A program made the position numbers and the translations under genes. Shown here one piece after another: positions 1-64,000 of a stretch of 64,000 nucleotides of DNA. The stretch's first letter is position 1; each line of letters starts with the position of its first letter. The notes under the pieces were generated by a model, which was not told where the DNA came from, ran no database searches, and saw only the letters and a list, made by a program, of their open reading frames with translations. Location: NCBI RefSeq assembly GCF_002688585.1, contig NZ_CP024034.1, positions 239,501-303,500 on the forward strand, given 5' to 3'. The stretch is from Candidatus Fonsibacter ubiquis. GTDB taxonomy: Bacteria > Pseudomonadota > Alphaproteobacteria > Pelagibacterales > Pelagibacteraceae.

Positions 1-36
1 ACAAAAATTTGTAGTATAAATTTCAATTTTTTTCAT

Positions 37-70
37 AAAAAAGTGGGGCGTTCTGTTACCCGGTGCCCCA
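37..70 (-). terminator. Probable ssrA 3' end / rho-independent terminator
   Basis: On the minus strand UGGGGC (70-65) can pair with GCCCCA (49-44) and is followed by a U-run (42-37). The same strands form the second stem of the tmRNA pseudoknot, so the structure may serve both for termination and for the mature RNA fold. Confidence 0.55.
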
Positions 71-305
71 GACCGTGCTTATCTAATTAATAAATTAATT
101 AGGCAGCGAGAGCAAATTTATCATTTGCGTTTATATTTTAGTCCTTTGCGGTGGTACTATACCGGACGAAAGAAAAGCCTTTAGACACTAGTCGATTCTA
201 TTTCACCCCCGTAAGTTGAAATTGGTGGAGGTGCAGGGTACCGCCCCCTGGTCCTCAATGTTTATTCCGAATCTCGTTTATCGTCATAGTTGGAAAACCA
301 ACACT
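43..305 (-). ncRNA. ssrA: Two-piece (circularly permuted) tmRNA
   Basis: Rescues stalled ribosomes by trans-translation. Read on the minus strand, an acceptor half comes first and ends in CCUCCACCA (CCA at 225-223). A spacer of about 12 nt follows (222-211), then the canonical tmRNA 5' end GGGGGUGAAAUAGAAUCGAC from 210, then the tag reading frame at 128-99. The acceptor stem pairs GGGGGUG with CACCUCC. This acceptor-before-coding order is the permuted arrangement known in alphaproteobacteria, where the precursor is cut into two RNAs. An H-type pseudoknot follows the tag: CGGU (75-72) pairs with ACCG (64-61), and the loop GGGGC (69-65) pairs with GCCCC (49-45). The 5' end is approximate; a small hairpin at 289-302 may lie in the leader or start the acceptor piece. 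Confidence 0.92.
99..128 (-). other. tmRNA proteolysis-tag reading frame
   Basis: The minus strand reads GCA AAT GAT AAA TTT GCT CTC GCT GCC TAA, encoding ANDKFALAA followed by a stop. It begins with an alanine resume codon and ends in the hydrophobic LAA degron recognised by ClpXP and FtsH. This places the tag firmly and fixes the strand of ssrA. Confidence 0.92.
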
Positions 306-369
306 AATAATATAAGACTTTGAATCGTTAAATTAAAGATATATTTAAAATTTCTGTATTTCTAAGACA

Positions 370-1320
370 ATGGAACTAACTTCTGAACAAAAAAAAGAAA
401 TTCAAGAACAACAATCACAGAATAATTCTACTAAAAGGGTAACTTCACCTGAACTTGAAAAAGTTCTTTATGAAGCAATTCCAGTGTTGGACCATGGGTT
501 TATAAGAGTCATAGATTATATGGGGGATGATAGTTCTATTGTTCAATCTGCTAGAGTTTCCTATGGAAAAGGAACAAAAAAAGTTTCAACAGATGAAGGT
601 CTCATAAGATATTTAATGAGGCATTGGCATAGCACTCCATTTGAAATGTGCGAGATTAAGTATCATGTAAAACTTCCAATTTTTATAGCAAGACAATGGA
701 TTAGACACAGAACAGCCAATGTAAACGAGTATTCAGCAAGATACTCTATATTAGATAAAGAGTTTTATATTCCAGCAAAAGAGCAATTATCAGCACAAGC
801 AACTAACAATCGTCAAGGTAGAGGTGATTTGATTACGGGTGAACAAGCTGATGAAGTTTTAAAAATTTTAAAAGATGATGCGGTTAGAACTTATGACAAT
901 TATGAAAAAATGTTGAATGAAAGATTTGATGGAACAGTCATTGATGAAAAAAAATCTGGTCTAGCAAGAGAACTTGCAAGAATGAATTTAACATTAAATT
1001 CTTATACTCAGTGGTACTGGAAAACTGATCTTTTAAATCTCATGAATTTTTTATTTTTAAGAGGAGATAGTCATGCTCAGTATGAAATTAGAGTTTATGC
1101 TGAAAAAATGTTGGATACAGTAAAGAAATGGGTTCCAATTACCCATGCAGCATTTTTAGACTATAGAGTTGGTGCTGCTCATTTATCATCTAAAGGATTA
1201 AAAATTGTAAAATCTATGATCAATGGAAATAAAGTTAGCTATGAAGACTCTGGACTTAGTAAAAGAGAGTGGAATGAATTAATGGAAGTAATAGATAAAA
1301 AAAATCTTATAGTTAGTTAA
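370..1320 (+). CDS. thyX: Flavin-dependent thymidylate synthase ThyX
   Basis: Makes dTMP from dUMP using methylene-tetrahydrofolate, FAD and NADPH. The ThyX signature is present as [15 protein letters not shown] at residues 112-126, with the catalytic-loop Ser122 and Arg124. The 316-residue length is normal for alphaproteobacterial ThyX; the first 25 or so residues are a Gln/Lys-rich extension outside the core. ATG start at 370. ThyX, unlike ThyA, does not oxidise folate to dihydrofolate, so it is often found in genomes with little or no dihydrofolate reductase. Divergent from ssrA and convergent with the mrp gene, whose stop codon lies inside the end of thyX. Confidence 0.96.
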
Positions 1321-2143
1321 TTATTTTTGTAATTTTATTTGCAATTTCTAAGAACAGCTTTGAAACTTTATGATCTTTAAATTGATCTACAAAGGGTAAA
1401 CCCTCATCTGAGTTTTTTCTAAGATTAATATCAATTGGAATTTGTCCTAAAAGTTCTACATTAAATTTACTTGCTATATTTTTTCCTCCATCTTTTCCAA
1501 ATATAAAATGTTCAATTCCATCATCTGAGGTAAAGCTTGTCATATTTTCAACAATTCCAAGTATTTTAACATTAGTTCTTTTAAACATTTCAATCCCTTT
1601 TTTCACATCAATTATTGCAATGTCTTGAGGAGTTGTAATAATTACTGCCCCATCAATATCTATTTCTTGTGAAAAAGTTAACAGAGCATCTCCAGTTCCA
1701 GGAGGCATATCGATAATTAAAAAATCAATATTTTCCCACAAAACTTTTCCGGTAAAAGTTTTGATAGTACTTGCAACCATCGGGCCTCTCCAGATCATGG
1801 GAGTATCTTCTGAAACCATAAAGCCAATGGACATACATTGAATATTAAATTTACTAATTGGAATTAAATTTATTCCATCCTCACTTTTAGGTTTTTCAAA
1901 GATCCCCATCATTTTAGGAATAGATGGGCCATAAATATCAGCATCTAAAATACCAACATTATAATTTAAATTCTTAAGTGCGATTGCAAGATTTACAGCA
2001 ATTGTTGATTTTCCAACGCCACCTTTTCCACTAGAGATAGCAATAATTTTTTTTACTCCATTTATTTTATTTTTTTTGAATGGAGTTTTCGGCGTAATCT
2101 GATCCATAAATTTTTTGCTTAAATTTGCGTCTTTTTCACTCAT
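1313..2143 (-). CDS. mrp: Mrp/NBP35-type P-loop ATPase, Fe-S cluster carrier
   Basis: A deviant Walker A motif GKGGVGKST at residues 39-47 and the switch sequence MPPGTGD mark the Mrp/ApbC/NBP35 family, which carries or assembles Fe-S clusters in the cytosol. At 276 residues it lacks the N-terminal MIP18 (DUF59) domain of full-length Mrp. The CxxC pair that binds a bridging cluster in other Mrp proteins (after the conserved NM motif) is absent; the stretch reads [17 protein letters not shown]. Cluster binding may therefore differ. The gene overlaps thyX tail to tail by 8 bp. Confidence 0.9.
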
Positions 2144-2213
2144 ATCATCTATTGTAATTTACTTTTAAATACCCATTTAAACCTATATTAATTAGCCAAA
2201 TTTTAAAAATAAT

Positions 2214-3353
2214 ATGTCATTAATTAAGACTAATAATAACAAAGATATTTTAAAGAAAGAATCTCCATGGGGTTCACCTTCAAAAAAAAATAATCAGCCT
2301 GGGCCCGATAATTCTTCAGTAGATATGGAGGATTTAGCTAAAAAGTTTCAAGATGGACTTAAAAATATATTTGGAGGTTCATCAAAAACACCAGATGCAA
2401 AAAAACCAATCGCTCTTTTTATAATTGGTGCTATTGCCGTTTGGGCATTAAGTGGGTTTTACAGAGTTGATGCCGATGAACAAGGTGTTGTTTTAAGATT
2501 TGGAAAATATACCAGCATGACTCAGCCTGGATTAAATTATCATTTACCTTATCCAATTGAGTCAGTGATGACTCCAAAGGTTACGCGAGTAAATAGAGTT
2601 GATGTTGGCTTTAGATCTTCTGGTGATAGCGCCAGAGGTTCAGTAAGTGATATTAGAGATGAAAGCGCTATGTTAACGGGCGATGAAAATATTGTTGATA
2701 TAAATTATTCTGTTTTTTGGGTTATTAAAGATGCAAGCAAATATCTTTTCAATATTCAAAACCCAATAGATACTATTAAAACAGTTGCCGAAACTGCAAT
2801 GCGTGAAATTATTGCAAGAAAAAAAATACAAGTAATTCTAACACAAGGTAGAGCAGAAATTGAAAACGAAGCGCAAAAAATTATGCAGCAAATTCTTGAT
2901 TCATATAATGCCGGAATTGAAATTACCCAAGTTCAAGCACAAAAATCTGACCCTCCTGCACAAGTAATAGATTCTTTTAGGGATGTTCAGGCTGCTAAAG
3001 CCGATAAAGAGCGTTTACAAAATGAGGCGCAAGCATATGCCAATGATGTAATTCCACGAGCTAGAGGAGAAGCTGCCAAAATAGTTCAGGATGCTGAAGC
3101 TTATAAGAGAGAAGTTGTTGCTCAAGCTGAAGGAGAAGCAAGTAGGTTTATTGCAATCTACAATGAGTACGCAAAAGCTAAAACTGTTACACAGGAGCGA
3201 ATGTATCTAGAAACTATGGAGAAAGTTTTGTCAGGTGTTAATAAAATTATCATTGATAAACAATCCGGCTCAGGCGTAGTGCCATATCTACCTTTGCCAG
3301 AACTGAAGAAGAATCAAGAACTTCAATTAAAAAAATCAGAGGTGAAGAATTAA
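2214..3353 (+). CDS. hflK: FtsH protease modulator HflK
   Basis: An SPFH/prohibitin-family membrane protein that forms a large cage with HflC around FtsH and tunes degradation of membrane proteins. It has a Gly/Pro/Lys-rich cytoplasmic N terminus, one transmembrane segment at about residues 66-82, then the SPFH domain with YRVDADEQGVVLRFGKY, and an Ala/Glu-rich helical C-terminal region. The 379-residue length is typical. The stop overlaps the hflC ATG by one base, indicating translational coupling. ftsH itself lies far away at 35025. Confidence 0.96.
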   Translation: MSLIKTNNNKDILKKESPWGSPSKKNNQPGPDNSSVDMEDLAKKFQDGLKNIFGGSSKTPDAKKPIALFIIGAIAVWALSGFYRVDADEQGVVLRFGKYTSMTQPGLNYHLPYPIESVMTPKVTRVNRVDVGFRSSGDSARGSVSDIRDESAMLTGDENIVDINYSVFWVIKDASKYLFNIQNPIDTIKTVAETAMREIIARKKIQVILTQGRAEIENEAQKIMQQILDSYNAGIEITQVQAQKSDPPAQVIDSFRDVQAAKADKERLQNEAQAYANDVIPRARGEAAKIVQDAEAYKREVVAQAEGEASRFIAIYNEYAKAKTVTQERMYLETMEKVLSGVNKIIIDKQSGSGVVPYLPLPELKKNQELQLKKSEVKN

Positions 3354-4240
3354 TGTCAGATAAGATATTTAAAATAGGAATTTTTATATTAGTTTTATTG
3401 GGACTTTTAATTTACTCAACTTTTTTTATTGTAAAAGAAACACACCAAGCAATTGTTTTGCAATTAGGTAATCCCAAGAAGGTATATAAAGAAGCCGGCC
3501 TTTATTGGAAAATTCCGTTACTACAGAATGTTCAAATGCTTGATAAAAGAGTTTTAGATATTGATGCTCCATCAGAAGAAGTTATTGCATTAGACCAAAA
3601 AAGAATAATCGTTGACGCTTACGCTAAATTTATAATTGTCGATCCATTAAAATTTTATATTTCTGTTGGAAATGAAAGAGTTGCTCAATCAAGGTTATCT
3701 TCAATTATTAATGCAAAAATCAGAGGTGTTTTGGGTAAAGAAAATTTAGTAAATTTAATCTCAACAAATAGAGTAAAATTAATGAGCCAAATTACAAAGG
3801 ACGTAGCAGAAGAAGCTAAGGATTTCGGCATTAACGTTATTGATGTTCGTATTAAAAGAGCCGATCTTCCCGCTGCAAATAGTGAGGCTATATTTAAGAG
3901 AATGCAAACCGAAAGAACAAGAGAAGCAAAAGAATTTAGAGCTGAGGGTTTTGAATTAGGTCAAACTATAAAATCTAAAGCTGACAAAGAAGTTACAATT
4001 ATACTAGCTGAAGCTAGAAAAAAATCTCAAATTCTTAGAGGAGAGGGCGATGGACAAAGAAATAAAATATTTGCAGATGCCTTTGGTAGAGATCCAGAAT
4101 TTTTTAGTTTTTATAGAGCCATGCAATCTTATGAAAAATCTTTAATAAGTGGCAGTGAAACATCGCTAGTGTTATCTCCTGATAGTGAGTTTTTTAGATA
4201 TTTTGGAGAGTCTGGCTTAAATAAGATTTTAAAAAAATAA
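3353..4240 (+). CDS. hflC: FtsH protease modulator HflC
   Basis: Partner of HflK. It has an N-terminal membrane anchor (residues 7-27), then an SPFH domain beginning VKETHQAIVLQLGNPKK, and the helical segment with RTREAKEFRAEGFE that is characteristic of HflC. The length of 295 residues is normal. It overlaps hflK by one base and is followed after 3 bp by the DUF2065 gene, so the four genes hflK to degP look like one operon. Confidence 0.96.
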   Translation: MSDKIFKIGIFILVLLGLLIYSTFFIVKETHQAIVLQLGNPKKVYKEAGLYWKIPLLQNVQMLDKRVLDIDAPSEEVIALDQKRIIVDAYAKFIIVDPLKFYISVGNERVAQSRLSSIINAKIRGVLGKENLVNLISTNRVKLMSQITKDVAEEAKDFGINVIDVRIKRADLPAANSEAIFKRMQTERTREAKEFRAEGFELGQTIKSKADKEVTIILAEARKKSQILRGEGDGQRNKIFADAFGRDPEFFSFYRAMQSYEKSLISGSETSLVLSPDSEFFRYFGESGLNKILKK

Positions 4241-4243
4241 AGA

Positions 4244-4435
4244 ATGAACGAGATTTTTACAGCAATTGGTTTGTTGCTGTTTATCGAAGGATTACTTTAT
4301 ACAATTTTTCCAGGTGGAATGAAAAAAATGCTAAATTCTATGAAGGATTTATCTGAGCAAAAATTAAGGGTTGGAGGGCTTATTTTTGCCATTATAGGAT
4401 TTATAATAGTGGCTTATATTAAAAAATTTCTATGA
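4244..4435 (+). CDS. DUF2065 (YjeT-like) small membrane protein
   Basis: A 63-residue protein with two hydrophobic helices (about residues 4-22 and 44-61) joined by a short basic loop with FPGGMKKML. The pattern and the position between hflC and degP match the DUF2065/YjeT family, which often travels with hflKC. No biochemical role is established. Its stop overlaps the degP start (ATGA), so it is translationally coupled to the protease. Confidence 0.85.
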   Translation: MNEIFTAIGLLLFIEGLLYTIFPGGMKKMLNSMKDLSEQKLRVGGLIFAIIGFIIVAYIKKFL

Positions 4436-5859
4436 AAAATTTTAAAAGTTTCTTACTAATTATATTTTTTAATATTTTATTAATTTCAAATTTAAACTCA
4501 AAAGAAGTTCCTGATTCTTTTGCTGATTTAGTAGAAAAATTAACCCCATCCGTTGTTAATATTTCAGCGACCAGAGTAGTAGAGACAAGAAGTCAAAATC
4601 CATTTCCATTTCAATTTCCGCCAGGGCATCCTTTTGAAGATTTATTTAAAGATTTTGATAGAGGAGGCAGTCCGCAAAAAAGAAAATCACAGGCTTTAGG
4701 TTCTGGTTTTATAATTGATAAAGCGGGAATTATAATTACAAATAATCATGTCATACAAAGTGCTGAGGGAATTTTTGTAAAGTTAACAAATGGCAAAGAA
4801 TATGAGGCAAAAGTTTTAGGAACTGATCCTACAAGCGATATTGCTGTCATTAAAATAACAACTAAAGATACTTTAAAATCAGTTTCCTTTGGAGATTCTG
4901 ATAAAGCAAGAGTTGGAGATTGGGTGGTTGCAATTGGAAACCCTTTTGGATTAGGTGGAACAGTGACCGCTGGAATTATTTCGGCTCGAAATAGGGACAT
5001 AAGTCTTGGTAGATATGATGATTTTATTCAAACAGATGCTGCAATAAATGTTGGAAATTCAGGAGGACCCTTATTTAATTTAAAAGGTGAAGTTGTTGGA
5101 ATAAATAGTGCAATATTATCTAATTCAGGTGGATCAGTTGGAATAGGTTTTGCTATTCCATCCAATCTTGCAAAAAATGTAATTGATCAAATAATTAATA
5201 CCGGAGAAATTAAGAGAGGATATATTGGAGTTAGAATACAGGAAGTTACAAAAGAGATCGCAGATAGTCTTGGCCTAAAAAATGTCGAAGGGGCATTAAT
5301 TTCGAGCGCTGCAACTGATGGACCTGCAAATAAAGCAGGTATTCTTGCAGGAGACGTAATACTTGAGTTTAATAATATTAAAGTTGAAAACTATAGAAGA
5401 CTTCAAAAAATTGTAGCAGAAACGCCAATTGGAAAAAATGTTGATGTAAAAATTTGGAGAAATAAGCAAATAATTACAAGAAATATAAAAGTTGCAAGAC
5501 TTGAAGAGACAGTTGAAAGTAGGAGAGACAATAATAGGCAATCAACTCCAACCTCAGTATCCATTAAAGAACTTGGAGTTAAAATTAGAAATATTACTAA
5601 CGAAGACGTTGAAAAAAGACCTGCCTTGAAAGATAAAAAAGGTGTCTTGATTATAGAAATAAGAGGAGATGGTCCGCTTGCATTACTTCCTATTCAAGAG
5701 GGTGAAGTGATTACTGCAGTTGGCAATAATCCTGTTTTCGATATAAAAAATTTTGAAGATCAATTTAAAAAAGAAATTAAAAAAAATACAAATTCTATTT
5801 TATTGACAATTTTTGATAGCAACAACCAAAGTAAATTTATTGGTGTAAAAATTAAATAA
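4432..5859 (+). CDS. degP: Periplasmic Do-family serine protease (DegP/DegQ/HtrA type)
   Basis: Degrades or refolds damaged envelope proteins. A signal peptide covers residues 1 to about 23. The trypsin-like domain carries the triad His106 (NNHVI), Asp136 (SDIAVI) and Ser210 (GNSGGPLF). Two PDZ domains follow, at about 260-355 and 380-470. The 475-residue length fits Do proteases with two PDZ domains. It is coupled to the hflKC genes upstream, a common alphaproteobacterial order that groups inner-membrane and periplasmic quality control. The exact DegP versus DegQ subtype cannot be decided by reading. Confidence 0.95.
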   Translation: MKNFKSFLLIIFFNILLISNLNSKEVPDSFADLVEKLTPSVVNISATRVVETRSQNPFPFQFPPGHPFEDLFKDFDRGGSPQKRKSQALGSGFIIDKAGIIITNNHVIQSAEGIFVKLTNGKEYEAKVLGTDPTSDIAVIKITTKDTLKSVSFGDSDKARVGDWVVAIGNPFGLGGTVTAGIISARNRDISLGRYDDFIQTDAAINVGNSGGPLFNLKGEVVGINSAILSNSGGSVGIGFAIPSNLAKNVIDQIINTGEIKRGYIGVRIQEVTKEIADSLGLKNVEGALISSAATDGPANKAGILAGDVILEFNNIKVENYRRLQKIVAETPIGKNVDVKIWRNKQIITRNIKVARLEETVESRRDNNRQSTPTSVSIKELGVKIRNITNEDVEKRPALKDKKGVLIIEIRGDGPLALLPIQEGEVITAVGNNPVFDIKNFEDQFKKEIKKNTNSILLTIFDSNNQSKFIGVKIK

Positions 5860-5869
5860 TTTTTTACCA

Positions 5870-6784
5870 ATGCAAAAAATTATTCTTATCGCAGGACCAA
5901 CAGGTTCTGGTAAATCAGAAATTGCATTAAGACTTGCTAAAGAAGTAGATGGTGAAATTATTAATGCTGATAGCATGCAAGTTTATAAAGAAATTAAAAC
6001 TTTATCAGCAAGACCAGAAAAAATTCTTAATGTTACGCATTATCTTTATGGCAATGTTTCTGTAAAAAATAATTTTTCAGCTGGCGAATGGTTAAAGAAA
6101 GTTAAATTAAATTTAAGAAAAATCTTAAATAAAAAAAAGATACCGATTTTTGTTGGTGGTACAGGATTATATTTTAAATTATTGACTGAAGGTATTTCTA
6201 ATATTCCAAAAATTACAGATTCTATTAGAGTAAAAGCAAGAAGATTAAATAAGAAATTAGGTAATGATAAATTTTATAACTTACTTATAAAATTAGATCC
6301 TCTAGTTGAGAATAGGATAAAACAAAATGATACACATAGGTTAATTAGAGCTTATGAAGTTATAGTTTTTACAAAAAAATCCTTAATTGAGTGGCAAAAA
6401 AATAATAAAAACGAATTTGGTAATTATAGATTTATAAAAATATATATTAATCCTGAAAATAATTATCTACACAACTTACTTAGGTTGCGTCTTAAAAAAA
6501 TGTTCGAATTAAATGCAATTGATGAAGTAAAAAAGTTTTACAAACTAAAAATAAACAAAACTTTACCTGCTAATAAAATTTTAGGAATAGAAGAGATTAA
6601 GAAATACTTGGATAAAAAAATTTCCATAGAGCAAGCATTTGAAGAAACTTTTATAAGAACAAGAAGATATGTAAAAAGACAAAGAACTTGGTTTAGAGGA
6701 CATATGAAAGACTGGATTAGTATTTTTCACCCTAATTTTGATATTTTAACAAAAAAAATTGTAAAATTAGTTACTTCATCTTGA
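5870..6784 (+). CDS. miaA: tRNA dimethylallyltransferase MiaA
   Basis: Transfers a dimethylallyl group to A37 of tRNAs that read codons starting with U. The P-loop GPTGSGKS lies at residues 8-15, followed by INADSMQVYKEI (the DSxQ substrate-binding motif) and GGTGLYFK. The C-terminal RTRRYVKRQRTWFR is the conserved tRNA-binding signature. The 304-residue length is normal. It starts 10 bp after degP and is followed by ilvB after about 40 bp. Confidence 0.96.
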   Translation: MQKIILIAGPTGSGKSEIALRLAKEVDGEIINADSMQVYKEIKTLSARPEKILNVTHYLYGNVSVKNNFSAGEWLKKVKLNLRKILNKKKIPIFVGGTGLYFKLLTEGISNIPKITDSIRVKARRLNKKLGNDKFYNLLIKLDPLVENRIKQNDTHRLIRAYEVIVFTKKSLIEWQKNNKNEFGNYRFIKIYINPENNYLHNLLRLRLKKMFELNAIDEVKKFYKLKINKTLPANKILGIEEIKKYLDKKISIEQAFEETFIRTRRYVKRQRTWFRGHMKDWISIFHPNFDILTKKIVKLVTSS

Positions 6785-6827
6785 CCGTTAAATTAACTAG
6801 TTTAGATTGAATTTTCGGAAAATTTAT

Positions 6828-8587
6828 ATGTCACAAATAACTGGAGCAGAAATAGTTTTCAAAGCTTTTGCCGATCACGGCGTTGAATATATTTTTGGTT
6901 ATCCAGGTGGTGCTATTCTTCCATTATATGATGAATTAAAAAATCATAAAAAAATTAAACATATTCTTGTCAGACACGAGCAAGGAGCGGGACATGCAGC
7001 AGAGGGTTATGCAAGATCATCAGGTAAGCCCGGAGTTGTTTTGGTTACTTCAGGTCCAGGCGCAACAAATATGGTGACAGCGTTAACAGATGCTTACATG
7101 GACTCAATCCCATTAGTTTGTGTCACTGGTCAAGTTCCAACTCATTTGATTGGAACAGATGCATTTCAAGAGTGTGATACCACTGGCATTACACGGCCGT
7201 GCACAAAGCATAATTGGTTAGTGAAAGATATTAAAGATCTGCCAATAATTATGCACAAAGCTTTTCATATAGCGACTAGTGGAAGACCAGGGCCAGTTTT
7301 AGTTGATATTCCAAAAGATATTCAATTTCAAAAAACAGAATATGTAAAAAAAGAAGATGTAATCCAAAAAATTAATAAAGTTGTAACTGAGATTGACTCT
7401 TCTGAATTAGATAAAATTATCGATTTAATTTATAAATCAAAAAAACCAATCATTTACTCTGGTGGCGGAGTTGTAAATTCTGGAGATAAAGCTTCAGCCT
7501 TACTGGAGGATTTAGTTCGTATGACTGGTTTTCCTATAACTTCAACTTTGCAAGGGTTAGGAGCATTTCCAGGAGACGACCAACAATTTATTGGGATGCT
7601 AGGGATGCATGGAACGTACGAGGCAAATAATGCCATGCATGACTGTGATTTGATGATAAATATTGGCGCTCGTTTTGATGATCGGATCACAGGTAAAATA
7701 GATAAATTTTCACCAGGATCTAAAAAAATTCATATTGATATTGATCCGTCATCTATTAATAAAATTATAAAAGTTGATCATGCAGTTGTTGGTGATGTTG
7801 AAAATGTTTTAAATAAACTGATTACAGTTTTTAAGAAAAAATATCCTAATTTCAAAAATTCAAATAAAGAAAATATTAGTCAATGGTGGAAGCAAATTAA
7901 CAAATGGAGAGAAAAAAATTGTTTAGCATTTGTTCAAGGAAAAAAAACTATTAAACCACAATATGCAATTGAAAGATTATATGAACTAACAAAAAATCAA
8001 GACACTTTTATTACAACCGAAGTAGGCCAGCATCAAATGTGGGCTGCCCAATATTATAAATTTAAAAAACCAAAAAGATGGATGACTTCAGGGGGTCTTG
8101 GAACTATGGGATTTGGTCTTCCCGCTGCAATTGGTGTTCAACTTGCAAATCCTGGAAAATTAGTTGTTGATATTGCTGGCGAGGCTTCAATTTTGATGAA
8201 TATTCAAGAATTGTCCACTGCAGTTCAGTATAGACTTCCAGTTAAAATATTTATCATAAATAATCAATACATGGGAATGGTTAGACAATGGCAAGAGTTA
8301 TTGCATGAAAAAAATTATGCAGAAAGCTATACAGAGGCTTTGCCAGATTTTGTCAAACTTGCAGAAGCTTATGGGGCTATTGGGATTAGAGCAACTACGC
8401 CTGAAGAGTTAGATTTAAAAATTAAACAAATGATTAAATCAGATAAACCAGTTCTTTTTGATTGTGTTGTAGATAAAGTTGAAAACTGTTTTCCAATGAT
8501 ACCTTCAGGAAAAGCACATAATGAAATGATTTTAAATCCAGCAGATGAGAAAGAAAATAAAATTTCTAAAGCAGGAAAGGTATTGGT

Positions 8588-8591
<4 letters not shown>
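6828..8591 (+). CDS. ilvB: Acetolactate synthase large subunit
   Basis: Catalyses the first common step of valine, leucine and isoleucine synthesis: condensation of two pyruvates, or of pyruvate and 2-oxobutyrate, with thiamine diphosphate and FAD. The catalytic glutamate lies in RHEQGAGHAAEGYAR near the N terminus. The ThDP-Mg motif near the C terminus reads AGEASILMN, where Asp is usual in place of this Glu. I chose the ATG at 6828 (MSQITGAE) over an in-frame TTG at 6807 because homology begins right after it. It ends in an ATGA overlap with ilvH, as expected for subunits of one enzyme. Confidence 0.96.
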
Positions 8592-10170
<1,579 letters not shown>

Positions 10171-10276
10171 GATTATTTAATAAAATTAAGCTTACTTACT
10201 TGTTAAAAAATCGACGAAATCTTGAAAAATATATATCAGTAGATTTTTAATTTTAGCTAAATTAAGTTTAAAAAAT

Positions 10277-11836
10277 ATGGCAAAAAGTAATAATCAAATC
10301 ATTATTTTTGACACGACATTAAGAGATGGAGAACAATCTCCTGGCGCTTCAATGAGTCTTGAAGAAAAAGTACAAATTGCTCATGCATTTGAAGATTTAG
10401 GCGTTGATGTTATGGAGGCTGGTTTTCCAGCTGCCTCTAATGGTGATTTTGAAGCCGTATCTGAAATTGCAAAAATTTTAAAAAAAACTATTCCCTGTGG
10501 ATTAGCTAGAGCTGTCAAAGCAGATATAGAAAAATGCAAAGATGCATTAAAACATTCAAAGCGTTTTAGGATTCATACATTTCTTTCTACAAGTCCTTTA
10601 CATATGAAGCATAAATTAAAAAAAACACCAAAGGAAGTTTTGGAATTAATTAAAGATAGCGTTTCTTTAGCCAGAAGATTCACCGATGATGTTGAGTGGT
10701 CACCAGAGGATGGAACTAGAACTACACCAGATTTTTTATGTAAAACTGTAGAGCTTGCAATTAAATGTGGAGCGAAAACAATTAATATTCCTGATACTGT
10801 AGGTTATACAATCCCAGATGAGTACTACAAAACAATTAAATTATTATTTGATAAGGTTCCAAATATAGACAAAGCGATCGTTTCAACCCATTGTCATAAT
10901 GATCTTGGACTTGCTGTTGCAAATTCATTAGCAGGAGTAAAAGCTGGTGCACGACAAATTGAATGTACAATTAATGGTATTGGCGAAAGAGCAGGAAATG
11001 CTGCCTTAGAAGAAATTGTAATGGCAATCAAAACTCGAAGTGATTTAATGCCATATAAAACAAATATTAATACTAAAAAAATTAGCAGCTGTTCAAAATT
11101 GGTAGCAAATGTCACAGGTTTCCCAGTTCAATTTAATAAAGCAATTGTTGGAAAAAATGCTTTTGCTCATGAGTCAGGAATTCATCAGGATGGAATGTTA
11201 AAAAATAAAAAAACTTATGAAATCATGACACCAGAAAGTGTTGGAGTTACAAAATCTTCTTTAGTTATGGGAAAGCATTCTGGAAGAAATGCATTTAAAG
11301 ATAAAGCTGCAGAATTAGGTTATCCAGATTTAAATGAAGAATTAGTAAATAATACTTTTAAAAAATTTAAAGATTTAGCTGATAAAAAAAAACATGTTTT
11401 CGATGAAGATATTATTGCATTAATAGATGATGATTTAATGAAACATAATAATGCAATTAGTTTATCATCTTTGGAAGTTATTGCGGGTACTAAAGGGCCT
11501 CAAAAAGCAAAAATCGAACTTATGATTTATGATGAAATTAAAAAAACAGAGACTGAAGGTGATGGACCTGTGGATGCAATATTTAAAGCAATAAAAAAAA
11601 TCTATCCTCATAATGTCAATCTTCAGCTTTATCAGGTGCAGGCAGTAACAGAGGGAACTGATGCGCAAGCAACGGTCAGTGTGAGAATTGAGGAAAAAGG
11701 CAAGATTTCTGTGGGCCAGGCCGCAGATACGGATACTCTTGTCGCTTCAGCAAAAGCGTATATAAACGCACTAAATAAATTAATTATTAAGAGAAAAAGA
11801 ACTGCACCAAGCCCAGACTTGAGTGCCTCTGCTTAA
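10277..11836 (+). CDS. leuA: 2-isopropylmalate synthase
   Basis: The committed step of leucine synthesis: acetyl-CoA plus 2-oxoisovalerate gives 2-isopropylmalate. The HMGL-like TIM barrel starts with FDTTLRDGEQSPGASM (residues 11-26) and carries the metal-binding HxH in STHCHNDLGLAVANS. The C-terminal LeuA allosteric domain (about 370-505) is present, so leucine feedback control is expected. The 519-residue length is typical. It lies downstream of ilvBHC but after a 106-bp gap, so it may have its own promoter. Confidence 0.96.
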   Translation: MAKSNNQIIIFDTTLRDGEQSPGASMSLEEKVQIAHAFEDLGVDVMEAGFPAASNGDFEAVSEIAKILKKTIPCGLARAVKADIEKCKDALKHSKRFRIHTFLSTSPLHMKHKLKKTPKEVLELIKDSVSLARRFTDDVEWSPEDGTRTTPDFLCKTVELAIKCGAKTINIPDTVGYTIPDEYYKTIKLLFDKVPNIDKAIVSTHCHNDLGLAVANSLAGVKAGARQIECTINGIGERAGNAALEEIVMAIKTRSDLMPYKTNINTKKISSCSKLVANVTGFPVQFNKAIVGKNAFAHESGIHQDGMLKNKKTYEIMTPESVGVTKSSLVMGKHSGRNAFKDKAAELGYPDLNEELVNNTFKKFKDLADKKKHVFDEDIIALIDDDLMKHNNAISLSSLEVIAGTKGPQKAKIELMIYDEIKKTETEGDGPVDAIFKAIKKIYPHNVNLQLYQVQAVTEGTDAQATVSVRIEEKGKISVGQAADTDTLVASAKAYINALNKLIIKRKRTAPSPDLSASA

Positions 11837-11840
11837 TTAG

Positions 11841-12881
<1,041 letters not shown>

Positions 12882-12900
12882 AAAGTTATATAAATATAAT

Positions 12901-13761
12901 ATGAGTCAAAATAGGCTTGCAAGAAGCTCAACTCCAGGCGTTTCCGCACTACAAAAAACTATCAGCAAAAAATTTCTACTTCCTTTTTATATTATAGTTT
13001 CCTTTTTATTTTTATTTTCAGAAAAAAGTGATTTTAAGGCAATAAGATTTTTAAAAGCATTAATTAATGATGGAATTACCTATAGTGTTTATGTTGTTAA
13101 TACACCAATTAATCTTATCTCTGACCTAAGCAGGTCTGCCCGACAGTATTTAAATTTTAATATTGTTTTAGAAAATAAAAAACTAAAAGATCAAATTGAA
13201 CAATTAAATGCTGAAAAAAGAGAATTACAATTTTTTAAAAATGAGAATGATAATTTAAAAAGAGTTTTAGGAATTAAAAATAAAGATGATTATGTATCTA
13301 TTTATGCAAAAATAATTCATGAAGATACTAATGAGTTTGCTAAAAATATAATTCTATCAATAGGATCTAACGACGGGGTACAGTTAGGACAAGCAATTGT
13401 GCTTAATAATGTTTATCTTGGAAAAATTTCAGAAGTTAATTTATTTAGTTCAAAGGCTATGGTTGTTACGGATTTAAATAGTAGAGTTCCAGTTGTTATT
13501 CCGTCAAGGGGCGTTAATGCAATTTTAAAAGGAAATGGTCTAGCAGGGTCACAACTACTTTTCCTTCCACAAAATGCCGTATTAGAAAATAATGATCAAA
13601 TTTACACCTCAGGTTCAGACGGGGTTATAAAAGAGGGTCTGTATATTGGAAAAATAGTTACTGATAATAAAAAAGATATTAAGAAAAGAAAATATTCCGT
13701 CGATCTTGGTTTCAAAGAGCATCAATTAAATTATGTTTCAGTTTTAAAAGTTAAAAAATAA
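12901..13761 (+). CDS. mreC: Rod-shape-determining protein MreC
   Basis: A periplasmic scaffold of the elongasome. One transmembrane helix lies at about residues 26-42, a coiled coil at about 90-120 (ENKKLKDQIEQLNAEKRELQ), and the beta-rich MreC domain with NNVYLGKISEVN follows. The length of 286 residues is normal. It overlaps mreD by one base (TAATG). Confidence 0.93.
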   Translation: MSQNRLARSSTPGVSALQKTISKKFLLPFYIIVSFLFLFSEKSDFKAIRFLKALINDGITYSVYVVNTPINLISDLSRSARQYLNFNIVLENKKLKDQIEQLNAEKRELQFFKNENDNLKRVLGIKNKDDYVSIYAKIIHEDTNEFAKNIILSIGSNDGVQLGQAIVLNNVYLGKISEVNLFSSKAMVVTDLNSRVPVVIPSRGVNAILKGNGLAGSQLLFLPQNAVLENNDQIYTSGSDGVIKEGLYIGKIVTDNKKDIKKRKYSVDLGFKEHQLNYVSVLKVKK

Positions 13762-14246
13762 TGAGTTCTATTTTAGAAAAAATTAAATTTTATTCTGCTC
13801 ATATTATTTTCATCTTAATTTGTATTAATGATAGTATTTTTATTAATACCTGGATTGCGCCTGGTCCAATTATAAATATTAAATATATACTTGTTTTTTA
13901 TTTTTCTTTTTTTGATAAAGGACGTTTTTCAATTACATTTCTTTTTCTCGTTGGATTAATCTTTGACTCGTTACAAGGAATGCCTTTTGGAATGACATCT
14001 ATATGCTTCATTCTTTTAAGTATATTAGCTGCATATTTGAAACAGAGAAGAACACAGATAAATTTTCAAAATGAATTTATTGCTTTTGCTATATCGTTGT
14101 TCGTTACACAGGTTGTATCGGTTATAATTCTAAATTACTTTTCACCAGTTCCTTTTGAGTATCTATTATTAGCAATCAACTTCATCGTAAGTCTTGTCTT
14201 TTATCCAGTTATAAGGACTTTGCTTAAAGTTTTTTATCATTACTAA
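13761..14246 (+). CDS. mreD: Rod-shape-determining membrane protein MreD
   Basis: A 161-residue polytopic membrane protein with about five hydrophobic helices, directly coupled to mreC. The sequence is divergent, as MreD proteins are, but the GLIFDSLQGMPFGM segment (helix 3 region) and the position after mreC make the call safe. The elongasome genes mrdA (PBP2) and rodA, which often follow in alphaproteobacteria, are not here. Confidence 0.88.
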   Translation: MSSILEKIKFYSAHIIFILICINDSIFINTWIAPGPIINIKYILVFYFSFFDKGRFSITFLFLVGLIFDSLQGMPFGMTSICFILLSILAAYLKQRRTQINFQNEFIAFAISLFVTQVVSVIILNYFSPVPFEYLLLAINFIVSLVFYPVIRTLLKVFYHY

Positions 14247-14250
14247 TTTC

Positions 14251-14889
14251 ATGCTTAATCTAACTAAATTAGAAAAAGAAAAAATCTTAAAATATCTTTA
14301 TAAAAATTATCAAAATATTAATTTTGATAATATTGATAAGGATGATTTCTTTAAAAAAAATACTGGGCTAAATTTTTTTGAAAAAGAAGAATTATTACTT
14401 GCAGTTAGTAGTCTAGTATTTGAGGATTTAGACAAGAATTTTTTAAAAGAAACTAAATCTAATATAAATAAGATTACAAAAACTAATGATAAAATTTCTT
14501 TTTTATTAAATAAAAGATTTCAATTGGAGGCGAGAAATAAGAATTTAATTAAGAAAATTTTTATACATTTAATAAAAAATAATAACTCAAATAAGGTATT
14601 AAATTACATTTATTCTGTTGCCGACATTATCTGGAAGATCTCTAGCGATCGATCTGTTGATTTTAATTATTATACAAAAAGATTAATACTATCATCTGTT
14701 TATTTAAAAATTTTGATCTTAATTTTTTATAGAGATAATTTAACCGAGAAAGATATTGAATTAGAAATCCAGAAATCTTTAGAGCATATAAAATTATTAT
14801 CTCAATTTAAAATAAAGTTTAATTTTTTAAAAAATGTCAAAGAATTTTTTAGCTTTTTTTCTATTCAAAAAGCTGGTCGTGGTTTTTAA
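14251..14889 (+). CDS. COQ9-like ubiquinone biosynthesis protein
   Basis: The C-terminal half carries the COQ9 signature: ADIIWKI at residues 124-130, then SVDFNYYTKRLILSSVY at 135-151, followed by a hydrophobic helix ending FYRDN. COQ9 binds lipid and presents ubiquinone precursors to the hydroxylase COQ7 in mitochondria; in bacteria the role is inferred. The N-terminal half is Lys/Asn-rich and poorly conserved. At 212 residues the length fits. It follows mreD by 4 bp, an unusual neighbour, and its last 4 bases overlap the end of the convergent purK. The main risk is the extreme divergence outside the motif. Confidence 0.75.
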   Translation: MLNLTKLEKEKILKYLYKNYQNINFDNIDKDDFFKKNTGLNFFEKEELLLAVSSLVFEDLDKNFLKETKSNINKITKTNDKISFLLNKRFQLEARNKNLIKKIFIHLIKNNNSNKVLNYIYSVADIIWKISSDRSVDFNYYTKRLILSSVYLKILILIFYRDNLTEKDIELEIQKSLEHIKLLSQFKIKFNFLKNVKEFFSFFSIQKAGRGF

Positions 14890-15929
14890 ATTATTTTAGT
14901 TATATGTCCCATTTTTCTTTTATCTTTAATTTCTTTTTTTCCATAATCATAAAAGAATTCCTTCTTTGTAATGTTTTTTGATCTATATTTTTCAATATCA
15001 AATCCTAGTATGTTATACATAGTCGCTTTATAAATTCTTTTTGGTTTTTTTAATTTAAGATTACAAACAGCTCTTATGTGGTTTTCAAACTGACTAACAT
15101 TATAAGCATTCAATGTTAAATGTCCCGAATTGTGAACTCTAGGAGCAATTTCATTAACTAATAATTTGTTTTCTTTAGTTACAAAAAATTCAACACACAT
15201 AGTTCCAATATAGTTTAATTTATTTATTATTTTTTTTGAGATTTCTCTTGCCTCATTATTTAATTTCCTACTAATGTTTGCTGGAATTTTAGATTTTTCA
15301 AGTATTTGATGTTTATGAAGGTTTTCAAAAGCATCAAAGGCTACAGTTTTTGATTTATTTCTAGAAATAACCATAGAAATTTCTTTTTTAAAATTAACTA
15401 ATTTTTCAATTATATATTCATTATTTTTAAAAGAATATTTTAAAAAATTTTTTTTATCCTTGAAAAATATCTGTCCTTTGCCATCATATCCAAAACGTGT
15501 TGTTTTTACAAATGCAGGAAAAAAACTGTTATTTATTTTTCTTTTATTAACTTTTTTTAAGTAATAAAATTCAGTTGTTTTTATTCCTATTGAATTTAAA
15601 AAATTTTTTTCTTTTAACCTGTCTTGAAGAATTCTTATTATAGAAGGTTTTGGAGACACTGTAATTTTTTTTTCAACATAGTCCAAGGTTTGAAATGGTA
15701 TATTTTCAAATTCAAATGTCGCTAAATCAATATTCTTAATAAAAAAATCTAATTTTTTTTTATTTTTGTAATTTGAGATAATAAAATCATCACTGTGATA
15801 GATTGCAGGAGAGTCAAAACTATCAGTAAAAACAAAGGTTCTAATATTAAGTTTTTTTGCTGATTGAACTAAAAATTTTCCTAACTGACCACCCCCAAAT
15901 ATCCCAAGGGTAAAGGTTTTTTTATTCAT
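14886..15929 (-). CDS. purK: 5-(carboxyamino)imidazole ribonucleotide synthase PurK
   Basis: An ATP-grasp enzyme of purine synthesis that carboxylates AIR with bicarbonate to N5-CAIR. It starts with the nucleotide-binding [19 protein letters not shown] and contains [14 protein letters not shown] and the metal-ligand segment [13 protein letters not shown]. The length of 347 residues is normal. It overlaps purE by 4 bp (ATGA), placing the two consecutive enzymes under one transcript. The C-terminal part is rich in Lys and less conserved. Confidence 0.95.
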
Positions 15930-16426
15930 TTCTTGGGACTATGTTTTACCGATAAAGTTTGCTTGTTTCTCCATATTCGTAAATTATTTGCAATTTTTTT
16001 ATTATTAAGACTTAAGATTGAGGCAGCATAAAGAGCTGCATTTTTCGCTCCTGTTTCTCCTATTGCAACTGTTCCAACAGGAATACCAAATGGCATCTGA
16101 ACGATTGATAATAAACTGTCTAGTCCTTTTAATGATTTTGTTTCCATTGGAACCCCAATGACAGGCAAATCTGTAATTGCAGCAATCATACCTGGTAAAT
16201 GCGCGGAGCCACCAGCTCCGGCAATGATAACTGCTAAATTATTTTTTTTTGCAGACTTAGCAAAATCTACTAACCTCATAGGTGTTCTATGTGCTGATAC
16301 AATTTTTACAATGTATTGGATTTTTAATTTTTTTAAAATCTCTGCAGACTTTTTAAGCGTTGACCAGTCTGATTTGCTTCCCATAACTATAGAAACAATA
16401 GATTTATTTTTTATCTTAAAAGACAT
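15926..16426 (-). CDS. purE: N5-carboxyaminoimidazole ribonucleotide mutase PurE
   Basis: Moves the carboxyl group of N5-CAIR to carbon 4, the step after PurK. The class I PurE motifs are visible: [10 protein letters not shown] (residues 15-24), SAHRTP, and [16 protein letters not shown] with the catalytic His. The length of 166 residues is typical. Likely co-transcribed with purK; trcR ends 22 bp upstream of its start region on the same strand. Confidence 0.97.
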
Positions 16427-16448
16427 ATTAGTTATAAAATAAGTTAAA

Positions 16449-17018
16449 TTACTTATTAGCTTCTAATTTTAATTTTGCTTTTTTTTGGCTCTCAACTCTT
16501 CTATTTGCTTTTTCCACTGCTTTTTGTAGATCATTTTGAGTACATAAGTTTAAGGCCACAGGATCTTTTGGTGTTATATTTGCAATATTCCAATGCTTTC
16601 TACTTTTAACAGAATCCACAGTACTTGTAGTCGTACCAACAAGTTTTGAAATCTGTCCTTCTGATAATTGGGGATAATTTTTAATCAACCAAGCAATAGC
16701 ATCTGGTCTATCCTGTCTTTTTGAAAGAGGAGTATATTTTGGCCCTACAACAGTTTTAATTTCGTAATCCAAAACTTTTTTATTAATAGACAATGATCTG
16801 TTAGGATCTTTGCTACACTCTTCAATTTCTTCTCTTGTTAATTGATTTGCAAGTATTGGATTATATGCTTTTATTCCAACAGCAACGTCACCATCTGCAA
16901 TACCTTTAATTTCAAGTTCATGAAGCTGACAAAAATCTGCTATTTGTTTGAAAGTGAGACTTGTATTTTCAAGTAGCCATACTGCCGTCGCTTTTGGCAT
17001 TAAGGGTTTGTCTAACAT
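16449..17018 (-). CDS. trcR: DUF1013 / TrcR-type cell-cycle transcriptional regulator
   Basis: The protein begins [30 protein letters not shown], the highly conserved opening of the DUF1013 family found throughout alphaproteobacteria, and has a second helix-turn-helix-like unit near [21 protein letters not shown]. Databases annotate the family as a cell-cycle transcriptional regulator (TrcR); I rely on the family resemblance, not on functional evidence. The length of 189 residues is normal. It lies just downstream of rpmE on the same strand with a 6-bp gap. Confidence 0.85.
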
Positions 17019-17024
17019 AGGTAT

Positions 17025-17258
17025 TTATTTTTTAACGGTTTTAGTTGTAAGATTTTCAAATTTTTTATTAAATTTACTAACTCTTCCTTTATCAATAATT
17101 TTTTGTGAACCGCCTGTCCAAGCAGGATGAGATATCGGATCAATATCTAATTTCATCACGTCGTTTTCTTTTCCCCAAGTGGATAAAGTTTCAAACTGGG
17201 TCCCATCAGTCATTACAACTTTTATCTTATGTGTTTTTGGGTGTATTTTTTCTTTCAT
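17025..17258 (-). CDS. rpmE: 50S ribosomal protein L31
   Basis: A 77-residue protein with the L31 pattern [17 protein letters not shown] and [14 protein letters not shown]. It lacks the zinc-binding CxxC pairs, as is usual in alphaproteobacterial L31, so zinc-dependent exchange of paralogues is unlikely. A sigma-70-like promoter lies just upstream (17276-17303). Confidence 0.95.
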
Positions 17259-17275
17259 AAATTTAGAAGAAAGTT

Positions 17276-17303
17276 TTTATAGCAAAACTAGATAAATAGA
17301 CAA
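17276..17303 (-). promoter_or_regulatory. Putative sigma-70 promoter of rpmE-trcR
   Basis: On the minus strand TTGTCT (17303-17298) and TATAAA (17281-17276) are separated by 16 bp, about 18 bp ahead of the rpmE ATG. Reasonable -35/-10 boxes, but AT-rich background makes chance matches common. Confidence 0.4.
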
Positions 17304-17325
17304 CACTTGTTAGCGAATAAACTGA

Positions 17326-18492
17326 TCATTTATTAACTTTTTTAACTAAACATAAATAAAATATTATTGTTAGTACAAGAATTGTTGAGTTTACGTAAAA
17401 AGGCATGTCTTTTCCAAAAAATAAAAACAAAACACCAGCGGTAGGTTGGCCAATAAATCTAGATATTGATTGAGCAGAATAAGCAGCACCTAAAGCAAAT
17501 CCTTTTTCATTTTTAGAACATTTTTTGGATACTAAGCTATTCAAACAAGGGTTTGTAACACCAATTCCATAACAAAGAAAAAATATTGCAACTGGAACTA
17601 AATAAATATTTGAGGTTGGGATTAATAAAAAACCAAAAATTAAAAATAAAATTCCACTTTTTATTAACTGTATTTCGTTAAAAAATTTTAGTAGCGCCCT
17701 TAAAATAAATCCCTGAACTATAATTTGGCTTAAACCAGCATACAACATAACTATCCCAACTTCTCTTGGGCCCCATACAAAAGTTTCTTTTATCCAGATT
17801 GCAAAAATACCCTCCATTCCAGAAAAACCAAAATAAACTATGAAAATAATTAAAAAAAATGGAAGTAAGATTTTTTTTTTCATTAATCTAAATTGCAAGT
17901 AGATTTTAGTAAATGAAGTTTTTATTGAAAAATTATTAAAAGTTTTTTTAGATTCTTTTAAAAAAAAAGTTACAAATAATAAATTAAAAATATTAATTAA
18001 ACAGGCAATCCAAGCAACATTTGAAAGTGTCATGATAGTAAAATTTGATCCGGCAACTAATCCGCCAAGTAATGGCCCCACAGTAAACCCTAAACCAAAA
18101 GCAACTCCAAATAAGCCCATACCTTTAGCTCGATTTTTCTTAGTGGTAATGTCAGCAATATAAGCTGTTCCAACGGAAACGTTATTCTTAAATAAACCAG
18201 CAATAATTCTTGATAAAAATATCATCAATAAACTTCCACTAATTGCTAATATTAAATTTGCAAAAATCTCTGCAAAACAATTTAAGATGATAAGTGGTTT
18301 TCTTCCGAACCTATCAGACAAGCTACCCCAAAGTGGAGAGGTAAAAAATTGAAAAAAAGAAAAAGATCCAAAAATTATTGTTATTAAGAGAATATTTCCA
18401 CCATACTCATAAATTAGAAATGGTAATGTTGAAATTAAAACTCCACTAAATGCAAGGACATCAATAAATAAAAAAGTTAGAATTTTTAGCAT
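17326..18492 (-). CDS. Major facilitator superfamily transporter, TetA-like efflux type
   Basis: A 388-residue protein with about 12 hydrophobic helices. MFS motif A appears as LWGSLSDRFGRKPLI after the second helix, and GLGFTVGPLLGGLV resembles motif C of drug:proton antiporters. This places it in the TetA/DHA1 group of proton-driven exporters; the substrate cannot be read from the sequence. It sits alone between suhB and rpmE and is on the same strand as both. Starts at ATG 18492. Confidence 0.85.
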   Translation of the reverse strand: MLKILTFLFIDVLAFSGVLISTLPFLIYEYGGNILLITIIFGSFSFFQFFTSPLWGSLSDRFGRKPLIILNCFAEIFANLILAISGSLLMIFLSRIIAGLFKNNVSVGTAYIADITTKKNRAKGMGLFGVAFGLGFTVGPLLGGLVAGSNFTIMTLSNVAWIACLINIFNLLFVTFFLKESKKTFNNFSIKTSFTKIYLQFRLMKKKILLPFFLIIFIVYFGFSGMEGIFAIWIKETFVWGPREVGIVMLYAGLSQIIVQGFILRALLKFFNEIQLIKSGILFLIFGFLLIPTSNIYLVPVAIFFLCYGIGVTNPCLNSLVSKKCSKNEKGFALGAAYSAQSISRFIGQPTAGVLFLFFGKDMPFYVNSTILVLTIIFYLCLVKKVNK

Positions 18493-18499
18493 TTAAAAT

Positions 18500-19282
18500 T
18501 TACGCAAGTAACGCAATAAGGTCTTTATCGATTTTTGAATTTGTAGCTAGCAGATTTTTATCTTCAATATATTTATCTCCACCTTTAAAATCAGTGACTG
18601 TGCCACCGGCTTCTTTAACAATTATAACTCCAGCAGCAATATCCCAATAATTTAGGTTTCTCTCCCACACTCCATCACACCTACCGCTTGCGAGATAGGC
18701 AAGATCTAACGCTGAACTACCAAATTTTCTAGTTGCTGCTACTTTTTTGCTGACAGTTTCATACTCTTTAAAAAAAATTTCTTTATTTTTATAAGAGAGA
18801 ATAGGTCCGCCTGTTAGAATAACACATTCGTCTATATTTTTTCTTGAAGAAACACGTATTCTTGAATTATTTAAGTATGCGCCTTTACCTTTTTCAGCAT
18901 AAAACATTTCATTAGTTATAGGATTAAAAATCATACCGCATATAATTTCTTTATTTTTTTCCAGACCTATAGAGATTGCAAAGTAAGGAACGCCATGTAA
19001 AAAATTTGTAGTTCCATCGATTGGATCAATAATCCATCGAAACTCTATATTTTTTCCGGACGAACCGCTTTCTTCAGCCAAAAATGAATAATCAGGTCTC
19101 GCAAGAGACAATTCGTTTATAATTATCTTTTCAGTTCTCTTGTCTGAATTGGTAACAAAATCTCCAGGACCTTTTTTTGATACTTGTAACTTTTCTATTT
19201 CACCAAAGTCGCGAATTAATAGTTTGGATGCTTTTTTGCAAGCCTTCTCCATGACATTGAGATTTGCCGACAGTAAAGGCAT
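18500..19282 (-). CDS. suhB: Inositol monophosphatase family protein (SuhB type)
   Basis: A Mg2+-dependent phosphatase fold. The metal-binding signatures are complete: AEESG, DPIDGTTNFLHG and WDIAAGVIIVKEAGGTVTDF. The length of 260 residues is standard. Substrates in this family include inositol phosphate and other small phosphomonoesters; SuhB also has an RNA-processing role in gammaproteobacteria, which cannot be assumed here. Start codon overlaps the efp stop by one base, so the pair is translationally coupled. Confidence 0.93.
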   Translation of the reverse strand: MPLLSANLNVMEKACKKASKLLIRDFGEIEKLQVSKKGPGDFVTNSDKRTEKIIINELSLARPDYSFLAEESGSSGKNIEFRWIIDPIDGTTNFLHGVPYFAISIGLEKNKEIICGMIFNPITNEMFYAEKGKGAYLNNSRIRVSSRKNIDECVILTGGPILSYKNKEIFFKEYETVSKKVAATRKFGSSALDLAYLASGRCDGVWERNLNYWDIAAGVIIVKEAGGTVTDFKGGDKYIEDKNLLATNSKIDKDLIALLA

Positions 19283-19845
19283 TAGCTTACTTTTTTTAAA
19301 TACTCTTGCGTTTCTGTATCTACAATTATTTTATCACCTTGATTTATAAATGCTGGCACCATTATCTTAAGCCCATTTTGTATCGTTGCAGGTTTAAAAG
19401 AGCCAGAAGCAGTTTGTCCTTTTACAACAGATTCTGTTTCAAGAACTTCATATTCTACGGACCTTGGTAAAATAATGTTCAAAGGCTTGTCTTGATAAAA
19501 TTCAATAGTAACTTCTAAGTTTTCTTTTAAAAATTTTTCGCAATCCTCAATAATAGATTTATTGATTGATATTTGTTCAAAATTTGCACTATCCATAAAA
19601 AAGAACTCATCGTTAGCTGAATATAAAAATTGAAATTTTTTTTCTTCAAGACTTGCTCTTTCCACTGTTTCGTCTGCTCTAAATCTTTCATTCAATTTTG
19701 TACCCTTAGTAATACTTTTAAGTTCTACTTGATTGTGTGATCGTAGATTGCCACGATTTGATGTTTGGTTTTTAAGGCATTTCCAAAGATCATTTTTATA
19801 TTCAATGATGTTGCCAACCCTGATGTCTGATCCTAAAATTTTCAT
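19282..19845 (-). CDS. efp: Elongation factor P with atypical loop
   Basis: Relieves ribosome stalling at polyproline stretches. All three beta-barrel domains are present in 187 residues, with alphaproteobacterial hallmarks GTKLNERFRADETVERA and FEQISI. The domain I loop that normally reads KPGKG, whose second lysine is lysylated, reads NRGN here: ungapped alignment from LWK (residues 20-22) puts Asn33 at the tip. Neither the lysine (EpmA type) nor the arginine (EarP type) is at the modified position, so EF-P here is probably unmodified or modified differently. Overlaps suhB by one base. Confidence 0.95.
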   Translation of the reverse strand: MKILGSDIRVGNIIEYKNDLWKCLKNQTSNRGNLRSHNQVELKSITKGTKLNERFRADETVERASLEEKKFQFLYSANDEFFFMDSANFEQISINKSIIEDCEKFLKENLEVTIEFYQDKPLNIILPRSVEYEVLETESVVKGQTASGSFKPATIQNGLKIMVPAFINQGDKIIVDTETQEYLKKVS

Positions 19846-19866
19846 ATTTATTCTGAGAACATATAT

Positions 19867-20481
19867 CTATTTTTTAAACATGTTTACAGCAGTTAATGGG
19901 TTTTTCATGTTACTTTTCCATATACTGGCTGAGCAGGCTATGTAATTTGCGCCAGCATTTAATATTTTTTTATAATTTTTTTGATTAATTCCTCCTATGG
20001 CAACAATAGGTTTTTTAAAACTTTCTTTCGCCCATCTAATCAAACTCAATTTAGCTCTATATTTTACTTTCTTAGTTTTTGTAGGATAAAAAGCACCAAA
20101 AGCCACATAACTAGCTTTATTAGTAATAGCTTTTGAAGCAAGTATTTTAGAATTGTGACAAGTTATTCCAATAATTGAATTTTTTTTCAATACTTTTTTT
20201 GCAAAATTAATAGACATATCTTGTTGACCAAGATGGCAGCCATCAGCGTTTAATATTTTTGCAATATATGGATCATCATTGATAATAAAATTAACTTTAT
20301 ATTTTCTAGTAAGTTTTATTATTTTTTTTCCAAGAAATATAATCTGCTTTCTTTTTTGATTCTTAACTCTAAGTTGAAAAAATTTTATAATGTTACTTGT
20401 AAAAACAAGTTCCAGTTTTTTAAGAAATATTTTATGATTTGTAATTCTTTCAGGAGAAATTAAGTAAAGAAATTTACTCAA
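19867..20481 (-). CDS. thiE: Thiamine-phosphate synthase-like protein ThiE
   Basis: Joins HMP diphosphate and thiazole phosphate to thiamine phosphate. Family features include INDDPYIAKILNADGCHLGQQD, IGITCHN, SYVAFGAFYPT and the phosphate-binding AIGGINQKN. It is 204 residues long and rather divergent and Lys-rich. No ATG precedes the first conserved strand, so the TTG at 20481 (MSKFLYLI) is the likely start. It follows fba by 4 bp, a position also seen in other alphaproteobacteria. A TenI-type regulator is an alternative reading. thiD is at 39346. Confidence 0.82.
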   Translation of the reverse strand: MSKFLYLISPERITNHKIFLKKLELVFTSNIIKFFQLRVKNQKRKQIIFLGKKIIKLTRKYKVNFIINDDPYIAKILNADGCHLGQQDMSINFAKKVLKKNSIIGITCHNSKILASKAITNKASYVAFGAFYPTKTKKVKYRAKLSLIRWAKESFKKPIVAIGGINQKNYKKILNAGANYIACSASIWKSNMKNPLTAVNMFKK

Positions 20482-20485
20482 TAAA

Positions 20486-21502
20486 TTAAGCTGCTTTTTT
20501 TTCTAAATCTAATTTCCATTTACCGATTGAGGCAAGACTATTCATTTCAGATCTTACATCAAAAACTGCTTGAACAGTAACCCTATCATTAATATTTTTT
20601 GCCCAAGTTTTTAATGCACTTTGCTGTAGCGCTCTACCGTATGAAAATGTAAAAGCAAAATTTGTATCATTAATTTTATTAATAGAGTTAAGGTTCTCAG
20701 TTGCTTCAATTTCACTTTGCCCACCTGAAAGAAAAGCTATTCCAGGAACTTCTTTTGGAACATTTCTTTTAAGACAATCAAGAGTTTTCTCAGCAACTTC
20801 TCCAGTTATATTTTTTTTTCCAGACTCAGAACCATTTAATATCATATTAGGTTTTAACACTATTCCTTTCAAATTTACTTTGTGAATAGCGAGTTGATGA
20901 AAACATTCATTTAATACTGCAGAAGTTACTTCATAACATTTTTTAATATCATGGTTACCGTCCATTAAAACTTCAGGTTCAACAATTGGAACCATATTTG
21001 TGTCTTGAACAATGGCAGCGTATCTTGCAAGTGCATGGGCGTTTGCAACTATTGAAGTTTTCGATGGATAGATATTTGATATTTCATAGACAGCTCTCCA
21101 TTTAGTAAATCTTGCTCCTAATTTATAATATTCAATTAATCTTTCTTTTAGACCATCCAGTCCTTCAGTAATTTTTTCATCATTTGAAAGAGCAAGTGGT
21201 TTCACCCCTCTATCAACTTTAATTCCAGGAATAATTCCTTGGTCACTAAGTATTTTTGAAATAGTTCTACCATTGGATGCAGTTTGTTTTATTGTTTCGT
21301 CAAACAAGATTACTCCACTTATAAAATCTTTAATTTTTTTGGATGTGAAAAGAGTTTCTCGAAAATTTAATCGATTTTCTTCTGTGGAGGGAATTTTTAT
21401 AGAATCTAACCTTTTAGTCATTGTGCTATTACTTTCGTCAGCGGCTAAAATTCCTTTGCCTTTTTGCACCATTGCAAGTGCAATAGACTCGATACTGTTC
21501 AT
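20486..21502 (-). CDS. fba: Fructose-bisphosphate aldolase, class I
   Basis: Reversibly cleaves fructose 1,6-bisphosphate to DHAP and glyceraldehyde 3-phosphate through a Schiff base. The conserved opening GKGILAADESNSTMTKRL and the Schiff-base lysine Lys217 in GIVLKPNM identify the class I family; the C-terminal SYGRALQQSALKTW is also typical. The length of 338 residues is normal. Part of the tkt-pgk-fba-thiE group, which can serve gluconeogenesis or the pentose phosphate pathway as well as glycolysis. Confidence 0.96.
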   Translation of the reverse strand: MNSIESIALAMVQKGKGILAADESNSTMTKRLDSIKIPSTEENRLNFRETLFTSKKIKDFISGVILFDETIKQTASNGRTISKILSDQGIIPGIKVDRGVKPLALSNDEKITEGLDGLKERLIEYYKLGARFTKWRAVYEISNIYPSKTSIVANAHALARYAAIVQDTNMVPIVEPEVLMDGNHDIKKCYEVTSAVLNECFHQLAIHKVNLKGIVLKPNMILNGSESGKKNITGEVAEKTLDCLKRNVPKEVPGIAFLSGGQSEIEATENLNSINKINDTNFAFTFSYGRALQQSALKTWAKNINDRVTVQAVFDVRSEMNSLASIGKWKLDLEKKAA

Positions 21503-21529
21503 AGAACTAATCTTTTAGTTATTTAAAAA

Positions 21530-22717
21530 TTATTTTTCAAGGACTTTTAGCCCAGGAAGTATTTTTCCCTCAAGCCATTCTAAAAAAGCACCACCTGCAG
21601 TTGAGATATAACTAAAACCATCTTCAGCTTTTGCTTTTTTAATTGCTGCAGCAGTATCACCACCGCCAGCTATGGATGTTAATAATTTTTTTTGTGTATT
21701 AATTTTAATTAATTTTGCAACTTCATTACTGCCATTAGCAAATAGATCTTTTTCAAAAAATCCTAGCGGACCATTCCATAGTAGAGTTTTTGATAAATTA
21801 ATAATTTCACTAATACTTTTTATAGTATTAATACCAATATCAAAAATAATATCATTAGCCTCTATCTCAGATAAATTTTTATTTTTACCAGAGGTGTTTT
21901 CACTAGTTGAGACAACAACATCTTTTGGAATTATTAGTTTGCAGTTATATTCTTTAGCTATGGAAATAATTTTCTTTATGGTTTCTTCTTTATTAGGCTC
22001 AAACAAAGATTTACCAATCTGAAAATTATTATATTTTATAAAATTATTGGCCATGGCACCACCAATAATCATAAAATCGACTTTTTTAATTAAATTTGAA
22101 ATTAAATCAATTTTTGTAGATATTTTTGAACCACCAATAATACAAGTAATAGGTTTATTAGATTTATTAAAAATTTTTTCTAAAGAATTTAATTCATTAA
22201 AAATTGTTTCTCCCGCATAAGATTTTATAAATTTCGTTATTCCGGTTACTGACGCGTGTGCTCGATGAGAGCATGAAAATGCTTCATTTATATAAATATC
22301 TGCAAGATTTGCTAATTGTTGAGAAAATTCAAGATCATTTTGTTCTTCTTCTTTGTGAAATCTAATATTTTCTAAAAGAAACAACTCTTTATCTGACTGT
22401 CTAATACTGTTCTTAGTTTCATTATTCAAATAATTATTTAAGAAGACTATGTCTTTTTTAAAAATATTTTCTAATTTATTTTTAACCTGATCTAGAGATA
22501 ATCCTTCTTTTCCATTTTTTTGAGGTCTTCCTAAATGAGAACATAAGATAATTTTAGCTTTTTTAGATAATAACTTATTAATGATATCTTTCATTTTAAC
22601 GATTTTCGTATCGTCAATTACCTTTCCATCTTTTATTGGAATATTAAAATCAACTCTTAAAAAAATAATTTTGCCTTTAATATCCTCATTGCTAGAAAGC
22701 GTATTTAGATTATTCAT
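21530..22717 (-). CDS. pgk: Phosphoglycerate kinase
   Basis: Interconverts 1,3-bisphosphoglycerate and 3-phosphoglycerate with ADP/ATP. The start has FLRVDFNIPIKDGKV and the SHLGRP motif; the nucleotide-binding end has AGGGDTAAAIKKA and STAGGAFLEWLEGK. The 395-residue length is normal. It lies 12 bp downstream of tkt; the gap gene that separates these two in many alphaproteobacteria is absent. Confidence 0.97.
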   Translation of the reverse strand: MNNLNTLSSNEDIKGKIIFLRVDFNIPIKDGKVIDDTKIVKMKDIINKLLSKKAKIILCSHLGRPQKNGKEGLSLDQVKNKLENIFKKDIVFLNNYLNNETKNSIRQSDKELFLLENIRFHKEEEQNDLEFSQQLANLADIYINEAFSCSHRAHASVTGITKFIKSYAGETIFNELNSLEKIFNKSNKPITCIIGGSKISTKIDLISNLIKKVDFMIIGGAMANNFIKYNNFQIGKSLFEPNKEETIKKIISIAKEYNCKLIIPKDVVVSTSENTSGKNKNLSEIEANDIIFDIGINTIKSISEIINLSKTLLWNGPLGFFEKDLFANGSNEVAKLIKINTQKKLLTSIAGGGDTAAAIKKAKAEDGFSYISTAGGAFLEWLEGKILPGLKVLEK

Positions 22718-22729
22718 GTATAAGCTTGA

Positions 22730-24712
22730 TTATTTGTAATTTTTCCTGATCTCAGAGGTAATATTTTCAGATGTAAGACCAAAATGTTTATATATTTGTT
22801 TATAAGGCGCACTCTTTCCAAATGAATTGATACCAAAAGAAATTCCATTAGATGTATATTTTTCCCAACCCGTTGTAACTCCAGCTTCTATAGTTACTCT
22901 AAAGGAGTTTTTTCCTAAAATTTTATTTTTATATTCTTGAGATTGTTTCTCAAATAATTCTAAACAAGGCATAGAAATAACTTTTGATTCTATATTTTGA
23001 TCATTTAATTTTTTTTGCACATCCAACGCAATCTCTACTTCAGATCCAGTTGCAATTATTGTTAGATTGCAATTATCTTTTTTAGAATCACTCAATATGT
23101 AGCCTCCATATTGAGTTAAATTTTCTTTAGATTCTTTTTTTCTTACCATTGGCAAATCTTGTCTTGTAAGAGCAAGAACGCTAGGTGATGATTTTGATTT
23201 TAAAGCTAATTCCCAGGCCTCTAAAGTTTCAATGGAGTCTGCTGGTCTAAATACATTTAAATTTGGAATTGATCTTAAACTAAATAACTGTTCCACGGGT
23301 TGATGCGTCGGCCCATCTTCACCAAGACCAATTGAGTCATGTGTTAATACATATATGACTCTTTGTTTCATTAATGCGGCCAATCTAATTGATGGCTTGC
23401 AATAATCTGAAAATATTAAAAACGTTCCACCGTATGGAATGATACTTTGATCTAAAGCCAAACCATTCATTACGCCGCACATACCATGTTCTCTTATTCC
23501 GTAGTGAATATATGTACCATTAAAATTACTAGCTTTTATTATTTTTTGAGATGATGATTTTGTATTATTAGAACCTGTTAAATCTGCAGAGCCGCCTATA
23601 AGCTCTGGAATAAATGTTGTAATTGACTCAAGACATGCTTCTGAAGATTTTCTTGTAGCAGTGGGCTTTAAATTTTCAAAAAATTTATCTTTAATTTGAT
23701 TAATTTTTTCATTAAAGTTTTTTGGTAAGTTGCCAGAATTAATTCTCAAAATCTCTTCTTTTTTATTTTTTTCTAATTTATCAAAATTCTTTTTCCAATT
23801 TTCTTCATGTTTTTTTCCAGTAATAATTAATTTTCTCCACTCTTTTAAAATTTTTTCAGGTATCTCAAATGGAGGATATGACCATTTTAATTTTTTTCTA
23901 ACCAATTCAATCTCTGGGCCTCCCAAAGGACTTCCATGAACCGAGGCAGTATTACTTTTGTTTGGCGAACCATAACCAATAATAGTTTTGCAAGATATAA
24001 CCGTTGGTTTTTTTGCTGTTTGTACTTTACTAATGGCTTTTGAAATTTGATTATGATTATGACCATTAATCTCAATCAAATCCCAGTTATAAGAAGAAAA
24101 TCTTTTTCTATAATCGTCAGAAATACTAAGATTTGTATTTCCATCTATAGAAATAGAGTTGTTATCAAAAAATAATATTAAGTTTTTAAGTTTTAAGTGT
24201 CCGGCTAGACTCATTGCTTCATGACTTATACCTTCCATTAAACAACCATCACCTGCAATTACATAAGTTTTATGATTGCAAATCTTATTACCAAATTTTT
24301 CTCTATTAATTTCTTCGGCTAAAGCAAAACCAACAGCATTAGCTATGCCTTGTCCTAAGGGGCCAGTGGTCGTTTCTATTCCAGAATCTTTTTCATATTC
24401 AGGATGCCCAGCGCAAATAGAATCTAATTGTCTAAAATTTTTTATATCTTCAATAGTAATACTTTTATAACCAGATAAGTATAAAGCAGAATAAAGCAAC
24501 ATTGACCCATGACCTGCTGACAAAACAAATCTATCTCTATTAAACCAAGATGGATTATGAGGATTAAATCTTAAAAATTTATTAAAAAGAATCGTTGTTA
24601 CATCAGCCATTCCCATGGGCATACCAGGATGACCAGAGTTTGCTTTTTGAACTGCGTCAATTGACAAAAATCTTATTGCATTAGCTAGATCTGAGTAATT
24701 ATTTTTTGTCAT
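22730..24712 (-). CDS. tkt: Transketolase
   Basis: Transfers two-carbon units between sugar phosphates with thiamine diphosphate. The N-terminal domain has KANSGHPGMPMGMAD and the ThDP motif GDGCLMEGISHEAMSLAG; the pyrimidine domain has GIREHGMCGVMNGLAL. The 660-residue length is standard. It is the first gene of the tkt-pgk-fba-thiE run and diverges from the coiled-coil/zapA genes across a 75-bp gap. Confidence 0.97.
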   Translation of the reverse strand: MTKNNYSDLANAIRFLSIDAVQKANSGHPGMPMGMADVTTILFNKFLRFNPHNPSWFNRDRFVLSAGHGSMLLYSALYLSGYKSITIEDIKNFRQLDSICAGHPEYEKDSGIETTTGPLGQGIANAVGFALAEEINREKFGNKICNHKTYVIAGDGCLMEGISHEAMSLAGHLKLKNLILFFDNNSISIDGNTNLSISDDYRKRFSSYNWDLIEINGHNHNQISKAISKVQTAKKPTVISCKTIIGYGSPNKSNTASVHGSPLGGPEIELVRKKLKWSYPPFEIPEKILKEWRKLIITGKKHEENWKKNFDKLEKNKKEEILRINSGNLPKNFNEKINQIKDKFFENLKPTATRKSSEACLESITTFIPELIGGSADLTGSNNTKSSSQKIIKASNFNGTYIHYGIREHGMCGVMNGLALDQSIIPYGGTFLIFSDYCKPSIRLAALMKQRVIYVLTHDSIGLGEDGPTHQPVEQLFSLRSIPNLNVFRPADSIETLEAWELALKSKSSPSVLALTRQDLPMVRKKESKENLTQYGGYILSDSKKDNCNLTIIATGSEVEIALDVQKKLNDQNIESKVISMPCLELFEKQSQEYKNKILGKNSFRVTIEAGVTTGWEKYTSNGISFGINSFGKSAPYKQIYKHFGLTSENITSEIRKNYK

Positions 24713-24787
24713 GAAACATAGATAGACTTGGATTGCAGGAATTATTATTATGTTTAAGATGCAAATTAAACATTTTTTTTCAGTTTA

Positions 24788-25312
24788 ATGAATTTAAAAA
24801 ATAAAGAAACACAGCTATTCGAAAGTTTAAACAAACTAGATTCAATCGCAGATTTAATTAAAACCTCAAAAGAAGAAAGCAGCTATCTAAAAAAATTAAG
24901 CCATCAGTTAGAAAAAGAAAAAGAAGAATTGCATCAGAAGTCAAAAAATTTAGAACAAGAAAAAAATAATATCATCAATGAGCTAAAAGTTTTTGAAGAA
25001 AAACTAAATAATCAAGATGCAGGAAATTATGAATTATTAAATAAAATTGATCTTATAGAAAAAGAAAATCAAACAATAAAAGATGAATTAGCTAAAATGG
25101 AAGAAGAATTAAAAGAGTCAAGATATAAAATTGAGGAAACTGAAAATATTAACAAAAATTTAAAAGAAGAAGTTAATTCTGTCCAAACTGAATTGCAGTC
25201 AACAAAAGAACAATTGGAACAAATATTAAAAAATAAAAAAATGTTTGTGAAAAAAATTGACGAATTAAGCCAAGAGACAGATGCCATGTTAGGAGAATTT
25301 GATAAATGGTAA
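24788..25312 (+). CDS. Coiled-coil protein of unknown function, upstream of zapA
   Basis: A 174-residue, highly charged protein that is predicted coiled coil over most of its length (residues 5-165), with regular Leu/Ile spacing among Lys/Glu and no membrane segment. It overlaps zapA by 7 bp, indicating translational coupling. In other alphaproteobacteria a short DUF4164-type coiled-coil protein occupies this place between tkt and zapA; this may be a longer, diverged counterpart. Coupling to zapA suggests a role with ZapA at the division site, which is inference only. Confidence 0.75.
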   Translation: MNLKNKETQLFESLNKLDSIADLIKTSKEESSYLKKLSHQLEKEKEELHQKSKNLEQEKNNIINELKVFEEKLNNQDAGNYELLNKIDLIEKENQTIKDELAKMEEELKESRYKIEETENINKNLKEEVNSVQTELQSTKEQLEQILKNKKMFVKKIDELSQETDAMLGEFDKW

Positions 25313-25734
25313 ATGTTACTGTTAAATTTAACAATCGAGATTATATTCTTTCATGCGAAGATGGGCAGGAGCAGGAATTAGAAAAATTATCCTTACATTT
25401 AAATGAAAAATTTGAAAAGCTTAAAAGTGATCTTGGAAATATAGGCGAAAGTAAACTTTTATTAATTAGCTCTATTCAAGTGATTGATGAAATGTTTACC
25501 ATCAAAGAGTCTATAGAAAAGCTTAAAAATCAAAACAAAACTTTACTAGATAAATTTAAAGAAATTAAAAATTTATCAATTCTATATAAAGAAGATAAAG
25601 AAAAAGAAATTCAAAGTCTACAATCAGAATTGCAAGAACTTAAAGGCAAAATCTTAGATAATGAAAAAAATTATTCAGAGTCTATCGAAAAAGTTTCAAA
25701 TTCAATAAATAATTTTTTAGAAAAAATTAATTAA
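25306..25734 (+). CDS. zapA: Cell division protein ZapA
   Basis: Bundles FtsZ filaments at midcell. The N-terminal globular domain has VTVKFNNRDYILSCEDGQEQELEKL, followed by a long coiled-coil tail (residues 65-140). The length of 142 residues is near the usual range, with a somewhat long tail. Followed after only 5 bp by the 5-formyl-THF cyclo-ligase gene, leaving no room for the 6S RNA gene that sits here in many proteobacteria. Confidence 0.85.
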   Translation: MVNVTVKFNNRDYILSCEDGQEQELEKLSLHLNEKFEKLKSDLGNIGESKLLLISSIQVIDEMFTIKESIEKLKNQNKTLLDKFKEIKNLSILYKEDKEKEIQSLQSELQELKGKILDNEKNYSESIEKVSNSINNFLEKIN

Positions 25735-25739
25735 ATTTA

Positions 25740-26288
25740 ATGAAAGAAAAGTTAAGGAAGTATTTTTTTTCCTTAAGAAAAAATAAATATTTTAATTTAA
25801 AAGAACAAGATTTTAGTCCATTATTTTCAGAGATTATACGATCCAAAAAAAAAATCATCGGGTCTTATTATTCTATAAACTTTGAATTAGATTTAAAAAT
25901 TTTAAATATGTTGTTATTTAAAAAAGGACTCTCGTTGACATTACCGTTTATTCACAAAGATAATAAATTAATGGAGTTTAAAAAATGGAATTCAAACGAT
26001 GTTTTGCAATTAAATAAATATGGAATACCACAAACTTTTATAAAATCTAAAACTTTAATACCTGATATTTTTTTAGTTCCACTGTTAGCTTTTGATAAAT
26101 ATGGTAATAGGCTCGGCTACGGTTCAGGATATTACGACAAATATTTTAATATGTTAAATTTAAATAAAAAAAAATTTAGAACAATTGGAATTGGTTTTTC
26201 ATTTCAAAAAAAAGATAAATTAAAAGTATTTAAAACGGACTTTTGTTTAGATGCTGTTTTTACAGAAAAAGGATTTTTAAAAATTTAA
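25740..26288 (+). CDS. fau: 5-formyltetrahydrofolate cyclo-ligase
   Basis: Converts 5-formyl-THF to 5,10-methenyl-THF with ATP, recycling a storage and inhibitory folate form. The family signature GNRLGYGSGYYDKYF near residues 122-136 is intact. At 182 residues it is a normal length. The N-terminal substrate site is Lys-rich and divergent. Stop overlaps the ymdB start (TAATG). Confidence 0.93.
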   Translation: MKEKLRKYFFSLRKNKYFNLKEQDFSPLFSEIIRSKKKIIGSYYSINFELDLKILNMLLFKKGLSLTLPFIHKDNKLMEFKKWNSNDVLQLNKYGIPQTFIKSKTLIPDIFLVPLLAFDKYGNRLGYGSGYYDKYFNMLNLNKKKFRTIGIGFSFQKKDKLKVFKTDFCLDAVFTEKGFLKI

Positions 26289-27097
26289 TGAATTTCTTAT
26301 TTTTAGGGGATATTGTTGGAAGATCCGGAAGAGATATAGTTTTATCTGAATTACCAAAGTTAAAAACTAACGAAGAAATAGACTTTGTTATTGTGAATGG
26401 AGAAAATGCTGCAGGTGGTTATGGAATTACAAAAAAAATTTGCGATGAGCTATTTTCAGTTGGGGTTGATGTAATTACCTCTGGAAATCATATTTGGGAT
26501 CAAAAAGAAACAGCAGATTTTATATCTACGGAAAAGAGATTGTTGCGACCCTTGAATTTTATGGAGGGTACACCAGGATCAGGTTGTGAGATTTATTCTT
26601 TAAAAAATAATAAGAAAGTTGCTGTAATTAATATTATGGGAAACGTTTATATGAAAAAAGCAAATGATGTTTTCAATTGTATTTCTCTAAAATTACAATC
26701 TTTAAAATTAAGCAAAGATGTAGATTTTATTATCGTTGATATTCATGCTGAAATAACTAGTGAAAAAATAGCCATGGGTCATTATCTTGATGGTCTAGTT
26801 ACATTAGTTGTAGGAACGCATAGTCATGTACCTACTTATGATTTTAGAATTTTAAATAATGGAACTGCATATCAAACTGATGCTGGCATGTGTGGAGATT
26901 ATGATTCAGTCATAGGAATGGATAAAGATGCAGCATTAAAAAAATTTTTAAAACAGCCAAATTTAGAACGTTTATCTCCTGCATTAGGTAAAGGAACTTT
27001 ATCTGGAATTAAAGTATTGGCCGACGACAAAACGGGTCTTGCAAAAGATATAAAACCCATCACAATTGGCGCTCATTTTAATCAAAGATCATTTTAA
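26288..27097 (+). CDS. ymdB: YmdB/TIGR00282-family metallophosphoesterase
   Basis: A calcineurin-like phosphoesterase related to the YmdB 2',3'-cyclic nucleotide phosphodiesterase. Metal ligands lie in GDIVGRSGRD, NGENAAGGYG, TSGNHIWDQKE and VGTHSHVPTYD. Starting at ATG 26288 gives 269 residues and the exact family start MNFLFLGDIVG; a longer in-frame reading from 26243 runs into fau and is not needed. Members act on cyclic nucleotides or RNA ends; the substrate here is unknown. Confidence 0.92.
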   Translation: MNFLFLGDIVGRSGRDIVLSELPKLKTNEEIDFVIVNGENAAGGYGITKKICDELFSVGVDVITSGNHIWDQKETADFISTEKRLLRPLNFMEGTPGSGCEIYSLKNNKKVAVINIMGNVYMKKANDVFNCISLKLQSLKLSKDVDFIIVDIHAEITSEKIAMGHYLDGLVTLVVGTHSHVPTYDFRILNNGTAYQTDAGMCGDYDSVIGMDKDAALKKFLKQPNLERLSPALGKGTLSGIKVLADDKTGLAKDIKPITIGAHFNQRSF

Positions 27098-27101
27098 AAG
27101 C

Positions 27102-27845
27102 ATGGCAGGTCATTCGCATTTTAAAAATATGATGCACAGGAAAGGACGTGCAGATAAAATACGATCTAAACTATTTACTAAGCTTTCAAGAGAAATAACT
27201 GTTTCAGCAAAACTTGGAACGCCTGATCCTGAAATGAATCCAAGGCTGCGAGCGGCTGTTCAAGCTGCAAGAGCTGCAAATATGCCTAAGGATAATATCG
27301 AAAGAGCTATTAAAAAATCACAGGGAAATATTGATAATAGTTATGAATTTTCAAGATATGAGGGATTTGGACCAGGAAGAACAGGCGTTATCATTGAAGT
27401 ATTAACTGATAATAAAAATCGTGCAGTATCAAATATCAGAACAATATTTCAAAAATTTGGCGGAACCTTGGGCGAAACAGGATCAGTCAGTTATCAATTT
27501 GAACAGATAGGGCAAATCAAGATAAAGAAAGATTTGATGAATGCAAATGACGCTTTAGAGCTGGCAATTAATGCAGGAGCAGAAGATTGCGTTACAACTG
27601 ATTTCTATCATGAAATTAATTGTAAAAAAGAAGAATTTAATTTTGTTAGAGAAAAAATAGAAAAAAAAATCAAAGATTTGAGTTTTGCAGGTCTTATTTG
27701 GAATCCTTTAAATAAAGTTAATTTAGACAAAGAAACATTTACTAAAATTGTAAATTTTTTAGAGCAGATAGAAGATGATGATGATGTTCAAAATGTTTTT
27801 ACTAATTTTGAAGTTGATGAAAAATTATTAGAAGGGGCGAATTAA
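27102..27845 (+). CDS. yebC: YebC/PmpR-family protein
   Basis: A conserved three-domain protein reported both as a DNA-binding regulator and as a translation factor acting on polyproline stalls. The start MAGHSHFKNMMHRKGRADK at ATG 27102 is the family signature (usually AGHSKWxNIxHRKGxxD), followed by AVQAARAANMPKDNIERAIKK and GFGPGRTGVIIE. The length of 247 residues is normal. In view of the atypical EF-P in the same window, the proposed role of some YebC proteins at proline stalls is worth noting. Confidence 0.94.
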   Translation: MAGHSHFKNMMHRKGRADKIRSKLFTKLSREITVSAKLGTPDPEMNPRLRAAVQAARAANMPKDNIERAIKKSQGNIDNSYEFSRYEGFGPGRTGVIIEVLTDNKNRAVSNIRTIFQKFGGTLGETGSVSYQFEQIGQIKIKKDLMNANDALELAINAGAEDCVTTDFYHEINCKKEEFNFVREKIEKKIKDLSFAGLIWNPLNKVNLDKETFTKIVNFLEQIEDDDDVQNVFTNFEVDEKLLEGAN

Positions 27846-27849
27846 AAAA

Positions 27850-28347
27850 TTGTTAGTTTTTTCTATTGATCCTGGTGTGAGCGGAGCAATTTGTGTTTTT
27901 AAAAATAAGGATATTTTAGATATATATGATGTTCCAACAATGGTTGATGGAAAAAAAAATAAAAGACAAATTAATTCTGCGCAAGTAACTCATATATTCA
28001 AAAGTTTTGTAAAAGAGGGTGACAAAGTTTCAGTAATTGTTGAACAAGTTAATGCAATGCCTGGCCAAGGCGTAACCAGTATGTTTAATTTTGGGCAGTC
28101 CTTTGGAATTATAAAAGGAATATGTGCGGCTTTAAGCTTTCCAATATATTTTGTAAGACCTGCAAAATGGAAAAAACATTTCAATCTAATTGGTTCAGTA
28201 AAAGATGCTAGCAGAACCAAAGTTATAGAAATTTATCCAACTATGTCTCCCAAGATAGCTAGAAAAAAAGATTCTAATAAAGCGGATGCAATTTTAATTG
28301 GGAAATATTTTATAGATAATTATAAAAACGATAGTTTTCATGGTTAG
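27850..28347 (+). CDS. RuvC-like Holliday-junction nuclease, phage type
   Basis: An RNase H-fold nuclease of 165 residues. Likely metal ligands are Asp7 (SIDPGVSGA), Glu65 (VIVEQVNAMPGQG), Asp141 and Asp146 (KKDSNKADAI). The DPGxSGA, MPGQGxxSMFNFGxS and RPAKWKK motifs resemble the RuvC-like resolvases of phages more than canonical RuvC, which usually opens as GIDPGLxxTG. It sits exactly where ruvC lies (after yebC, before ybgC), but ruvA and ruvB are missing from the locus. TTG is the only plausible start. It overlaps ybgC by 8 bp. Resolvase activity is inferred. Confidence 0.82.
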   Translation: MLVFSIDPGVSGAICVFKNKDILDIYDVPTMVDGKKNKRQINSAQVTHIFKSFVKEGDKVSVIVEQVNAMPGQGVTSMFNFGQSFGIIKGICAALSFPIYFVRPAKWKKHFNLIGSVKDASRTKVIEIYPTMSPKIARKKDSNKADAILIGKYFIDNYKNDSFHG

Positions 28348-28753
28348 TGCAATAAAGAAATTTTTTTTTGAAACTAAAGTTTATTACGAGGACACAGATG
28401 CGGGAGGAATTGTTTATTACGCAAATTATTTAAAGTATTTTGAAAGAGCGAGAACTGAACTTATTTATTCTATTGGCTATAATCATAAAGAATTAAATGA
28501 TAAATTAGAAATCAAAATTGTTGTCCATAAATTTACTATTACCTATAAAAAACCAATATTATTTGAAGATAAGATTATTGTTGAGAGTTTTGTAAAAAAT
28601 GTTTCAAACTTGAGAATTGAAATGGCTCAAAATATTTTAAGAGACGATGAAGTTTTAGCAGAAGCGATGGTTGAACTAGTTACTATTGATAATTTTGGAA
28701 AGCCAAAAATAATTCCTGAGGAATTAAAGGCAAAATTAAGCTCTTACATATAA
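28340..28753 (+). CDS. ybgC: Tol-Pal system acyl-CoA thioesterase YbgC
   Basis: A hotdog-fold thioesterase. The catalytic motif YYEDTDAGGIVYYANYLKYFERAR covers about residues 15-38, with the active-site Asp in DTDAGG. The length of 137 residues is normal. It precedes tolQ by 80 bp, as in most proteobacteria; its link to Tol-Pal function is by association. Confidence 0.94.
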   Translation: MVSAIKKFFFETKVYYEDTDAGGIVYYANYLKYFERARTELIYSIGYNHKELNDKLEIKIVVHKFTITYKKPILFEDKIIVESFVKNVSNLRIEMAQNILRDDEVLAEAMVELVTIDNFGKPKIIPEELKAKLSSYI

Positions 28754-28833
28754 TAAAGCAGTAGATCTTTTGCGCAAAGACAAATAAATGACAAGGTTAA
28801 GAATTATATAAAAACCATACAAAATAAAAAATT

Positions 28834-29481
28834 ATGAATTTTGCTGCAAGTAATTTTTCTTTTATCTCATTATTCTTCAAAGCCGATCTTGTTGTAAAAC
28901 TTGTAATTATTATTTTAATTGCTGCATCGATTTACTCCTGGGCGATAATTATTGAAAAATATAAATTGTTTAAAAGAATTAATGGTTCTTCCAATTTTTT
29001 TGAGGATCAGTTTTGGTCTTCAAAATCAGCCGATAGTCTTTATAAGAAATTAGAGGATTACAATGAAGATCCAATGGCTAATGTATTTAAGGCTGGGATG
29101 GAATTTATGATTAAAAATAAATCTAGAGCTTCATCTGTACAAGAGAGAATTCAACAAGCATTGAGTGGCGCTATAGATAAAGAGATGGAAATTGTTGAAA
29201 AAAAATTAACTTTTTTAGCAACCGTTGGATCAACAACTCCTTTTATTGGTTTATTTGGAACAGTGTGGGGTATTATGAATTCTTTTCAATCTATCGCTAT
29301 TTCAAAAAACACAAGTTTAGCTATCGTGGCACCTGGTATAGCGGAGGCATTGTTTGCAACTGCACTAGGATTATTAGCGGCAATTCCTGCAGTGGTTGCT
29401 TATAATAAATTTACTAGTGACTCTAGAAAGTATTCAACGCGTTTAGAAAATTTTAGCCAATCATTTATTTCGATTATATAA
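28834..29481 (+). CDS. tolQ: Tol-Pal system protein TolQ
   Basis: Inner-membrane proton-channel subunit homologous to ExbB and MotA. Three transmembrane helices are visible (about 20-40, 125-150, 165-190); the conserved stretch TVGSTTPFIGLFGTVWGIM and the GIAEALFATALGL helix mark the channel. The length of 215 residues is slightly short but complete. The next gene begins immediately after its stop. Confidence 0.95.
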   Translation: MNFAASNFSFISLFFKADLVVKLVIIILIAASIYSWAIIIEKYKLFKRINGSSNFFEDQFWSSKSADSLYKKLEDYNEDPMANVFKAGMEFMIKNKSRASSVQERIQQALSGAIDKEMEIVEKKLTFLATVGSTTPFIGLFGTVWGIMNSFQSIAISKNTSLAIVAPGIAEALFATALGLLAAIPAVVAYNKFTSDSRKYSTRLENFSQSFISII

Positions 29482-29916
29482 ATGGGTTTCAAAATTCAGA
29501 ATAATAGATCTCGAAAACGAGAACCTATGAGTGAGATAAATGTCACTCCTTTCGTTGATGTAATGTTAGTGTTATTGATTATTTTTATGGTTACTGCACC
29601 AATGTTAACAGCAGGGGTAGCAGTTAACCTACCAGACAGTTCAGCAAATTCATTACCAGATGATAAGGAGCCTTTAACTTTAAGTATTAATGCTAAGGGC
29701 GAAACTTTTATTCAAGAAACCCAAGTTGAGATGGGTCAATTAGTTCCAAAAATTTTGGCAATGTCTAAAAATAGAACAGATACTAGAATTTATGTAAGAG
29801 GAGATAAAGCAATCGACTATGGACGAGTAATGGAAGTAATGGGATTACTTTCAAGGGCAGGTTTTACTAAAGTTGCTTTAATATCAGGCCCTCCTATTTC
29901 AAAAAGTAAAAAATAA
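29482..29916 (+). CDS. tolR: Tol-Pal system protein TolR
   Basis: ExbD-family partner of TolQ. The single transmembrane helix carries the protonatable aspartate in EINVTPFVDVMLVLLIIF, and the periplasmic domain follows. The 144-residue length is normal. Together with TolQ it harvests the proton gradient to energise TolA during outer-membrane constriction. Confidence 0.96.
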   Translation: MGFKIQNNRSRKREPMSEINVTPFVDVMLVLLIIFMVTAPMLTAGVAVNLPDSSANSLPDDKEPLTLSINAKGETFIQETQVEMGQLVPKILAMSKNRTDTRIYVRGDKAIDYGRVMEVMGLLSRAGFTKVALISGPPISKSKK

Positions 29917-29920
29917 TGCA

Positions 29921-30727
29921 ATGCAAAAAAGCCTTAAAATTTCTTTTATAGGTCATTTTGTTATTCTTTTTATCAGTAGTATAACTTTGCCTTTTTTAAT
30001 GGGGAAAGTGCAAGCCCCACTTGTTATTTCGGTAGATCTTGTTCAAATTGGGGATAGAACAAACATCCCCTATGCGCCAAAAGTTCTAGACGGAGAAAAA
30101 ACGGATAAAAAAACAAAAGATAGAGTTGTAACAAACCAAGCGCCGCCTAAAATTGTGCCTAAAGAAAAACCAGATGCTGTTCCTTTGCCTGAAAATATTA
30201 AACAAATTAAAGAGTTATTAGAGAAAAGGCAAAATCCGGTTAAAGTAGAAAATCTTGATAAGCAGACTTCAGAATTTGAAAAAAAAGAAATCTTTGATCC
30301 TAATAAAATTTCAGCTCTAATTGATAAATCAAAAAAAGATAACGCTGAAATAGAAAAGAAAACAAGTTTAGAAGCCACACAGAGCCAGCAAAAAAATGTA
30401 GTTGTTTCTAAACTCACTATAACGCAAGAGGATGCAATCAAAGCTCAAATATTTAAGTGCTGGAATATTCCTATTGGACTTCCATATAATGAAAATTTAA
30501 CTGTAAAAGTGAGAATAAAGCTTAATCCAGACGGATCGTTGATAAGTAGTGAGATTTTAGATCAATCAAGAATGAATGCAGGTGGACAAACTTATTATAA
30601 AATATTAGCAGAAAGTGCATTAAGAGCTGTTAAATTGTGCAACCCTTTAAAAGTCCCGCCAACTGAATATGAAAAATGGAAAGAGATGCAACTCAACTTT
30701 GATGCTAAAGAAATGTTAAGAGGTTAG
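29921..30727 (+). CDS. tolA: Tol-Pal system protein TolA
   Basis: Spans from the inner membrane to the outer membrane and passes TolQR force to Pal. An N-terminal anchor (residues 8-27) is followed by a charged Lys/Pro/Glu-rich segment and a C-terminal TonB/TolA-like domain from about 165 ([24 protein letters not shown]). At 268 residues the helical linker is much shorter than in enterobacteria, typical of alphaproteobacteria. Ends one base before tolB. Confidence 0.88.
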
Positions 30728-30728
30728 T

Positions 30729-32069
30729 ATGAAGAATTGTATTTATAAAATAGTTTTTTTATTTTTTTTAATTACCTCAAAATCATTTGCCCTTGTTTCT
30801 GTAGATATTACCAGAGGTAATTTAGATCCGCTACCAGTTGCAATTTCAAATTTTTATTTTGATGTAAATATTGATAACAATTTAAAAAAAACAAATATTG
30901 AAAATAAAATACCAGAATTAGTTCAAAATAATCTTACTCGATCAGGTTTATTTTTTGCTTTAGATAAGAAATCTTTTATTCAAAAACCAGAAGTAGCTCA
31001 TAATAAACCAAGATTTGAGGATTGGTCGTTTATTAAGGCACAGGTTCTTGTAACTGGTAAAATTTCTTTAGAAAAAGATGGAAGACTCAAAGTTGAATTT
31101 AAATTATGGGATGTGGTATCTGCAACAGAATTATCTGCATTAGCTTTTTATACAGCGCCGGACAACTGGAGAAGAGTAGCACATTTAATTTCTGATAAAA
31201 TTTACGAAAGACTAACTGGTGAAAAAGGTTATTTTGATACAAGAATTATTTATGTTGCTGAAACAGGTCCCAAAGTAAATAGAAAAAAAAGATTAGCTGT
31301 AATGGATCAAGATGGTTTTGGAGTTAAATATTTAACTTTAGGAAATGAAATTGTTTTAACCCCAAGATTTAGTCCAACAAATCAACTTGTCACATATATG
31401 TCCTATTACAAAAATTTACCAAGAGTTTACCTATTAAATATTGAAACTGGATTGCAAGATTTAGTTGGAGATTTTCCAGGTATGACTTTTGCACCACGTT
31501 TTTCATCGGACGGAAAAAAAATTATTATGAGTTTTGCACAAGAAGGCAACTCTGATATTTATACTATGGATATTAAAACTAGAGTTGTTGAAAAATTAAC
31601 TGATCATCCCTCCATAGACACTTCGCCTTCCTATTCTCCTGATGGAACTCAAATTGCCTTTAATTCTGATCGGAGTGGTTTTCAGCAAATTTACACAATG
31701 AAAAGTGATGGAACTAATGTAAAAAGAATTTCTTTTGGTGATGGTTTATATGGTACTCCAGTTTGGTCGCCGCGCGGCGATCTTATTGCTTTTACTAAAT
31801 TATATCGCAATAAATTCTATATCGGCGTTATGAGATCAGATGGATCAGGTGAGAGATTATTAACTGAAAATTATTATCAAGAGGCTCCTTCTTGGGCGCC
31901 CAATGGAAGAGTACTAATTTTTTATCGTGAAACTGCTTCTGACACTGCAGGTAGAGGAGGTGGAGCAAAATTATGGTCTATTGATCTAACAGGGTATAAT
32001 GAAAGATTGATCCCAACCGAAACCGATGCTTCCGACCCTTCTTGGTCCGGATTATTATCAGCAAAATAG
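30729..32069 (+). CDS. tolB: Tol-Pal system beta-propeller protein TolB
   Basis: A periplasmic protein that binds Pal and TolA. A signal peptide spans residues 1 to about 21, then the N-terminal alpha/beta domain, then a six-bladed propeller with repeated SPDG-type motifs such as [15 protein letters not shown] and [11 protein letters not shown]. The length of 446 residues is normal. Directly downstream of tolA. Confidence 0.96.
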
Positions 32070-32151
32070 TAAAAACATAAAACTTTAGGTTGCATTAATT
32101 GTTTTTTTAAAATATTTAAAACTTTCAAAAATAAACAACGAAAGACGATAA

Positions 32152-32634
32152 ATGTTACAAAATAAAGTTAATAAAATTATCTTAGCGCTAGTAATGACCC
32201 TTTTTTTAGGTGCTTGCGCTACACAACAAAAAGCAACAACTCCAACAGGACCATCAGATGATGCTTATACAGGAACAGAAACAGTAAAATTTCTAGCAGA
32301 TGGCGTTCCAGATAGAGTATTTTTTGCTACAAATAAATCAGACTTAACCACCGCAGCAAGTGCAACTCTGGCAAAACAAGCAACATATTTAAAAGCAAAT
32401 CCAACTTTAAGTGTTGTTCTTGAAGGTCATGCAGATGAAAGAGGAACAAGAGAATATAACTTAGCACTTGGTGAACGAAGAGCTACAGCTGCAAAAAACT
32501 ATTTAATAAGTAATGGTATAGCAGCAAATAGAATTAAAGTGATTAGTTACGGTAAAGAAAAACCGGTAAATCCAGCATCGAATGCTTTAGCTTGGTCTCA
32601 AAATAGACGAGCTGTAACAGTTAAAACTAATTAG
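32152..32634 (+). CDS. pal: Peptidoglycan-associated lipoprotein Pal
   Basis: Anchors the outer membrane to peptidoglycan. The signal peptide ends in the lipobox LGAC with Cys22 as the lipidated residue. The OmpA-like domain contains LEGHADERGTREYNLALGERRA, the peptidoglycan-binding motif. The 160-residue length is normal. A strong intrinsic terminator follows at 32648-32689. Confidence 0.97.
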   Translation: MLQNKVNKIILALVMTLFLGACATQQKATTPTGPSDDAYTGTETVKFLADGVPDRVFFATNKSDLTTAASATLAKQATYLKANPTLSVVLEGHADERGTREYNLALGERRATAAKNYLISNGIAANRIKVISYGKEKPVNPASNALAWSQNRRAVTVKTN

Positions 32635-32647
32635 TACTAGATACATT

Positions 32648-32689
32648 TTAAAAGACCCTAATGTGAATTTCATTAGGGTCTTTTTTTTA
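32648..32689 (+). terminator. Rho-independent terminator after pal
   Basis: A 13-bp perfect stem, AAAGACCCTAATG (32651-32663) with CATTAGGGTCTTT (32671-32683), a 7-base loop, and a run of T to 32688. This is the clearest intrinsic terminator in the window and separates tolQRAB-pal from cpoB. Confidence 0.93.
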
Positions 32690-32715
32690 TCATTGAAATA
32701 AAATAAAATAAAAAA

Positions 32716-33675
32716 ATGTTAATTAAAAATAAATTTTTAATACAATTTTTAATCTTTATTTTTTTTGCAAACATTAGTTTTGCACAACAAGATAAAATGA
32801 ATGAGTTGTTAGATAAATTAGATAAAATTCAAAAGGATATTCAAACCCTTGAAAAAGCAGTTTATACCAAGAACCCAAATTTACCTTCTGATAATATTTC
32901 TTTAAATGAAGCTTTAACGAGACAGCTAACTAAAATTTCTGAATTAGAAAAACAAATTCAAGAAATGACACAGAGGTATGAGGAGAACAGTTATCAACTT
33001 CAGCAATTATCCGATAAATTAAATAAAGTGTCCAATGATAACCAATTAAGATTACAACAATTAGAGAATAATAAATTTGCAAGCGATAAAGTAAGCTCAC
33101 CAAAAGAAGTTATTGAAGAAAAAAAGATATCACCTCCAAAAATGAATGATAAAAATATTTTAAATAAAGAAGAAGTAGATGAAATTAGCGATGATGAAGA
33201 TAATTCTTTAAAAGACAAGTCAGTAAATACTGAAAGTATTAAATTAAAAGAAAAACCTAATAAAGCTAAAGCTAAAATTTTACCCAAAGCTTCTGTCGCT
33301 GAACGATACAAGTTTGCTATGAATATTATGAAAAGTGGTGATTTTGAAAAAGCTGAAATTGCTTTTAAAGAATTTGTTGATGCTCATGCAAAGCATGAGT
33401 TAGCTGGTAGTGCTCAATTTTGGTATGGGGAAACCTTTTATATTAGGCAACTTTACGAAGATGCGGCGGTTGCTTTTCTAGATGGTTATCAAAAATATCC
33501 AAATAGTCCCAAAGCCCCTGAAAACTTATTGAAACTTGGAGTAACCCTTGCTGAATTAGGTGAAACTGAACAGGGTTGTAAGATGATTACAAATTTAAAA
33601 AAAGCTTACCCAAAGACCGATGCTTCAATTTTACAAAAATCATCTTATGAAAAGAAGAGATTTAACTGCGCTTAA
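32716..33675 (+). CDS. cpoB: Cell division coordinator CpoB (YbgF)
   Basis: A periplasmic TPR protein that couples Tol-Pal to peptidoglycan synthesis during division. A signal peptide covers residues 1 to about 23; a coiled-coil trimerisation region lies at 25-120; a Lys/Glu/Asp-rich linker runs to about 190; and the TPR domain follows with YKFAMNIMKSGDFEKAEIAFKEF and FWYGETFYIRQLYEDAA. The length of 319 residues is normal. The end overlaps tilS. Confidence 0.92.
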   Translation: MLIKNKFLIQFLIFIFFANISFAQQDKMNELLDKLDKIQKDIQTLEKAVYTKNPNLPSDNISLNEALTRQLTKISELEKQIQEMTQRYEENSYQLQQLSDKLNKVSNDNQLRLQQLENNKFASDKVSSPKEVIEEKKISPPKMNDKNILNKEEVDEISDDEDNSLKDKSVNTESIKLKEKPNKAKAKILPKASVAERYKFAMNIMKSGDFEKAEIAFKEFVDAHAKHELAGSAQFWYGETFYIRQLYEDAAVAFLDGYQKYPNSPKAPENLLKLGVTLAELGETEQGCKMITNLKKAYPKTDASILQKSSYEKKRFNCA

Positions 33676-34981
33676 TTTTAAATTATTAGAAGATAAAAAA
33701 AATAATCAAATTTATTTTCGATTTAGAGAAAATATTTTACCTGTTGTTGGTAAAGAAAAATTTGCAATTGCTGTATCTGGTGGAAGCGATAGTCTAGCCT
33801 TAAGTATTCTTGCTAAATTATATTCACTTGAACAATCAAGTGATTTTGCAACTTTAATTGTTGATCATGGATTAAGAAAAGAGTCTGCCAATGAAGCAAA
33901 ACAAACATTTAAAAATTTAAAAAAAAATAATATTAAAGCAGAAATTTTAACTTACCGTGGTTCAAAATTTACATCTAATATTCAAAAGAAAGCAAGAGAT
34001 TTACGATATGATCTATTTCAAAAATATTGCAAAAAAAATAAAATAAGATTTCTTATCCTAGCTCATCATCAAGATGATTTAATTGAGAATTTTTATATTC
34101 GATTAATTAGAGGCAGTGGCATCAAAGGGTTAACTTCTTTACAAAACGTATCTGAACTCAATAAAGATTTTTACCTTTTACGACCTCTGCTTCATTTTAA
34201 AAAAGAAGAACTTTTGAACTTAACCAAGAAAATCTTTTCTACTTGGATTGAAGATCCGTCAAATCTTAATGAAAAATTTTTAAGAGTCCGAATTAGAAAA
34301 ATGCAATCTAGGTTACAGAAAGAAGGCTTTGATCCTAAACGAGTTTTAAAAACAATTGAAAATTTAAATACTGCTAAAAATTCATTAGATTTTTATATTT
34401 TAAAATCTGAAAAGAAATACTTAAATTTTTTTAAAGAAGGCTATGCAACTTTAAAATCTATTATATTTAAAAATGAGGCTCCTGAAGTAATTTTTAGGGT
34501 TATTATTAAAGCGATACATTTTGTATCAGGTGAATATTATCCACCAAGATCTGACAGTTTAAAAATTTTAATTAAAAATTTTTCATCAAAGAAGTTTAAA
34601 TCTTCAACTTTAGGAGGTTGTTTAATTGAAAAAAATTCTAACATGATCTCTTTTTTTAGAGAGGATAGAAATCTTGCTAGTGAAATATTAGATAAAATAA
34701 GACAAACTAAAAATTGGGATGATCGTTTTTTAGTTTATAAAAATTTTGATAATCAACAAAAATTTATCGTTAAAAAATTAGGTAATTCAGGAATTGATTA
34801 TTTGAAAAAAAATAAATTTATTTCTTCTTTAGATAAGATTCCAGTTCAGGCAAAAAAGACTTTGCCTTCATTTTGGAACCATAAAGGAGAGCTGATGTTT
34901 GTCCCTTTTATCAATTTTAAGAATAAGAAATACAATATTAAAAATGACAGTTTTGCTGTGCGATATCTTAGATTTATTTGA
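33647..34981 (+). CDS. tilS: tRNA(Ile)-lysidine synthase TilS
   Basis: Modifies C34 of the CAU-anticodon isoleucine tRNA to lysidine, letting it read AUA, a frequent codon in an AT-rich genome. The PP-loop AVSGGSDSLALSILAK and the LAHHQDDLIENFYIRLIRGSG motif are intact. I prefer ATG 33647 (29-bp overlap with cpoB) over ATG 33620 because nine extra residues there overlap cpoB further without homology. About 444 residues. The C-terminal half is divergent. Confidence 0.93.
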   Translation: MKRRDLTALNFKLLEDKKNNQIYFRFRENILPVVGKEKFAIAVSGGSDSLALSILAKLYSLEQSSDFATLIVDHGLRKESANEAKQTFKNLKKNNIKAEILTYRGSKFTSNIQKKARDLRYDLFQKYCKKNKIRFLILAHHQDDLIENFYIRLIRGSGIKGLTSLQNVSELNKDFYLLRPLLHFKKEELLNLTKKIFSTWIEDPSNLNEKFLRVRIRKMQSRLQKEGFDPKRVLKTIENLNTAKNSLDFYILKSEKKYLNFFKEGYATLKSIIFKNEAPEVIFRVIIKAIHFVSGEYYPPRSDSLKILIKNFSSKKFKSSTLGGCLIEKNSNMISFFREDRNLASEILDKIRQTKNWDDRFLVYKNFDNQQKFIVKKLGNSGIDYLKKNKFISSLDKIPVQAKKTLPSFWNHKGELMFVPFINFKNKKYNIKNDSFAVRYLRFI

Positions 34982-35024
34982 GAATAGCACTTGTTTAATC
35001 TATAATAATGATTACTTTTAAACT

Positions 35025-36923
35025 ATGAATTTGCGCAATTTAATGATGTGGGGCGTAATTGTCCTGCTCGTTTTAGGTTTATACAATCTATTTCAGAATC
35101 CAGGCTCTATTACCGGAAAGACTGAAATGCCATTTTCTACTTTTTTAACTGAAGTAGATAAAGGAAATGTTGCGTCCGTTGATATTCGAGGAAGCGAAAT
35201 TTCTGGAACTTTTAGAGATGGCAAAGGCTTTAAAACTTACTCTCCTAATTACCCAAATCTAGTTGAAAAATTAACTGCAAAGGGAGTTTCAATTACTGCT
35301 GGTCCTCGAGAAGAGAAGGGCCCTTCGTTATGGGGCGTAATATTATCTTGGTTTCCTATGTTACTTCTTATTGGAGTATGGATATTTTTTATGCGTCAAA
35401 TGCAAGGTGGCAAAGGTGGTGCCATGGGATTTGGAAGATCAAAAGCAAAATTACTTAATGAAGCACAAGGTCGAGTGACATTTCAAGATGTTGCTGGAGT
35501 TGAAGAAGCCAAAGAAGAATTAGAAGAGATAGTACATTTTTTAAAAGACCCTAGAAAGTTTCAAAAATTAGGAGGAAGAATTCCAAAAGGAGCTTTGCTT
35601 GTCGGACCTCCGGGCACAGGAAAAACTTTATTAGCAAGGGCAATTGCTGGGGAGGCAAATGTTCCTTTCTTTACTATTTCAGGATCAGATTTTGTTGAGA
35701 TGTTTGTTGGGGTTGGTGCTTCAAGAGTTAGAGATATGTTTGAACAAGGTAAAAAAAGTGCTCCTTGTATTATATTTATAGATGAGATTGATGCAGTTGG
35801 AAGAAGTAGAGGCGCTGGATTAGGTGGCGGTAATGATGAGAGAGAACAAACATTAAATCAGTTGCTTGTTGAAATGGATGGATTTGAAACTAATGAAGGT
35901 GTCATTTTAATCGCAGCAACAAACAGACCAGATGTATTAGATCCTGCTTTATTAAGACCAGGTCGTTTTGACAGACAAGTTGTTGTGTCAAATCCAGACA
36001 TTATTGGCAGAGAAGCAATTTTAAATGTGCATCTTAAAAAAATTACAACGGGACCAGATGTAAATCCAAAAGTTATTGCAAGAGGAACACCTGGTTTTTC
36101 TGGTGCCGATCTTGCAAATATTGTGAATGAGTCTGCATTACTTGCTGCAAGAAAAAATAAGAGAATTGTCACTATGTCTGACCTTGAAGAAGCAAAAGAT
36201 AAAGTAATGATGGGCGCTGAAAGAAGATCTATGGTGATGAATGAAGAGGAAAAAACTTTAACAGCTTACCATGAGGGAGGACATGCGGTTGTTGCATTGT
36301 ATGAACAAACTTCAGATCCAATTCATAAAGCAACTATTATTCCAAGAGGAAGAGCTTTAGGTATGGTTATGAGACTTCCGGAAAGAGATCAATTATCTGT
36401 AACAAGAGAAAAAATGTTTGGAGATATTTCTGTTGCTATGGGAGGTAGAATTGCGGAGGAGATGATTTTTGGTTACGACAAAGTAACATCAGGCGCTTCT
36501 TCGGATATCGAAATGGTAACAAAAATGGCTAAAAATATGGTTACTCGATACGGTATGAGCGATCAATTAGGCCCTATTGCTTATCAAGAAAATGAAGAAG
36601 AAGTATTTTTAGGAAGATCTGTTTCTAGAACACAAAATGTTTCAGAAGAAACTGCTAAAAAGATTGATGCTGAAGTTAAAAAAATTGTTGAGTCCGGTTA
36701 TGCTAGAGCTAAAAAAATATTAGCTGATAAAGTTGATGATCTTCATAAGGTAGCAAAAGCGTTATTAACTTATGAGACTTTATCTGGTGAAGAAATTAAA
36801 AAAATAGTATTTGAAAATATTTATCCAAAACGATTATCCGGCAAAGAAGAATTTAGTACCACTAAAAAGAAGCTAGGTAGCGCTTTAGGTGCAATTGGAT
36901 TAAAGCCAAATCCACAAAGTTAA
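35025..36923 (+). CDS. ftsH: ATP-dependent zinc metalloprotease FtsH
   Basis: A membrane AAA+ protease that degrades misfolded membrane proteins and regulators such as RpoH. Two transmembrane helices (about 4-22 and 103-124) flank the periplasmic domain. The AAA module has Walker A GPPGTGKT and Walker [12 protein letters not shown], with the arginine-finger region LRPGRFDRQ. The zinc site is HEGGH in [10 protein letters not shown]. The length of 632 residues is standard. Its modulators HflK and HflC and its potential substrate RpoH are all in this window. Confidence 0.98.
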
Positions 36924-36938
36924 TCTAACTTTTCATTC

Positions 36939-38003
36939 ATGAAGAGTATTTATATAAGGCCAACAAATATTGTCTTTGGCCAAAAGGCGAATTATTTTAT
37001 TCAAGAAAAAAGTGCAAAAAGTCTTTGTGGACTTGAAAATGTTGGTTTTTTATCTCTTGAGATCTTAAAAAGACAGTCTGACGGAAATACAGTAGAGGAA
37101 TATAGTGTTTTAGAGATCGAAAAATTAGATTTTAAAAATGAAATTGAAGACGATTTAAACAACATAACTTCAAAAAGAAAAAATATTTTTAATTTAGATT
37201 TTACAAATCCTATTTTAATGGCCGTTTTAAATGTTACCCCAGACAGTTTTTCAGATGGAGGAAAATATAATACCACGTATAGAGCTCTTGATCACGTAAG
37301 AAGTATGATTAATTATGGAGCTCATATTATTGATGTAGGAGGAGAGTCCACAAGACCAGGTGCAAAATCTGTTAGTGAGCTAGATGAAATAAAAAGAATA
37401 TCAGAGACCATACAATTAATAAAAAATAAATTTCCGAACCAAATAATCTCCTTAGATACGAGAAAGTCTATGGTGATGAAACATGGGATAGACATAGGAG
37501 TTGATATATTAAATGATGTTTCTGCACTAGATTTTGATCCACAATCTTATTTAGTTGTAAAAGATTCAGGAAAACCAATTATTTTAAATCATTCACAGGG
37601 TATACCTGAGAATATGCAAAATAATCCAACGTACGAAAATGTATTATTGGATATTTTTGATTATTTTGAAAATAAAATAAAATTTTTGAAAAATAATGGA
37701 ATAAAGGATGAGCAAATTATTATTGATCCAGGAATTGGATTTGGAAAAACTTTAGAACATAATTTAGAAATCATTTCTAAAATTTCCTTATTTCATAGTT
37801 TAGGCTATCCAATTATGGTGGGCCCTTCACGAAAAAGTTTTATAGGTAAAATTATGGGTGAAAAAGATAATCCGCAAAGATTAGGAGGCACAATTGCTTC
37901 AATTTTATATTCATATTTGCAAGGTATTCAGCTATTTAGAGTTCATGATATACAAGAAACGAACGAAGCTCTTAAAGTTTATTCTCAATTTTTAAAGCAA
38001 TAA
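36939..38003 (+). CDS. folP: Dihydropteroate synthase
   Basis: Condenses hydroxymethyl-dihydropterin diphosphate with p-aminobenzoate in folate synthesis. The core starts at about residue 90 with MAVLNVTPDSFSDGG, then GAHIIDVGGESTRPGA and the phosphate-binding GPSRKSFIG. An N-terminal extension of about 85 residues (total 354) precedes the barrel, as in other alphaproteobacterial DHPS. The ftsH-folP-glmM order is conserved in proteobacteria. Confidence 0.94.
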   Translation: MKSIYIRPTNIVFGQKANYFIQEKSAKSLCGLENVGFLSLEILKRQSDGNTVEEYSVLEIEKLDFKNEIEDDLNNITSKRKNIFNLDFTNPILMAVLNVTPDSFSDGGKYNTTYRALDHVRSMINYGAHIIDVGGESTRPGAKSVSELDEIKRISETIQLIKNKFPNQIISLDTRKSMVMKHGIDIGVDILNDVSALDFDPQSYLVVKDSGKPIILNHSQGIPENMQNNPTYENVLLDIFDYFENKIKFLKNNGIKDEQIIIDPGIGFGKTLEHNLEIISKISLFHSLGYPIMVGPSRKSFIGKIMGEKDNPQRLGGTIASILYSYLQGIQLFRVHDIQETNEALKVYSQFLKQ

Positions 38004-38005
38004 CA

Positions 38006-39343
38006 ATGAAAAAGTATTTTGGAACTGACGGTATTAGAGGAGAAGTGAATAAGGGCAATATAACTGGAGAAATGTTCTTTAGATTTGGTCTTGCTGCCGG
38101 AACATATTTTTCTAATCAAAATAAAGAACGCCATAAGGCAATTATTGCAAAGGATACTCGGCTATCTGGCTACATGCTTGAGCCAGCTTTAGTATCGGGA
38201 CTTATTTCATCTGGTATGGATGTTTTTTTACTAGGACCTTTACCAACCAATGGTCTTGCCATGTTAACAAAGTCTATGAAAGCAGATCTTGGAATTATGT
38301 TAACAGCTTCTCACAATCCTCATACTGATAATGGACTAAAACTTTTTGGACCTGATGGAATGAAATTATCGGATAAGGTTGAAAAGCAAATTGAAAAATT
38401 AATTGATGATAAAGTTGAAAAATACTTTGTAAAACCAAATGAATTAGGCAGAGCCAAAAGATTAGAGGATGCAACAGAAAATTATATAAGTATATTAAAA
38501 AATATTTTTCCAAAATCATTTAATTTATCTGGAATTAAAATATTTTTAGATTGTGCAAATGGTGCCGCATATAAATCAGCGCCTGCTTTACTTAGAGAAT
38601 TAGGAGCTGATGTTGTGGCAATAGGCATTAATCCAGATGGATTTAATATAAATAAAAATTGTGGATCAACACATCCAGAACTTATTCAGCAATCTGTAAA
38701 AACTCATAAAGCAGATATTGGCATTGCGTTTGATGGTGATGCTGATCGAGTTATTATGTGCGATGAAAAAGGGGAAATTATTGATGGTGACCAAATTATT
38801 GCAATGATTGCAAAAAATTGGAAAAAGAAAAAAATTTTAAAAGGGGGAGTAGTTGGTACCTTGATGACAAATTTAGGACTGGAAAATTATTTTAGAAGTA
38901 ATGATATTAAATTTTACAGAGCTAATGTTGGTGATCGATATGTTAAAGAAAAAATGAATACTTTAAAGTATAATTTAGGAGGTGAACAATCAGGCCATAT
39001 TATTCTTGGAAATTTAGCAACTACTGGAGATGGTTTATTAGTTGCTTTAGAGGTTTTAAGTTCTTTAAAAAATAATGTTAAAGCAAGTAAGGTATTTTCA
39101 GTTTTTAAAAAGATTCCTCAAATTTTAGAAAATATAAAAGTTAAAAATAAAAATATTATTGAAAATAAATCTCTTAGTGCAAAAATTAATCAGATTAATA
39201 AAAATTTAAAACAAGAGGGTAGATTACTGGTTAGAAAGTCAGGAACAGAAAATTTGATTAGAATAATGGTTGAAAGTTCTGATAAAAAATTAATCAAAGA
39301 TACTGTCAATGAAGTTAAAAAATTAATACTCAATTACGCCTGA
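38006..39343 (+). CDS. glmM: Phosphoglucosamine mutase
   Basis: Interconverts glucosamine 6- and 1-phosphate on the way to UDP-GlcNAc for peptidoglycan and lipid A. The phosphoserine loop is in GIMLTASHNPHTDNGLK, the metal site is FDGDADRVIMCDEKG, the sugar-binding loop is GGEQSGHII, and the phosphate-binding site is VRKSGTENLIRIMVE. The length of 445 residues is standard. Two bases separate it from both neighbours. Confidence 0.97.
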   Translation: MKKYFGTDGIRGEVNKGNITGEMFFRFGLAAGTYFSNQNKERHKAIIAKDTRLSGYMLEPALVSGLISSGMDVFLLGPLPTNGLAMLTKSMKADLGIMLTASHNPHTDNGLKLFGPDGMKLSDKVEKQIEKLIDDKVEKYFVKPNELGRAKRLEDATENYISILKNIFPKSFNLSGIKIFLDCANGAAYKSAPALLRELGADVVAIGINPDGFNINKNCGSTHPELIQQSVKTHKADIGIAFDGDADRVIMCDEKGEIIDGDQIIAMIAKNWKKKKILKGGVVGTLMTNLGLENYFRSNDIKFYRANVGDRYVKEKMNTLKYNLGGEQSGHIILGNLATTGDGLLVALEVLSSLKNNVKASKVFSVFKKIPQILENIKVKNKNIIENKSLSAKINQINKNLKQEGRLLVRKSGTENLIRIMVESSDKKLIKDTVNEVKKLILNYA

Positions 39344-39345
39344 AA

Positions 39346-40140
39346 TTGAAACTAAAGTCTAAATTATTAATTATTGCAGGGTCAGACTCCAGCGGGGGCG
39401 CTGGAATTCAAGCAGATATCAAAACCGCAACAGCACTTGGCGTTTATGCAATGACAGCAATTACAGCTATTACTGCCCAAAATACAACGGGAGTAAAATC
39501 AATCGTTTCTATTCCGCCTAGAGAAATTTTTAAGCAAATTTCATTTTCAGTTCAGGATATAAAACCTAGTTCTGTAAAAATTGGGATGTTGCATAATGTG
39601 TGTGTAATCAAAGAAGTAATTAAAGCTATTAAAAAACATAAGTTAAAAAATATTGTAATTGATCCTGTGATGGTTGCAAAAGGAGGTCAAAGATTAATTA
39701 GCAACAGTTCTATTAATTTTTTAAGAGAAAAATTATTTCCTTACGCATTATTAGTAACTCCAAATATTCCAGAAGCCGAAGCCTTAATAAATAAAAAAAT
39801 TAAAACTTTGGACGATATAATTAAAGCTGGAAAACAAATTTTAAAATTTGGACCAAAATTTGTTCTTATAAAGGGAGGGCATATTAATAAATCTATTATT
39901 GAAGACGTATTAATTTCAAAAAATAATATTAAAATTTTTAAAAATAAAAAAATAAAAACCAAAAATACACATGGCACTGGTTGTACTTTATCTAGTGCAA
40001 TCGCCTCTTTTATTTCAAGAAATTATAATATGAACGAATCATGCAGACGATCTATTCAATATGTACATAAAGCAATTTTGTTAAACCCAAAATTTGGACG
40101 AGGACATGGGCCAATTAATCATATGGCTTTATTAAATTAA
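39346..40140 (+). CDS. thiD: Hydroxymethylpyrimidine/phosphomethylpyrimidine kinase ThiD
   Basis: Phosphorylates HMP and HMP-P to HMP-PP for thiamine synthesis. The ribokinase-like fold has [18 protein letters not shown] near the N terminus and the anion-hole motif [13 protein letters not shown] near the C terminus. TTG at 39346 is the likely start; no ATG lies near. The length of 264 residues is normal. Together with ThiE (20481-19867) it would let the cell make thiamine from an imported pyrimidine; thiC is not in this window. Confidence 0.94.
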
Positions 40141-40178
40141 ATAATTTAAATCCTTATAGACATCTTAAAAACTTACTT

Positions 40179-41468
40179 ATGACAAACGTTGTAGTTGTAG
40201 GCTCTCAGTGGGGAGATGAGGGCAAAGGGAAGATTGTGGATTGGCTTTCGGAGCAAGCCGACGTTGTCATTAGATTTCAAGGCGGTCATAATGCAGGCCA
40301 CACTTTAGTCATTAATGGAAAAGTTTTTAAATTAAAATTACTTCCTTCAGGAATTGTTAGAGGAGATAAAATTTCAATTATTGGAAACGGAGTTGTTATT
40401 GATCCTTGGGCATTATTAGAAGAAATTGAAGAAATTAAAAAAAAAGGGGTTGATGTTAATGAAAGTAATTTAATTATTTCAGATACAGCAACTTTAATTT
40501 TACCTTTTCATAAAGAAATGGATGAGATTAGGGAGGATGCTGCAAAATCTAAAATTGGAACCACAAGAAGAGGTATAGGACCAGCTTACGAAGATAAGAT
40601 TGGTAGACGTTCAATTCGAGTTATGGATTTGCGTTCGAAGACAAATTTAGAGCAAAGACTAGAAGTTATTTTAGAACATCATAATGCAATCAGAAAAGGC
40701 TTAAAAAAAAAGATATATAAATCTGAAGAGTTAATTAATGAGTTGTTAAAGATTGCTCCGAAAATATTAAAATTTTCTCAACCCGTATGGAAAAAGATTG
40801 CTGAATTTCAAAAATTAAACAAAAAAATATTATTCGAAGGTGCACAGGGAATATTGCTTGATGTTGATCATGGAACCTATCCTTATGTGACCTCATCCAA
40901 TACAGTCGCAGGTACAGCCTCGGTTGGTACAGGATGTGGACCAAAAACTATTGATTATGTTCTTGGAATTACCAAGGCCTATACAACAAGAGTAGGAGAG
41001 GGTCCTTTTCCAACAGAACTTAAAGACGCAACAGGAGAATTGATTGGTCAAAGAGGTCATGAATTTGGAACTGTAACGAATAGAAAAAGAAGATGTGGTT
41101 GGTTTGATGGAGTTCTTGTTAAACAATCTGCAACTATATCAGGAATTACTGGTATCGCTCTCACCAAGTTAGATGTTCTAGACACACTAGAAGAGATCAA
41201 ATTTTGTATAGGTTATAAATTACGAGGTAAAGAAATTGATTTTTTTCCTAGTGCTTCAGAGGATCAATTTGCAGTAGAGCCTATCTACAAAACTTTTGAG
41301 GGTTGGAAGTCAGAGACAAAGGGAATAAGAAATTATAAAGAATTACCTGAGAAGGCCAAAGTTTATATTGCAGCCATTGAAGATTTCATAGGCGTTAAGA
41401 TTGGAAGTATTTCAACAAGTCCAGAGAGAGATGATACGATTTTTATTGAAGATCCCTTTAATGCGTAA
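40179..41468 (+). CDS. purA: Adenylosuccinate synthetase
   Basis: The GTP-dependent first step from IMP to AMP. The P-loop-like [16 protein letters not shown] opens the protein; [22 protein letters not shown] and the C-terminal TKLDVLD GTP-specificity motif are present. The length of 429 residues is standard. Its end overlaps the convergent rpoH by 11 bp. Confidence 0.98.
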
Positions 41469-42357
41469 TGAAAGGTTTTGTTTTAATATTCTCTAGCATT
41501 GCTTTTTGAACTTTTTCAAAAGCCCTGTTTTCGATTTGTCTAACTCTTTCTCTGCTAATTTTATATTTCTGACTAAGTTCTTCTAAAGTTTTTGGCTCAT
41601 CAATAAGTTTTCTATCATATAAAATTTCTTTTTCTCTTTGATCTAAGACTTTCAAAGCTGTTTGTAACAATGCATGTTTCTGATCTAATTCCTGGCGTTG
41701 AGAAATTAACAATTCTTGATCAGCATTTTCATCTACTATCCAATCTTGCCACTGACCACCTTGTTCTTCGTCTGAAATTTTAGCATTCAATGATTGCTCT
41801 TGTCCTGCCATACGCCTATTCATTGAAATTACTTCATCTTCATTTACATCTAACCGATTTGCTATTTCTTTAACATGGGCATTAGTCATGTCGCCACTTT
41901 CAATTGCAAAAATTTGATTTTTTAATTTTCTAAGATTAAAAAATAATTTTTTTTGAGCAGCAGTTGTTCCAATTTTAACTAAGCTCCAGGATCTTAATAT
42001 ATATTCTTGGATTGCAGCTTTAATCCACCACATAGCATAGGTGGCAAGTCTAAATCCTCTCTCAGGATCAAATTTTTTAACCGCCTGCATCAAGCCAATA
42101 TTTCCTTCAGATATTAATTCCCCAACAGGCAAACCATAGCCTCGGTATCCCATTGCTATTTTTGCAACTAATCTTAAATGACTGGTAACTAAAGTGTGAG
42201 CTGACTCCCTATCGCCTTTCTCGCGCCAATTTTTTGCAAGAATATATTCTTGCTCAGGCTCTAACATTGGAAATTTTCTAATTTTTAATAAATAAGAATT
42301 TAAACTTCCTTCGGGCGAAAGGATTGGAAGATTAGAATTTTTTTCAATTTTTTCCAT
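41458..42357 (-). CDS. rpoH: RNA polymerase heat-shock sigma factor RpoH (sigma-32)
   Basis: Directs transcription of chaperone and protease genes. The conserved sigma-70 regions 2 ([34 protein letters not shown]) and 4 ([24 protein letters not shown], the DNA-binding helix-turn-helix) are present, and the RpoH box appears as [11 protein letters not shown]. Length 299 residues. A perfect TATAAT lies on the minus strand at 42378-42373, about 15 bp before the start codon, but without a convincing -35. RpoH is normally an FtsH substrate; ftsH is also in the window. Confidence 0.96.
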
Positions 42358-42395
42358 ATTGCTTATGTAAGCATTATAACTTCTATGACAAGATA

Positions 42396-43379
42396 TTAAA
42401 ACTTAAGCTTTTTGATTATTTTTATTAAGTTTTCAAAATCTTTTGGCTTTTCACATTCAAATTCCATTTCTTTCTTTGAAGTTGGGTGAATAAATCCAAT
42501 AGATCTTGCATGCAAAGCTTGTCTTTTAAATCCCTCCAATAGTTCTTTAAATTCAGGATCAATATCTCTGATAAATTTATTTTGTTTTCCATAAATTTGA
42601 TCACCGATAATTGGATTACCGTTGGAGGAGAGATGCACTCTAATTTGATGAGTTCTTCCTGTTTCTAGTCTACATTCAAGAAAACTCATATCAGGAATTT
42701 TTTTTCCTGAAAAAAATTCTAGAGTTTTATAATTGGTAACAGCATCCTTTCCTCTTGAAGTATTTATACTCATTTTTTTTCTATTGAATTTGCTTCTGCC
42801 AATCATAGATGAAATTTGTCCAGAACTTGGTTTCATTCTTCCATAAACAAGAACTTCATAAACTCTTTTGATTGTATGTTCTGCAAACTGTTTTGATAAA
42901 AAAATATGGGCCTGATCATTCTTTGCAACCACCAACAGGCCACTGGTTCCTTTATCAATTCTATGAACTATGCCCGGTCTTAACTCTCCACCGATGGTTG
43001 AAAGTTTGTTTTTACAATGAAACATAAGGGCGTTTACTAAAGTGTTATCAAAGTTTCCAGCACCCGGATGAACAACCATTTCAGGAGATTTATTAACGAT
43101 TAATAAATCTTTATCCTCATAGCGAATATCTAATTTAATGTTCTTTGCTGAAATATTAACTTCTTTAGATTCTGGAATTGATACTTCTATAATGTCAGAA
43201 GAGTGAACTTTAATAGAAGCTTGGGTTATTTGAGTTTTATTAATTTTAACAAAACCCTCATTAATAATATTTTTAATTCTTGTTCTGCTTATATTTGGAA
43301 TCAAAACTGCAAGCGTAGAGTCTAAACGTGCATTATTTTTCTCTTCTGTAATTTCAAATTTATATTCGTTAGCAGACAT
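42396..43379 (-). CDS. rluD: 23S rRNA pseudouridine synthase RluD
   Basis: Forms pseudouridines in helix 69 of 23S rRNA. An N-terminal S4 RNA-binding domain (residues 17-75) is followed by the RluA-type catalytic domain with the catalytic aspartate in HRIDKGTSGLLVVAK and the ETGRTHQIRVHLSSNG motif. The length of 327 residues is normal. It lies upstream of rpoH on the same strand, as in other alphaproteobacteria, and the tRNA-Arg gene lies 12 bp before its start. Confidence 0.95.
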   Translation of the reverse strand: MSANEYKFEITEEKNNARLDSTLAVLIPNISRTRIKNIINEGFVKINKTQITQASIKVHSSDIIEVSIPESKEVNISAKNIKLDIRYEDKDLLIVNKSPEMVVHPGAGNFDNTLVNALMFHCKNKLSTIGGELRPGIVHRIDKGTSGLLVVAKNDQAHIFLSKQFAEHTIKRVYEVLVYGRMKPSSGQISSMIGRSKFNRKKMSINTSRGKDAVTNYKTLEFFSGKKIPDMSFLECRLETGRTHQIRVHLSSNGNPIIGDQIYGKQNKFIRDIDPEFKELLEGFKRQALHARSIGFIHPTSKKEMEFECEKPKDFENLIKIIKKLKF

Positions 43380-43391
43380 GATTAGTATTTT

Positions 43392-43466
43392 TGGTGGTCT
43401 TGCTAGGACTTGAACCTAGAACTCTAGTTTCGAAGACTAGGATGATATCCATTTCACTACAAGACC
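43392..43466 (-). tRNA. tRNA-Arg (anticodon TCG)
   Basis: On the minus strand the acceptor stem GGTCTTG pairs with CAAGACC, the anticodon stem CTAGT pairs with ACTAG around the loop CTTCGAA (anticodon TCG at positions 34-36), and the T arm CTAGG-TTCAAGT-CCTAG is perfect. The discriminator is A and the CCA end is encoded (43394-43392). It would read CGA and probably other CGN codons by wobble. Confidence 0.95.
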
Positions 43467-43550
43467 GTGATGGCAGTAGTACTATTTATTTTAAACGTTT
43501 TAAAGGTTTAAAGAGAAGTATCTAATTTTGATTTTTTATATAATTAAATA

Positions 43551-43991
43551 CTATTTAACTTTAATTGAAGTTCCTTTGAGCCACTCTGATTTTTGATTTT
43601 TATAATATTCTTTTTTCCAAATAGGGGCTCTAATTTTAATTTGTTCAATAAGATATCTCGATAATTGATAAGCTTCTGATCGATGTTTGCAAGATACTGC
43701 AATTATAATTGAAGGCTTGCCTAATGGAACATACCCTTTAGCATGTTCAATAAATACTTTTGCTTTTTTTAATCTAAATTTCTTTATTCCCTCGCCATAA
43801 ATCTTTTTAAATATTTTTATTACAAGTTTATTAAAAGAGTCATAGGTAATTCCTGTTACATTTTTGTTGTTATTGTTTTTTCTAATATTTCCTACAAAAA
43901 ATATACTTGCCCCAGCAGCAAAATTTTTTACAAATTTTTCTGCTCTTATAATATTAATTTTTTTTGTATCAACAATCGCTACGTGTAACAT
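43551..43991 (-). CDS. moaE: Molybdopterin synthase catalytic subunit MoaE
   Basis: With MoaD converts precursor Z (cPMP) to molybdopterin. Conserved segments include GASIFFVGNIR, ISCKHRSEAYQLSRYLIEQIK-like helix (residues 104-124 region) and the catalytic lysine region IWKKEYYKNQKSEWLKG near the C terminus. The length of 146 residues is normal. Its start overlaps the moaD stop by one base. Confidence 0.94.
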   Translation of the reverse strand: MLHVAIVDTKKINIIRAEKFVKNFAAGASIFFVGNIRKNNNNKNVTGITYDSFNKLVIKIFKKIYGEGIKKFRLKKAKVFIEHAKGYVPLGKPSIIIAVSCKHRSEAYQLSRYLIEQIKIRAPIWKKEYYKNQKSEWLKGTSIKVK

Positions 43992-44260
43992 TAACCACCT
44001 CCGATAGGAGGTATAATTGAAATGATTTTATCTTTTTTTAAAACGTAAGAGTCATTTACAATTTCATCCTGTTCTGAACAAAACGCTGATTTTTTTATTA
44101 GATCTTTATAAGATTTATTTGTGGAATGTTTTATTTCAATAATCTCTATTAATTTATTTCTGATATCTTTGACTTTTATTTTTTTATTAAAATTTAAGTG
44201 TAATGCTGAATTTTTAAAAATATCTTTACAATTTCCAAATAGTTTTACTTTAATTTTCAT
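43991..44260 (-). CDS. moaD: Molybdopterin synthase sulfur carrier subunit MoaD
   Basis: A ubiquitin-fold sulfur carrier of 89 residues. It ends in IIPPIGGG, where the terminal Gly-Gly is adenylated and thiocarboxylated; the SYVLKKDKIISIIPP strand is typical. Activation needs a MoeB-type enzyme, which is not in this window. The Lys-rich sequence otherwise shows little conservation. Confidence 0.88.
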   Translation of the reverse strand: MKIKVKLFGNCKDIFKNSALHLNFNKKIKVKDIRNKLIEIIEIKHSTNKSYKDLIKKSAFCSEQDEIVNDSYVLKKDKIISIIPPIGGG

Positions 44261-44291
44261 AACAGATGAGTTTCATAACTTGCTAAAATTT

Positions 44292-44837
44292 TTAGAATAA
44301 ATCTTGTAAAAATTCAGGTAGTCCGTTTGGATTTATCCAAGTTCCTGACTTGCCGCCTTGTTTAATAAGCAAACGAACTCCATCAATTTTAAGATCAGGA
44401 TTTACAATTTTACATAAATCATAAATAGTAACTAGTGCCGCATTCACTCCCATAATTGCCTCCATTTCAACGCCTGTTTTTGCAAATGCTGCAACCACAC
44501 AGTACGTTTCCAGTGAAAAGTCATTGGAGTTTTGAATAATTTTTGTTGAACTGTAGTCAACGGTTAGAGGATGGCATAGTGGAATAATTTCACTAGTTTT
44601 TTTTACGCCAAGAAGGGCAGCAACTTCGGCTAGAGATATAGGATCACCTTTAGGCATTTGTTTGTTTTGAATTAATTTAAATGTTTTTTCACCTACATAT
44701 ATTTTTCCCATAGCTAATGCTTTGCGGTGGGTATTTTGTTTTTGAGAAACGTCTACCATGTGAAAATTATTGTTGGTAAAAATTTCTTTTGCCCAATCTT
44801 TCAAAATAGCCGTGTCTACAATTTTAAGATTTGTCAT
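44292..44837 (-). CDS. moaC: Cyclic pyranopterin monophosphate synthase MoaC
   Basis: Rearranges the MoaA product into cPMP, the first stable intermediate of molybdenum cofactor synthesis. Motifs KGDPISLAEVAALLGVKKTS, IPLCHPL and the catalytic region TGVEMEAIMGVNAALVTIYDLCK are intact. At 181 residues it has about 15 extra N-terminal residues. One-base overlap with moaA. Confidence 0.96.
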   Translation of the reverse strand: MTNLKIVDTAILKDWAKEIFTNNNFHMVDVSQKQNTHRKALAMGKIYVGEKTFKLIQNKQMPKGDPISLAEVAALLGVKKTSEIIPLCHPLTVDYSSTKIIQNSNDFSLETYCVVAAFAKTGVEMEAIMGVNAALVTIYDLCKIVNPDLKIDGVRLLIKQGGKSGTWINPNGLPEFLQDLF

Positions 44838-45826
44838 TATCCTCCAATACTAGCTAGGTGAGGAGTTAGTCCAGTATTTCCTAACTCTAAATAATGAGAT
44901 TCTTTTTTAAAATTCAGTTGATTATTAATTAAATTTTTTAGTTCAGTAATTTGATTATCATTTTGCAATAGTGCTCGAAGAGATATTCCAGTTTCTCCAA
45001 ATAAACATAGTCTCAAATCTCCTTGGGCAGTAATTCTCAAGCGATTACAGCTTTTACAGAAGTCTTTAGAATACGGGGCTATAATTCCAAATTTTCCACT
45101 AAAATCTTTACGAATATAACTTTTGGCTGGCCCTGAATCAAAACCTGCAGTTTGATGAATCCAGTCGTTCTTTACTAAATAATCTCTAAATATATTTGCA
45201 GAGATATGATATTTTTTAAAGTAATCTAAATTATCCCCTGTTTGCATCAATTCAATATAACGAAAGTCTACATAGTTAGATTTTATAAATTGTTGCCAAT
45301 TATTAAAATCTTCCTCACTATCGTTTACGCCCTTAAGTAAAACTGCATTAATTTTAATTTTTTTAAAATTATTTTCTTGCAAAATTTTAAGACCTGCTAG
45401 GATATCTTCAAGTTTATCCATTCCAGTAATAAATTTGAATTTTTCTTTATCTAAACTGTCGATACTAATATTAATTCCATCAATTTTATTTTCTATTAAT
45501 GGTCTTGCAATTTGCTTTAAGTTGTAACCGTTTGTTGTCATTACTACTTTTTTAATACCTGGAAGAGATTTTAGATTTTTAACAATGTCTAAAAAATCTT
45601 TTCGCACAGTAGGCTCACCACCTGTTAATCTAATTTTGCAAACCCCAAGTTCAGATAAGGCAATTCCAATTCTTCTAATTTCATCAAGAGTTAAAAAAGT
45701 TTTTTTATTTTTTGGTTTTTGATAACCATCGGGTAAGCAATAGCCACATTTAAAATTACACACGTCAGTAATTGAAATTCTAAAATATGGAAAAGTTCTT
45801 CCAAAATTATCTTTTAAATGAACCAT
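44837..45826 (-). CDS. moaA: GTP 3',8-cyclase MoaA (radical SAM)
   Basis: A radical SAM enzyme that cyclises GTP. The N-terminal cluster motif is CNFKCGYC, and the second [4Fe-4S] site is in FCKSCNRLRITAQGDLRLC. The C terminus ends in Gly-Gly (SIGG), which is needed for activity in the family. About 329 residues. I chose ATG 45826 instead of the in-frame TTG three bases upstream. Divergent from the sulfite dehydrogenase gene across 124 bp. Confidence 0.96.
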   Translation of the reverse strand: MVHLKDNFGRTFPYFRISITDVCNFKCGYCLPDGYQKPKNKKTFLTLDEIRRIGIALSELGVCKIRLTGGEPTVRKDFLDIVKNLKSLPGIKKVVMTTNGYNLKQIARPLIENKIDGINISIDSLDKEKFKFITGMDKLEDILAGLKILQENNFKKIKINAVLLKGVNDSEEDFNNWQQFIKSNYVDFRYIELMQTGDNLDYFKKYHISANIFRDYLVKNDWIHQTAGFDSGPAKSYIRKDFSGKFGIIAPYSKDFCKSCNRLRITAQGDLRLCLFGETGISLRALLQNDNQITELKNLINNQLNFKKESHYLELGNTGLTPHLASIGG

Positions 45827-45950
45827 CAATTAGAGATTACAATCTATAATAGTAAGATAGTCAAAAGATTTTTTTACAACCAAAAAGTGAGTTATCTTGA
45901 AACTAAAGGGCATATAATATTTTAATAAATTAAGCTTTGAGTCACTAAAT

Positions 45951-47159
45951 ATGAAAAAAATTTCAAATTCTAACAGAAGATCTTTTTTAACTGGCTCGGC
46001 AGCTATCGCAGGAGTAGCCGCTATTTCATCATTTACAAATCTTGGCATCAATATTGCAAAGGCAGATCATTCTAGCGCAACTCCAAAAGCTACCCCAGAG
46101 TATATTAAGTGGAAAAACAGAAACGCGCTAATTATTCATACAGAAGGAACTGTAGAAACTCACCGAGATATGATTGGAAATGGAATCATTACTCCAATAG
46201 AAAATATGTACATTAGAAATAATGTTAAATCTTTAACTGATGAGCAAATAGGAGTTAGATCTGAGTGGAAGTTAGACGTACAAGGCGTTCAAAAGCCTAG
46301 AACATTTACATTAGCAGAGCTACAAAAAATGCCTCTAAAGATTACTCCCATGGTTCTTCAATGTTCAGGAAATGGTCGTAAATTTTTTGCTCATGGTCCA
46401 AGCGGAACCAAGTGGGACACTGGTAGCGCAGCCTGCGTTACTTTTTCAGGAGTTTCAGTTAAATATTTAGCAGAATTATGTGGGGGACTTACTCCTAGCG
46501 TTAAATTCATAACCGGAACAGGAGCTGATGCACCAAAAGATATTGATCCTAAAGAAGGTGCTGTTGAAAGATCAGTGCCAATTTCTACTTATGAAGATTG
46601 CTTGTTAGCCTGGGAAATTAATGGGGTTCCAATTCCAAATGCACATGGAGGACCACTAAGATTAGTTGTGCCTGGGTATTATGGAATAAATAACGTTAAA
46701 CATATTAATAAATTAGTTTTTGCTGATAAAGAGTCTGATTTTAAAATGATGTCTAATCGTTATCGAGTTTACAAGATTGGCGATAAGCCAACACCTAATG
46801 ATGGCACTTGTTGGGAGATGAATGTTAAAAGTTGGATTACTTCACCACTTACCACAGCAAAATCAGGAAAAGTTGTTTTTACTGGTGTTGCATTTAGTAA
46901 TGGTACTCCTTTAAAAAGTGTTGCTCTGTCTATTGATGAAGGAAAAACTTGGAAGAATGCAAAATTTGTTGGACCTAATCTCGGGAAATTTGCTTGGAGA
47001 CAATTTCAGTTTGAAGCAAATTTAGAAAAAGGTAATTATACAGTTTCATCTAGAGCAACTGATGAAAAAGGATCGCAACCAAAGTTAAGATTTGAGAATA
47101 ATGAGGGCTATTCTCACAATGGTTGGTTAGATCATAGTGTTAAAATTACAGTTGCATAA
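45951..47159 (+). CDS. sorA: Sulfite dehydrogenase molybdopterin subunit (SorA/SoxC-like)
   Basis: Oxidises sulfite to sulfate in the periplasm. A Tat signal with twin arginines at residues 9-10 (NRRSFLTG) shows export after cofactor insertion. The sulfite-oxidase-family Mo domain has the cysteine ligand Cys138 in LQCSGNGR, and the C-terminal dimerisation domain ends in GYSHNGWLDHSVKITV. The length of 402 residues fits SorA/SoxC. Pairing with a small monohaem cytochrome c directly downstream favours the SorAB type over SoxCD. Its cofactor needs no nucleotide, unlike that of FDH. Confidence 0.88.
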   Translation: MKKISNSNRRSFLTGSAAIAGVAAISSFTNLGINIAKADHSSATPKATPEYIKWKNRNALIIHTEGTVETHRDMIGNGIITPIENMYIRNNVKSLTDEQIGVRSEWKLDVQGVQKPRTFTLAELQKMPLKITPMVLQCSGNGRKFFAHGPSGTKWDTGSAACVTFSGVSVKYLAELCGGLTPSVKFITGTGADAPKDIDPKEGAVERSVPISTYEDCLLAWEINGVPIPNAHGGPLRLVVPGYYGINNVKHINKLVFADKESDFKMMSNRYRVYKIGDKPTPNDGTCWEMNVKSWITSPLTTAKSGKVVFTGVAFSNGTPLKSVALSIDEGKTWKNAKFVGPNLGKFAWRQFQFEANLEKGNYTVSSRATDEKGSQPKLRFENNEGYSHNGWLDHSVKITVA

Positions 47160-47490
47160 ATTTTTAATTAAATTTTCGAAAATTTTCTTAAATTTTCTAA
47201 TTCTATTTTTTTTTATTCAAGTAAGCGCAAAAGCAGATCAAGATAAAATGATCTTAGGTCTTAAAATATTTAATGAAAAAGGAAATTGTGCAAGTTGTCA
47301 TCAATTAACAAATGCAAAGTCTGAAGGAAATATTGGGCCAAGCTTAGATGATCTTAAGCCAACGCAAGCACAAGTAAAACAAGCAGTTATTAATGGTATT
47401 GGAATAATGCCGGCTTTTGGGAACGATAAAATTTTAACTCCTCAAGAAATTGATGCAGTTTCTTTCTATGTAGAAAAAGCAACTAAATAA
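47137..47490 (+). CDS. sorB: Monohaem cytochrome c subunit of sulfite dehydrogenase (SorB-like)
   Basis: Electron acceptor for the Mo subunit. A strongly hydrophobic signal segment (residues 9-31) precedes the haem-binding CASCH (Cys51, Cys54, His55); Met91 in GIMPAFG is the likely axial ligand. The class I cytochrome c fold spans about 85 residues. The start is GTG 47137 or TTG 47152, both overlapping or abutting sorA, so the two are translationally coupled. Confidence 0.85.
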   Translation: MLKLQLHKFLIKFSKIFLNFLILFFFIQVSAKADQDKMILGLKIFNEKGNCASCHQLTNAKSEGNIGPSLDDLKPTQAQVKQAVINGIGIMPAFGNDKILTPQEIDAVSFYVEKATK

Positions 47491-48231
47491 TTAAAAGAAT
47501 ATTTTTAAACCTAAACGAATTGCAACAATAAGAACTAGAACCGCAGTTAATAAAGCAAGAATGTGTGACTTTAATATTTTTATATTAAGAAAATTTCCAA
47601 GTTGACCTCCTAATAGTACAGCTAAAGGCAAATATAAATAAGGTTGTAGTTGAGAAATATTATTAAATTTTTGAATTTGTCCTAAAAATCCTGCAATAGA
47701 GTTAATTAAAATAAATAAAGACGCAGCCATAACAATCTTATTAGGCTGAGCAGCTTTTAAATTAAATAGTATAGGGGAAAGTAAAATTCCTCCGCCAATT
47801 CCAACAATTCCAGACACTAAGCCAATTATTGCCCCAATAAAAACAGCAGAAAAAAATGGAATTTTTTTTATAATTTGATTTGTTAATTTATATTGTCTTG
47901 TCTGTATTAAAAGTAAAAGACTGCTTATCGTTAGGCAAAAAAATAATAAAATTTGAAAAAAATCTTTTGTTATTTGAAATTTTCCTCCAATATAAGCAAG
48001 AGGTATTGAGCCTAAAAAATATGGAGTTAAAAATTTTATATCTAAATTTCCAGCTCTTATATAGTTAAAACAATTTCCGCTTGCGACAATAATATTGCAA
48101 GTTAATGCTATAATTGGAATTAGCAAATATTCTACGTCATAAATTGTAAGTAATGCTAAATATGAAGTTCCTCCTGCAAAACCAACACTTGCGTAGATAG
48201 CTGCAACTAAAAAAAAAATTATGGATAGCAT
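47491..48231 (-). CDS. tauE: TauE/SafE-family sulfite/sulfonate exporter
   Basis: A 246-residue membrane protein with about seven to eight helices. The family pattern appears twice: AIYASVGFAGGTSYLALLTI near the N terminus and LVSGIVGIGGGILLSPILF in the middle. TauE/SafE members export sulfite, sulfonates or related organic acids. Lying tail to tail with the sulfite dehydrogenase (no intervening base), a role in sulfite disposal is plausible but not proven. Confidence 0.85.
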   Translation of the reverse strand: MLSIIFFLVAAIYASVGFAGGTSYLALLTIYDVEYLLIPIIALTCNIIVASGNCFNYIRAGNLDIKFLTPYFLGSIPLAYIGGKFQITKDFFQILLFFCLTISSLLLLIQTRQYKLTNQIIKKIPFFSAVFIGAIIGLVSGIVGIGGGILLSPILFNLKAAQPNKIVMAASLFILINSIAGFLGQIQKFNNISQLQPYLYLPLAVLLGGQLGNFLNIKILKSHILALLTAVLVLIVAIRLGLKIFF

Positions 48232-48266
48232 ATTTTTTAATCTATAGGTATTAATGATACATAATT

Positions 48267-48791
48267 ATGAAAACTGATAGTACAAAAAAATTTATACCCG
48301 TTAATATTGCTGTCTTAACTATTTCAGATACTAGAAATGAGTCAAATGATACATCGGGTAATATTTTAGTTACTAAAATTAAAGAATTAGGACATACCGT
48401 TGTTAGTAAAAAAATTTTAAAAGATGATAAAACAGATATTAAAAAAACTATTCTTGCATGGTGCGACGAAGCAGTTGATATAATTATTAGTACAGGTGGC
48501 ACTGGTTTAACAGGTCGGGATATAACCATTGAAGCCTTAGATGAAATTAAAGATAAAGATATTCCAGGATTTGGTGAAATATTTAGAATGCTTAGTTACA
48601 AAACAATTGGCACTTCTACCATTCAATCTCGCGCTCAAGGAATTATATGCAAAGGAAAATATATATTTGCCTTACCAGGATCTTCTGGAGCAGTTACCGA
48701 TGCTTGGGAGGGAATTTTAAAATTTCAATTAGACTCTCGTTTTCAACCTTGTAATTTTATTAATATTATTCCACGCCTAAAAGAAAAGTAA
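48267..48791 (+). CDS. moaB: Molybdenum cofactor biosynthesis protein MoaB
   Basis: MogA/MoaB-fold protein thought to adenylylate molybdopterin before MoeA inserts molybdate. The signatures are NIAVLTISDTRNESNDTSG, IISTGGTGLTGRDITIEAL, and the C-terminal ALPGSSGAVTDAWEGIL. The length of 174 residues is normal. It ends 2 bp before the convergent moeA stop. Confidence 0.93.
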   Translation: MKTDSTKKFIPVNIAVLTISDTRNESNDTSGNILVTKIKELGHTVVSKKILKDDKTDIKKTILAWCDEAVDIIISTGGTGLTGRDITIEALDEIKDKDIPGFGEIFRMLSYKTIGTSTIQSRAQGIICKGKYIFALPGSSGAVTDAWEGILKFQLDSRFQPCNFINIIPRLKEK

Positions 48792-48793
48792 TA

Positions 48794-50035
48794 TTAAATT
48801 GAATTTGTATAGTTTGGAAAAAAACAATCAATTATATCTCCTTTTTTAAAGCTTTGTTTACCTGCTGGAAAAGCAGCCCAAATATTAGACTGAACAAAAG
48901 GTTTTATTCTAAATGAATCCTGTCCTTTCAAAGCCTCAAGATGGAGGGTGCCTGAACTTGAAGTACTCAATTTGGCTTTGACAAAATGAGTCATATTTTT
49001 CTTTTTGAAATAAGTATTTTTTAAAATTGCTTTAATTGGCCTTTCAGTCTCAACCCCTAAAATATTTAGCAAATAAGGATTTACAAAAAATCTGTAGCAA
49101 GCAGCTGTTGAAATAGGATTGCCCGGTAGTCCAAAGATTGCCTTATCTTTAATTTTTGCAAATAACACTGGTTTTCCAGGTTTGATTTCAACGCCTTTAA
49201 AATAATTTGAAAGTTTAAAAGTTTTTACAATGCTTGGAATAAAATCAAATTTACCAGCTGAAATTGCGCCTGATGTAATAATTATATCTATCTTAGATTT
49301 TAACATTTTATTGATCTGATTTTTAAAAATAGATGCATGATTATCTCTTAAAATTCCTCCGTTAATGAAATTAAACAAAAAGTTTTCATTTAACGACTTA
49401 ATATAGGGACCATTTGAATTTCTAACTTTCCATGCTGGAATATTCTCACTATTTGAGATCTCATTACCGGTTGAAAAAAATAGTATATTTGGTTTTTTTT
49501 TAACTTTAATTTTTTTAATTCCTAAGGTTTTTAAAGCTAAAATATGATTAGAGTGAATAATTGCTCCTTTTTTAATAATTAGATTATTTTTTTTATAATC
49601 TGATCCTAAAAATCTGACGTGTTGATTTTTGTTAATTCTCTTATCAACAATTATATATTTTGGATTGTCTTTATTTGGATAAAACACAATTTGTTCAATT
49701 GGAATAATAGTATCAAATCCCTTAGGAACAATTCCACCTGTCATTATTTCAATAGTTTCAAATTTTTTGATTTTTTTAGTAATAGGTTTTGTTCCTGCAA
49801 TCATTGAACCTATAATTCTAAATTTTTGAGGCGAATTTTTATTTAAAAATTTAGTGTCTTTAGAGTTTACTGCAAAGCCATCAAAGGCCGCATTATTTGC
49901 AGCTGGATAATTATAATTTGAAAATATATTTAAAGACAAAACTCTATTTAAAGCATTTTCACAATTAATAATTTCATCTCCAATTTTAATGGGTGCTTTT
50001 TTTAAAATTTGTTGAGAGCGTTTATAACTAATCAT
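48794..50035 (-). CDS. moeA: Molybdopterin molybdenumtransferase MoeA
   Basis: Inserts molybdate into adenylylated molybdopterin. Conserved motifs include NAAFDGFAVNSKD, IMTGGIVPKGFDTIIPIEQ, TSGAISAGKFDF and FGLPGNPIS. The length of 413 residues is standard. It overlaps mobA by 8 bp and is followed tail to tail by moaB, so the two steps before and after are encoded on opposite strands. Confidence 0.94.
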   Translation of the reverse strand: MISYKRSQQILKKAPIKIGDEIINCENALNRVLSLNIFSNYNYPAANNAAFDGFAVNSKDTKFLNKNSPQKFRIIGSMIAGTKPITKKIKKFETIEIMTGGIVPKGFDTIIPIEQIVFYPNKDNPKYIIVDKRINKNQHVRFLGSDYKKNNLIIKKGAIIHSNHILALKTLGIKKIKVKKKPNILFFSTGNEISNSENIPAWKVRNSNGPYIKSLNENFLFNFINGGILRDNHASIFKNQINKMLKSKIDIIITSGAISAGKFDFIPSIVKTFKLSNYFKGVEIKPGKPVLFAKIKDKAIFGLPGNPISTAACYRFFVNPYLLNILGVETERPIKAILKNTYFKKKNMTHFVKAKLSTSSSGTLHLEALKGQDSFRIKPFVQSNIWAAFPAGKQSFKKGDIIDCFFPNYTNSI

Positions 50036-50642
50036 TACTTTTTATTATCTCTTTTGCTTTTTCTAAGTCTTCTTTAGTATTAATATTAAAAAAAGGATCG
50101 TTATTTTTAAATTCTAAGTTAATCGTCTTAACCCCAACTTTATTAGCCCAGTCCTCAACTTTTCGCTCTCCTTTGTTAACTAAATCATCCTCTAATCTAT
50201 TTAATAGTTCTAGCGACCATAGCCCGAATATATTGTGCCTTTTATCATTAGATTTAATAAAAAAAAGTTTGCTCTGTTTTTCGTTAATATTATTTAGGAA
50301 ATCATGTAGGTGTTTTTTTTTAAAAAAAGGCGTGTCAGAAGGAAAGGTTGAAATCCATTTATATTTCTTATTATTTTCTTTAATCCATTTCATAGCACTT
50401 AAAACACCACCTAATGGACCTAAATTTTTTTTATAATCTTCAATTTTATTAATTTTTTTTGAATTAAAAAACTTGATATCGTTATTTGCAATAATTAAAA
50501 TTTCATTAAACTCATTCAAAATTTCTAGAAGAATATAATCAATTAATATTTTACTTTCTAATTGAACTTGAGATTTATCTTGGCCAAATCTCTTGGATTG
50601 CCCTCCTGCTAGTACAACTCCTAAAATGCTGTTATAATCCAT
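50028..50642 (-). CDS. mobA: Molybdenum cofactor guanylyltransferase MobA
   Basis: Adds GMP to Mo-molybdopterin to form the MGD cofactor required by formate dehydrogenase and other DMSO-reductase-family enzymes. The GTP-binding motif VVLAGGQSKRFGQDKS lies at residues 9-24, with FPSDTPFF as the catalytic aspartate region. Length 204 residues. Divergent from the NifU-like gene, across 43 bp. Confidence 0.93.
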   Translation of the reverse strand: MDYNSILGVVLAGGQSKRFGQDKSQVQLESKILIDYILLEILNEFNEILIIANNDIKFFNSKKINKIEDYKKNLGPLGGVLSAMKWIKENNKKYKWISTFPSDTPFFKKKHLHDFLNNINEKQSKLFFIKSNDKRHNIFGLWSLELLNRLEDDLVNKGERKVEDWANKVGVKTINLEFKNNDPFFNINTKEDLEKAKEIIKSND

Positions 50643-50685
50643 TATTCTTAATATAAATCATTAAAACACCAATTAAAGATATATA

Positions 50686-51084
50686 ATGGATTTAAAAATT
50701 TTAGAAATTGCTTCTCACGCTGAAAATAAAAAAGAACTTAGCAATCCTACCCATTCCTCAAAAAACAAAAATCCGATTTGTGGAGACGAAATGGAAATTA
50801 GTTTAGTTGTAAAAAAAAATATCATTGAGGATATGGCTTACAATTGTAAATCTTGTGTATATTGCCAGGCTTCTGTTAGTTTACTTTCAAGAACAATTAA
50901 AGATCAAAGTATTGATACATTTAAAGACTTTTTTCAGTTTGCAGAAAAAATGTTTACCGACAATAATTTAAATATTCAAAAAAAATGGAATGGATTTGTA
51001 GAAATATTTAATAAAAAAAATTTAGCTAGAAAAGAATGTTTGCTTCTACCTTTAAGAACCGTTGCAAAAGCGCTAAAAATATAA
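50686..51084 (+). CDS. NifU/IscU-like iron-sulfur scaffold protein
   Basis: A 132-residue protein with the three cysteine sites of IscU/NifU scaffolds: Cys32 in NPICGDEM, Cys57 in SCVYCQAS, and Cys118 in RKECLLLPLRT. Extra cysteines at 54 and 60 flank the middle site. It heads the run that continues with the HPP protein, fdhD and the formate dehydrogenase subunits (gap of 0 bp to the next gene), so it may supply clusters to this Fe-S-rich enzyme. That role is inferred from position. Confidence 0.8.
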   Translation: MDLKILEIASHAENKKELSNPTHSSKNKNPICGDEMEISLVVKKNIIEDMAYNCKSCVYCQASVSLLSRTIKDQSIDTFKDFFQFAEKMFTDNNLNIQKKWNGFVEIFNKKNLARKECLLLPLRTVAKALKI

Positions 51085-51561
51085 ATGATTAAAATAAACA
51101 AATCTAATTTAGTAAAAGCTTTCATCGCAGGTTTGTTTTCAATTTTGACCATTGGAACTTTAACACTGTTAACTTACGAAACTACTTTAGGAGTTTTTTT
51201 AATTGCCTCTTTTGGATCTTCGATGGTTTTATTATTTGGGTTTCCTGAGAGTCCTTTTTCTCAACCCAAGAATGTTTTTTTTGGACATTTTTTAACAGCC
51301 TTAACAGGAATAGTTTTTTTAAAACATATACCATTGCCCATTTATATTAATATTGCTCTGGCCGTCGGATTTGGAGTTTTTTTTATGATACTTTTTAACG
51401 TGGTTCATCCACCTGCAGGAGGGAATCCTATAATTGTAATTATAGGAAACGTTTCTTACCAATATTTAATTAATCCAATTATTTTTGGTAGTTTAATAAT
51501 TTTAATTTTTGCAATTTTAACAAATAAATTCTTATTAAAGAAGAATTACCCTATAAAATAA
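51085..51561 (+). CDS. HPP-family integral membrane protein
   Basis: A 158-residue protein with about five hydrophobic helices. The family motifs SPFSQPKNVFFGHFLTAL and the eponymous HPP in NVVHPPAGGNPIIVI are both present. A cyanobacterial/chloroplast member of the family has been linked to nitrite transport. Set between a NifU-like gene and fdhD, it could move formate, nitrite or another small anion; nothing in the sequence decides this. Confidence 0.85.
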   Translation: MIKINKSNLVKAFIAGLFSILTIGTLTLLTYETTLGVFLIASFGSSMVLLFGFPESPFSQPKNVFFGHFLTALTGIVFLKHIPLPIYINIALAVGFGVFFMILFNVVHPPAGGNPIIVIIGNVSYQYLINPIIFGSLIILIFAILTNKFLLKKNYPIK

Positions 51562-51565
51562 TTGA

Positions 51566-52402
51566 ATGAATTCTAAATACAAAGTTTTAAAATTTAAATC
51601 TAATAATTTTAAAAATGTTGATGATCTAGTTTCAATTGAAGAACCACTAGAAATATCTATTAAATATAAAAATAACGATAATTGGGTTACGCAAATCTTA
51701 TCAATTACCATGAGAACCCCTGGCCATGATGAAGATTTGGTAAGGGGTTTTTTATTCAATGAGCAAATTGTTCAGGATGTTAAGCACATTCAATCTATAA
51801 AAAGTTTTGGAGCAAAAGTTGGCCAGTATAAAATTCAGAATAAAATATTAGCAACATTAAATAATTCAAAAAATATAAATATCACTAAAATTAAAAGAGA
51901 TTTTTTAACAAATTCTTCTTGTGGCGTTTGTGGTAAATCTTCTCTAGATGCATTGGAAATTATAAAAACAAAGAAACCATCATTAGCGGAACCAAAAATA
52001 TCTAAAAAAGTAGTTTTGCAATCGCCGGATATTTTAAGAGATAATCAGTCAGAATTTTCTAAAACAGGGGGTATTCATGCAAGCGGCTTATTTTTAGATA
52101 ATGGTAAATTAGTTGAAATTCGAGAGGATGTAGGTCGACATAACGCTCTTGATAAATTGGTCGGAAGAATTTTAAAGAAGAAAAACCTTAATCCAAAAAA
52201 ACAATTTATTGCCTGTTCTGGTCGACTTAATTTTGAATTAGTACAAAAAGTTTTGATGACTAATATTGGAATTATGATCGGTGTAGGCGCTCCTACAAGC
52301 CTCGCTATTGATTTAGCCAATAAATACAACATGACTTTAGTCGGGTTTGTAAAAAAAGATAGTTTTAATATTTATTCAAATAAACAAAAAATAATCATAT
52401 AA
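51566..52402 (+). CDS. fdhD: Formate dehydrogenase accessory sulfurtransferase FdhD
   Basis: Transfers sulfur from a cysteine desulfurase to the Mo cofactor of formate dehydrogenase, which is needed for activity. The sulfur-carrying CxxC loop is in TNSSCGVCGKSS; GIHASGLF, REDVGRHNALDKLVG and GVGAPTSLAIDLA are family signatures. The length of 278 residues is normal. It lies immediately before the structural genes it serves (13 bp). Confidence 0.96.
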   Translation: MNSKYKVLKFKSNNFKNVDDLVSIEEPLEISIKYKNNDNWVTQILSITMRTPGHDEDLVRGFLFNEQIVQDVKHIQSIKSFGAKVGQYKIQNKILATLNNSKNINITKIKRDFLTNSSCGVCGKSSLDALEIIKTKKPSLAEPKISKKVVLQSPDILRDNQSEFSKTGGIHASGLFLDNGKLVEIREDVGRHNALDKLVGRILKKKNLNPKKQFIACSGRLNFELVQKVLMTNIGIMIGVGAPTSLAIDLANKYNMTLVGFVKKDSFNIYSNKQKIII

Positions 52403-52415
52403 AAGATAAAAAATT

Positions 52416-54065
52416 ATGTCCCGAAATATTAGCAATTTATCTGGAAGAGTTGGTTTAAAAGATAATTTATTTAAAAAGATCTCAGAAAACGTTCTTAAAG
52501 GTTCACCAAAGGATATTAAAGAGATTGCTAAAGAATATAATTTAGGAGTTTCAACGATTCATGGCGCAGAAAGTTTTTACGAATTCTTAAGACCTGCACA
52601 TCGTGAAAAAAAAGCATTCGTATGCAATGGTAGCGCTTGCATGTGTGCTGGCACACAGGAGAAATTAGAAAAGACTTTAAAAGCAAAATTAGGCAACGAT
52701 AAAGTGGGTAAAATGTTTTGTTTAGGACATTGTTATGAAAACAATGCTTTTCATTATGAGGGTGAAAATTATGCAGGAAAAGATATTGAAAAAATTGATC
52801 AAATTATAAAGGGTGAAAAAATTACACAGGATAAATTTTTTGCAAAAAGTTATGCCACGACTAGTTTTTTAATGGATGATAAGTTGTCAACAATTTCACA
52901 AGTAAAAGATTTGCTAGATAAATTTCTTAAAACAGAAAAAAATTTAATTATTAAATCATTATCCGATTCTAATTTGTCAGGAAGAGGTGGCGCTGGTTTT
53001 CCTACAGGATTGAAATGGGATGCTTGCAGCAAAGTACCATCAAATAAAAAATATGTTATTTGCAATGCTGACGAGGGTGACTCTGGTGCTTTCTCAGATA
53101 GATATTTATTAGAAGATCAACCACTTAAAGTTTTGTTTGGAATGATGATTTGTGGTTACGTTATAGGAAGTGATGAAGGAGTATTATATATTAGAGGAGA
53201 GTACCCTAAATCTATCGAGGCGCTCAATGGATCTATTAATGAATTAAAAAAGGCAAAATTATTAGGAAAAAATATTTTAGGAACTAATTTTTCTTTTGAT
53301 CTAAATATTTGTATTGGACAAGGTGCTTATATTTGTGGAGAAGAGACAGCGTTGATCGCATCTATCGAAGGTAGAAGAGCAGAGGTTGATGTAAGACCTC
53401 CTTATCCAGTAACTGAAGGATTATATAAAAAGCCAACGGTGGTTAATAACGTTGAAACTTTAGCTGCGGCTAGTGGAATTTTAATAAATGGTGCTGAAAA
53501 GTTTGCCGCTATTGGCAATAAAAAATCTGCTGGTACAAAATTAGTTTGTCTTGATAGCTTTTTTAAAAGACCAGGGGTGTATGAGATTGACATGGGTACA
53601 CCCATGAAAAAAATATTTAACGAAATTGGTGGAGGATATAAAGAGCCCGTAAAAGCCTTTCAAATTGGAGGTCCATTAGGAGGTGTGGTGCCTTTAAGTG
53701 AGATCGATAATCTAAATTTAGATTTTCAGGAATTTAGTGCTAAAGGATTTATGTTGGGACATGCTAGTGTTGTAAGTATTCCTAAAAGTTTTCCAATGGT
53801 TGAATATATTCATCATTTATTTGAATTTTCTGCAGAAGAATCATGTGGCAAATGTTTTCCAGGAAGACTTGGGTCTTATAGAGGAAAAGAAATGTTTGAT
53901 CAGGTTTTAAAAAAAACCGCTAAAATTCCACTAAAATTATTAAATGATTTATTAGTTACTATGCAAAAAGGTTGTCTTTGCACTCTTTGTGGTGCGATAC
54001 CAACTCCTGTTGGTAATATCCTGAAATACTTTATGGATGAAATAAAAAGTGATACAGTTTCTTAA
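52416..54065 (+). CDS. fdsB: NAD-dependent formate dehydrogenase flavoprotein, FdsG-FdsB fusion
   Basis: Passes electrons from the Mo subunit to NAD+. The N-terminal 140 residues are a NuoE/FdsG-like [2Fe-2S] thioredoxin domain with Cys70, Cys75, Cys102 and Cys106. The NuoF-like part follows, with GRGGAGFPTGLKW (FMN/NADH site, residues 189-201) and ICGEETALIASIEG. The C-terminal [4Fe-4S] motif is unusual: CGKCFPGR (Cys477, Cys480, Gly483) lacks the third Cys of CxxCxxC, while GCLCTLCG adds Cys520 and Cys525 near the usual fourth ligand Cys522. 549 residues; complete. Confidence 0.92.
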   Translation: MSRNISNLSGRVGLKDNLFKKISENVLKGSPKDIKEIAKEYNLGVSTIHGAESFYEFLRPAHREKKAFVCNGSACMCAGTQEKLEKTLKAKLGNDKVGKMFCLGHCYENNAFHYEGENYAGKDIEKIDQIIKGEKITQDKFFAKSYATTSFLMDDKLSTISQVKDLLDKFLKTEKNLIIKSLSDSNLSGRGGAGFPTGLKWDACSKVPSNKKYVICNADEGDSGAFSDRYLLEDQPLKVLFGMMICGYVIGSDEGVLYIRGEYPKSIEALNGSINELKKAKLLGKNILGTNFSFDLNICIGQGAYICGEETALIASIEGRRAEVDVRPPYPVTEGLYKKPTVVNNVETLAAASGILINGAEKFAAIGNKKSAGTKLVCLDSFFKRPGVYEIDMGTPMKKIFNEIGGGYKEPVKAFQIGGPLGGVVPLSEIDNLNLDFQEFSAKGFMLGHASVVSIPKSFPMVEYIHHLFEFSAEESCGKCFPGRLGSYRGKEMFDQVLKKTAKIPLKLLNDLLVTMQKGCLCTLCGAIPTPVGNILKYFMDEIKSDTVS

Positions 54066-54071
54066 TTATCC

Positions 54072-56840
54072 ATGAGCTCAGAAAAAAGAAAAATAGCTTA
54101 TATTGATGGAAAGCCATATGAAATTGGTGGTCATCACACGTCTATACTAAAATTTGTTAAAGGTTATTTAGGAGATGATAAAGTTCCAACTCTCTGTGAC
54201 GATCCAAACCTAGCACCATATGGCGCTTGTCGAGTTTGTTCTGTTGAAGTTGCATTAATTAAAGATGGGCCAACTAAAGTAGTTGCTTCCTGTCATACAC
54301 CAGTTGTTGAAGGTCAGCATATATTTACTAATAACGACAATCTTCAAAATCTTAGAAAAAATATTGTTGAACTTGTTTTAACTGACCATCCAATGACTTG
54401 TGGAACCTGCGAAGTAAATAATAATTGCGAACTTCAAAAAGTTGCTAATAATTTAGGAATTTCTGATCACCGTTATAATAATCCAAAACAACACAAAGGC
54501 ATTCCTAAAGATACTTCTCATCCGTATATGAGAATGAATTTAGACCACTGTATTAATTGCGGAAGATGCGTGCGAGCTTGTGATGAAATTCAAGGCTCTT
54601 TTGTTTTAACAATGTCTGGTCGAGGCTTTGAGTCAAGAATTACTACCGACAACGATATGTTATTTGGGGACTCTTCATGTGTTTCTTGTGGAGCATGTGC
54701 TCACACTTGTCCAACAGATGCAATTTCAGATATCTTTAAATCTAAATCTGCAGACGTAGACAAAAAAGTTAGAACGACTTGTTCTTATTGTGGAGTTGGA
54801 TGTAACCTTGAGGCATCAATTAAAAATAATAAAGTAGTATCCATCGACACTCCTAAAGAGACAGAAGTGAATGCAGGTCATACTTGTATTAAAGGTAGAT
54901 ATGCATTTGGTTTTTATGATCACCCTGACAGACTAAGAACTCCGTTAATAAAAAGAAATGGAAAATTTGAAAAGGCTTCTTGGGATGAAGCTTATGATTT
55001 AATTAAAAGTGAATTTAATAGAATTATAAAAAATCACGGACCTGATGCGATTGCTGGTATTTCTTCAGCAAGGTGTACTAACGAGGAAAATTATTTATTT
55101 CAAAAAATGATTAGAGCAGTTGTTGGCACTAATAGTGTTGATTGCTGCGCACGAATTTGTCACTCACCCACAGCTTGGGGTATGCAACAAACTTTTGGTA
55201 TGGGGGCCGCCACTAACTCTACAGACGATATTTATCATGCAGATTTATTCTTAGTGATCGGAGCAAATCCAACTACTGCCCACCCAGTAACTGGAGCTAA
55301 AATTAAACAACAAGTAATGAAAGGTAAAAAACTAATTGTTTTAGACCCAGTAACTACAGAACTTGCAAATCTTGCTAATTATCACATTAAATTAAGACCA
55401 GGAACGAATGTTGCTGTTCTAAATATGATGTTACATTTTATCGTCAAAGCTAAATTATATAACGCTGATTTTATTAGAGATCGAACTGAAGGTTTTGAAA
55501 AATTTATTAAAGAAATCGAAAGACAAGACGTTGATCAATTAGCAAAAGTTGCTGGTGTTGATAAACAGTTAGTCAAAGAAGCAGCTATCGCCTATGCCAC
55601 TGCGGGCAATTCTATGGAATTTCATGGATTGGGAGTTACGGAGCATGAGCAAGGTTCAAAAACAGTTATGCTAATTGCTGACCTTGCAATGATCACAGGA
55701 AATATTGGAAGAAAAGGCGTTGGTGTAAATCCTCTTCGAGGACAAAATAATGTTCAAGGTGCCGCAGATATGGGATGTCAACCACATCAAGGAGCTGGTT
55801 ACTTTAATGTTGCAGATCAAAAAGTTCAACAATACTACAGTGAAAAATACGGAGTAACTCACCCAACTAAACCTGGTTTAAAAATTCCTCAAATGTTTGA
55901 TGCTGCAATTAATAAAGAACTTAAAGCAGTTTGGATAATTGGTGAGGATATCGTTCAAACTGATCCTAATAGTGCTCATGTTATTGAGGCTATGGAGTCG
56001 TTAGAATTTTTAGTTGTTCAGGAAATATTCATGAGCGAAACTGCAAAACTTGCAACTGTAGTTTTACCAGGAACAACTTTCTTAGAAAAAGACGGCACAT
56101 TTACAAATACAGAAAGAAGAATTCAAAGAGTTAATAGAGCTGCACCTCCTTTACCAGGAACTAAACCAGATGGAGTTATAGTTGCTGAAATGATGCAAAG
56201 ATTTGGATTTAAACAACCAGATTATAATGCAGATCAAGTGCTAAAAGAAATTGCAGATGTAGTTCCGTTCTTTAAAGGCGTTACAAGAGAAAGACTGGGT
56301 GCATATGGTTTACAGTGGCCTGTGGATGAAGATGGAACAGATACAAAAATTTTATATAAAGAAACTTTCAAACTTGGAAAAGGCCAACTTAAAAACTTTG
56401 ATTGGAAAGAATCTACTGAAATAGAAACCAATCAAAAAGAATATCCATTAATATTAACAACAAGCCGTGCATTACAACATTATAATTGTGGAACAATGAC
56501 GAGAAGAACAAGCAATATCGATATTATGGATGAAGATATTCTATTAATTCACCCAATAGATGCTGCTGAGAGAGATTTAATAACAGGAGACTTTGGTAGA
56601 TTATATTCCGGAAGAGGCAAAGTTGATCTTAAAGTAGAAGTTACTGATAAAGTAAAAAAAGGGGTTGTATTTACTACGTTTCATTTTCCAGAACACATGG
56701 TCAATATGGTAACTGGTCATGGAAAAGATGAAGAAACAATGTGTGCAGAATATAAAGTTTCCTCAGTGGATGTTAAGAAAATTTCAAATCGTTTTGAACC
56801 CAAAGAAAAAGAAAAAGAACATCAAGTTCAAGTTAAATAA
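54072..56840 (+). CDS. fdsA: NAD-dependent formate dehydrogenase catalytic subunit (Mo-bis-MGD)
   Basis: Oxidises formate to CO2. The N-terminal NuoG-like region holds a [2Fe-2S] site (Cys42, 53, 56, 74) and several [4Fe-4S] sites (His106-Cys110-Cys113-Cys119; Cys160-170; Cys203-213; CSYCGVGC from Cys237). The Mo domain has the active-site pair Cys363-His364 in RICHSPT, so it is a cysteine, not selenocysteine, enzyme. The 922-residue length fits FdsA. Starts 6 bp after fdsB. The small subunit FdsD that follows in other operons is not found. Confidence 0.95.
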   Translation: MSSEKRKIAYIDGKPYEIGGHHTSILKFVKGYLGDDKVPTLCDDPNLAPYGACRVCSVEVALIKDGPTKVVASCHTPVVEGQHIFTNNDNLQNLRKNIVELVLTDHPMTCGTCEVNNNCELQKVANNLGISDHRYNNPKQHKGIPKDTSHPYMRMNLDHCINCGRCVRACDEIQGSFVLTMSGRGFESRITTDNDMLFGDSSCVSCGACAHTCPTDAISDIFKSKSADVDKKVRTTCSYCGVGCNLEASIKNNKVVSIDTPKETEVNAGHTCIKGRYAFGFYDHPDRLRTPLIKRNGKFEKASWDEAYDLIKSEFNRIIKNHGPDAIAGISSARCTNEENYLFQKMIRAVVGTNSVDCCARICHSPTAWGMQQTFGMGAATNSTDDIYHADLFLVIGANPTTAHPVTGAKIKQQVMKGKKLIVLDPVTTELANLANYHIKLRPGTNVAVLNMMLHFIVKAKLYNADFIRDRTEGFEKFIKEIERQDVDQLAKVAGVDKQLVKEAAIAYATAGNSMEFHGLGVTEHEQGSKTVMLIADLAMITGNIGRKGVGVNPLRGQNNVQGAADMGCQPHQGAGYFNVADQKVQQYYSEKYGVTHPTKPGLKIPQMFDAAINKELKAVWIIGEDIVQTDPNSAHVIEAMESLEFLVVQEIFMSETAKLATVVLPGTTFLEKDGTFTNTERRIQRVNRAAPPLPGTKPDGVIVAEMMQRFGFKQPDYNADQVLKEIADVVPFFKGVTRERLGAYGLQWPVDEDGTDTKILYKETFKLGKGQLKNFDWKESTEIETNQKEYPLILTTSRALQHYNCGTMTRRTSNIDIMDEDILLIHPIDAAERDLITGDFGRLYSGRGKVDLKVEVTDKVKKGVVFTTFHFPEHMVNMVTGHGKDEETMCAEYKVSSVDVKKISNRFEPKEKEKEHQVQVK

Positions 56841-56926
56841 TTACTGAATTTATATTTTCCAGATATTTATTTAGTCCTTTTTTAAAATAACTAAATTTAT
56901 AACACTATTCTCTTAGAGGTTGTAAA

Positions 56927-56955
56927 TTGATAGTCAAAATCAATATTAATACATA
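56927..56955 (+). promoter_or_regulatory. Putative promoter of the ABC transporter operon
   Basis: In the 188-bp gap between fdsA and the binding-protein gene, TTGATA (56927-56932) and TACATA (56950-56955) are spaced by 17 bp. The match is moderate and AT-rich DNA yields chance hits. A new promoter here is expected because the gap is the longest protein-free stretch in this half of the window. Confidence 0.3.
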
Positions 56956-57015
56956 AAATATATTAATTGTATGTAATTTTTTTTAGACATATATTTTTCA
57001 AATTATAAATTAAAA

Positions 57016-57023
57016 GGGGGGAG
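57016..57023 (+). promoter_or_regulatory. Strong ribosome binding site of the ABC binding protein
   Basis: GGGGGGAG ends 5 bases before the ATG at 57029. Most genes here have weak AT-rich leaders, so this purine-rich site stands out and suggests high expression of the periplasmic binding protein. Confidence 0.7.
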
Positions 57024-57028
57024 ACTAA

Positions 57029-58378
57029 ATGTTCAAACATTTAATAAAAAAAATATCAGCAATTTTTTTTGCTGCAATTTTTTCTTTATCACTGCTACCT
57101 CAGAATTTATTTGCACAAGCCAAGACGCAATATTTTCCGATACCAAGCAGTCGAGTAGGACCATACTCAGCAATGGGTACTGGTTATTACGGCGCACAAA
57201 TTGATTACATGAATTACGTTAATGCAACAGGTGGCGTTAATGGAGTTATGTTGACTTGGCAAGAGTGCGAAACAGAATATAACGCTGCAAAAACTGTAGA
57301 GTGCTACCAAAGACTTATGACTAAAGATGGTCAGAAGATGGTCGTATTTGACACACTTGGAACGCCAGGTGCTTACGCAGTTATCAATCGAATGGCAGAA
57401 GACAAAGTTGTTCTAGCTCAGTACGGGTATGGAAGAACAGATGCTGCTGATGGCACAGTTTGGCCTTGGGTATTTAATGCTGCAAGTAGCTACTGGTCAC
57501 AAATTGCAGTTAAGCTTCGATGGATGGCAGAACTTGAAGGTGGTGGCCCAGAGAAATTAAAGGGTAAAAAAATAGTTCATCTACACATTGATACTGCTTA
57601 CGGACGTGAGCCGCTTCCAACTATGAGAAGACTTTCTAAGGAATGGGGATTTACATTAGTAGAAATTGCTATTGCTCCTCCAGGATTAGAACAGCAATCT
57701 CAGTGGTTACAAATTAGACAGGAAAAACCTGATTGGGTTACTTTTTGGGGCGCAGGTTCTGGAATGAATTCAACAGCGATGACAAATGCTGCTAGAATTA
57801 ATTTTCCAAGAACAAAAATGATGTATGTAACCTTTGGTGGAGCGGAAGAGGATATGATCCCTGCTGGTGACTCTGCTAATGGAACTTACGTTGTTTCAAA
57901 TGCTTTACCTGGAAAAAATTATCCTTTGATTAAGAATATTCAGGAAAAAGTCTACAAAGCTGGAAAAGGAAATTTGGCTGATCCAAAACGTGTAGGCACT
58001 GCTTATTATAATAGAGGTTTAGGAGCTTCTATTTTATGGGTTGAAGCATTGAGAAATGCACAAAAAAAATATAACAAAATTGGTCAACCAGTAACTGGTG
58101 AAGAGTTTAGAGATGGATACGAAATGATCAATTTGACCGACGCTAGAATGAAAGAACTTGGTATTGAAGGGATGTTAGCTCCATTTCAACTTTCTTGTTC
58201 TCAGCATGAGGGCGCAGGTAAATTTGCTTTAATGCAATGGGATGGAAAAGCTCAAGCTTTTAAAAAAGTTAGAGACTGGACAGGACCTAATGATCCAGTT
58301 GCTATAAGAGCTCAAATCGTAGAGTCGGCAGCTAAGTACGCTCAAGAAAATAAAATTACTCCAAAAAAATGTAGTTAA
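57029..58378 (+). CDS. ABC transporter substrate-binding protein, branched-chain amino acid (LivK) type
   Basis: A periplasmic receptor of 449 residues with a signal peptide ending near residue 30 (LFAQA). The fold is Peripla_BP_6 type: opening strand, RVGPYSAMGTGYYGAQIDYMNYVNA-like helix, then VNGVMLTWQECETEYNAAKTVE and DTAYGREPLPTMRRL. It is larger than typical LivK and carries several cysteines. A strong RBS precedes it and a stable hairpin follows, both consistent with abundant expression. The ligand cannot be read; relatives bind amino acids, amides, urea or aromatic acids. Confidence 0.88.
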   Translation: MFKHLIKKISAIFFAAIFSLSLLPQNLFAQAKTQYFPIPSSRVGPYSAMGTGYYGAQIDYMNYVNATGGVNGVMLTWQECETEYNAAKTVECYQRLMTKDGQKMVVFDTLGTPGAYAVINRMAEDKVVLAQYGYGRTDAADGTVWPWVFNAASSYWSQIAVKLRWMAELEGGGPEKLKGKKIVHLHIDTAYGREPLPTMRRLSKEWGFTLVEIAIAPPGLEQQSQWLQIRQEKPDWVTFWGAGSGMNSTAMTNAARINFPRTKMMYVTFGGAEEDMIPAGDSANGTYVVSNALPGKNYPLIKNIQEKVYKAGKGNLADPKRVGTAYYNRGLGASILWVEALRNAQKKYNKIGQPVTGEEFRDGYEMINLTDARMKELGIEGMLAPFQLSCSQHEGAGKFALMQWDGKAQAFKKVRDWTGPNDPVAIRAQIVESAAKYAQENKITPKKCS

Positions 58379-58405
58379 TTTTTTTTAGATTAATTTATCC
58401 AATTT

Positions 58406-58443
58406 AGGGGAGTGTAAATAAAAATTAATGTTTACACTCCCCT
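58406..58443 (+). promoter_or_regulatory. Stable intercistronic hairpin after the binding-protein gene
   Basis: A perfect 13-bp inverted repeat, AGGGGAGTGTAAA (58406-58418) and TTTACACTCCCCT (58431-58443), with a 12-base loop. No T-run follows, so it is not a standard intrinsic terminator. Its position between receptor and membrane/ATPase genes is that of structures that protect the upstream mRNA or attenuate downstream transcription, raising receptor level above that of the permease. Confidence 0.8.
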
Positions 58444-58485
58444 TAGTATTTAATAACTTGCGTAAATAAAATTAAGGGGAATTAG

Positions 58486-59298
58486 GTGGGGGCTAGCGTT
58501 AGTAATATTTTAGAAATTAAAAACATCGAAGTTGCTTACAATAAAGTTATTTTGGCACTTCACGATGTATCTTTAATTGTTCCAAAGGGAAAAATAGTTG
58601 CATTACTTGGTGCAAACGGCGCTGGAAAAAGTACCACACTTAAATCAATATCTACGATGCTTGCCTCTGAAAGAGGAGAAGTGACTAAAGGCACAATTAG
58701 TTATGATGGTACTGAAATAAAAAAACAAACACCTTCTGAGATGGTTAGACTTGGGATGGTTCAAGTTTTAGAAGGTAGAAGATGTTTTGGACATTTAACC
58801 GTTGAAGAAAATATTATTTCCGGAGCTTATTCACGAAAATTATCGAGAAGCGACTTGAATGCTGAAGTTGAAAAAATTTATAGTTATTTTAAACGATTAA
58901 AAGAGAGAAGAAAAAGTCAAGCTGGATTTACCTCAGGTGGTGAGCAACAAATGATTGCGGTGGCACGAGCAATGATGGCAAAACCAAAAATGCTTTTACT
59001 TGATGAGCCTTCCATGGGCTTAGCACCCCAGTTAGTTGCTGAAATATTTCATATTGTAAAAGATTTAAATGAAAAAGAAGGTGTAAGTATATTACTTGCT
59101 GAACAAAATACTAATATTGCACTTAAAAATGCTGACTATGCATATATTATCGAAACAGGAAATGTGATGTTAGAAGGATCTGCAAAAAGTTTATTAAATA
59201 ATGAAAAGGTAAAAGAATTATATTTAGGTATCTCCAAAGGGAAACGTTTGAATTTTAAAGATGCAATAAGAGACAGTCAAAGAAAGAAAACAAATTAA
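58486..59298 (+). CDS. livF: ABC transporter ATP-binding protein, LivF type
   Basis: One of two ATPases of the branched-chain-type importer. Walker A GANGAGKSTT, signature SGGEQQM, and Walker B MLLLDEPSMGLAP are intact. It starts at GTG 58486, supported by the RBS AAGGGGA five bases upstream. At 270 residues it has a basic C-terminal extension of about 25 residues beyond the usual LivF end. Confidence 0.92.
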   Translation: MGASVSNILEIKNIEVAYNKVILALHDVSLIVPKGKIVALLGANGAGKSTTLKSISTMLASERGEVTKGTISYDGTEIKKQTPSEMVRLGMVQVLEGRRCFGHLTVEENIISGAYSRKLSRSDLNAEVEKIYSYFKRLKERRKSQAGFTSGGEQQMIAVARAMMAKPKMLLLDEPSMGLAPQLVAEIFHIVKDLNEKEGVSILLAEQNTNIALKNADYAYIIETGNVMLEGSAKSLLNNEKVKELYLGISKGKRLNFKDAIRDSQRKKTN

Positions 59299-59320
59299 AG
59301 GAATAATTTAAAAGTTTAAT

Positions 59321-60118
59321 ATGGTTGATAAAAGAAAATTTAAAATTGGCAAACCGATACTGGAAGTAAAAAATATTTCTTTAAGCTTCGGTGGAGTTAA
59401 GGCTATTACCAACATTTCTTTTAACGTCTTAGAGCATGAAATAAGGGCGATTATCGGACCTAATGGAGCTGGTAAAAGCTCAATGCTCAATTGCATTAAT
59501 GGAATTTATAAACCTCAGGAAGGAAAAGTGCTTTTTAATGGGGAAGAAGTAAAACCCATTACACCAAATATTATGGCACAAAAAGGAATTTCTAGAACAT
59601 TTCAAAATCTTGCTCTTTTTAAAAGAATGTCCGTCTTAGATAATATTTTAGTTGGAAGAAAGCTTCATACAAAATCTAGTTTTCTTGAAGTAGCCTTGCA
59701 ACTCCCAAGGGCGACTAGAGAAGAAAAAATAAACAGAGAAAAATCTGAGGAGATTGTAAAGTTTTTAGAAATTGAAAATATTAAAAATACAGAAGTTGGA
59801 AAACTTCCCTATGGACTGCAAAAAAAAGTAGAACTTGGTCGTGCTCTTGCAACTGAGGCTCCCATATTACTTTTAGATGAACCAATGGCGGGCATGAATG
59901 TTGAAGAAAAAAGAGATATGTGCAGATTTATTTTAAAAATAAATGATGAACTTGGAACAACTATAGTTTTAATAGAACATGATATGGGAGTAGTTATGGA
60001 TATTTCAGATCGTGTTGTCGTTTTAGACTATGGAAAAGTTATCGGAGATGATATTCCTGATGTGGTTAGAGCCGATCAAAAAGTAATTGATGCATACCTA
60101 GGAGTTGCCCATGACTGA
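59321..60118 (+). CDS. livG: ABC transporter ATP-binding protein, LivG type
   Basis: The second ATPase. LEVKNISLSFGGVKAI opens the domain; Walker A is GPNGAGKSS, the signature is LPYGLQKKVELGRAL, and Walker B is ILLLDEPMAGM. The C-terminal LivG helix ends in VIDAYLGVAHD. The length of 265 residues is normal. Overlaps the livH start by 8 bp. Confidence 0.93.
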   Translation: MVDKRKFKIGKPILEVKNISLSFGGVKAITNISFNVLEHEIRAIIGPNGAGKSSMLNCINGIYKPQEGKVLFNGEEVKPITPNIMAQKGISRTFQNLALFKRMSVLDNILVGRKLHTKSSFLEVALQLPRATREEKINREKSEEIVKFLEIENIKNTEVGKLPYGLQKKVELGRALATEAPILLLDEPMAGMNVEEKRDMCRFILKINDELGTTIVLIEHDMGVVMDISDRVVVLDYGKVIGDDIPDVVRADQKVIDAYLGVAHD

Positions 60119-61016
60119 GTCGATTTTATTTTTCTTTGAAGTTTTAGTTGGCGGATTATTGTCAGGAACAATGTATTCCCTAGTTGCATTAGGTTTTGTT
60201 CTTATTTACAAAGCCTCCGCTACATTTAATTTTGCACAGGGGGCCATGGTATTCTTTGCAGTCCTTTCATTCGTAGGATTTATGGAATATGGAATGCCAT
60301 TCGCAGTAGCTTTTGTCGCAACTGTTTTTTTAATGATATTAGTTGGAATGCTTACAGAAAGATTGGTACTTCGCCCTTTAATGAATCAAAGCGAAGATAC
60401 TGTTTTAATGGCAACAATTGGACTTGGATTTGTTTTAGAGGGTCTTGCACAAGCAAAATGGGGCGTTGAAGTTAGAAAACTAAGTCTTGGAATTGGAGAT
60501 TTTCCTATTCCGTGGATTGCGGATAATTTAAAATTATTTATTAGTGCACTTGATTTAACAGCTGGTGTAGTTGCTTTAGGTATGATTGTTCTTCTTACTC
60601 TTTTATTCAAGTTCACAAAAATTGGACTTGGATTGAGAGCAGTTGCGGATGATGCTGGAGCTGCAAGTTCTATTGGAATTCCTCTAAAGCATATTATGCT
60701 ACTGGTTTGGTCCACAGCCGGCGTTGTTGCTTTAGTTGCTGGAATGATGTGGGGAGCAAGGGCAGGTGTTCAGTTCGCTCTAATTGAACTGGCATTAAAA
60801 GCCTTGCCAGTTTTAATTATTGGAGGATTTTCATCAATTCCAGGAGCAATTGTTGGGGGTTTACTTGTTGGTGCAGTTGAAAAAATTTTAGAAGTTTACA
60901 TAGGGCCATTTTTTAAAGGTGGTATCGAGGCTTGGGCACCTTATATGTTATCAATATTATTTCTACTTTATAGACCAGAAGGTTTATTTGGAGAAAAAAT
61001 AATTAGGAGAGTTTAA
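60111..61016 (+). CDS. livH: ABC transporter permease, LivH type
   Basis: A membrane channel subunit of about 301 residues with eight or so hydrophobic helices. The opening GGLLSGTMYSLVALGFVLIYKAS, then NFAQGAMVFF, and the coupling region GLRAVADDAGAASSIGI are family hallmarks. ATG 60111 (MTESILFF) is preferred over a TTG two codons upstream. Followed after 3 bp by livM. Confidence 0.94.
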   Translation: MTESILFFFEVLVGGLLSGTMYSLVALGFVLIYKASATFNFAQGAMVFFAVLSFVGFMEYGMPFAVAFVATVFLMILVGMLTERLVLRPLMNQSEDTVLMATIGLGFVLEGLAQAKWGVEVRKLSLGIGDFPIPWIADNLKLFISALDLTAGVVALGMIVLLTLLFKFTKIGLGLRAVADDAGAASSIGIPLKHIMLLVWSTAGVVALVAGMMWGARAGVQFALIELALKALPVLIIGGFSSIPGAIVGGLLVGAVEKILEVYIGPFFKGGIEAWAPYMLSILFLLYRPEGLFGEKIIRRV

Positions 61017-61019
61017 TTT

Positions 61020-62048
61020 ATGAAACCTGTTTTTATGAGATATACAAAAAACGATATTATAAATTTTATTGTTTTGCTTGTACTAGGGTTTTTGGTCATA
61101 CCAAATGTTATTAAATCTGATTATTGGTATACGTCCATTTTAATACCTTGGCTTTGTTTGACTATTGCAGCTTTAGGGCAAAATATTGTGATGGGGTATA
61201 CAGGACAATTATCTTTGGGTGCTGCAGGTTTTATGTGTGCAGGAGCATATGCATGTTACAACATGATGCTGCGAATACAAGATATGCCTTTTTTAGGAGC
61301 ATTAGTTTTATCAGGATTAATTGCAGCTGGTCTTGGAATTATATTTGGTTTGCCAAGTCTTCGAATTAGAGGAATTTATTTAATGGTTGCAACTTTAGCA
61401 TCACAATTTTTTATTGTTTGGGTAATAGATAAATTTGGTTGGTTTAAGAACTATGACGTTTCTGGATCAACGACATTTCAGAAAATAGACATCAACGGAG
61501 TACCTTTTCACAGTGGATATATGATGTATCTTCTAGTTGCAATAATTGTCGTTATTATAACTATTCTTGCAATTAACATGGCGAGAGGTTCCACGGGTAG
61601 AAACTGGATGGCAGTAAGAGACATGGATATTGCCGCAGAGTCCATGGGCGTTTCACTCTTAAAAACTAAATTACAAGCTTTTGCAATTAATGCTTTCTTA
61701 TGCGGTATAGCCGGCGCACTTTATACTTACACATATTTAAAAACAGTAGAACCATTTGCTGCTTTCAATATTAGTTTATCTTTTAAAATTATGTTTATGG
61801 CAATCATTGGGGGGCTTGGTACAATTTCTGGAGCATTTATAGGTGCGGCCTTTATTTTGCTTTTTCCAGTAGTGCTTAATGCAATTGGCAATAATCTTTT
61901 TCACGGTATGATTGATGCGACAATCATAAGTTCCATTGAGCAAATTGTATTTGGTGGATTAATCATAACTTTAATGATTTTTGAACCACTTGGATTTGCA
62001 AAATTATGGGAAACATTAAAACAAAAAGTAACAAGAATAAAATCTTAA
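61020..62048 (+). CDS. livM: ABC transporter permease, LivM type
   Basis: The second permease, 342 residues with about nine to ten helices. MGYTGQLSLGAAGFMCAGAYA and the coupling-helix region GRNWMAVRDMDIAAESMGVSLLKTKLQAFAIN identify LivM. The last 43 bases overlap the start of the following small gene in a different frame. Confidence 0.94.
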   Translation: MKPVFMRYTKNDIINFIVLLVLGFLVIPNVIKSDYWYTSILIPWLCLTIAALGQNIVMGYTGQLSLGAAGFMCAGAYACYNMMLRIQDMPFLGALVLSGLIAAGLGIIFGLPSLRIRGIYLMVATLASQFFIVWVIDKFGWFKNYDVSGSTTFQKIDINGVPFHSGYMMYLLVAIIVVIITILAINMARGSTGRNWMAVRDMDIAAESMGVSLLKTKLQAFAINAFLCGIAGALYTYTYLKTVEPFAAFNISLSFKIMFMAIIGGLGTISGAFIGAAFILLFPVVLNAIGNNLFHGMIDATIISSIEQIVFGGLIITLMIFEPLGFAKLWETLKQKVTRIKS

Positions 62049-62317
62049 TTTATTTTATTATAGCAATCGTCATCACGGTTATTGTTTTAATAATAATATT
62101 ATTTGCAACGCGTAAATCTCCATTGGAAAGATGCGCTGATGCTGGTCATATTTATATTTGGGGTGAACAAAATAAAGCATATATAAATAGAGGTTTTAAA
62201 GAAAAAATGAGTGATATTAAGACTTTTAAAGATTTTCCTTATGTAAAATTATTTTCAATTTGCGATCAAAGTCAAAAGCAGTATCCGGAAAAATTTGAGG
62301 AAAAGTGGGGAAAATAA
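62006..62317 (+). CDS. Small membrane-anchored protein of unknown function
   Basis: A 103-residue protein. A basic N terminus (KTKSNKNK) precedes one strong transmembrane helix (residues 13-33) and a soluble domain of about 70 residues with two cysteines (Cys43, Cys86), Tyr/Trp-rich and Lys-rich. Topology rules put the domain outside the cytoplasm. It overlaps livM by 43 bp, so it is probably translated from the transporter transcript. I do not recognise a family; it could be an accessory of the transporter. Confidence 0.6.
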   Translation: MGNIKTKSNKNKILIYFIIAIVITVIVLIIILFATRKSPLERCADAGHIYIWGEQNKAYINRGFKEKMSDIKTFKDFPYVKLFSICDQSQKQYPEKFEEKWGK

Positions 62318-62323
62318 TAAAGT

Positions 62324-63994
62324 TTATAAACCAACAATTTTTCCACCAACATAATCAATATTTTCTGCAGATGGTTTTTTAGATAATCCTGGCATTGTCA
62401 TTATATTCCCACAAATTATAACAATAAATTCAGCTCCAGCAGAAAATCGAATTTCACGAACTGCAATACTGTGATTTGAAGGCGCCCCTCTTAATTTTGG
62501 ATCAGTTGAAAAAGAACTTTGAGTTTTTGCAATACAAATTGGCATATGTCCATATCCTGCATTCTGTAAATTTTGAATTTGTTCTTTGACTTTATCATCC
62601 ATAGTAACTTCACTTGCTCTATAAATTTTCTTTGCAATTTTATTAATTTTTTCTATTAATGTGTCTTTGTCTTCATAGACATATTGCATTTTTTGATTAG
62701 AATTCTCACATAATTCAACAACAATTTTTGCAAGATCAACTGCTCCTTTACCACCATCACTCCAATGTGAGGCAAGTACAGTTTTAACATTTAATTTTTT
62801 CATTCTATCAAAAATTAATTGAATTTCTGCAGGCGTATCACTTGTAAATTTATTAATAGCTACGACACATGGTAAATTAAAAACTTTAGTCATGTTCTCT
62901 ACATGTCGCTCTAAATTAACAAGTCCTTTATCAACAGCTACAACATCTTCTTTGGTTAAGTTAGAAAGCTCAGCGCCGCCGTGATATTTTATTGCTCGAA
63001 TAGTTGCAACTAATACGGTTGCTGATGGCTGAAGATTGGATTTTCTACACTTTATATCTATAAATTTTTCAGCACCTAAATCAGCGCCAAAGCCAGCTTC
63101 AGTAACAACATAGTCTGCAATTTTTAATGCAGCTTTTGTAGAGATTACAGAATTACAACCGTGAGCTATATTTGCAAATGGTCCGCCATGAACAAATGCT
63201 GGATTATTTTCTAATGTTTGTACTAAATTTGGTGCTAACGCATCTTTCAAAAGCGCAGTCATTGCGCCAACCACTTTCAAATCCTTTGCAAGAATTGGTT
63301 GTTTTTTTTTATTATAAGCTACAACAATTTGTCCTATACGTTTTTTTAAATCTTCAATGGAAGTTGATAAACAAAAGATCGCCATGATTTCAGAGGCAGC
63401 TACAATTTCAAAACCTCCTTCATGAGGGAACCCTTCTTTCTTTTCATTTATTCCTAAAGTTATTTTACGAAGCGCACGGTCATTCATATCTACAGTGCGT
63501 TTCCATTGAATAGTTTTAATATCAATTCCTAATTCATTTCCGTGATAAATATGATTATCTAGTACTGCTGCTAATAAATTATGAGCTGCTGCAATCGCAG
63601 CAAAATCGCCGGTAAAATGCAAATTGATATCTTCCATTGGAACAATTTGCGCAAGCCCTCCACCTGCAGCACCCCCTTTAATTCCAAAGACAGGTCCTAA
63701 AGAAGGTTCACGTAAACAAATCATTGTTTTTTTACCAATACAATTTAGAGCATCACCTAATCCCACTGTGGTTGTAGTTTTTCCCTCACCTGCTGGAGTT
63801 GGACTTATGGCTGTAACCAAGATTAGTTTTCCGTCTTTATCATTTTTTAATTTATTTAAATAAGAGAATGAAACTTTTGCTTTATAGCGTCCATAATTTT
63901 CAAGATCATCTTCATGGATGCCCAAACGCTCTCTTGCCACATCAGCTATTTTTCGCATTTTAGCTTTTTGAGCTATTTCAATGTCACTAGGCAT
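62324..63994 (-). CDS. fhs: Formate-tetrahydrofolate ligase
   Basis: Activates formate with ATP to 10-formyl-THF, feeding purine synthesis and the C1 pool; it can also run in reverse to yield ATP. The P-loop region [30 protein letters not shown] and [14 protein letters not shown] are diagnostic. At 556 residues it is complete, with its ATG at 63994, six bases before the window end. It ends 6 bp from the convergent small membrane-protein gene. It competes with the formate dehydrogenase encoded upstream for formate. Confidence 0.97.
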
Positions 63995-64000
63995 AATTAG

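Follow-up and report, generated by a model that had tools for sequence, protein, structure and literature searches.

A stretch of 64,000 nucleotides from Candidatus Fonsibacter ubiquis (hereafter, the window) carries, between yebC and the tol genes, a gene that with a probability of about 0.83 codes for the housekeeping Holliday junction resolvase of the cell. In this reading, the enzyme is of phage type, belongs with PHROG 1770, and resembles the chloroplast resolvase MOC1; it would have replaced ruvC in an ancestor of the SAR11 family, with ruvA and ruvB lost and junctions left to RecG and spontaneous migration. SAR11 ranks among Earth's most abundant groups of bacteria. The original prediction had proposed that a viral-type enzyme displaced the cellular resolvase in situ and works without RuvAB, and this proposal is supported by the make-up of the locus, by the absence of ruvABC, and by the match to PHROG 1770.

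The predicted resolvase gene and its locus in Pelagibacteraceae

The predicted gene for a phage-type Holliday junction resolvase of the MOC1/RuvC superfamily (27850–28347 of the window, forward strand; 165 aa) runs from a TTG start to a TAG stop and sits in the place of ruvC-ruvA-ruvB. Upstream on the same strand, it is separated by a gap of 4 bp from yebC (27102–27845, ATG at 27102), which follows a conserved further neighbour, a ymdB-like phosphoesterase gene (26288–27097). Downstream, the ybgC thioesterase gene (28340–28753) shares its first 8 bp (28340–28347) with the resolvase gene and is followed, again on the forward strand, by tolQ (28834–29481), tolR (29482–29916), and three genes that we named by eye from their translations as tolA (29921–30727), tolB (30729–32069), and pal (32152–32634). 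Neither ruvA nor ruvB lies between the resolvase gene and its neighbours at the locus, and we detected no terminator-like site in the yebC–ybgC interval of the coding strand. This arrangement of a RuvC-like gene between yebC and ybgC-tolQ, including the overlap with ybgC, had been read correctly from the open reading frames, and both of the phage-like motifs that had been pointed out, DPGVSGA and MPGQGVTSMFNFGQS, are present in the protein.

Purifying selection acts on the gene: dN/dS is 0.017–0.113 in six pairs of Fonsibacter-type loci (dS is saturated in some), and the active site is conserved. Its third-position GC (0.176) matches that of yebC (0.182) and ybgC (0.19), and these values, together with family-wide synteny, identify the open reading frame as a real gene.

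Our set of 148 related genomes is comprised of 89 from Pelagibacteraceae, the family of the window (f1), 53 from another family of the same order (f2), and six other alphaproteobacteria as outgroups. The resolvase is found in the majority of f1 genomes (81/89, and 35/37 of the good ones), in none of the 53 f2 genomes, and in none of the six outgroups. The eight f1 genomes without it, which include the good genomes G033 and G064, have no tolQ match either and were therefore dropped as real exceptions, the resolvase locus being probably unassembled in them; the tolQ search of these eight lacked an internal positive control, but the same query matched 9/10 genomes in another search. A scan of named genomes gave 578 loci, of which the best 80 were taken; 78/80 show the order yebC–resolvase–(ybgC)–tolQ, and the other two are cut by a contig end. 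All of these best 80 belong to Pelagibacterales/SAR11 or to untitled alphaproteobacterial single cells, with the nearest among them coming from MAGs of Ca. Fonsibacter and from single cells of Alphaproteobacteria. The gene is thus inherited throughout the family. As a side observation, the marine f1 genera examined (e.g., L052–L064) have no ybgC between the resolvase and tolQ genes, while the Fonsibacter type and certain other f1 genera retain it.

Elsewhere in the window, ARAGORN calls a tmRNA on the reverse strand (8–318, tag ANDKFALAA) with an asterisk, which we take to denote the permuted form. At 44292–56840, we recognized by eye genes for molybdenum cofactor, for a SoxC-like sulfite dehydrogenase accompanied by a cytochrome, and for a formate dehydrogenase; these agree with the mention of sulfite oxidation in LSUCC0530, a freshwater SAR11 strain in culture for which a closed genome of 1.16 Mbp is reported (PMC6018831).

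Predicted fold and active site

Scans of the protein against Pfam and NCBIfam at E up to 10 returned no match to a RuvC family or other relevant model. Among the PHROGs, the protein matches phrog_1770, labelled "Holliday junction resolvase", over its full length (E 8.9e-33; residues 1–158 of 165 against profile positions 4–151 of 158), with weaker matches to two further phage resolvase families. The best phmmer matches in the PDB are all MOC1 (NtMOC1 at 2.2e-16 and ZmMOC1 at ~3e-8), and the best RuvC is at 0.056. An AlphaFold2 model, computed with the window protein and 43 viral relatives as input (mean pLDDT of 89.0, pTM of 0.86), predicts an RNase H-like resolvase fold. When this model is searched with Foldseek, MOC1 chains come top (E ~3e-12, TM 0.77–0.86), with RuvC following (E 9e-7 and above), and VIA-align gives a Z of 22.4 for NtMOC1 (1.8 Å over 159 residues) and of 15.4–17.7 for RuvC structures (the best, 17.7, at 2.6 Å over 153). 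In both sequence and predicted fold, the likeness to MOC1 exceeds that to RuvC.

The catalytic tetrad of NtMOC1 is reported to consist of D116, D118, E175, and E258, with D183 in the base-recognition loop reading cytosine (PMC7078210), while K229 and H253 are described as assisting catalysis in ZmMOC1 (PMC11183143). In the phmmer alignment to the PDB, the four tetrad residues fall on D7, G9, E65, and D146 of the SAR11 protein, D183 falls on Q73, K229 on K118, and H253 on S142. In an alignment of 131 SAR11 rows (130 loci plus the window), the three predicted metal ligands Asp7 (codon at 27868–27870, forward strand as for all codons given here; 128/131 rows, with 3 gaps), Glu65 (28042–28044; 131/131), and Asp146 (28285–28287; Asp in 130/131 and Glu in 1/131) are conserved, as is Lys118 (28201–28203; 131/131), the equivalent of the catalytic Lys229. 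The position of NtMOC1 D118 is held by Gly9 in 128/131 SAR11 rows (3 gaps) and in 31/31 aligned rows of a further alignment. What is kept from MOC1 is thus three of the four acids and the lysine, with Gly in place of the second Asp as in the DPG of RuvC; this Asp is described as absent from RuvC too (PMC11183143). The earlier claim that all four acidic ligands are in place therefore stands for D7, E65, and D146, which align with catalytic acids of MOC1, but not for the fourth, as D118 corresponds to Gly9, and NtMOC1 can dispense with the residue that aligns with D141.

The loop that follows Glu65, QVNAMPGQG (28045–28071, forward strand), is equivalent to the base-recognition loop of MOC1, with Met70 and Gln73 at the positions of Tyr180 and Asp183. 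Both are invariant in the 131 rows, and the cytosine-reading Asp is thus replaced by Gln throughout. Column 142, the site of the metal-C histidine (H253 in ZmMOC1), is variable in the SAR11 rows (S/V/A/N/L). Because the second Asp is Gly and the base-recognition Tyr/Asp are Met/Gln, the specificity, and possibly the chemistry, may differ from those of MOC1.

Judged from its sequence and predicted model, we place the protein in the phage family PHROG 1770 and refer to it as MOC1-like, without assigning it to either MOC1 or RuvC. The family includes proteins of Salmonella phage epsilon15, Planktothrix phage PaV-LD, and IMG/VR contigs; its nearer members are ~38–49% identical to the SAR11 protein, and its members have the same D-E-K-D/E active-site positions and the DPG motif, and most of them the AMPGQG loop. 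Unlike these phage genes, the SAR11 gene is chromosomal, lies in the cell's ruv slot, and is passed on vertically in the family, being part of neither a phage nor a prophage. MOC1, the chloroplast resolvase (also conserved domain cd22992, a name taken from the note of a phage record), provides the nearest solved structures by sequence and fold, but the plant proteins sit on a long separate branch, and it is the Gly at the second Asp and the differing specificity residues that lead us to write MOC1-like instead of MOC1. With alphaproteobacterial RuvC, the protein shares the RNase H fold (as predicted), the chromosomal slot, and the DPG motif; it differs in having no match to the curated ruvC model, in forming a separate clade, and in having no RuvA and RuvB partners in its genome. 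A diverged RuvC is ruled out by the lack of a model match and the separate clade, as is YqgF/RuvX by the lack of a PF03652 match and by the genome's own RuvX lying elsewhere (G000:C1:439473-439868).

Absence of ruvABC and other occupants of the slot

The window's genome is a single closed contig of 1,160,202 bases with 99.88% completeness, and in it the models for ruvC (TIGR00228) and ruvA (TIGR00084) have no match. For RuvB_N, the best match in the closed genome has an E of 1.9e-7, versus 3.2e-79 or better in the six outgroups, and across f1 and f2 it is never better than 3.9e-10; as these scores are far below those of the outgroups, we read the weak matches as other AAA+ proteins. The presence of ruvABC elsewhere in the genome, which would speak against a displaced ruvC, is ruled out by these three profile searches. 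Among the 148 genomes, the ruvA model exceeds its cut-off in the six outgroups only, with short sub-threshold matches, covering about 30 positions, in 17 f1 genomes, and the ruvC model matches seven, namely the six outgroups and the f1 genome G055. The ruvC of G055 (G055:C12, L043/L090) was rejected as probable MAG contamination because the GC of its contig stretch is 0.607, compared to 0.327 at the resolvase locus. The ruv genes are missing from the window locus, as had been noted, but their absence is not confined to it: within our sample, ruvABC is absent from f1 and f2 and hence order-wide.

The search for recG and yqgF that had been suggested as a check finds both genes in the window's genome. 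Matches to recG occur in 147/148 genomes, some of them weak and to related helicases. In the closed genome, recG is full length and scores 618.9 bits, below the NCBIfam cut-off of 659.4, as do most of the genomes searched, several outgroups included.

That the resolvase occupies the old ruvCAB slot is indicated by the gene order in 20 ruvC regions from other alphaproteobacteria. In 16 of these, yebC lies within 1 kb upstream of ruvC; the full order yebC-ruvC-ruvA-ruvB-ybgC-tolQ is found in 3/20, and yebC-ruvCAB-tolQ without a ybgC match in three more.

The same slot is filled differently in f2. There, the order is ymdB–yebC–X–tolQ–tolR, where X is a different open reading frame of 123–127 aa in 9/9 loci examined, annotated here as a putative PD-(D/E)XK, Hjc-like resolvase of phage type (L081–L089; e.g., L084:862–1230, reverse strand). 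These slot proteins match the Pfam phage endonuclease model PDDEXK_15 above its cut-off (32.0 and 33.7 bits versus 27) and Hjc (PF01870) below it (17.3 and 13.0 bits versus 21.1), and a match is also seen to PHROG 244, labelled as a RusA-like resolvase. Residues E14, S38, D50, E60, and K62 are invariant in 9/9, giving the E…D…ExK motif. This second type of resolvase is present in 43/53 f2 genomes (12/12 good ones) and in 0/89 f1 genomes. Among named phages, the best relative is the Holliday junction resolvase encoded by Roseobacter phage CRP-810 (50.9% identity), and viral contigs reach 53–57%; the model of one viral relative (53% identical by profile alignment; residues 39–47 poorly predicted) is most like archaeal Hjc, at a modest Z of 7.9. 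With an hhalign probability of 0.6%, the f1 and f2 slot proteins are unrelated in sequence, and they are predicted to differ in fold; the likeness to Hjc/PDDEXK_15 phage resolvases is one of the f2 protein and not of the window protein. We also observe the word GATTCG ~10–20 bases upstream of the PD-(D/E)XK start codon in 9/9 f2 loci (L081–L089); it contains GATTC, a GANTC site, and could be part of a promoter.

In a class-wide sample of 385 alphaproteobacterial genomes (315 good), the ruvC model matches 353 (294/315 good), whereas the resolvase profile matches 11, consisting of five f1 genomes, four scattered ones, and two marginal ones. Of the scattered genomes, G450, G334, and G385 have the MOC1-like gene in addition to ruvC, and in G450 it lies near an integrase and a primase-polymerase. 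The matches in G224 and G460 (E 2.3e-4 and 9.5e-4) were not counted as relatives; both genomes carry ruvC, and the G224 match is probably RuvC itself, with a ruvC match in the same stretch. G258 (family f119; 1.2 Mb, 80% complete) has no ruvC match and shows the order ymdB–yebC–MOC1-like–ybgC–tolQ–tolR. Its MOC1-like gene (L194:5805–6305, reverse strand) overlaps ybgC by 4 bp and encodes a protein with 32% identity to the window protein and a PHROG 1770 match at 7.7e-22. Other genomes of the class sample without a ruvC match are G160, G164, G171, G173, G190, G229, G252, G267, G274, G291, G295, G301, G311, G314, and 12 others; outside f1, the good genomes without such a match number 16/315.

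We lean toward regarding the yebC-(ruvCAB)-tol locus as a resolvase socket into which phage-type enzymes, namely a MOC1-like, a PD-(D/E)XK, and a second MOC1-like one, have been plugged more than once, in SAR11 without RuvAB.

Viral relatives, alternative histories, and significance

The viral link that had been proposed is supported. In addition to the PHROG 1770 match, relatives of the resolvase are carried by 107 phage records, and 578 viral loci were confirmed as related, of which 80 were kept; viral relatives are up to 47–49% identical to the window protein. Among the phage records listed (of the 107), none is from an isolate pelagiphage. In one record, MW202545.1, the resolvase gene (L091:601–1056, 152 aa) had been left unannotated.

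Our tree of 70 rows contains 19 f1 sequences (from 50 f1 loci), 34 viral sequences (from 79, kept at under 75% identity), 11 phages, four other alphaproteobacteria, and two plants. The f1 sequences form one clade (100/99) among the viral rows, and the deep order is without resolution. A tie to plants and plastids beyond the shared superfamily was dropped, as the plant branch has a length of 2.96 and no supported partner. In a tree with 18 alphaproteobacterial RuvC rows, RuvC forms one group (100/100) and SAR11 another (100/99), in keeping with the original prediction that the protein falls outside cellular alphaproteobacterial RuvC. These sequences exclude a position of the window protein inside the RuvC clade and leave the root unfixed: a tree with SAR11 and RuvC together on one side of a branch has a slightly better fit than the unconstrained one (p-AU 0.59). 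Since the trees do not fix the root, the direction of transfer has to be read from distribution, and the many diverse phage members, compared to one bacterial family and a few further genomes in the class, suggest that it was from phage to cell.

We propose that, in an ancestor of this SAR11 family, a small, metal-dependent nuclease with an RNase H fold moved into the ruvC slot and assumed the role of RuvC. By analogy with MOC1, the enzyme would act as a dimer, bind four-way junctions without a partner protein, insert the loop that follows Glu65 into the crossover, and cut two opposed strands by means of Asp7, Glu65, Asp146, and Lys118. As such a stand-alone resolvase would need no delivery by RuvAB, ruvA and ruvB could have been lost along with ruvC, the acquisition presumably preceding the loss of ruvAB, and junctions would be positioned by RecG and spontaneous migration.

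Could the gene instead be a domesticated phage nuclease with another job, such as trimming branched DNA or anti-phage activity, with junctions left to YqgF/RuvX or to resolvase-free dissolution? We consider this improbable. YqgF/RuvX is indeed present in the genome and could share the role, MOC1-like genes are common in phages, where one (L102) adjoins a phage exonuclease gene, and the scattered genomes G450, G334, and G385 have theirs beside a retained ruvC, that of G450 near an integrase. However, the SAR11 gene sits exactly where its relatives have ruvCAB, is co-inherited across f1, and is mutually exclusive with the other resolvase of the sister family f2, while YqgF is reported to co-occur with RuvC/RecU in most genomes and to have had no proven resolvase activity at the date of that survey (PMC1193525). 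The reverse direction of transfer, in which the MOC1-like line is an old cellular relative of RuvC that was kept in SAR11 and acquired from cells by phages, is about equally improbable. It draws on the joint side of SAR11 and RuvC not being rejected (p-AU 0.59), by which SAR11 could branch deepest, but must contend with the profile matching only 11/385 class genomes (five of them f1 and two marginal) against many diverse members in phages. As for an artefact of assembly or annotation, the chance is negligible and is refuted by the same locus recurring in 80 named records and in a closed genome.

A different question is whether MOC1-like enzymes entered the slot once, in an ancestor of f1, f2, and G258, with a later swap to PD-(D/E)XK in f2, or in separate acquisitions. 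A single acquisition strikes us as rather unlikely, though less so than the alternatives above. In its favour, the slot and the loss of ruvC are common to all three, and a tree of the neighbouring genes (YmdB, YebC, TolQ, TolR), which recovers f1+f2 (100/100), f1 (100/99), and f2 (100/100) with G258 outside, does not reject G258 joined to f1+f2 as a sister to the order (p-AU 0.156). The resolvase itself points the other way: a clade of the SAR11 and G258 proteins is rejected (p-AU 0.024, a result weakened by the long branch of G258 and by the group having been named after the tree was seen), the two proteins share just 32% identity, and the neighbouring genes set G258 apart from the order.

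The replacement of RuvC by an unrelated resolvase is already known from RecU, an analogous enzyme that stands in for RuvC in Firmicutes (PMC1193525). Genomes with RecU are described as keeping RuvAB, with recU seldom beside ruvAB (PMC1193525). The strongest precedent comes from E. coli, whose RusA resolvase, a relative of the phage 82 enzyme, is reported to replace RuvABC if RecG is present and to be normally unexpressed (PMC5055574). The SAR11 case differs from both in that RuvAB is gone and the substitute is a fixed gene of the family in the ruv slot. By analogy, a RusA–RecG bypass fixed by evolution would resemble what is seen here: RuvAB gone, RecG retained, and a resolvase of phage type in the place of the ruv genes. 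According to the survey of 117 bacterial species in which prophage-encoded proteins were raised as possible resolvase substitutes, RuvAB is absent from just two of the genomes that have RecA, and both of these carry RecG (PMC1193525).

A search of the open-licence PMC literature found no description of ruvABC loss or replacement in SAR11. One SAR11 core cluster is listed as "Putative Holliday junction resolvase" in a form not distinguishable from YqgF (PMC3686209), and the available excerpts of an RNase H superfamily survey (PMC3985635) and of a review on recruited mobile elements (PMC8987985) make no mention of SAR11. To judge from open-licence full texts in PMC, three things are new: that SAR11 has lost RuvABC order-wide, that a MOC1-like enzyme stands in at the ruv slot, and that f2 has a second fold at this position.

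RuvAB is reported to be almost as universal as RecA (PMC1193525), and here two whole families of one order are without all three ruv genes. If our reading is correct, an ecologically central bacterial group described as abundant (PMC12113158) completes recombination by means of a phage enzyme and does so without the canonical RuvAB motor. It would then be a natural counterpart of the laboratory bypass by RusA and RecG, and the need for RuvAB would become testable where the resolvase requires no delivery. With three occupants and two folds in one position, the locus makes a good case for phage genes replacing core cellular ones.
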